In this document: one piece after another, positions 1 to 28,542 of the stretch
Layout of the letters: every line of letters starts with the position of its first letter
How positions within the stretch are numbered: position 1 is the stretch's first letter
Assembly (NCBI GenBank): GCA_030040235.1
Contig: JASHUC010000501.1
Span: 1-28,542, forward strand
Length of the DNA stretch: 28,542 nt
Source: Gammaproteobacteria bacterium
Lineage (GTDB): Bacteria; Pseudomonadota; Gammaproteobacteria; Steroidobacterales; Steroidobacteraceae
Direction: 5' to 3'
Position numbers and translations under genes: made by a program
Notes under the pieces: generated by a model
The model's input: the letters and a program-made list of their open reading frames with translations, nothing else
Told to the model about the DNA's origin: nothing
Database searches by the model: none

Positions 1-2
1 AT

Positions 3-191
3 ATGCAATGGACAAACGACGGCGAGAGGTGGCGCTCCTGGCTGGTCGACTACAGTGCCGCGCGAGCGCGGGCCATCGAGTGGCTCGGCGACCGCTACCT
101 CCTGGCAAGACCGATCAATCGCAGACCGGCGCACGGTCTGCGCGACGCACAGACGTGGATCCAGAAGGGAAGGGCTGCTGCCCTCCGATAG
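3..191 (+). CDS. Small hypothetical protein at left edge, possibly partial
   Basis: An ATG at base 3 opens a 62-codon frame ending in TAG. The product is Trp/Arg-rich with a core reading AIEWLGDRYLLARPI, which looks like a conserved amphipathic segment rather than random translation of GC-rich DNA. I do not recognise a named family and infer no function. The ribosome binding site would lie outside the window, and the frame is open to the edge, so this may be the 3' end of a longer gene. It faces the 3' end of the efflux operon, leaving 68 bp between the two stop codons. Two other overlapping frames here look like shadows. Confidence 0.45.
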   Translation: MQWTNDGERWRSWLVDYSAARARAIEWLGDRYLLARPINRRPAHGLRDAQTWIQKGRAAALR

Positions 192-259
192 CGCGCGGGG
201 CCGGTCGAACGCTCGGATCCCGGGGGCCGGCCGGTGGACCGGAAGCTCTCCGCAGCCGC

Positions 260-1750
260 TCAGGGCGGCGCACCAGTCTTCGTGTGCTGCACCCAGCCTC
301 CCCCGAGGGCCTTGTAGAGCGTCACTTGGTTGGCGAGCTGCGCTTGGCGCAACGTAACCAAGCCCTGCTGGGCCGCGAAGAGAGAGAGCTGTGACGTCAA
401 GGTGGTGAGATAGTTGTCCACGCCGGCGCGAAATCGCATCGCGGCGAGCCGGTACGCATCGGCATCGGCGGCAACGAGCGCGCGCTGCGCTTCGAGCTGC
501 TCGGCATAGGTGCCGCGCGCGCTCAACGCGTCCGACACTTCGCGGAAGGCGGTCTGGATCGAGAGCTCGTACTGGGCTACTTCGATCTTCTTCTGAACGT
601 GCGCGAGATCGAGATTGGCCCGGTTCTGGCCGCCCGTGAAGATCGGCAACGTGATGGTCGGCGTGAAGCTCCAGGTCCCCGTGGTTTTGCTGAAGAGGTT
701 TCCGATCTGGTTGCTCGCAGTACCGCCGGATCCGGTGAGCTGAATACTCGGGAAGAACGCCGCTCGCGCTGCACCGATGTTCGCGTTCGCCGCTCTCAGT
801 GCGTGCTCTGCGCTCAGAATGTCCGGACGGCGCGTGAGCAGGTCCGACGGCAGACCCGCGGGCACTGTTTCGAGCAGTCCCTCATGCTCGATGTCCTGCT
901 CCGGTGGCAGATCCGCCGGGATCCCCTGCCCGAGCACCAGGGTGAGAGCATGCGTGTCCTCGGCGAGCTGGCGCCGGTACTGCGCGAGCGTAGCGCGCGC
1001 GGTATCGACCTGGCTTTCGGCCTGGCGCAGGGCGAGAAGCGTCGTCGTGTCACGGTCGAACATGGCCTCGGTGAGCTGGTAAGACTCGTTCTGCGTGCGC
1101 AGGGTGCCCTCGCTGAGCTTCACGAGCGCCTGGTCGGCGAGCACCGCGAAGTAGTCGGTCGCGACTTCGCCGATCAGGCTGATCTGGCTGCTGCGCCGCG
1201 ACTCGTATTGGGAGAGGTACTGTTCGAACGCGCCGGTGGTAAGGCTCCGTTCGCGTCCGAAGAGATCGAGCTCGTAGTTGGTGAAGCCGACTCCAGCGTT
1301 GAAGTAGCGGAAGGTGCTGCTCGTTGGGCCGGTCGGCAGCGCCAGGCTGCTACCGGAGCCGCCGCCGAGGCTGCCGAGTGAAAGAGCGCCGTTCGACGGC
1401 AGTTTCTCGACGATCTCGGAGCCGGTTGCCGAGATGGAGGGGAAAAGCACGCCACGCTGCACTTGGAACTGCGCTTGGGAGGCCATGACGTTCAGCACGG
1501 CGATGCGTAGATTCCGATTGTTCTCGAGCGCGATCCCGATGAGGCGTTGCAGCCGAGGATCGGTAAAGAAGTCCTCCCAGCCGATCCGGTCGGTCGAGAG
1601 CACCGGTGCGGCGGCGCCGCCGCTGCCCGGAGCGTGCGTATCCGCAGGCCAAGCATTCGGCACGGGCGAAGCGGGCCGTTGGTAGTGTGGCATGAGCGTG
1701 CAGGCGCTGAGGGCCGCGGACGTGAGCAAGACGGCGAGGGTGCGCTTCAT
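260..1750 (-). CDS. RND efflux outer-membrane factor lipoprotein (OprM/NodT family)
   Basis: Outer-membrane channel of a tripartite efflux pump, 496 aa, the usual size for OprM-type proteins. The N-terminus [17 protein letters not shown] is a lipoprotein signal with the lipobox Cys at residue 17. The duplicated OEP (TolC-like) repeat architecture is visible: long alpha-helical stretches rich in Ala/Gln/Arg, the YELDLFGR motif early in the first repeat, and the TRRPDI segment near the middle that is typical of OprM/NodT channels. Known role: a trimeric beta-barrel plus periplasmic tunnel docking to the membrane fusion protein and RND pump. It is the last gene of the pump operon; its ATG overlaps the pump stop codon by one base (TGATG), indicating translational coupling. 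Specificity cannot be read from the sequence. Confidence 0.95.
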   Translation of the reverse strand: MKRTLAVLLTSAALSACTLMPHYQRPASPVPNAWPADTHAPGSGGAAAPVLSTDRIGWEDFFTDPRLQRLIGIALENNRNLRIAVLNVMASQAQFQVQRGVLFPSISATGSEIVEKLPSNGALSLGSLGGGSGSSLALPTGPTSSTFRYFNAGVGFTNYELDLFGRERSLTTGAFEQYLSQYESRRSSQISLIGEVATDYFAVLADQALVKLSEGTLRTQNESYQLTEAMFDRDTTTLLALRQAESQVDTARATLAQYRRQLAEDTHALTLVLGQGIPADLPPEQDIEHEGLLETVPAGLPSDLLTRRPDILSAEHALRAANANIGAARAAFFPSIQLTGSGGTASNQIGNLFSKTTGTWSFTPTITLPIFTGGQNRANLDLAHVQKKIEVAQYELSIQTAFREVSDALSARGTYAEQLEAQRALVAADADAYRLAAMRFRAGVDNYLTTLTSQLSLFAAQQGLVTLRQAQLANQVTLYKALGGGWVQHTKTGAPP

Positions 1751-4700
1751 CAGACCTCTCCCGTTGCGTGCTGCGCCCCAGGGAGGGCGGGCGTGGCATC
1801 GCTTGCGTGACGGGGCGACTCGACCAGGCGCAGCACGGCGACGAAGAATGCCGGTACGAGGAATACCGCGAGCGCTGTGGCCGTGACCATTCCGCCGGCC
1901 ACTCCGGTGCCGATGGCGTTCTGTCCGCCGGAGCCGGCTCCGGAGGCGATCGCGAGCGGCATCACGCCCATGAAGAAGGCGAGTGAGGTCATGAGGATCG
2001 GTCGCAGCCGCTGCTGTGCGGCGTGCACGGCCGATTCGATGAGGCTCAGCCCGCTTTCGTGATTCTGCTTGGCGAATTCGACGATCAGGATGGCGTTCTT
2101 GACCGAGAGCCCCATGACCGTGATCATGCCGACCTGGAAGTACACGTCGTTGTCCATGCTGCGCAGGAATGTCGCGAGCACGGCACCTACGATGCCGAGG
2201 GGCACGACGAGCAGAACCGACGCGGGAATCGCCCAGCTCTCGTAGAGCGCCGCGAGGCAGAGGAACACCACGACGAGGGAGACCGCATAGAGGGCTATCG
2301 CCTTCGAGCCCGTCGCCTTCTCCTCGTAAGAAAGGCCGGTCCAGTCATACCCGATGCCGCGGGGCAACTTTGCCGCGAGACGCTCCATCTCCGCCATCGC
2401 CTCTCCGGTACTGTGTCCGGGGGCGGGTATCCCGAGGATCTCCACGGAGGACAGCCCGTTGTAGCGCTCGAGCTTCGGAGAGCCATATGACCACTGCCCA
2501 TGCGCAAACGCTGAGAACGGGACCATCTGCCCGGCGCCATTGCGCACGTACCAGGAGTCAAGGTCGTGCGGCAGCATGCGCGAGGGCGGGTTGCCCTGAA
2601 TGTACACGTGCTTCACGCGGCCGCGGTCGAGGAACTGGTTGATGTACTCGGAGCCCCACGCGGCTTGGATGGTGTCGTTGATGTCGGCTAGGGTCAGTCC
2701 GAAGGCGCTCGCCTTCTCGCGATCGATCGCGATACGGTACTGCGGCTCATCGTCGAGCCCGTTGGGGCGCACGCCGGCGAGGACCGGGTCTTTCGCGGCC
2801 AATCCCAGGAGCTCGTTGCGTGCCTGCATGAGCGCCGCGTGTCCAAGGCCCGCCCTGTCGATGAGCTCGAAATCGAAGCCGGTGGCGTTCCCCAGCTCGA
2901 GGGCAGCGGGTGGGGCGAAGCCCACGACCATCGCGCCCGGGTAGCCGGCGAAGTGCCGGTTCACACGTGCGGCGATCTGCTGGACGCGGTTGCGCTTGCC
3001 GGGACGTTGCTCCCACGGTTTGAGCATCACGAAGGCGAATCCTGCGGTCTGCCCGTGGCCACCGAAACTCTGCCCGTTGACGGTCAGCACGCCCTCGACG
3101 GCTTGGGACTCGTGCCGGAGCAGATACTGCGCGAAGTCATCGAGCGCCTGGTCCACATGCGAGCTCGTGGAGCCGGGAGGAGCCGTGATCTGCCCGAACA
3201 TGAAACCGAGGTCCTCATCGGGCAGATAGCCGGTCGGCAAGCGCAGGATTCCGACGGCCATGATTGCAGCGACGATCGCCAGGGCGATCAACGCCCGCGC
3301 AGGGCGGCGCACGAGCGCGGAAACGCGATGCCCGTAGCCTGTTTGCCCACGCTCGTAGATGGAATTGAACCATCCGAAGAAGCCGCGGCCCACTGCCTCG
3401 TGTGAGCGCGGCTTGAGCAGCGTCGCGCAAAGCGCGGGTGTGAAGATCAGCGCAACCAGCACCGAAAGGATCATGGAAGAGACGATCGTGATGGAGAACT
3501 GCCGGTAGATGACCCCGGCCGAGCCGCTGAAGAAGGCCATCGGCACGAACACGGCCGAGAGCACGAGCGCAATGCCGACGAGAGCGCCGGTGATCTGGTC
3601 CATCGATCGGCGCGTCGCCTCCTTGGCCGAAACGTGCTCCTCCTCCATCACGCGCTCGACGTTTTCCACCACCACGATAGCGTCGTCCACGAGCAGGCCG
3701 ATCGCGAGCACCATGGCGAAAAGCGTGAGGCTGTTGATCGAATAGCCGAAGGCGCCGAGCACGCCCCCCGTGCCGAGCAGAACCACGGGGACGGCGATCG
3801 TCGGGATGAGGGTCGCCCGTACGTTCTGCAGGAAGAGCAGCATCACGAGGAATACGAGCCCGATCGCCTCGGCGAGCGTCGTGAGCACGTCACGTACGGA
3901 GTGCTGGACGAAGGGCGCGACGTCGAGCGGATAGACGACCTCGAGACCGGCTGGGAAGACCGGCTTCAACCGTGCAATCGTCGCCTTCACGGCCGCGATC
4001 GTATCGAGGGCGTTCGCGCTGGTCTCGAGCTTGACCGCGATGATGGCGGCGGGATGGCCGTTGTACTTGGCCGACATCGCATAGCTCTCGGCGCCGAGGC
4101 CGATGCGTGCGACATCGCGCAGGCGCACCTGGCTGCCGTCCGGCTCGACGCGCAGCAGAATGGCGCCGAACTCCTCCGGCGTTTCGAGATAGGAGGGTCC
4201 AACGATGGTCGCATCCAGCTGCTGCCCCGAGACGGCTGGTAGGCCGCCGAGCTCGCCGGAGGCGACCTGGATGTTCTGTGCTTGGATGGCGTTGCGCACA
4301 TCGACCGTGGTGAGGCCGTAGTTGTCGAGCTTGGCCGGGTCCAGCCAGATGCGCATCGCGTACTGCGAGCCGTAGAGCTGATAGTCGCCCACCCCGGGGG
4401 TACGGCTCACCGGGTCCTGCACGTGCGAGGCGACGAAGTCGGCAATGTCCTCCGATTTCATGCTGTCGTCGGTGGACACAAAGCCGACCGCGAGCAGGAT
4501 GTTCTTGGCAGCCTTCTTGACCGTCACCCCCTGCTGCTGCACCTCGGCGGGCAAGAGCGGCAGGGCGAGTTCCAGCTTGTCCTGCACCTGCACCTGGGCG
4601 ATGTCTGGATTGGTTCCCTGCGCGAAGGTGAGCGTAATGGTGGAGGTGCCGTCCTTGTCGCTCTCGGAGGTCATGTAGATGAGGTGATCGAGAGCGTTCA

Positions 4701-4905
4701 TCTGCTGCTCGATCGGTTGCACGACGGTGTTCTCCACGGTTTGGGCGGAGGCACCCGGATAGGTCGTGCTGATGGCGACCGAGGGTGGGGCGAGGGGCGG
4801 AAACTGCGCTACCGGCAGAGTGTAGAAGGCGATTGCGCCCATGAGCATCACGAGCAGCGCAAGCACCCAGGCGAAGATGGGCCGATCGATGAAGAATCGC
4901 GACAT
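1750..4905 (-). CDS. RND multidrug efflux pump, inner-membrane transporter (AcrB/MexB, HAE1 family)
   Basis: Proton-driven inner-membrane transporter of 1051 aa, the standard length for AcrB/MexB. I start it at 4905 ([14 protein letters not shown]), because that N-terminus is the family hallmark and GAGGAG sits upstream; the frame stays open 58 codons further but that stretch belongs to the preceding gene. Two sets of transmembrane segments flank large periplasmic loops. The proton-relay pair D407-D408 in [13 protein letters not shown] falls at exactly the E. coli AcrB numbering, and the relay lysine lies in [13 protein letters not shown]. It follows the membrane fusion gene after 11 bp, with the ribosome binding site overlapping that gene's stop, and is coupled to the outer-membrane factor gene. 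Substrates are unknown. No TetR-type repressor lies next to the operon. Confidence 0.97.
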
Positions 4906-4916
4906 GAGAGCACTCC

Positions 4917-6125
4917 TCAGCGCGAGATGAGCGCCAATGCGCGCGCGTTCGAATCGGCCAGATCCGAGGAATGCGACGGTGAGCCGCCACTTACCGTCAC
5001 CTGCATGCCGGGCTTGATGCGTTGCAAGCCGCTGACGATCAGCCGGTCTCCGGGCGCGAGTCCGCCGGTAACGACCCACTCATCGCCAATGGCACGATCG
5101 AGCTCGACGATACGCTTCTCTACCTTGTCATCCGCGCCGACGACCAGCGCAGTCGCCGTGCCGTCCGGGGCGTGCGTGATGCCTTGCTGCGCGGCAAGGA
5201 TTGCGCCCTCACGCACACCTTCCTCGATCGTGGCGCGCACGAACATCCCGGGCAGCAAGAGTTCGTTGGGATTGGGAAATATGGCCCGAAGCGTCACCGA
5301 CCCCGTTCCCTCATCCACCGTCACTTCGGAGAACTGCAGGGTACCCGGGAAGTCATAGCGCGTGCCGTCCTCGAGCAGCAGGTGCGCGGTGGCCTTGTTC
5401 GCTCCGGTGGCGACGATCCTCCCGGAGGCGAGCTCGCGCTTGAAGCGCAGGATCGTGGCAGTGGGCTGCGTCACGTCCACATACACCGGATCGAGCTGCG
5501 TGACGGTGACGAGACTGGTCGTCTGGGCGGCGGTGACGAGCGCGCCCTCGGTGACGGAGGAACGCCCGGTGCGGCCGCCGATCGGGGAGTAGACCTTGGT
5601 GTAGGCGAGATTGATCTCGGCGGTGCGGACCGCCGCCTCGCCGGAGGCGACGTTCGCCTCATCCTGCTCAAGAGTGGCGAGCGCGTTGTCGTAGTCCTCT
5701 CGACTGACGGCCCGTGCATCGACCAGTGACTTGTAACGTTCCTCGGTGAGTCTCGCAGCCACCGTGGCGGCGCTCGCATTCGCGAGCGACGCCTGCGCGC
5801 TCGAGAGGGCAGCCTCGTAGGGCGCCGGATCGATCTGATAGAGCTGCTGGCCCGCTCTGACGCGATCACCCTCGGTGAATAAGCGCCTGAGAATCACGCC
5901 GCTGACCTGCGGGCGCACCTCGGCGATGCGATAGGCATCCACCCGGCCGGGCAGCTCGGTGCTCAAGGAGACCGGAGTTGCGCGCAGCGTGACAACGCCG
6001 ACCGTCGGCTTCGGGGCGGGCGGCGGCGCCGCGTGCGGTATGCAAGCGCTCAACGACAGCGCGAGGATCGCGAGTGTGAGAACTCCGGTGACTCGGGCGG
6101 ACCAGCTCATTCGTCGAAGGACCAT
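4917..6125 (-). CDS. RND efflux membrane fusion lipoprotein (AcrA/MexA family)
   Basis: Periplasmic adaptor linking the RND pump to the outer-membrane channel, 402 aa. The start at 6125 is chosen because AAGGGGAG lies just upstream and the product then begins with a proper signal ending in the lipobox LSLSAC, with the acylated Cys at residue 28. The order is typical: lipoyl/barrel-sandwich half ([20 protein letters not shown]), an alpha-helical hairpin of Ala-rich repeats, the second lipoyl half ([19 protein letters not shown]), a beta-barrel and a membrane-proximal domain ending in [11 protein letters not shown]. First gene of the three-gene pump operon. Its predicted promoter at 6166-6194 carries the shared 24-bp box described separately, giving a leader of roughly 34 nt. 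Confidence 0.95.
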
Positions 6126-6165
6126 TGTGAACTCCCCCTTGCGGTGTCGTGTCGGTTCGCGGGGG

Positions 6166-6231
6166 AAGGTAGGCCGGCCGAGTCGAGGGAACAATCGGTC
6201 GGGGATTGATCCAGCGTTTCACCCGAGTGAA
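6166..6231 (-). promoter_or_regulatory. Box S1 plus promoter of the efflux operon
   Basis: On the minus strand, box TTCACTCGGGTGAAA followed by CGCTGGATC (6231-6208) is separated by 13 bp from a -35 hexamer TTGTTC (6194-6189). A 17-bp spacer leads to -10 TACCTT (6171-6166), so transcription would start near 6159, 34 nt before the fusion-protein ATG. The box contains the dyad TTCAC/GTGAA. The same spacing recurs at five other places in the window. The box overlaps the last codons of the upstream 50-aa gene. Promoter activity and regulator are inferred. Confidence 0.65.
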
Positions 6232-6371
6232 TCGCGAGCCGGTAGATGCAGCGTTTCTCGAGAGTAAATCGCCGGTCGCCTCGACTGAATCAGAAGCCAG
6301 ACGAGCAGCGCGATGCACGCGAGCAGCCCGATCGGCAAACCGATTGCAAGACGCAGTAGCGGGGCACGCAT
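6219..6371 (-). CDS. Small single-pass membrane protein (50 aa) upstream of the efflux operon
   Basis: An ATG at 6371 preceded by GGAG with 8-nt spacing opens a 50-codon frame ending TGA at 6219. The product starts MRAPLLRLAIGLPIGLLAC, continues hydrophobic through IALLVWLLIQ, then turns basic (SRR) and ends in a short polar tail; this is one clear transmembrane helix with a positive cytosolic flank. Predicted promoter hexamers TTGTAT-N17-TAGCCT lie at 6427-6399, downstream of box S3. The gene points the same way as the pump genes and ends 93 bp before them. Small membrane partners of RND or fusaric-acid pumps are known (AcrZ, AaeX), but I see no clear similarity to either, so a pump-partner role is only a guess. 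Confidence 0.6.
   Translation of the reverse strand: MRAPLLRLAIGLPIGLLACIALLVWLLIQSRRPAIYSRETLHLPARDSLG
6245..6268 (-). promoter_or_regulatory. Box S2, tandem copy 37 bp upstream of S1
   Basis: Minus strand reads TTTACTCTCGAGAAA followed by CGCTGCATC, matching the shared box. It lies inside the 50-aa coding region and is 37 bp upstream of S1 in the same direction. No TTG-type -35 is found at the usual 13-bp distance, so it is probably an auxiliary site for the efflux promoter rather than a promoter of its own. Confidence 0.5.
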
Positions 6372-6398
6372 GGTGAGATCTCCATCACAGCGACCCAC

Positions 6399-6464
6399 AG
6401 GCTAGTTTCGCGTGCCCTTCCATACAACACACGCTGGTGCGACGAAGCGTTTCGCCGGAGGCAA
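6399..6464 (-). promoter_or_regulatory. Box S3 plus promoter of the 50-aa membrane protein gene
   Basis: Minus strand: box TTGCCTCCGGCGAAA then CGCTTCGTC (6464-6441), 13-bp gap, -35 TTGTAT (6427-6422), 17-bp spacer, -10 TAGCCT (6404-6399). Predicted transcription start near 6392, about 20 nt upstream of the ATG at 6371. It is head-to-head with box S4, which serves lpxR. Confidence 0.6.
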
Positions 6465-6499
6465 CGTCGGGCGCGTTTCCTGTCGCGAAACGCTTCGTC
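6441..6499. repeat. Perfect 15-bp inverted repeat formed by two head-to-head boxes
   Basis: GACGAAGCGTTTCGC at 6441-6455 is the exact reverse complement of GCGAAACGCTTCGTC at 6485-6499, with 29 bp between. The arms are the conserved ends of boxes S3 and S4, so this is better read as a divergent operator pair than as a terminator hairpin; no T-run follows and no gene ends here. Confidence 0.85.
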
Positions 6500-6541
6500 A
6501 ATCCGCAGAGCGTTGTGCAAGAGCGCGGTGTCTCAAATCAT
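6476..6541 (+). promoter_or_regulatory. Box S4 plus putative promoter of the lpxR-like gene
   Basis: Plus strand: box TTTCCTGTCGCGAAA then CGCTTCGTC (6476-6499), 13-bp gap, -35 TTGTGC (6513-6518), 17-bp spacer, -10 AATCAT (6536-6541). The -10 is the weakest of the set. The start site would fall at or next to the ATG at 6549, implying a leaderless transcript, which agrees with the absence of a ribosome binding site there. Confidence 0.5.
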
Positions 6542-6548
6542 CGCCGCC

Positions 6549-7694
6549 ATGCGCTCAATCAATCTTTGTGCGGCTGCGGCGATATCGCTCGTCTGCTTCG
6601 GAACGGCACACGCGGACGACATTTCGACCGCAGCTCCGGAAAAGCAGTCCTCCTCCGCTACGTGCTGGCCGACAACGGCGGCGGCCAATCAGCCATCGGC
6701 TACGGAGCCGAGCTCACTGGGCGGCAGCATCGTGTTTGATGAGCACGTGCTCACGGACGGCTCGCGCGACGAAGACTACGACGGGGGCGGAGAGGTCACG
6801 CTCTCCGGCCAACGGGGAGGCGTCATCGGACGAGCGCTCGATCGAGCGCTCGGCTTCATCGACGGCGCAACGTGCCCCGGGACACGCTTTGCAAACGGCG
6901 ACTGGGAAGTGGGTCATGCGTTTGCCTCCGGACTCCTCATCTTCACGCCACAGGATCTGGCCGCGCGCGCCATCGTGCGCGGCGACCGCCCGTACGCGAG
7001 CCTGTTTTTCATGAGTGTTGGACGGCGCTATACCTCTGCGGAAGAGAACGTCGCCTACGATTCGACGTTCACCGTCGGAGCGCTGGGGCTTCCATGGGCG
7101 GAGGACGTGCAAAGCACCCTGCACCATCTGACCGGCAGCGCCCATCCCGAGGGCTGGTCTCATCAGATCTCAGCCGGTGGCGAGCCGACGGCGCGGTACA
7201 ACTTCGCGCGGCAGGCGCTGCTCGGCGATTTCGGAGAAGGAACGTGGCACGGGGACACCAAATGGACGGCGGCGGCGAGCGCTGGAACGGTGACCGAAGG
7301 CAGCGTCGCCCTGAACGCACGCTGGGGTCGGTTGGAGTCGCCGTGGTCATCGTTTGCGCCGGAGGAGAACATGTACCTCGAGGAGACTCAGCCTGTGCCT
7401 CCGCCACTGCCCGCCGGCGCTCCCCTGGAAGTGTTTGCGTTCGCGGGAGCACGTGCGAAGCTACGGGTGTACAACGCATTCCTGCAGGGACAATTTCGGC
7501 AGAGCGATCTGACCTACGGAGAGGGGAGTCTCAACCAGTTCCTGGGCGAGGCGTGGGCGGGCATCGAGCTTCGCACTCCCTCCGGTTGGTCGGTGGAATA
7601 CCTCGCGCGCTGGGAGTCACCCGAGCTTCGCTCGGGCATCGGCTCACGGTCGTTCTTGTGGGGAAGCGTCGAAGTCGCCAGGTCTTTCCGCTGA
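6549..7694 (+). CDS. lpxR: Lipid A deacylase LpxR family protein (DUF2219)
   Basis: Predicted outer-membrane beta-barrel enzyme of 381 aa; LpxR removes the 3'-acyloxyacyl group from lipid A. The start at 6549 gives a clean signal peptide (MRSINLCAAAAISLVCFGTA, then HADD). Family landmarks: FTPQDL and DRPYASLFF (residues 132-154), VQSTLHHLTGS...PEGW (187-203), and a C-terminal strand ending in Arg-Ser-Phe-Arg. The central His192/193 fits the catalytic His of Salmonella LpxR. Two other active-site positions look altered: the usual YTxG is EDYDGG (Asp78) and the usual Asn-Asp pair reads Phe-Asp (63-64); this alignment is by eye. The gene diverges from the 50-aa membrane gene and pump operon, and its 3' end overlaps the convergent lipoprotein gene by 51 bp. 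Confidence 0.85.
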   Translation: MRSINLCAAAAISLVCFGTAHADDISTAAPEKQSSSATCWPTTAAANQPSATEPSSLGGSIVFDEHVLTDGSRDEDYDGGGEVTLSGQRGGVIGRALDRALGFIDGATCPGTRFANGDWEVGHAFASGLLIFTPQDLAARAIVRGDRPYASLFFMSVGRRYTSAEENVAYDSTFTVGALGLPWAEDVQSTLHHLTGSAHPEGWSHQISAGGEPTARYNFARQALLGDFGEGTWHGDTKWTAAASAGTVTEGSVALNARWGRLESPWSSFAPEENMYLEETQPVPPPLPAGAPLEVFAFAGARAKLRVYNAFLQGQFRQSDLTYGEGSLNQFLGEAWAGIELRTPSGWSVEYLARWESPELRSGIGSRSFLWGSVEVARSFR

Positions 7695-8318
7695 GGCGAT
7701 CTCGCTCGCCAGCCGATCGAGGAGCCGGCGCTCCAACCGTACGACGGCCTCGTCCGTCCCAACCGCGCCTTGCATGCTGAAATCGGTCCGGTGGCGGATG
7801 ACTTCCCCAGAAGGAGCGCGGGGAACGATATCCCAGTCCGCCTCGAGGACACCCGTTCCGGAACTCGTGATGTCCAGGCGATCGATATGAACGATCAGCC
7901 GGTAGTCGGGTGCCCGTGCGGGCGGCACGTCGGTCACCCACGCATCGGGCGTGTGAACGGTGAGCTGCGCCGTCAGGAGATCCGTGGCCGCGATTGACAA
8001 CCGGCTCGCCCAGCGACCGGTACTGCTTCGCTCGAGGACATCTCCCCGGCGGACGATCAGATCCTGCGAGTCAAGGTATTCGGGCACGCTCACGCGAGCG
8101 ATCTGGATGACAGGGGCGCCCTTCGCTGGCGGGGGATCGGCCGCAGCCGCAGTCATCGCGCCTTCGCTGCTCGCAGAGCCCTCCGAAAGCGTGTAGAGAT
8201 TCAAGGGCGGTCCGGCCACGCAGCCGGCCAGAGCAAGTGCGACCGAAAGCGGGACGCCACGCACGATTCCAATTCGAGCTCGGGGCACAGGCTGCGGCTT
8301 GGCGCATCCCCGGCTCAT
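7644..8318 (-). CDS. ABC-transporter auxiliary lipoprotein (PqiC/ABC_trans_aux type)
   Basis: A 224-aa periplasm-facing lipoprotein. The signal ends in LALAGC, with the lipidated Cys at residue 33, followed by the family opening PPLNLYTLSEG. The domain continues with VIQIARVSVPEYLDSQDLIVRRGD, WASRLSIAATDLLTAQL and a strand reading YRLIVHIDRLDI, all usual for the auxiliary lipoproteins that accompany MCE transporters (PqiC). It is last in the four-gene transporter operon; its ATG overlaps the MCE stop (ATGA), which fixes the start. The C-terminal tail runs 51 bp into the opposite-strand lpxR coding region. Likely role: an outer-membrane partner for the MCE protein in lipid transport. Confidence 0.9.
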   Translation of the reverse strand: MSRGCAKPQPVPRARIGIVRGVPLSVALALAGCVAGPPLNLYTLSEGSASSEGAMTAAAADPPPAKGAPVIQIARVSVPEYLDSQDLIVRRGDVLERSSTGRWASRLSIAATDLLTAQLTVHTPDAWVTDVPPARAPDYRLIVHIDRLDITSSGTGVLEADWDIVPRAPSGEVIRHRTDFSMQGAVGTDEAVVRLERRLLDRLASEIASAERPGDFDASPQERP

Positions 8319-9283
8319 TGCCGGCGCCCCGTCAGGAGCAGCTTGGGATTCTGCTCGATGTCGTTCGCGAAGCCTCGCAGCGCCGACGATGCATCCGACA
8401 AGTCGCTCAGGGCGGCCTCGAGATTCGCTCGATCGGGCGAACGCTCATCGGTGATTCCTTCGAGGTTACTGAGCACGTCGCGAGCGTTGGAGATCGCTTG
8501 ATTCGAGTTCACGAGCAGTGCGTGCAGGTCGGCGCCGCGCCCGTTCAGCTGCTGGTCGGCGCTGCCGGTCAACCGGTCGATGCCGGCGAGCGTCGTGTTC
8601 ATTCGGGTCTGCAGATCCTTGATGGCCGCTCGCGCCGCATCGAGCGCTTGCCCCGCCTTCACGGAGCTCGTCTTCGTACTGTCCAGCACGGCGGGCAGGC
8701 TCTTACCGACCGCGTCGGTGAGGCTTCGGATGCTCTGCAGAGCGAGGATCGCGTTTTCGGCCACCTCCTTGAGTGGTAGCTGGCTGAGCTGTCGCGTGAG
8801 CTGCCCCTCGGTCGCGCCGCTCACGGGAATCTCAGGCAGGTTGACGAGGTGCGGATGAAGTTTGGCAGGGATAGCGCGGTCGAAATCGAGGTCGATCTCG
8901 CTCTCATCGGCGATGAGGCTCATCGGAACCACCTCGGCCCGCAGCCCATCGGCTACCCATTGCGATATCGGCGCTCGAGTGCCGCCATAGTCCTCGGGGA
9001 GCACCACCCTGCTGTCCTTCAGTTGGATTCTGACCGGGATGTGTGCCTGACCGGTCCTTGGGTCAAACGCAATCTCGACGGAGGACACCGCTCCCACGCG
9101 AACCCCGCGGAATGTGACCGGTGAACCCACGCCGAGTCCGCTCACGGAGCCGTCGAACACGATCTCTGCGGCCCGGGTCTCGCCGAAGAGGTCGAGCCTC
9201 CCGAACACGACGACGGTAGCGAACGCAAGGCCAACTCCAATGAGAACGAAAAGCCCTACCGCGGCGAGCCGTGCACTTGCCAT
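8315..9283 (-). CDS. MCE-domain lipid-transport protein (MlaD-like)
   Basis: A 322-aa substrate-binding subunit of an MCE-type lipid ABC transporter. Residues about 5-30 form a single N-terminal transmembrane helix (LAAVGLFVLIGVGLAFATVVVFG). The MCE domain follows, with the hallmark VSGLGVGSPVTFRGVRVGAV and later KLETSS-like helical region replaced by long amphipathic helices (about 180-310) of the PqiB/YebT-like C-terminal type. Such proteins form hexameric periplasmic rings carrying phospholipids between membranes. The start at 9283 has GGAG upstream; the gene overlaps the ATPase by 28 bp and the lipoprotein by 4 bp. Confidence 0.93.
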   Translation of the reverse strand: MASARLAAVGLFVLIGVGLAFATVVVFGRLDLFGETRAAEIVFDGSVSGLGVGSPVTFRGVRVGAVSSVEIAFDPRTGQAHIPVRIQLKDSRVVLPEDYGGTRAPISQWVADGLRAEVVPMSLIADESEIDLDFDRAIPAKLHPHLVNLPEIPVSGATEGQLTRQLSQLPLKEVAENAILALQSIRSLTDAVGKSLPAVLDSTKTSSVKAGQALDAARAAIKDLQTRMNTTLAGIDRLTGSADQQLNGRGADLHALLVNSNQAISNARDVLSNLEGITDERSPDRANLEAALSDLSDASSALRGFANDIEQNPKLLLTGRRQ

Positions 9284-10140
9284 AGCTTTTGCTCCAGGTA
9301 TGGGGAGGGGTGGGGGCCAGAGCTCCCGGGATCCTCGCGCCGCATGAACGCCTGCACCCGCGGATCCTCCGAGTGATCCCGCAGCTGAGCGGCGGAGCCG
9401 TGAGCAATGGCCGATCGCGTCTTTCCATCGAGGAATACACCGTCGGCCGCGATCGCAAAGAGACTCAGCAGATCGTGACTCACGACGACGATGGTGGCGC
9501 CGAGAGCGTCGCGCAGATCGAGGATCAGGTCATCGAGGCGCCTTGCGGCCACAGGGTCGAGTCCGGCGGACGGCTCATCCAGGAACAGAACCTCCGGGTC
9601 GAGCGCCAGCGCTCGTGCAAGGCCTGCCCGCTTGGCCATTCCGCCCGAGAGCTGTGCGGGCATCAGATCGATGGCGTCTTCGAGACCTACCAGGGCGAGC
9701 TTGACCTCGACCAGCGCTCGCATCGCGCGCTTGTCGAGATTCGTGAACATCTGCATCGCGAGCGCGACATTCTGGCCGACCGTGAGGGAACTCCACAGCG
9801 CTCCGCTTTGAAACAAAACGCCGAAGCGGCGCCCCATCTGTGCGCGCTCGTGCTCGGGTAACCCCCAGTAGTTCTCGCCCGCGAAGGTCACTGTGCCGCC
9901 CTGCGGCTTGGTCAAGCCGATCAAGGTGCTCAGCACGGTACTCTTGCCGGCCCCGCTTGCGCCCATGATCGCGAACACACTGCCGCGGCGGACATCGAAG
10001 GACAGCTGCTGCTGCACGACCTTGTCACCGTAGCCAACGGTCACGTCGCGCAGCGCGAGAATGGGCTCATCGCCAGCCGACTGGAGCACGGGTACGGAGT
10101 TGGCTGCTCCCGGTTCGACGGCATTTTCTGCGGGGCTCAT
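9256..10140 (-). CDS. ABC transporter ATP-binding protein (MlaF-like)
   Basis: A 294-aa cytosolic ATPase energising MCE-linked lipid transport. Walker A is GASGAGKST, the signature is LSGGMAKRAGLARAL, Walker B is VLFLDEPSAGLDP and the switch His is in VVVSHD. The MAKR variant in the signature helix is characteristic of MlaF-type ATPases. I take ATG 10140, because GGGGAG lies 8 nt upstream; a GTG at 10149 that overlaps the permease stop (GTGA) is an alternative adding three residues. The C-terminus extends past the core with a Pro/Gly-rich tail that overlaps the start of the MCE gene. Confidence 0.95.
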   Translation of the reverse strand: MSPAENAVEPGAANSVPVLQSAGDEPILALRDVTVGYGDKVVQQQLSFDVRRGSVFAIMGASGAGKSTVLSTLIGLTKPQGGTVTFAGENYWGLPEHERAQMGRRFGVLFQSGALWSSLTVGQNVALAMQMFTNLDKRAMRALVEVKLALVGLEDAIDLMPAQLSGGMAKRAGLARALALDPEVLFLDEPSAGLDPVAARRLDDLILDLRDALGATIVVVSHDLLSLFAIAADGVFLDGKTRSAIAHGSAAQLRDHSEDPRVQAFMRREDPGSSGPHPSPYLEQKLWQVHGSPR

Positions 10141-10145
10141 ATCGG

Positions 10146-11258
10146 TCACTCCCCACGAGCGTCCATCATCACGGCAAACAGAGCATCGAGCGCGATGATG
10201 CCAAGAATGTTAGCGACGACTGCGCCCGTCGCCGCATCGCCGACCGCCCGAGCACTGCGAGCGGCTCTGAGCCCCATCCGGCAGCTCACGGTGCCAATGA
10301 GCGCCGCGAAGGCGATGCTCTTCACGGCTCCGAAGATGAAGTCCGTAAGCGGGACCGCATCGAGCGTCTCGCGCAGGTACTGCATGGCGGTGAAGCCCAG
10401 CGAAACCGTCGAGACTGCAAGTCCGCCCAGGATTGCGATGAGGGAGCCGAGGAGGTAAAGGATAGGCATCGCGACGCACAGCGATACGACCGACGGCATT
10501 ACGAGAAACTCGCCGATCGGGATGCCGAGCACCCGGAGTGCTGCGATCTCGTCATTGCCGCGCATGGTCGCGATGCGTGCGGCATAGGCCCCACCGGTGC
10601 GTCCGGCCATGACGATGGCCGTCACGACGCTGGAGAGCTCTCGCACGGAGGCGACGCCGACCAGGTTGGGAACGTAGGTTTCGGCGGCATAGGCACGCAG
10701 CTCCGCTGCGCCGATGAAAGCGAGAATCGCTCCCACGAGGAAGTTGACGGTGCCGACGATCGCCACGGCGCGCGGTCCCGCATTGAGCAGATCGGAGACC
10801 AGATCGACGCCACGAAAACGAGCCCGGCCGAGCAGCAGCCTTGCGGATCCCGCCACGGTTTGGGCGAGGAGTACAGCGCTCCTGCCCACCTCGACCAGGA
10901 GATCGACCGCCTGAGTGACTGTCCAGGCGACAGGGCGCAGAGGCGCTCGCGCTGCGAGCCGCGGTTTGCGGGGCGTTGCCGGAAGGAGATGCACGAGTTG
11001 CCGCGCTGAGGGAGGCAGCGCGGAGTCGTCGAAGACCATCCCATTGGCGGCGGCCATTCGTTTGATGCTCCATAGGAAGGCGACCAGAGTCGTGTCCCAC
11101 TTGCCGAGCCGGGTGGTATCGAACGCCACGCCACGTATCGCGGAATTGCTGCAGAGACGTGCGATCGCGGGTGCCTGCACCTCCGACTGAGTCAACCAGT
11201 CACCCCTGAGGGCGATCGTCGCCGCTCCATCTCGACTGCGAAATTCCCACGCCGCCAT
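10146..11258 (-). CDS. STAS-MlaE fusion: lipid ABC transporter permease
   Basis: A 370-aa inner-membrane permease of the MlaE family with an N-terminal STAS-like domain. Residues about 1-90 (AWEFRSRDGAATIALRGDW ... FDTTRLGKWDTTLVAFLW) resemble the anti-sigma-antagonist fold that is the separate MlaB subunit in E. coli. After a linker the MlaE domain begins near residue 130, with conserved AIVMAGRTGGAYAARIATMRGNDEIAALRVLGI and five or so hydrophobic segments. The start is ATG 11258, preceded by GGAGGG; an in-frame TTG five codons upstream is less likely. First gene of the operon, with the S5 promoter about 60-130 bp upstream. Fusion of MlaB and MlaE functions is known in this superfamily. Confidence 0.92.
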   Translation of the reverse strand: MAAWEFRSRDGAATIALRGDWLTQSEVQAPAIARLCSNSAIRGVAFDTTRLGKWDTTLVAFLWSIKRMAAANGMVFDDSALPPSARQLVHLLPATPRKPRLAARAPLRPVAWTVTQAVDLLVEVGRSAVLLAQTVAGSARLLLGRARFRGVDLVSDLLNAGPRAVAIVGTVNFLVGAILAFIGAAELRAYAAETYVPNLVGVASVRELSSVVTAIVMAGRTGGAYAARIATMRGNDEIAALRVLGIPIGEFLVMPSVVSLCVAMPILYLLGSLIAILGGLAVSTVSLGFTAMQYLRETLDAVPLTDFIFGAVKSIAFAALIGTVSCRMGLRAARSARAVGDAATGAVVANILGIIALDALFAVMMDARGE

Positions 11259-11326
11259 GGCCCGGCCCTCCAATCCTTGCGGTCCTGCGCTGTGCGGCCA
11301 AGCTCGCGGGGAGCCGACCGCTTCTC

Positions 11327-11392
11327 ACCGTAGGCCCCGGAGCCGCTGGGAACAATCAGGCCGGCGGAGATGCTGCGTTTCGTGCTGGTGAA
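11327..11392 (-). promoter_or_regulatory. Box S5 plus promoter of the lipid-transporter operon
   Basis: Minus strand: box TTCACCAGCACGAAA then CGCAGCATC (11392-11369), 13-bp gap, -35 TTGTTC (11355-11350), 17-bp spacer, -10 TACGGT (11332-11327). The GATTGTTCCC around the -35 and the GGCCTAC at the -10 are identical in sequence and spacing to the efflux promoter S1. Predicted start near 11320, about 60 nt before the permease ATG. A degenerate extra copy with one inserted base may lie at 11403-11419. Confidence 0.65.
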
Positions 11393-11440
11393 CCTGCGTG
11401 CCGTTTCCCGAGGAGGCAAGATGCAGCGGCGCCGCCCTTG

Positions 11441-11506
11441 TTTCCTCGCGCGAAATGCATCATCCAGCGGATGAGCATTGCTGAGAAGGAGCCCCGAAAC
11501 TAACGT
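11441..11506 (+). promoter_or_regulatory. Box S6 plus promoter toward the 55-aa ORF and transaldolase
   Basis: Plus strand: box TTTCCTCGCGCGAAA then TGCATCATC (11441-11464), 13-bp gap, -35 TTGCTG (11478-11483), 17-bp spacer, -10 TAACGT (11501-11506). Predicted transcription start near 11513. It is divergent from S5, mirroring the S3/S4 pair. The spacing match on the opposite strand is the evidence that this is not chance. Confidence 0.55.
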
Positions 11507-11568
11507 GCCGCAGGAAGCTCCGCATCCTGCGCCTCGGGACGCAAGTCGCTACGGAGCCGGAGGCCGAT

Positions 11569-11736
11569 ATGCGCCGCGAAATGGTTCTACTGAAGGCTGT
11601 GGAGGGAACACGGGAAGGCTGGCTCGTGATGGAGCGGGATGAATTCATGGAACAGATGGATCTGGAAAAATGGGACGCTCAACAGCTGCTGATCGGAACC
11701 GTGCTGCCCGCGGGCCCGCCGCGAAGGCTGAATTGA
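11569..11736 (+). CDS. Small acidic hypothetical protein (55 aa)
   Basis: ATG at 11569 has GGAGG five nt upstream and opens a 55-codon frame ending TGA. The product begins MRREMVLLKAVEGTREGWL and has an acidic middle (MERDEFMEQMDLEKWD) followed by a QQLLIGTVLP segment and a basic tail. It has no signal peptide or transmembrane helix, and I do not recognise a family. The frame stays open about 28 codons upstream but without a convincing start. It lies between the S6 promoter and tal, 44 bp before the latter, so the two are probably co-transcribed. Confidence 0.5.
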   Translation: MRREMVLLKAVEGTREGWLVMERDEFMEQMDLEKWDAQQLLIGTVLPAGPPRRLN

Positions 11737-11780
11737 CCGGAGCCTGAACCGGTCTCGAGCATGAAGCGAAAGGTGATTGC

Positions 11781-12866
11781 GTGAACGCCACTCGAACCCT
11801 GTATGCCCACGGCCAGAGTCTCTGGCTCGACAACATCACCCGCGATCTGCTCACGAGCGGTGCGCTCGCGAAGTACATCGCGGAGTTCTCGATTACGGGG
11901 CTCACCTCGAATCCGACGATCTTCGATCACGCCATCAAGGGCGGATCAGCCTACGATGCGGCGATTCGCGCCGGGGCGGCCCATTGGACGAGCGGCGAGC
12001 GCCTGTTCTTCGACCTCGCGCTCGAGGACATCACGCAAGCTGCCGACCTCTTCGGGCCCATTCACGAGCGTACCGCCGGGGTGGACGGCTGGGTGTCACT
12101 CGAGGTCTCCCCCCTTCTGGCTCACGACGCTGCCGCCACCCTTCGTGAGGCGAAGGAGCTTCATGCGCAGGCTGGGCGCCGGAACCTGTTCATCAAGATT
12201 CCGGGGACTCGGGAGGGACTGCCCGCGATCGAGGAGACCGTTTTCGAAGGAATTCCCGTCAATGTGACGCTGCTGTTCTCGCGCCCGCAGTACCTTGCGG
12301 CAGCCGAGGCGTGGCTTCGGGGCATCGAGCGTCGCCTCGCCGCGGGACTCAACCCCAATGTTCCATCCGTCGCTTCGCTCTTCGTCAGCCGCTGGGACGT
12401 GGCAGTAGCGGGGAAGGCGCCGAGCGAGCTCGCCAACCGGCTCGGACTCGCGATCGGCCAGCAGGTCTACCGGGAGTACTCGCAGCTCCTCGAGTCGGCG
12501 CGCTGGCGGCGGGTCATGAATGCCGGCGCGCGCCCTCAGCGTCTGCTCTTTGCCAGCACCGGCACCAAGGACCCACAGGCGCCCGACACGCTGTACGTGC
12601 GCGGTCTTGTCGCGCCGCTCACGATCAATACCATGCCGGATGCGACCCTCAACGCGTTTGCGAAACACGGACAGGTGGATCGCGAGCTGGCGGCCGACGG
12701 GGGCGACAGCGAGCGTGTTCTGGCCGGCTTCGAGCAAGCGGGCATCCGGCTCGAGGCTCTTGCCGCGAGGCTCCAGGAGGAGGGAGCAGCGGCATTCGTG
12801 TCCTCGTGGAAGGACCTGCTCGGTTTGATCGAAGACAAGGCGGCAGCGTTGATCGAGACCGGCTGA
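11781..12866 (+). CDS. tal: Transaldolase
   Basis: Cytosolic enzyme of the non-oxidative pentose phosphate pathway, moving a dihydroxyacetone unit between sedoheptulose-7-P/glyceraldehyde-3-P and erythrose-4-P/fructose-6-P. The 361-aa length fits the longer, mycobacterial/cyanobacterial-like transaldolase class. Motifs: SLWLDNITRDLL and GLTSNPTIFDHAI near the N-terminus, and NLFIKIPGT with the Schiff-base Lys139, followed by GIPVNVTLLFS. The start is GTG at 11781, the point where homologous sequence begins; AAAGGTGA lies upstream. It appears to sit downstream of the S6 promoter and apart from the other pentose phosphate genes, which begin 3.5 kb further right. A GC hairpin follows the stop. 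Confidence 0.95.
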   Translation: MNATRTLYAHGQSLWLDNITRDLLTSGALAKYIAEFSITGLTSNPTIFDHAIKGGSAYDAAIRAGAAHWTSGERLFFDLALEDITQAADLFGPIHERTAGVDGWVSLEVSPLLAHDAAATLREAKELHAQAGRRNLFIKIPGTREGLPAIEETVFEGIPVNVTLLFSRPQYLAAAEAWLRGIERRLAAGLNPNVPSVASLFVSRWDVAVAGKAPSELANRLGLAIGQQVYREYSQLLESARWRRVMNAGARPQRLLFASTGTKDPQAPDTLYVRGLVAPLTINTMPDATLNAFAKHGQVDRELAADGGDSERVLAGFEQAGIRLEALAARLQEEGAAAFVSSWKDLLGLIEDKAAALIETG

Positions 12867-12881
12867 TGCCGGCTGGTCAAA

Positions 12882-12900
12882 CCCGCCCGGTGGGGGCGGG
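12882..12900 (+). terminator. GC-rich hairpin after transaldolase
   Basis: CCCGCCC, loop GGTGG, GGGCGGG forms a perfect 7-bp all-GC stem 15 bp after the tal stop codon. There is no T-run, so it is either a weak intrinsic terminator or an RNA-stabilising 3' end. Confidence 0.5.
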
Positions 12901-12947
12901 AACGCATCGATGCCCGCGTTCGCGCGCGAGCGCGAGAGGAAGCTCCC

Positions 12948-13148
12948 ATGACTCCGAGATTCGTGCTGCTGCTGTTTGCGCTCCCGTGCGCATTCGCCAC
13001 GGATTCAGCTTGCGCCGCAGGCACCGATCCTGCAGTGACTCAGGTGCAGACGCTCGATCGGTTCCTCCTCGAGTCCATGCAAGCGGGTCCAACCGCATCA
13101 GTGACGCACTCGAGATCGGTAGCACGATTCCGTAACGCTGCACCGTGA
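12948..13148 (+). pseudogene. Truncated MlaC/Ttg2-like exported protein remnant
   Basis: ATG at 12948, preceded by GAGAGGAAG, opens a frame with a convincing signal peptide (MTPRFVLLLFALPCAFATDSACAA) and then DPAVTQVQTLDRFLLESMQAG. That pattern is how MlaC/HpnM-type periplasmic phospholipid-binding proteins begin; they normally run about 200 aa. Here the resemblance stops near residue 50, the rest is Arg/Ser-rich translation and a stop comes at codon 67. No continuation was found in the other two plus frames. I read it as the 5' end of a mlaC-like gene cut by a deletion between about 13,100 and 13,190, where the orphan promoter S7 now begins. The family call rests on the first 50 residues only. 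Confidence 0.5.
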
Positions 13149-13189
13149 CGGCGGTGCCAAGGGCCCCCGGGAGCGAGTCCACACGCAGC

Positions 13190-13255
13190 ACGATATTCAG
13201 GAGCCCCGGGGGGAACAATCGAGCTCGCCGAGATGCAGCGTTTCGTGCGAGTCAG
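13190..13255 (-). promoter_or_regulatory. Box S7 plus orphan promoter
   Basis: Minus strand: box CTGACTCGCACGAAA then CGCTGCATC (13255-13232), 13-bp gap, -35 TTGTTC (13218-13213), 17-bp spacer, -10 TATCGT (13195-13190), the best -10 of the set. Transcription would start near 13183 and run antisense across the mlaC remnant; no gene with a ribosome binding site lies downstream on this strand. It starts only 4 bp from the end of marR. Confidence 0.55.
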
Positions 13256-13258
13256 CCG

Positions 13259-13747
13259 TCAGCTTGCGATATCCAACGGGCTGCCGGACTCGACCATCGA
13301 CTGCAGGCGTGTGTTGAACTTGGTCAGCAGCCGTGTGAGCTCCTGTAGCTCGACGGCGCTGAAGTCCTCCACGGCGAGATTCAGGAGTTCAAGGATGGAG
13401 GGCAGCATCGCATCGAGAACCTTGCGCCCCGGGGCGGTCAGCTGCAGCTCCACCTTGCGTCGATCCACGTCGCTGCGCAGCCGCACGACGAGCCCCCGCT
13501 CGGCGAGCTGGTCGATCACGCGCGTGAGGGCGCCGCTGTCGTGACGAAATTGGGCGCAAATGTCCTTGGGATTCAGGGTGGCACTGTCCCGCAGCAACAC
13601 GAGGATGATGTACTGCGCATACGTCAAGCCGTGTCGCTCGAGCAGCGGCTCCACCAGATCGAGCATCAGGGAGTGCGCTCGCTTGGCGAGATAGCCGACG
13701 CTGCAGTGCGAGCTGTAGGTCGAAGCCTTGTAATGCTGCCTAGGCAC
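13259..13747 (-). CDS. MarR-family transcriptional regulator
   Basis: A 162-aa winged-helix regulator of typical MarR size. The HTH and wing are visible: LTYAQYIILVLLRDSATLNPKDICAQFRHDSGALTRVIDQLAERGLVVRLRSDVDRRKVELQLTAPG covers residues about 40-108, with the conserved DRR in the wing. Flanking helices form the dimerisation domain. The start is GTG at 13747 with GGGAG upstream. It is divergent from a lysR gene, and the two predicted promoters overlap. Repeats within its leader and a TGCCTAGGCA palindrome at the start codon are candidates for autorepression. Its ligand and other targets are unknown; MarR proteins near efflux loci often respond to aromatic compounds. Confidence 0.93.
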   Translation of the reverse strand: MPRQHYKASTYSSHCSVGYLAKRAHSLMLDLVEPLLERHGLTYAQYIILVLLRDSATLNPKDICAQFRHDSGALTRVIDQLAERGLVVRLRSDVDRRKVELQLTAPGRKVLDAMLPSILELLNLAVEDFSAVELQELTRLLTKFNTRLQSMVESGSPLDIAS

Positions 13748-13773
13748 TGGCTGCTCCCGCTTGATTCTGTCCA

Positions 13774-13800
13774 GGCACTTACTGCCTTTACATTTACTGC
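13774..13800 (-). promoter_or_regulatory. Candidate MarR operator in the marR-lysR interval
   Basis: On the minus strand GCAGTAAATG (13800-13791) and GCAGTAAGTG (13785-13776) are direct repeats 15 bp apart, and GGCA-CTTAC-TGCC (13774-13786) is an inverted repeat. They lie just downstream of the marR transcription start and overlap the lysR -35, so binding could block both genes. Binding is inferred. Confidence 0.4.
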
Positions 13801-13815
13801 TTTGGCAGCTACATT
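13787..13815 (+). promoter_or_regulatory. Predicted sigma70 promoter of lysR
   Basis: TTTACA (13787-13792), 17-bp spacer, TACATT (13810-13815); start near 13822, about 68 nt before the lysR ATG. The -10 overlaps the marR -10 on the opposite strand. Confidence 0.5.
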
Positions 13816-13841
13816 ATCGGGCAGAGTCTCGCAAGTGTCAA
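13813..13841 (-). promoter_or_regulatory. Near-consensus sigma70 promoter of marR
   Basis: Minus strand TTGACA (13841-13836), 17-bp spacer, GATAAT (13818-13813); start near 13806, leader about 59 nt. This is the closest match to the sigma70 consensus in the window. Confidence 0.65.
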
Positions 13842-13889
13842 TCAAGTGGCGGAGCGGCGGGCGGAGTCGTCCGCGAAGGTAGGGCCCGA

Positions 13890-14870
13890 ATGGACACACT
13901 CACCAGCATCAAGGTTTTTCGGCAGGTCGTGGACTCCGGAAGTTTCATGAAGGCTGCCGATCGGCTCGACATGTCGGCCGCCATGGTCAGCAAGCATGTC
14001 ATGCATGTGGAGCAGCGGCTCGGGGTGCGACTGCTCAATCGCAACAGTCGATCGCTCAGTCTCACGGAGCCCGGCAGGCTCTATTTCGAGCGCTCGAAGC
14101 GCATCCTGGAGGAGCTGCAGGCGACCGAACTGGAGCTCGGCTCTCTCGGCAGCGTTCCCCGGGGCACGCTGCGAGTCAGCGTGCCGAGCTCGGCCTCGGG
14201 CCAGTGGCTCGCCGAGCTTCTCGCGGAGTATCGCCGGCGATATCCCGAGGTCGTGGTCGACGTTTCCTTCGAGGACCGCTTCGTCAATCTCGTGGACGAG
14301 GGGTACGACCTTGCGCTGCGAATCACCTCCAGCCGAGATTCCCTCCCGCCAGGCCTGATCGCCCGTCCCCTTCGACCGGCGGTGTTCTACCTCGCTGCCT
14401 CGCACGAATACCTCGAGCGCCGCGGAGCCCCGGCCTCTCCCGCGGATCTCGCGCAGCACGACTTCATCGCAGTGGGCGACGTGCTCGACTGTTTGCCGCG
14501 AGCCGCTGGGAGCGAAAGGGCTCAAATTCCGCTCCACGTCGTGCTGCGCTACCGCTCGATGGACGGCGTCGCCAATGCCATCGCTGCGGGCATCGGCATA
14601 GCACCGGTCCCGGCAGTCCTGTTCGAAGATCCGGCGTTCCGGGACGTCCTGACGCCGATCCTCCCCGACTACCCACTGCAACAGGCAACGCTCTACGTCG
14701 TCTATGCAAGCCGGAAGTTCGTGCCGCAGAAGCTTCGGACGTTCGTGGACTTCATCGTGGAATCTCTTTCTCCTCTTTCGGAGCAGAAGACTCGCCTGTT
14801 TCGAGCGCCCGAGCCCGTTCTCAAACTGCCGCTCACCTCGCCCGCCGAGCGCCGTCCTGCGCATATATAA
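13890..14870 (+). CDS. LysR-family transcriptional regulator
   Basis: A 326-aa LysR-type regulator. The start at 13890 (MDTLTSIKVFRQVVDSGSF) matches the usual N-terminus, with AGGTAGGG upstream; the longer open frame extends into promoter DNA. The HTH covers residues about 1-60 (AADRLDMSAAMVSKHVMHVEQRLGVRLLNRNSRSLSLTEPG); the effector-binding domain runs from about 90 to 300. It is divergent from marR and immediately precedes the PAS-glgX genes on the same strand, so those may be targets or co-transcribed. It closely resembles the second LysR gene at the right edge of the window. It is also one candidate for recognising the T-N11-A boxes upstream of the envelope genes. Confidence 0.94.
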   Translation: MDTLTSIKVFRQVVDSGSFMKAADRLDMSAAMVSKHVMHVEQRLGVRLLNRNSRSLSLTEPGRLYFERSKRILEELQATELELGSLGSVPRGTLRVSVPSSASGQWLAELLAEYRRRYPEVVVDVSFEDRFVNLVDEGYDLALRITSSRDSLPPGLIARPLRPAVFYLAASHEYLERRGAPASPADLAQHDFIAVGDVLDCLPRAAGSERAQIPLHVVLRYRSMDGVANAIAAGIGIAPVPAVLFEDPAFRDVLTPILPDYPLQQATLYVVYASRKFVPQKLRTFVDFIVESLSPLSEQKTRLFRAPEPVLKLPLTSPAERRPAHI

Positions 14871-14881
14871 GGAGGTCGAAT

Positions 14882-14935
14882 ATGTTCAATGCACTGCCGT
14901 GCACTGCAGAGCACGTGCGTCCAAGCGTGCGATGA
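14882..14935 (+). CDS. Possible 17-aa leader peptide
   Basis: The lysR stop codon is followed at once by a full-strength AAGGAGG and, 5-6 nt on, ATG TTC AAT. The frame (MFNALPCTAEHVRPSVR) ends TGA at 14935. It overlaps the first bases of other start codons and lies 54 bp before the PAS gene's GTG. The repeated GCACTGC in it could allow local folding. A strong ribosome binding site with no long gene behind it suggests a leader peptide or a reinitiation device. Confidence 0.35.
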   Translation: MFNALPCTAEHVRPSVR

Positions 14936-14989
14936 GTGTGGACGTTCAGTATCGGGCGCTCGAGGCGGACTGCCGCAACGGAGGTTGGA

Positions 14990-15409
14990 GTGCAACCGCT
15001 CATGGTCAACGAGGAGCGCGAGCTCTCGGTTCTCGCAGATTTCGACACCGGAGACGTGCTCGGGGCGCTCTCGTTTGGGATCATCGTGCTCGATGAGCAG
15101 CTCTGCGCGATATACGCCAATGACATCGCCCAGGACCTTCTCGCAGTGCATCTCCGCGACATGCGTGGTCGGCCGTTCGCGCACTTTCTGCCGCGTCCTC
15201 AGCGCTTCGCGTGCGCCGTGCGGCGCGCGCTGAAGAGAGGAACGGCGGTCGATTACACGCTCCGCATGGGCTTCGATCGTTGGCCCAAGAATTCAGACAC
15301 CGTCAACCTGCGGATTGCCCCGTTGTGGAACCAGATCTCCGGGGCGTATGTTCTGGTGGAGATGAGCGCGCGAACCTGCGTTCAGTTTCGGGGTACGACG
15401 ATGTCATGA
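14990..15409 (+). CDS. Stand-alone PAS-domain protein
   Basis: A 139-aa cytosolic protein consisting essentially of one PAS fold: GALSFGIIVLDEQLCAIYANDIAQDLL, then DMRGRPFAHFL and the C-terminal strands VNLRIAPLWNQISGAYVLVEM. It resembles the N-terminal sensor of NtrB-type kinases but has no kinase, HTH or GGDEF domain. I start it at GTG 14990, which has GGAGG five nt upstream; the frame is open back to a GTG at 14936. The final ATGA overlaps the glgX start, so the two are translationally coupled. A role as a small sensor or protein-interaction module for glycogen metabolism is inferred from position only; ligand unknown. Confidence 0.75.
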   Translation: MQPLMVNEERELSVLADFDTGDVLGALSFGIIVLDEQLCAIYANDIAQDLLAVHLRDMRGRPFAHFLPRPQRFACAVRRALKRGTAVDYTLRMGFDRWPKNSDTVNLRIAPLWNQISGAYVLVEMSARTCVQFRGTTMS

Positions 15410-17496
15410 GCGCCTCACGCTCGGCGACGGCCGCCGAGCCGCCGCTGGGGCCGGTGATCGCACCGGACGGAGTGCATTTCAATCTGTTCGCGACCGCAGA
15501 GCGGGTCGAGCTCGCGCTCTTCGATCAGCTCGATGACGAGCGTCCTCGGCGCATGGTGGAGCTCGAGCGGCACCCGGGCCCCTGGGGCCACTATTGGCAC
15601 TGCTTCGTTGCGGGCATACGCCCCGGGCAGATCTATGGATACCGTGCACACGGGGCCTTCCAGCCAGAGCGGGGACTGCGCTTCGACGGCGAGAAGCTCC
15701 TCCTGGACCCCTATGCGCGATGCGTTGCGACGCCGCTTCGACGCAGCCGGCAGGCGGCCGTCGGTCCTGGAGAAAATCTCGCCACCGCATTCCGCAGCGT
15801 CGTCGTGGACTGTGGCGCTTACGACTGGGAGGAGGATGGGCCGCCCCGCGTGCCCTACGAACGCACGGTCATCTACGAGATGCATGTCGGCAATTTCACG
15901 CGGCATCCGAGCTCAGGAGTCGCGCCGGGGTTGCGCGGTACCTTCGCGGGGGTAGTGGAAAGGATCCCCCATCTGCTCGACCTTGGCGTGAGCGCCGTCG
16001 AGCTGATGCCGGTGTTCGCGTTCGACGAGCAGGCCGCGCCGGCGGGTCTGCAGAACGTCTGGGGCTATGAGCCGGTGTCGTTCTTCGCCCCGCACGAGCG
16101 CTATGGCTCCCGGCGTGCGGTCGGTGCGGTGCTCGATGAGTTTCGCGACATGACGAAGGCGCTGCATCGGGCCGGCATCGAGGTGATTCTGGATGTGGTC
16201 TACAACCACTCGGCCGAGGACGGTGCGGGCGGCCCGACGCTGAGTTTCAGGGGTCTGGCGAACGAGCTCTATTACACGCTCGCCCCCGATGGGAGCTATG
16301 CGAACTACAGCGGCGTCGGCAATACGCTCAATGCGAACACACCGATCGTCTCGCGGCTGATTCTCGACAGCCTACGTTACTGGGTGCGCGAAGCGCACGT
16401 CGATGGGTTTCGTTTCGATCTGGCCGCCGTGCTGTTGCGCGACGTGAGCGGAACTCCGACGGATGAGACGCCGATTCTCCGGGCCATCGGGACCGATCCG
16501 ATCCTGAAGGACATCAAGCTCATCGCCGAGGCGTGGGATGCGGCGGGACTCTATGCGCTCGGCCACCTGACGCATCAGGGGTTTCGCGAGTGGAACGGCC
16601 GCTTCCGGGACGATGCGCGCCGGTTCGTGAAGAGCGATAACGGCACCGTGAGGCCGATGGCTTGCCGTCTTGCCGGCAGCCCCGACATCTACCCGGTGCA
16701 GCACTGCACCCCGGCGTGCAGCATCAGCTTCGTGACGAGCCACGACGGCTTTACGCTCAACGATCTGGTCTCGTACAACGAGAAGCACAATGAGGCCAAT
16801 CGGGAGCAAAACCGCGACGGGCTGAACGAGAACTTCAGCTGGAATTGCGGTGTGGAGGGGCCCACCGACCATCCCACGGTCAATCGGTTGCGGATGCGGC
16901 AGATCAAGAACTTTCTCACCGTGACGCTGCTGGCAGCCGGCACGCCGATGCTGCTCATGGGGGATGAGGTTTGTCGCACACAGCACGGAAACAACAACGG
17001 CTACTGTCTCGATGCCGACGGAGGGTGGCTCGACTGGGGCGCACTCTCATCTTGCGGGGAGATCTACCGCTTCGCTTGCGAGCTCATCGGCGCGCGTACG
17101 GGGCGCTCGGCCCGCGAGAAGAGCCTGCTGGGGTCGGCACCGGGCTCGCTGATGCCGCGACGGATGGAATGGCACGGCGTACGTCTGGGGGAACCGGACT
17201 GGAGCGAGCAATCGCATAGCCTGGCGGTGAGAATCGAGCCCGACCGCACCGACCTCGAGCTCTACCTCATCCTGAACGCTTACTGGGAGGCTCTGGTGTT
17301 TGCAGTACCCCCGCGCGTAGGTGCCGAAGCAAGCTGGCGGCGCTGCGTGGATACCTCCCGCGCCGCTCCCGAGGACATCTGCTTCGACCACGAAGCTCCA
17401 GTCATCACCGCGTCGGCCATCGCGGTTGAGCCACGCTCGGTCGTGGTGCTCCTCGGGAGACGCGCGGCGGTCGCACCGGAACGCCGGGACCTGTGA
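15406..17496 (+). CDS. glgX: Glycogen debranching enzyme GlgX
   Basis: Hydrolyses alpha-1,6 branches of limit dextrins left by glycogen phosphorylase (GH13 isoamylase group); 696 aa, close to E. coli GlgX. An N-terminal CBM48 domain (GVHFNLFATAERVELALFD, HGAFQPERGLRFDGEKLLLDPYA) precedes the TIM barrel. Catalytic residues are the nucleophile D338 in DGFRFDLA, acid/base E375 in IAEAWD, and D447 in TSHDGF; the C-terminal beta domain starts near residue 600. The ATG at 15406 overlaps the PAS stop; the longer open frame upstream is a shadow of the PAS gene. glgP follows after 226 bp. Confidence 0.96.
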   Translation: MSASRSATAAEPPLGPVIAPDGVHFNLFATAERVELALFDQLDDERPRRMVELERHPGPWGHYWHCFVAGIRPGQIYGYRAHGAFQPERGLRFDGEKLLLDPYARCVATPLRRSRQAAVGPGENLATAFRSVVVDCGAYDWEEDGPPRVPYERTVIYEMHVGNFTRHPSSGVAPGLRGTFAGVVERIPHLLDLGVSAVELMPVFAFDEQAAPAGLQNVWGYEPVSFFAPHERYGSRRAVGAVLDEFRDMTKALHRAGIEVILDVVYNHSAEDGAGGPTLSFRGLANELYYTLAPDGSYANYSGVGNTLNANTPIVSRLILDSLRYWVREAHVDGFRFDLAAVLLRDVSGTPTDETPILRAIGTDPILKDIKLIAEAWDAAGLYALGHLTHQGFREWNGRFRDDARRFVKSDNGTVRPMACRLAGSPDIYPVQHCTPACSISFVTSHDGFTLNDLVSYNEKHNEANREQNRDGLNENFSWNCGVEGPTDHPTVNRLRMRQIKNFLTVTLLAAGTPMLLMGDEVCRTQHGNNNGYCLDADGGWLDWGALSSCGEIYRFACELIGARTGRSAREKSLLGSAPGSLMPRRMEWHGVRLGEPDWSEQSHSLAVRIEPDRTDLELYLILNAYWEALVFAVPPRVGAEASWRRCVDTSRAAPEDICFDHEAPVITASAIAVEPRSVVVLLGRRAAVAPERRDL

Positions 17497-17501
17497 GATC
17501 G

Positions 17502-17630
17502 ATGGCACGTTCGTTCAGCAAACGTCACGGCGAACAAGCCAGCCGCTCGATGGGCTCGCTACGCTTCTTCCGCTTTCTACAGCCGGAGAGAAGCAAGCCC
17601 GCGGGCTTGAGCCGTGGCTCGGCAGCCTGA
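17502..17630 (+). CDS. Possible small basic ORF (42 aa) between glgX and glgP
   Basis: ATG at 17502, five bp after the glgX stop, opens 42 codons (MARSFSKRHGEQASRSMGS, then an Arg/Phe-rich stretch and a basic tail). The composition is strongly cationic. The upstream sequence offers no more than a weak GAGAT match as a ribosome binding site. The ORF contains a palindrome at its end, which argues for a regulatory rather than coding role. Confidence 0.2.
   Translation: MARSFSKRHGEQASRSMGSLRFFRFLQPERSKPAGLSRGSAA
17594..17620. repeat. Tandem palindromes in the glgX-glgP gap
   Basis: CAAGCCCGCGGGCTTG (17594-17609) is a perfect 16-bp palindrome and is followed directly by GAGCC-GT-GGCTC (17609-17620). 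A further ATGAA-TG-TTCAT lies at 17654-17665. Without T-runs these may be mRNA-stabilising or attenuating structures, or protein-binding sites, separating glgX from the glgP-tkt genes. Confidence 0.45.
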
Positions 17631-17722
17631 GACGTTGGAACGACTCGACTAAGATGAATGTTCATGAGAAGCGCGTAGCATGATCGGGAATTTTTGTGAG
17701 AAGCCCCTGGAGTGGCACAGTC

Positions 17723-20242
17723 ATGGATAACGGACAAGCGCAGACGGTCGCATCGCGCGTCGCCGAGATCCGGCCTGCGGCAAACCTCGTGGCGACGGAT
17801 GGCGATGAGGCACTGCGGGAGCTTGCGGACACCGGGCGCAGGCTCTACCGGCAGCACCTGCTCGTCGATCGGGCGATCGATGCCGACCGCGCGACCGCGC
17901 GGGAGCGGTTCGAGGCGCTTGCACGGGCAGTGCGCGACATCATCGCGCCACGCTGGGCCCACACGCGGGAAGCCTACGCCCGCAAGAATCCGAAGCACAT
18001 CTATTATCTATCGATGGAATTCCTCATCGGCCGCTCCCTCGGAAACAACCTCACGAACCTGCTCCTCGATCCGCAGGTGCACCGCACCGAGGCCGGCATC
18101 GAGGATCTCGACTGGATCGGCCTGAACGAGCAGGAGCCGGACCCGGGGCTGGGTAATGGTGGCCTCGGGCGGCTCGCGGCGTGCTACCTCGACTCGATGG
18201 CGACGCTCTCACTTCCGGCGATCGGATACGGACTGCGCTATGAGTACGGAATCTTTCGGCAGACCATCCGCGACGGGTGGCAGGAGGAGCAGCCCGACAA
18301 CTGGTTGCGACGGCCGGATCCGTGGGAGATCGCGCGGCCGGACGAGTGCGTCGAGGTGAGGCTCGGCTGCTCGCTCACTCTGCGCGAGGGTCGCTTGCAG
18401 CTGGTCCCGGGCCAGGGCTCCCGTCTGATCGGCGTGCCTTTCGATCGGCCCGTGGTGGGGTATGGCGGTAACACGGTCAACACGCTGCGGCTCTGGTGTG
18501 CTGCTGCGCCTGATTACTTCGATCTGCAGCGCTTCGACGCAGGTGACTTCCTGGGTGCACTCTCCGACAGTCTGGACGCTCAGTTGCTTACACGGGTTCT
18601 ATATCCGGACGACTCGACCATTTACGGACAGGAGCTGCGATTCGTGCAGGAATATTTCCTGGTCGCCTGCTCGCTTGCCGACCTCACGCGCCGCTTCCGC
18701 GCCTCCAATGCGGACTGGAGTCTCTTGCCGGAAAAGGCCGCGATCCAGCTCAACGACACGCACCCGGCGCTCGCAGTGCCCGAGCTGATGCGAATCCTGC
18801 TGGACGAGGCGCATCTCGATTGGGACCAGGCCTGGAACATCGCGCAACGAACGCTCGCCTACACCAACCATACGCTGCTGCCGGAGGCTCTGGAGAAATG
18901 GCCGCTCCCCTGGTTCGAGCTGCTGGTGCCGCGGCTCCTCGAGATCGTCTACGAGATCAACCGAAGATTTCTCGAGGAGGTGCGCTCCCGCCACGGAGTG
19001 GATGACGCGCTCGCCTCGCGGGTGAGTCTCATCGAGGAGGGTTCCGGCAAGCACGTGCGCATGGCGCACCTGGCGGTCGTCGGTTCGCACAGCACCAATG
19101 GCGTTGCGAAGATCCACAGCGAGTTGCTGAGAACCAGCACGGTGCGCGACCTCGCCGCGCTTTATCCCGAGCGTTTCAACAACAAGACCAACGGCGTGAC
19201 GCCGCGCCGCTGGCTGCGTCTGGCCAATCCCCCGCTCTCGAGCCTCATCAGCACGGCGATCGGCGAGGACTGGATTGCGGACCTGTCGCAGCTCGCGAAA
19301 CTCAGACCCCTTGCAAGCGATCCGAGTCTCCAGAACGCCTTCCTCGCGGCCAAGCGGGCGGCCAAGGAGCGCTGTGCCGAGTGGCTTCGCGCGAGCATGG
19401 GAGTGGAGGTGGATGTGGACTCGATCTTCGACTGCCAGATCAAGCGCATCCATGAGTACAAGCGGCAGCTCCTCAACGTCCTGCGCATCGTGACGCTGTA
19501 TGAGCGGCTGCGCATGAATCCCCAGCTGCAAGTCGCACCGCGGACCTTCTTCTTCAGCGGCAAGGCGGCGCCCGGCTATCGCCTGGCGAAGCTCATCATC
19601 AAGCTCATCAACAACGTCGCGGAGGTCATCGACTCCGACCCCATGGCGGCGGGCAAAATTCGTATCCTGTTCCTTCCCGAGTATGGCGTCTCGCTTGCCG
19701 AGCGACTGATCGCGGCGGCAGACGTGTCGAACCAGATTTCCACGGCAGGCTACGAGGCAAGCGGCACCAGCAACATGAAGTTCATGATGAACGGGGCTCT
19801 CACCCTCGGCACGCGTGACGGGGCGACCATCGAGATGGCCGAGGAAGCCGGCGAGGAGAATCTGTTCCTCTTCGGACTCACGGCCCAACAGGTGGCGGGG
19901 AGCCGAGCGTGGTACGACCCGCATTGGCACTACGAGCACGAGCCGGAGACTCGCGCCGCGCTCGATTTGATCGGCTCGAATCACTTCAACCGCAACGAGC
20001 CGGGCGTGTTCGCGCCGTTGCGTGCCGCGCTGCTGACGGGAGGGGATTACTACATGCACCTCGCGGATCTGCGCGCGTACCTCGATGCCGATCGCAGGGT
20101 GGTCGAGCTTTATCGCAACCGGAGCGCGTGGGCGCAGCGGGCGCTCCTCAACGTGGCCGCCTCGGGGAAGTTCTCGAGTGATCGCGCGGTCGCCGAGTAT
20201 GCGAGCGCAATCTGGCATGCGCAGCCGTGCGTGGTCTCCTAG
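17723..20242 (+). CDS. glgP: Glycogen phosphorylase
   Basis: PLP-dependent GT35 enzyme releasing glucose-1-phosphate from glycogen; 839 aa, normal for bacterial GlgP/MalP. Features: [19 protein letters not shown] near the N-terminus, [21 protein letters not shown], the [10 protein letters not shown] segment, and the PLP motif [16 protein letters not shown] with Lys686. I start at ATG 17723 (GGAG upstream); a GTG at 17696 adds nine residues and is possible. The stop is 8 bp before pgi, whose ribosome binding site overlaps it. Its product needs phosphoglucomutase to enter the pathway encoded downstream, and no pgm is present here. Confidence 0.96.
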
Positions 20243-20250
20243 GAGGGTAC

Positions 20251-21906
<1,656 letters not shown>

Positions 21907-21941
21907 GCGCCTCGGCGGATCGACCCTATGGAGATACGCGC

Positions 21942-22961
21942 ATGCAACTAGGAATGGTGGGCCTCGGCCGGATGGGTGCGAACATGGTGCGCCGGCTGAT
22001 CCGCAAGGGTCATGAGTGCGTGGTCTTCGACGCCATACCCACGGCCGTGCAGGCGCTCACCCGCGAAGGAGCAGCGGGTGCTGACTCGTTCGCCCACCTG
22101 GTCAGCCAACTGCGCAAGCCGCGCGCCGTCTGGCTCATGGTGCCGGCGGCGGTTGTGGACGAGACGATCGCGAAGCTCGAGCCGCACCTGGACTCCGGAG
22201 ATGCGCTGATCGACGGCGGCAACTCGTACTACATCGATGACATGCGCCGCTCCAAGGCGCTCGCGTCCCGTGGCGTCGCCTACCTCGATGTCGGTACGAG
22301 CGGCGGGGTATGGGGGCTCGAGCGCGGCTACTGCATGATGATCGGCGGGGATGGTCCGGCCGTGCGACGCCTGGACCGGGTGTTCGCGGCCCTCGCACCT
22401 GGGCGCGGGCAGATCGCGCGCACACCGGGGCGCACCGATGCAAAGCAGAGCACGGCGGAGGAGGGCTACCTTCATTGTGGATCGAGCGGCGCCGGTCACT
22501 TCGTGAAGATGGTCCACAACGGAATCGAATACGGCCTCATGGCGGCATACGCGGAAGGGTTGGATGTATTGCGCGCCGCGAACGTGGGCCGGACGCAGAG
22601 CGCGGCGGATGCAGAGACGACGCCACTGCGCGATGCGCAGCTCTATAACTTCGACATCGACCTCGCCGAGGTCGCGGAGGTCTGGCGGCGGGGCAGCGTG
22701 GTCGCCTCGTGGCTGCTCGACCTCGCCGCGGCGGCGTTGCTTGCAGATCCGAAGCTCGAGGACTTCGCCGGGCGCGTATCGGATTCCGGCGAGGGCCGCT
22801 GGACGATCAAGGCGGCGATCGATGAGGCCGTTCCCACCCCGGTGCTGAGCGCCGCGCTCTACGAGCGCTTCAGTTCCCGTGGCGATGCGCTCTTTCAGGG
22901 AAAGCTGCTCTCGGCGCTGCGTCATGAGTTCGGTGGTCATGAGGAAAAGCCTGCCCCATAG
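21942..22961 (+). CDS. gnd: 6-phosphogluconate dehydrogenase, decarboxylating (short YqeC/GndA type)
   Basis: Oxidatively decarboxylates 6-phosphogluconate to ribulose-5-P. The 339-aa length marks the short class, often NAD-preferring, rather than the 470-aa enterobacterial Gnd. The Rossmann motif is [15 protein letters not shown] at the very start, followed by FDA, where an acidic residue at the end of the second strand would favour NAD over NADP. Substrate site: [19 protein letters not shown] and [14 protein letters not shown], with Lys189, Asn193 and Glu196. The start at 21942 has GGAG upstream. It lies 35 bp after pgi and 18 bp before zwf. Cofactor preference is inference. Confidence 0.95.
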
Positions 22962-22979
22962 CCGCAGGAGGCTCTTGCG

Positions 22980-24365
22980 ATGAGCGAACCGAACTGTGAC
23001 GCGCTGGTCTTCTTCGGTGCGACCGGAGATCTCGCGTACAAGAAGATCTTCCCGGCGCTGCAGGCGATGGTGAAGCGCGGGACCTTGAATATCCCGGTGA
23101 TCGGAGTCGCGAAGAGCGGCTGGACGCTCGCGCAGCTGCAAGGGCGCATGCGCGAGAGCCTGGAGCTTCATGGGGGCATCGACGCGGCGGCGAGCGCCAG
23201 GCTGAGCACCCTGCTGCGCTACGTGGACGGCGACTACGCCGATCCGGCGACCTTCAAGGCTCTCAGGCAGGTGCTCGGCTCGGCGCAGCGGCCGGCGCAT
23301 TACCTTGCGATTCCGCCGCTGCTGTTCGCAATCGTGGTCGAGCGGCTCGGCGCTGCAGGCTGCGCTCCGCCCGGAGCGCGAGTGGTCGTCGAGAAGCCCT
23401 TCGGCAGGGGTCTCGACAGTGCGCGCGCGCTCAACCGTATCCTCCTCGGGACCTTCGACGAGGAGCACATCTTCCGCATCGACCACTATCTCGGTAAGCG
23501 CCCGGTGCACAATCTGGTGTTCTTCCGCTTCACCAATCCGATGCACGAATCGCTTTGGAGCCGACAGTACATCGAGAGCATCCAGATCACGATGGCGGAG
23601 TCGTTCGGCGTCGAGGGACGAGGCGCCTTCTACGACCAGACGGGCGCGATTCGCGATGTGATCCAGAATCATCTGTTCCAGGTCCTCTCGAGTCTCGTCA
23701 TGGAGCCGCCGGCACGCACCGACAGCGAGTCGTTGCGCGACGAGAAGGTGAAGGTGCTGAAGTCGGTTGCGACCTTGGCTCCGGACGAGGTGCTCCGTGG
23801 GCAGTTTCGAGGCTACCGCAGCGAGCCGGGTGTCGCTTCGGGCTCACAGATGGAAACCTTCGCTGCCGTGCGACTGTCGATCGACAACTGGCGCTGGCAG
23901 GGTGTCCCGGTGTTCATTCGCGCCGGCAAGGCGCTCGCCACCACCTGCACGGAGATCGTGGCACGCCTCAGACGTCCGCCGCCCGTGCTCCACGAGGACG
24001 CCAAGGCCAACTACTTGCGCTTTCGCATCGGTCCTTCCATGGAGATCGCATTCGGCCTCAATGTGATGGACGAAGAGGAGACGGGCGCCGGTGAGGGTAT
24101 CGAGCTTGTGGCAAGCCGGCGTCCCGGTGCCAATGAGCGCGATGCCTACGAGCGTGTCCTCACCGATGCGCTCGCTGGCGACCGGACGCTCTTTGCGCGC
24201 GAGGACTACGTGGAGGAGGCCTGGCGAATCGTCGATCCGATCCTGAAGGCGGGTACGGAGATCTACCCCTACGAGCCCGGCACCTGGGGTCCGACGCAAG
24301 TCTCGGCCCTCACACCTCAAGGCGGCTGGCTGAACCCCGTGGTGGGACATGAGGTGGGGCGATGA
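22980..24365 (+). CDS. zwf: Glucose-6-phosphate 1-dehydrogenase
   Basis: First enzyme of the oxidative pentose phosphate pathway, oxidising glucose-6-P to 6-phosphogluconolactone. 461 aa, slightly short for the family (480-500). Nucleotide-binding motif FFGATGDLAYKKIFPAL (11-27), the signature RIDHYLGK with Asp168, His169 and Lys173, and His231 in IQNHLFQ matching the second catalytic His. The start has AGGAGG with 8-nt spacing. It precedes tkt with an ATGA overlap. 6-phosphogluconolactonase, often next to zwf, is missing here; the lactone also hydrolyses spontaneously. Confidence 0.96.
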   Translation: MSEPNCDALVFFGATGDLAYKKIFPALQAMVKRGTLNIPVIGVAKSGWTLAQLQGRMRESLELHGGIDAAASARLSTLLRYVDGDYADPATFKALRQVLGSAQRPAHYLAIPPLLFAIVVERLGAAGCAPPGARVVVEKPFGRGLDSARALNRILLGTFDEEHIFRIDHYLGKRPVHNLVFFRFTNPMHESLWSRQYIESIQITMAESFGVEGRGAFYDQTGAIRDVIQNHLFQVLSSLVMEPPARTDSESLRDEKVKVLKSVATLAPDEVLRGQFRGYRSEPGVASGSQMETFAAVRLSIDNWRWQGVPVFIRAGKALATTCTEIVARLRRPPPVLHEDAKANYLRFRIGPSMEIAFGLNVMDEEETGAGEGIELVASRRPGANERDAYERVLTDALAGDRTLFAREDYVEEAWRIVDPILKAGTEIYPYEPGTWGPTQVSALTPQGGWLNPVVGHEVGR

Positions 24366-26446
24366 ACACGGCGCCGTCGGCAAGCACGGCCATGACAGAC
24401 GCTCTCGATCAGCTCGCGATCGATACGATCCGGACGCTCGCGATCGATGCGGTGCAGGCGGCGAATTCCGGGCACCCCGGCACGCCGATGGCACTTGCAC
24501 CCCTCGTCTACACGCTCTGGAATCGGGTGCTGCGCTTCGATCCGCGCGATCCCCTCTGGCCCAATCGCGATCGTTTCGTGCTCTCGAACGGGCATGCCTC
24601 GATGCTCCTGTGGTCGGTCCTGCACCTGAGCGGAGTGCAGGCGGTGAACGCGCAGTACGAGACCGTGGGGCGGCCCGCCGTCACACTCGATGACATCAAG
24701 CATTTTCGGCAGTGGGGCAGCAAGGCCCCGGGCCATCCCGAGTATCACCTGGTATCCGGCGTCGAGACGACGACCGGTCCGCTCGGTCAAGGCATCGCCA
24801 CGAGTGTGGGCATGGCCGTGGCGGGCAAGTTCCTCGCGGAGCGGTACAACAGGCCGGGCTTGGACGTCTTCGATCATCGGATCTACGCCGTTTGCGGCGA
24901 CGGCTGCCTGATGGAGGGAGTCGGGGCCGAGGCGGCCTCGCTCGCAGGGCACCTTGCGCTCGACAATCTGTGCTGGATCTATGACAACAACCACATCACG
25001 ATCGAGGGCTCGACCGCCATTACCTTCACCGAGGATGTGGCGGCGCGCTTTCGCGCCTACGAGTGGAACGTGCTGCAAGTTCACGACGCGAACGACGTGG
25101 ATGGCATCGAGGCGGCGCTGCGCTCGGCGAGCAATGCCTGCGGGCGCCCGACGCTCATCGTGCTCGACAGCCACATCGGCTATGGTTCCCCGCACAAGCA
25201 CGACAGCGCCGAAGCCCACGGCGAACCACTCGGCGCCGAGGAAGTCAAGGCGACCAAGCGCAGCTACGGGTGGCCGGAGGATGCGCAGTTCCTCGTCCCA
25301 CCCGGGGTGCGCGAGCGCTTTGCCGCGGGCGTGGGAGCCCGCGGTGCCGCGGCGAATCGTGCATGGCGCGAGCAGCGCGAGCGTTACCGCGCGGCTTATC
25401 CGGCGCTGGCGACGGAGCTCGATCAAATGCAGCGCCGGGAGTTGCCGCAGGGCTGGGATGCAGGCCTGCCGGTCTTTCCTGCGGATGCAAAGGGACTCGC
25501 CGGCCGGGACGCCGCCGGGGCGGTTCTGAACGCGCTTGCCCCCCGCGTGCCCTGGCTGCTCGGCGGCTCGGCGGACCTCGCGCCTTCAAACCGCACGACG
25601 CTCAAGTTTCCCGGCGCCGGAGACGTTCAACCGGCGACACGCGGCGGCCGGAACCTCCACTTCGGCATTCGCGAGCACGCTATGGCCGCGGTCGTGAACG
25701 GCATGACCCTCTCGAAGCTACGTGCCTTCGGTGCCACGTTCTTCATCTTCAGCGACTACGCACGGCCCGCCATCCGCCTGTCGGCGGTGATGGAACTGCC
25801 GACGCTTTTCATTTTCACCCACGATGCCATGGGCGACGGCGAGGATGGTCCCACCCATCAGCCGGTCGAACAGCTCGCCTCGTTTCGTGCGATGCCCGGC
25901 CTCACGGTGTTGAGGCCCGGGGACGCGAACGAGGTGGTCGAAGCGTTCCGGTATGTGATGCAGCTGCGCCATCGGCCGGCGCTGATCGCACTTTCCCGTC
26001 AGGCGCTCCCCACGCTCGATCGGCAGCGATACGCATCGGCCGACGGCGTCTCCCGCGGGGCGTATGTGCTCGCCGATGCGCCCGGCGGGGTTCCCGAAGT
26101 GATCCTGATCGCAACCGGCAGCGAGTTGCAGCTCGCGGTGCGCGGGCATGAGAGCTTGCGCGCGGAGGGTGTACGATCGCGGGTGGTCTCGATGCCTTCC
26201 TGGGATCTCTTCGAGCAGCAGCCCTCCGACTACCGCGACCAGGTCCTGCCGCCGGGCGTCACTGCGCGCATCGCGATCGAGCAGGCTTCAACGTTCGGTT
26301 GGGAGCGGCACGTGGGCCCGCGGGGACGGGTCATCGGCATGCACACCTTTGGGGCGTCCGCACCGTTGAAGGAGCTCGACCGCCGCTTCGGCTTCGAGCC
26401 GGACGGCGTTATCGCGGTAGCCAAATCGCTGCTTGCCAAGCGCTAG
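24362..26446 (+). CDS. tkt: Transketolase
   Basis: Thiamine-diphosphate enzyme moving two-carbon units in the non-oxidative pentose phosphate pathway; 694 aa, a little longer than E. coli TktA. ThDP site: NSGHPGTPM with His38, the GDG(x)nN motif from CGDGCLMEG (Asp180) to YDNNHIT, and the catalytic Glu438 in HFGIREHAMAAVVNG. The C-terminal domain is intact. ATG 24362 overlaps the zwf stop; GAGGTGGGG lies upstream. It ends the glgP-tkt run. Together with tal, 11.5 kb upstream, it can return pentose phosphates to fructose-6-P for reuse by pgi and zwf. Confidence 0.96.
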   Translation: MNTAPSASTAMTDALDQLAIDTIRTLAIDAVQAANSGHPGTPMALAPLVYTLWNRVLRFDPRDPLWPNRDRFVLSNGHASMLLWSVLHLSGVQAVNAQYETVGRPAVTLDDIKHFRQWGSKAPGHPEYHLVSGVETTTGPLGQGIATSVGMAVAGKFLAERYNRPGLDVFDHRIYAVCGDGCLMEGVGAEAASLAGHLALDNLCWIYDNNHITIEGSTAITFTEDVAARFRAYEWNVLQVHDANDVDGIEAALRSASNACGRPTLIVLDSHIGYGSPHKHDSAEAHGEPLGAEEVKATKRSYGWPEDAQFLVPPGVRERFAAGVGARGAAANRAWREQRERYRAAYPALATELDQMQRRELPQGWDAGLPVFPADAKGLAGRDAAGAVLNALAPRVPWLLGGSADLAPSNRTTLKFPGAGDVQPATRGGRNLHFGIREHAMAAVVNGMTLSKLRAFGATFFIFSDYARPAIRLSAVMELPTLFIFTHDAMGDGEDGPTHQPVEQLASFRAMPGLTVLRPGDANEVVEAFRYVMQLRHRPALIALSRQALPTLDRQRYASADGVSRGAYVLADAPGGVPEVILIATGSELQLAVRGHESLRAEGVRSRVVSMPSWDLFEQQPSDYRDQVLPPGVTARIAIEQASTFGWERHVGPRGRVIGMHTFGASAPLKELDRRFGFEPDGVIAVAKSLLAKR

Positions 26447-26540
26447 GCGTAGATCAATACCATTGTTCAATAGACGCCTCTTCGCACTCCTGAGCTAATC
26501 GCAGCCGTCGATGCGGCAGCGGCTACTGAGGAGCAGGCAA

Positions 26541-27245
26541 ATGACAGAGAAGACTGCGTTGCGGGTGATCTCGCGAATCAACGGCACAGCCGCCCATGAG
26601 GTGCAGGCGTCGGGCGCTGCGAAGTGGGTGAATCGCTCGGCCACACCCGTCTGCGAGCGGGTAAACCATCTGATCAGACGCGCGATGATGCTTCTGGAAA
26701 CGGACCGTCGGGGTGCCTGGATGTGCTTGCGCGATGCCTCGGCGCTGCTCGGTCCGGAGGAGCAACAGTCGGCCATCGGTATGGCGTCGCTGCCAACTGC
26801 GTTCCAGCCCGGCGGCCTTGCACGCTGGCAGGCCATGCGGGCCCTCGCGCACATCGAGGTCAATCTCGGGGCCAAGATCGAGATTCGTGAGCTTGCGGGC
26901 CTGCTGGCGCTCAGCAAGAGTCACTTCTCGCGTGCGTTCAAACGTAGTCTCGGCCAATCTCCGATGGCGTATGTGGCGATGCGGCGCGTCGAGCGCGCGA
27001 AAGTCATGATGACCTCCACGAGGGAACAGCTTACGGAGATCGCATTGGCCTGCGGGTTTGCGGATCAGTCGCATCTGATCCGCTCGTTTCGCCGCAGGGT
27101 CGGCACGAGTCCTGGCTTTTGGCGTCGGACCCAGGTGCAGATGCTCACACCCGCGGGTCGGACGGGCTCGGAGCATCAGACTCGCGGCACTGGGATACAC
27201 GGTGCCAGGGCCGGCAGCCTTTCATCGCAACCCCATGTCGGATGA
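26541..27245 (+). CDS. AraC-family transcriptional regulator
   Basis: A 234-aa regulator with the DNA-binding domain at the C-terminal half: AHIEVNLGAKIEIRELAGLLALSKSHFSRAFKRSLGQSPMAYVAMRRVERAKVMM holds the first HTH, and EIALACGFADQSHLIRSFRRRVGTSPGFWRR the second with the classic family signature. The N-terminal 120 residues lack a recognisable cupin or other ligand domain. Start ATG 26541 is behind GAGGAG. It follows tkt after 94 bp containing CAAT-ACC-ATTG near 26456. Targets are unknown. Confidence 0.92.
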   Translation: MTEKTALRVISRINGTAAHEVQASGAAKWVNRSATPVCERVNHLIRRAMMLLETDRRGAWMCLRDASALLGPEEQQSAIGMASLPTAFQPGGLARWQAMRALAHIEVNLGAKIEIRELAGLLALSKSHFSRAFKRSLGQSPMAYVAMRRVERAKVMMTSTREQLTEIALACGFADQSHLIRSFRRRVGTSPGFWRRTQVQMLTPAGRTGSEHQTRGTGIHGARAGSLSSQPHVG

Positions 27246-27385
27246 CCGCGGCGCCGCGGAGTGTGACGTAGCCGATCAGCATCACCACGAGCGCCCGAGC
27301 CCGCAGATGCGCCACCATCCAAGCGCGACCGACTTCGTCGGGTCACGCTCGATGGTGGTGCTGGGCTGTTGCGGACAGTCCGCCA

Positions 27386-27844
27386 TCAGGTCTCGAGCTT
27401 CACCCCGACCCCGTCGCCCGAAAGATTGAACCGCAGGCCCTCGGTCGTCGAGAGTAGCTTGATGACCACGCCGTGCTCGTTCCGCAGAACTGCAGCCGAA
27501 CCACCGCCGGCAACCGTCAACCCCGCCGAGACGGCGACGTAGTTGCCGTCGAAGTCTTTGATATCTCGTAGGTTGTAAACCACGCCACTGGCCGTGATGT
27601 GGGCCACACCGACATCGACGAGTGAAAGCCCCGAGAGCTTGAACTTGTGCGACTTGCCCCTGTAGATGAGATTGCCGTGGCCCCACACGTAGCCCACGCC
27701 GGCGGCGATGCTTCCGCCCGTGAGATCAACCGTCGCGCTTGGCTCGTCTGCCGCCGTGACAGGCGGGCTGGAGGTCGAACCGTCTGCGAACGCGACGCTC
27801 GCCAGAAGCGCACTGGCGAGCAGGGAAAGAGTGGTAGTACGCAT
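27386..27844 (-). CDS. Small exported protein of unknown function
   Basis: A 152-aa protein with a signal peptide (MRTTTLSLLASALLASVAFA, then DG); start ATG 27844 behind AAGGATA. The mature part is Gly/Val-rich beta-type sequence: VDLTGGSIAAGVGYVWGHGNL, KSHKFKLSGLSLVDVGVAHI, VYNLRDIKDFDGNYVAVSAG, LTVAGGGSAAVLRNEHGVVIKLLSTTEGLRFNL. That pattern recalls the EipA/DUF1134 or SYLF-like periplasmic proteins, but I cannot decide. It is convergent with the araC gene and stands alone. Probably periplasmic; the envelope theme of the window fits but proves nothing. Confidence 0.75.
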   Translation of the reverse strand: MRTTTLSLLASALLASVAFADGSTSSPPVTAADEPSATVDLTGGSIAAGVGYVWGHGNLIYRGKSHKFKLSGLSLVDVGVAHITASGVVYNLRDIKDFDGNYVAVSAGLTVAGGGSAAVLRNEHGVVIKLLSTTEGLRFNLSGDGVGVKLET

Positions 27845-28243
27845 GGAAAGTATCCTTGATGGCTGAAGGTAGGTTGACAGCTTGCTCACGCGATACAACG
27901 CTCCGCCTGAGCGCCCGGCACGATAGGACCACGCGCAAGCTTGGTCTTGATCCCGCGTGCCCTACTTGGATCTGCGTGAGTGGCGAGTGACTGTGGTTGG
28001 CCCGTTCTGCAGCGCCGCGGGTCGCGCCGCCATCGCCAATACCATGGTGCTATTCGAGAGCGCGCCCGAGTGTGCGATGCTACTGCGCTGGCAGGTATCC
28101 GCCAGATGCCCGCTCCGCCACTCGTCAGCGAAGGAGTTGGTGATGCAGGTCTTTCCGCGCAACTCGGCCGCTCTAGGCAGCTTCGCCGCTCTGGCCGTCA
28201 CGGCTGCCTTGAGCGCCGATTCACCATAGGGGCGCTGAGCAAG
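27845..28243. other. 399-bp stretch with no confident gene
   Basis: Between the divergent exported-protein gene and the second lysR. It should hold both promoters, but I see no near-consensus hexamer pair and no copy of the 24-bp box. A GTG frame (27957-28229) is open but has no recognisable content; only its last 28 codons have a good ribosome binding site and are listed separately. Confidence 0.5.
28143..28229 (+). CDS. Possible 28-aa signal-peptide-like ORF
   Basis: ATG 28143 behind AAGGAG opens a 28-codon frame reading MQVFPRNSAALGSFAALAV followed by TAALSADSP and TAG. It resembles a signal peptide with nothing after it, so it could be a leader peptide or the stump of an exported protein gene. 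It ends 14 bp before the second lysR start. Confidence 0.25.
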   Translation: MQVFPRNSAALGSFAALAVTAALSADSP

Positions 28244-28542
28244 GTGGACACGCTTACCAGCATGAGGGCGTTTCGACAGGTCGTTGAGTCGGGCAGCTTC
28301 GTCGCAGCGGCCGCACGCCTCGATGTGTCCACCGCGATGGTCAGTAAGCACGTGATGAATGTCGAGCAGCGCCTTGGGGTCCGGCTCCTCAATCGCAACA
28401 GCCGTAAGATCAGCCTCACCGAAACTGGCAGGCTGTATTTCGACCGTTGCAAATCCATTCTGGACGAGTTGCACGCCGCGGAACTCGAGCTCGGATCGCT
28501 AGGCCGCACCCCGTGCGGAACGCTGCGAATCACCTTGCCGAG
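28244..28542 (+). CDS. LysR-family regulator, 5' part (cut by window end)
   Basis: GTG at 28244 starts a frame that runs off the right edge (99 full codons). It begins MDTLTSMRAFRQVVESGSF and carries the winged HTH (AARLDVSTAMVSKHVMNVEQRLGVRLLNRNSRKISLTETG). It is strikingly close to the LysR at 13890 across the HTH and linker helix (MDTLTS, MVSKHVM, VEQRLGVRLLNRNSR, AELELGSLG in both), so the two are paralogues from a fairly recent duplication or the same subfamily. Effector domain not visible. Confidence 0.9.
   Translation, partial: MDTLTSMRAFRQVVESGSFVAAAARLDVSTAMVSKHVMNVEQRLGVRLLNRNSRKISLTETGRLYFDRCKSILDELHAAELELGSLGRTPCGTLRITLP

Follow-up and report, generated by a model that had tools for sequence, protein, structure and literature searches.

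A recurrent promoter box before envelope genes in a Steroidobacteraceae-like lineage and a candidate LysR-type regulator

LysR-type proteins bind sites with a T-N11-A dyad placed near position -65, and some of them, such as MexT, BpeT and CeoR, regulate an adjacent RND efflux pump. The closest known system to the one described here is WatR-WatABO-WatS of Methylomonas sp. DH-1, in which a LysR-type regulator, part of an acid-defence switch of this methane-eating bacterium, has RND pump genes and five smORFs of about 50 aa as its targets, four of the latter encoding a single membrane helix (PMC10355033). The WatR motif, ATTGTT-N11-AACAA, is a palindrome of the T-N11-A type (PMC10355033). A small membrane protein of an RND pump is also described for E. 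coli, where AcrZ belongs to AcrB (PMC7267776).

Here, we analyse a stretch of 28,542 nucleotides from a genome of the Steroidobacteraceae, referred to as the window in the following, and its relatives. Going by the published description of WatR, both systems combine a LysR-type gene, a T-N11-A site, an RND pump and small one-helix membrane proteins: an RND pump operon stands behind the site in the window (S1) and in one relative (L074, 11830+), and several predicted one-helix proteins of about 50 aa are found behind such sites. The logic is thus similar, but the motif is different, reading TTTC-N7-GAAACGCTgCATC in the window and its relatives, and the WatR targets named in the account (PMC10355033) include no lpxR, pagL or Mla genes. 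The window also departs from the arrangement of MexT, BpeT and CeoR in that several separate promoters, including those of lipid A and lipid-transport genes, share one site. A sequence-only reading of this DNA had called such a joint regulon undescribed, which is too broad, since an LTTR, an RND pump and one-helix proteins of about 50 aa are already brought together in the WatR regulon (PMC10355033). In searches of open-licence PMC papers, we found none that adds a lipid A deacylase and Mla/MCE genes to these elements.

The box and its promoter layout

The window contains seven copies of the box, S1 to S7 (Table 1), on the strands and at the coordinates that the sequence-only reading had assigned to them. 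When each site in turn was left out of the matrix (seven rounds, window), it scored 22.6-30.0 bits, while the best non-site 24-mer per round, on both strands of the whole window, scored 13.1-15.3 and never reached the left-out site. The proposed spacing holds as well: S1 and S3-S7 have a TTG exactly 13 bp past the box, followed at a distance of 17 bp by another hexamer, which starts with TA in five of these six sites. Given the TTG frequency of the window, and corrected for 31 spacings, the chance that six of seven sites share one TTG spacing is about 1e-10. At S2, the position 13 bp downstream is the start of box S1.

Table 1. Features of the window, with promoter elements and targets as predicted
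Feature	Position	Strand	-35	-10	Remarks
Outer-membrane efflux protein	260..1750	-			
RND permease	1750..5079	-			
RND periplasmic adaptor (MFP)	4917..6125	-			start ATG 6125
Box S1	6208..6231	-	TTGTTC 6189-6194	TACCTT 6166-6171	13 bp to -35; predicted RND efflux operon promoter
50-aa ORF (p50)	6219..6371	-			one predicted membrane helix, ribosome site; among the small ORFs behind box promoters
Box S2	6245..6268	-			tandem, 37 bp upstream of S1; without own promoter
Box S3	6441..6464	-	TTGTAT 6422-6427	TAGCCT 6399-6404	predicted promoter of 50-aa membrane ORF
Box S4	6476..6499	+	TTGTGC 6513-6518	AATCAT 6536-6541	predicted lpxR promoter
lpxR, lipid A deacylase family LpxR	6549..7694	+			predicted leaderless, ATG 6549
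ABC ATPase (MlaF-like), MlaD/MCE protein, ABC auxiliary lipoprotein	7644..10149	-			
MlaE-type permease	10146..11258	-			first gene of MCE operon
Box S5	11369..11392	-	TTGTTC 11350-11355	TACGGT 11327-11332	predicted MCE/Mla operon promoter
Box S6	11441..11464	+	TTGCTG 11478-11483	TAACGT 11501-11506	predicted promoter of 55-aa ORF and transaldolase
55-aa ORF	11569..11736	+			conserved behind boxes in L001, L043
Transaldolase	11781..12866	+			
Box S7	13232..13255	-	TTGTTC 13213-13218	TATCGT 13190-13195	orphan
MarR-family gene beside S7	13259..13747	-			not favoured as box reader
LysR-type regulator	13890..14870	+			proposed box reader; nearest NCBIfam models YafC, AaeR

A matrix scan of relatives, which the sequence-only reading had called for, shows that box and promoter layout recur in related genomes of one family, model R2 matching strongly (E <= 1e-4) in 11 of the 217 genomes of that family. 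Across the order (396 genomes, cut-off 0.001), one match was obtained beyond the genomes already found, a weak one without the promoter part (G301). The weak matches L044 (G086) and L087 (G165) were dropped, as the promoter layout is absent there, and locus annotation left out other weak matches (e.g. G060, G006, G097, loci L016-L039). Sites may be missed in scans of more than 40 genomes, because filtering was stricter there, with 13-34 candidates per genome being scored. The preferred spacing also emerges from a spacing-blind pattern built on the right half of the box alone: among the 35 of its 40 matches that were examined, 13 have a TTG at offset 13, and any other offset has at most two.

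In a set of 44 sites (later-added loci such as L112 and L115 excluded), the conserved part extends to column 27, with the consensus GAAACGCTSCATCAAC, and column counts give the motif TTTC-N7-GAAACGCTgCATCaac. TTG is present in 41 of these sites, T-N11-A in 38 and TA at the -10 position in 28, although these counts flatter the conservation, the set having been picked with a matrix for which 18 of these same sites served as training data. Given the constant spacing of the -35 and -10 elements, and with transcription starts as predicted, the dyad would be centred near -65. Good boxes without a promoter at the fixed distance also exist, namely S2, L079 1937-, L112 7639-, L108 4166+ and L001 6127-.

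The 24-bp box as originally delimited is shorter than the stretch conserved in relatives. A possible second dyad, CAAC-N9-GTTG near -41, was weak and was rejected; the G of column 37 is found in just 15 of the 44 sites.

Genes behind the boxes

S1 precedes the MFP gene of the RND operon, and a homologous operon, with an RND permease 68% identical to that of the window, follows the L074 box mentioned above. The divergent box pair at lpxR is also present in L077 and L078, and, by position behind a box, LpxR or PagL is the target gene in six genomes. A box before the Mla operon is likewise found in L077 and in L001; in the latter, the layout precedes PagL, the Mla operon and a GH15 gene, the -35 element at the Mla operon reading TGAGCC instead of TTG. 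S6 leads first to the 55-aa ORF, which lies ahead of the transaldolase gene. RND operon, lpxR, Mla operon and 55-aa ORF recur behind boxes in relatives. As a target, the transaldolase is seen in the window alone: the annotated loci of relatives contain no homologue of it. Downstream of S7, the window annotation has no recognisable gene. A 66-aa ORF (12948-13148) considered as a relative of MlaC has no Pfam match at E <= 1, and a likeness judged by eye stays unproved.

The new element here is the small ORFs behind box promoters. By a criterion fixed only after the ORFs had been viewed, a hydrophobic ORF of 37-82 aa with a ribosome site stands behind 14 of 45 box promoters, compared with at most one in shuffles. 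One of them is p50, which is supported as a real gene and whose predicted helix comprises residues 3-31 in the p50 model. Like AcrZ (PMC7267776), p50 is small and is predicted to have one membrane helix. The promoter format of p50 is that of the RND pump operon. A search of the PDB, in which AcrZ chains were assumed to be present, yielded no match at E <= 10 to a profile of 13 of the small proteins, although the shortness of the profile makes this a weak test.

A LysR-type gene as candidate regulator

The best candidate for the regulator is the LysR-type gene that starts 0.6 kb from S7. The region 13761-14870 of the window matches PF00126 (HTH_1) in its N-terminal and PF03466 (LysR_substrate) in its C-terminal part, and domain make-up and group similarity place the predicted protein with the YafC/AaeR/CrgA-like regulators (NF040888, NF007917). 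It is, however, none of these named regulators, because its scores lie far below the cut-offs of the curated NCBIfam equivalogs (177 against 470 for YafC, 133 against 425 for AaeR). Its best PDB match is 3hhg, which we take to be CrgA.

Homologues of this protein (E <= 1e-75) are found in nine of the 217 family genomes, in 17 copies, and eight of these genomes lie among the 11 with strong boxes (Fisher 1.4e-11). After removal of the five genomes that had contributed model sites, four of five LysR genomes are among the six box genomes of the remaining 212 (9e-7). Since the genomes are related, this co-occurrence partly reflects shared descent. At the level of loci, a box stands at 10 of the 17 homologues and at none in 20 shuffled sets. 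In G186, for instance, boxes precede LysR genes directly (L074 10490+), at a distance of about 0.4 kb (L074 2199+) or with a small ORF between (L075 8460+). The other seven loci are without a box, and a relaxed search for box variants found none there; one of these seven is the locus of the closest homologue (80%, G001:C366), which adjoins other efflux genes (MFP- and OMF-like). Box-bearing and box-less copies are not separated in the LysR tree, in which two G193 copies entered as identical protein and count as one. Three strong-box genomes, G027, G155 and G168, have no homologue at E <= 1e-75; G168 has LysR relatives of 37-40%, one of them about 0.9 kb from its box. Both the layout in relatives and the co-occurrence with this LysR group support the original proposal, in which no regulator was named, of a LysR-type T-N11-A activator site that governs several promoters from a predicted place near -65.

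On these grounds, we consider it likely that the box is the site of the window LysR protein and that this protein mainly activates a small, mostly local envelope regulon. A regulator of the YafC/AaeR/CrgA-like group would recognise the dyad TTTC-N7-GAAA, whose centre lies about 65 bp upstream of the expected start of transcription; the further conserved bases CGCTgCATCaac lie toward the -35 element. The fixed steps of 13 and 17 bp would position the regulator for the recruitment of RNA polymerase to weak promoters of the sigma-70 type, from which we infer that it acts mainly as an activator. Its regulon would comprise the RND pump and the MCE/Mla transporter, together with a lipid A deacylase, which is LpxR in the window and PagL in relatives, a very small membrane protein and the 55-aa ORF. 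If WatR-WatS is taken as a guide, the role of the very small membrane proteins is probably to modulate a transporter, and a toxic weak acid or a lipophilic compound is the probable signal.

It is unlikely that the box has a different reader (a response regulator, a protein of the MarR, AraC or TetR type, or some other factor) and that the LysR gene merely travels with the cluster. The three box genomes that lack a close LysR homologue would fit this explanation, as would the MarR-family genes that lie close to boxes in the window and in two relatives, L074 and L081 (27-29% alike to the window MarR in these two), and the MarR matches (E <= 1e-15) in seven of the 11 box genomes against 83 of 217 overall. 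Yet MarR tracks the box weakly (Fisher 0.07-0.08), its closest orthologues (60-63%) sit in five genomes without strong boxes, and it is not favoured as the reader. AraC and TetR genes were seen beside boxes in one relative each (near the box in L042 and adjoining it in L040, respectively), and the dyad, with its predicted place near -65, is what would be expected for a LysR-type protein.

Nor is it probable that binding of the LysR protein to the box serves mainly for repression, as that of WatR does at watS in the absence of acetate. The watS genes are repressed by WatR in unstressed cells, but the WatR sites described there overlap the -35 element of watS (PMC10355033), whereas the window boxes end 13 bp upstream of it. 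The regulator may contact the -35 element, given that the conserved sequence there is TTGTTC and not TTGACA; on the other hand, the -35 and -10 elements appear weak, as would be expected at activated promoters. It is most improbable that the box is no regulator site and instead belongs to an alternative-sigma promoter or a dispersed repeat: some ECF sigma factors have -35 elements resembling GAAAC, but a sigma-70-like pair follows at a fixed distance at six window sites and most sites of relatives, columns 30-37, the expected place of an ECF -10, are little conserved in the 44 sites, and the copies, also in relatives, differ outside the conserved bases and precede different genes.

With activation by the LysR protein as the preferred reading, the chances seem to us evenly balanced that, in one Steroidobacteraceae-like lineage, such a regulator runs an envelope-defence programme of RND efflux, transporter-retuning one-helix proteins, LpxR/PagL deacylation and MCE transport via a single promoter format. 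If so, the WatR-WatS logic would extend from weak-acid efflux to outer-membrane remodelling, and undescribed small membrane proteins would be the commonest output of the regulator. A single regulator, for which a testable candidate gene can be given, would tie lipid A deacylases to efflux, to lipid transport and to small membrane proteins. To search these genomes for further small membrane proteins, one may look downstream of promoters of the form box-13-TTG-17-TA.

Boxes and promoters in the window and in related genomes

The seven 24-bp boxes (S1-S7) proposed by the sequence-only reading are present at the coordinates it had assigned to them. When each was left out in turn and scored with a matrix built from the other six, it reached 22.6-30.0 bits, against 13.1-15.3 bits for the top non-site 24-mer of the 28.5-kb window in the same seven rounds. 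The promoter geometry described there is equally exact: past S1, S3, S4, S5, S6 and S7, a TTG follows at precisely 13 bp and a further hexamer 17 bp on, the latter with a TA start in five cases, and the probability that six of seven boxes share one TTG spacing by chance is about 1e-10. S2 is an additional box, 37 bp upstream of S1, and has no promoter; the same is true of other high-scoring boxes in related loci (L079 1937-, L112 7639-, L108 4166+ and L001 6127-), which lack one at the fixed distance. A matrix scan of the glycogen, pentose-phosphate and AraC stretch of the window returned no boxes.

This promoter format is real and recurs in relatives. To examine the spacing without circularity, we used the pattern GAAACGCTNCRTC, which carries no promoter information. 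In 12 genomes selected because they contain boxes or the LysR gene, it matched 40 times, compared with 7 for the reversed pattern. TTG stood at offset 13 in 13 of 35 examined matches, one of them a training site of the model, and at any other offset in at most 2; the remaining 22, in which the layout is absent, look like chance occurrences. In a set of 44 window and relative boxes, picked by a matrix trained on 18 of its members, TTG is found in 41 and TA at -10 in 28.

The species-genome collection yielded a sole relative, locus L001, whose MlaE is 66% identical to that of the window. Strong boxes occur at three places in it, ahead of PagL, of the Mla operon (through the 55-aa ORF) and of a GH15 enzyme, with TTG at the fixed distance from the PagL and GH15 boxes and TGAGCC at the Mla box. 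The scan of related genomes that had been proposed was carried out with two models, R1 (nine sites, 150 family genomes) and R2 (19 sites, 217 family genomes), and R2 matched in 15 of the 217 at E <= 0.003 and in 11 at E <= 1e-4. An order-level scan of 396 genomes, overlapping partly with the earlier ones, added one weak match. Since all matches at E <= 0.01 in the 4.5-Mb genome of L001 lie on a single 13-kb contig, and R2 matches lie on three contigs each in the family genomes G186, G192 and G154, the regulon appears small and mostly local, but comprises more than one locus.

Coordinates of features (in the window, unless a related locus is named)
Feature	Position (strand)	Basis or remark
Box S1	6208-6231 (-)	
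Box S2	6245-6268 (-)	
Box S3	6441-6464 (-)	
Box S4	6476-6499 (+)	
Box S5	11369-11392 (-)	
Box S6	11441-11464 (+)	
Box S7	13232-13255 (-)	
Weak box-like stretch	11393-11416 (-)	By eye; upstream of S5
RND pump: OMF, permease, adaptor		Pfam
50-aa ORF	6219-6371 (-)	
LpxR		Pfam
MCE/Mla operon: MlaE, ABC ATPase, MlaD, ABC auxiliary lipoprotein		Pfam
55-aa ORF	11569-11736 (+)	
Transaldolase		Pfam
66-aa ORF	12948-13148 (+)	Signal-peptide-like start; by eye resembles a cut-off MlaC; no Pfam match; S7 antisense to it
MarR gene	13259-13747 (-)	Pfam
LysR-type regulator	13761-14870 (+)	Pfam; homologues align from ATG 13890
Glycogen and pentose-phosphate cluster (glgX-like, glycogen phosphorylase, pgi, gnd, zwf, tkt), then AraC gene	15211-26446	
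Second small family	L001 8899-9090	
Second small family	L042 9726-9932	
Second small family	L077 730-912	
Second small family	L086 375-566	

Genes behind the boxes

PagL is a lipid A 3-O-deacylase family distinct from LpxR. In six genomes, a box precedes a lipid A deacylase gene of one or the other kind: LpxR for the window, L077 and L078; PagL for L001, L043 and, with a small ORF intervening, L042. The start codon of lpxR lies 6-7 nt past the -10 hexamer in all three genomes with this arrangement (at 6549 in the window), so its mRNA would be leaderless. Most LpxR homologues carry no taxon name; the names displayed include Steroidobacteraceae (two of the best 120), Burkholderiales and Gammaproteobacteria, which makes Steroidobacteraceae the likeliest family for the window. 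Other genes behind boxes are Mla operons (window, L001, L077), RND operons (window, L074), Zn-binding dehydrogenases (L042, L080) and GH15 (L001, L043). Among the loci annotated, transaldolase, previously listed as a target, turned up behind a box nowhere but in the window. GH15 N-terminal-like fragments follow a small membrane ORF at L077 (near 3.4-3.5 kb) and L084 (near 5.1-5.4 kb), as if the gene had decayed there.

Small proteins are a further recurrent element. Behind 14 of 45 box promoters (the 44-site set and the hand-added L001 6059-), and no more than 200 nt away, lies an ORF of 37-82 aa that carries a ribosome site and codes for a strongly hydrophobic stretch, by a criterion fixed only after the ORFs had been viewed; in 200 shuffles the count averaged 0.10 and never exceeded 1. 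Among the 14 is the 50-aa ORF of the window, modeled as one helix (residues 3-31, mean pLDDT 75.6); this N-terminal helix is kept in the small proteins P0155 and P0156 (58 and 64%), and the tail varies. As the thirteen aligned small proteins show only loose mutual likeness, we regard them as two or three kinds, not a single established family. A second family of small proteins (DYSxA...WLGDRYLLA, with WLGDRYLLA invariant; 60-68 aa) is found behind boxes, some of them weak; in the window, L001 and L043, a box is followed by the 55-aa ORF.

The candidate regulator

Homologues of the window LysR protein (E <= 1e-75) occur as 17 copies in 9 of 217 family genomes, and 8 of these 9 belong to the 11 genomes with strong boxes (Fisher 1.4e-11). 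Once the five genomes supplying model sites are set aside, 4 of 5 LysR genomes fall within six box genomes of 212 (9e-7). Ten of the 17 LysR loci (up to 1.5 kb each side) contain a box, compared with none in 20 shuffled sets; two pairs of loci share contigs, the L097 sites include a training site and the L092 box is weak. In G186, boxes lie upstream of three LysR genes, directly at L074 10490+, about 0.4 kb off at L074 2199+ and across a small ORF at L075 8460+. Searches with LpxR and with this LysR protein gave, besides the window, contigs of equal length (8645, 31597, 129957 and 269060 bases), which suggests that their pairing extends beyond the window; two further, shorter equal lengths may be chance. 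The LysR protein itself is YafC/AaeR-like, scores under every equivalog cut-off shown and has 3hhg as its best PDB match.

The co-occurrence of gene and box thus speaks for the LysR-type activator suggested by the sequence-only reading, but 7 of the 17 LysR loci, including the nearest homologue of the window gene, are without a box. Four box-less loci adjoin efflux operons (RND at L109-L111, MFP-/OMF-like genes at L105); L110 and L111 have in common GATGAATTCAAA ahead of the pump genes. The neighboring MarR gene is a less likely reader of the box: the orthologues nearest to it (60-63%) come from genomes that have no strong boxes, and its association is weak (0.07-0.08). The promoter-less boxes and this weak MarR association somewhat lower our confidence in the LysR-type activator; it is still the most likely reader of the box.

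Relation to known LysR systems

In Methylomonas sp. DH-1, the LysR-type regulator WatR has as targets an RND pump together with five smORFs about 50 aa long, four of which have one membrane helix (PMC10355033). The WatR system and the box regulon follow the same logic, but differ in motif and site position. Among open-licence PMC papers, we found no relevant report of a regulon joining a LysR-type regulator, an RND pump and small proteins with LpxR, PagL or Mla. Compared with the known kind of LysR regulon, the target set is unusually envelope-centred.
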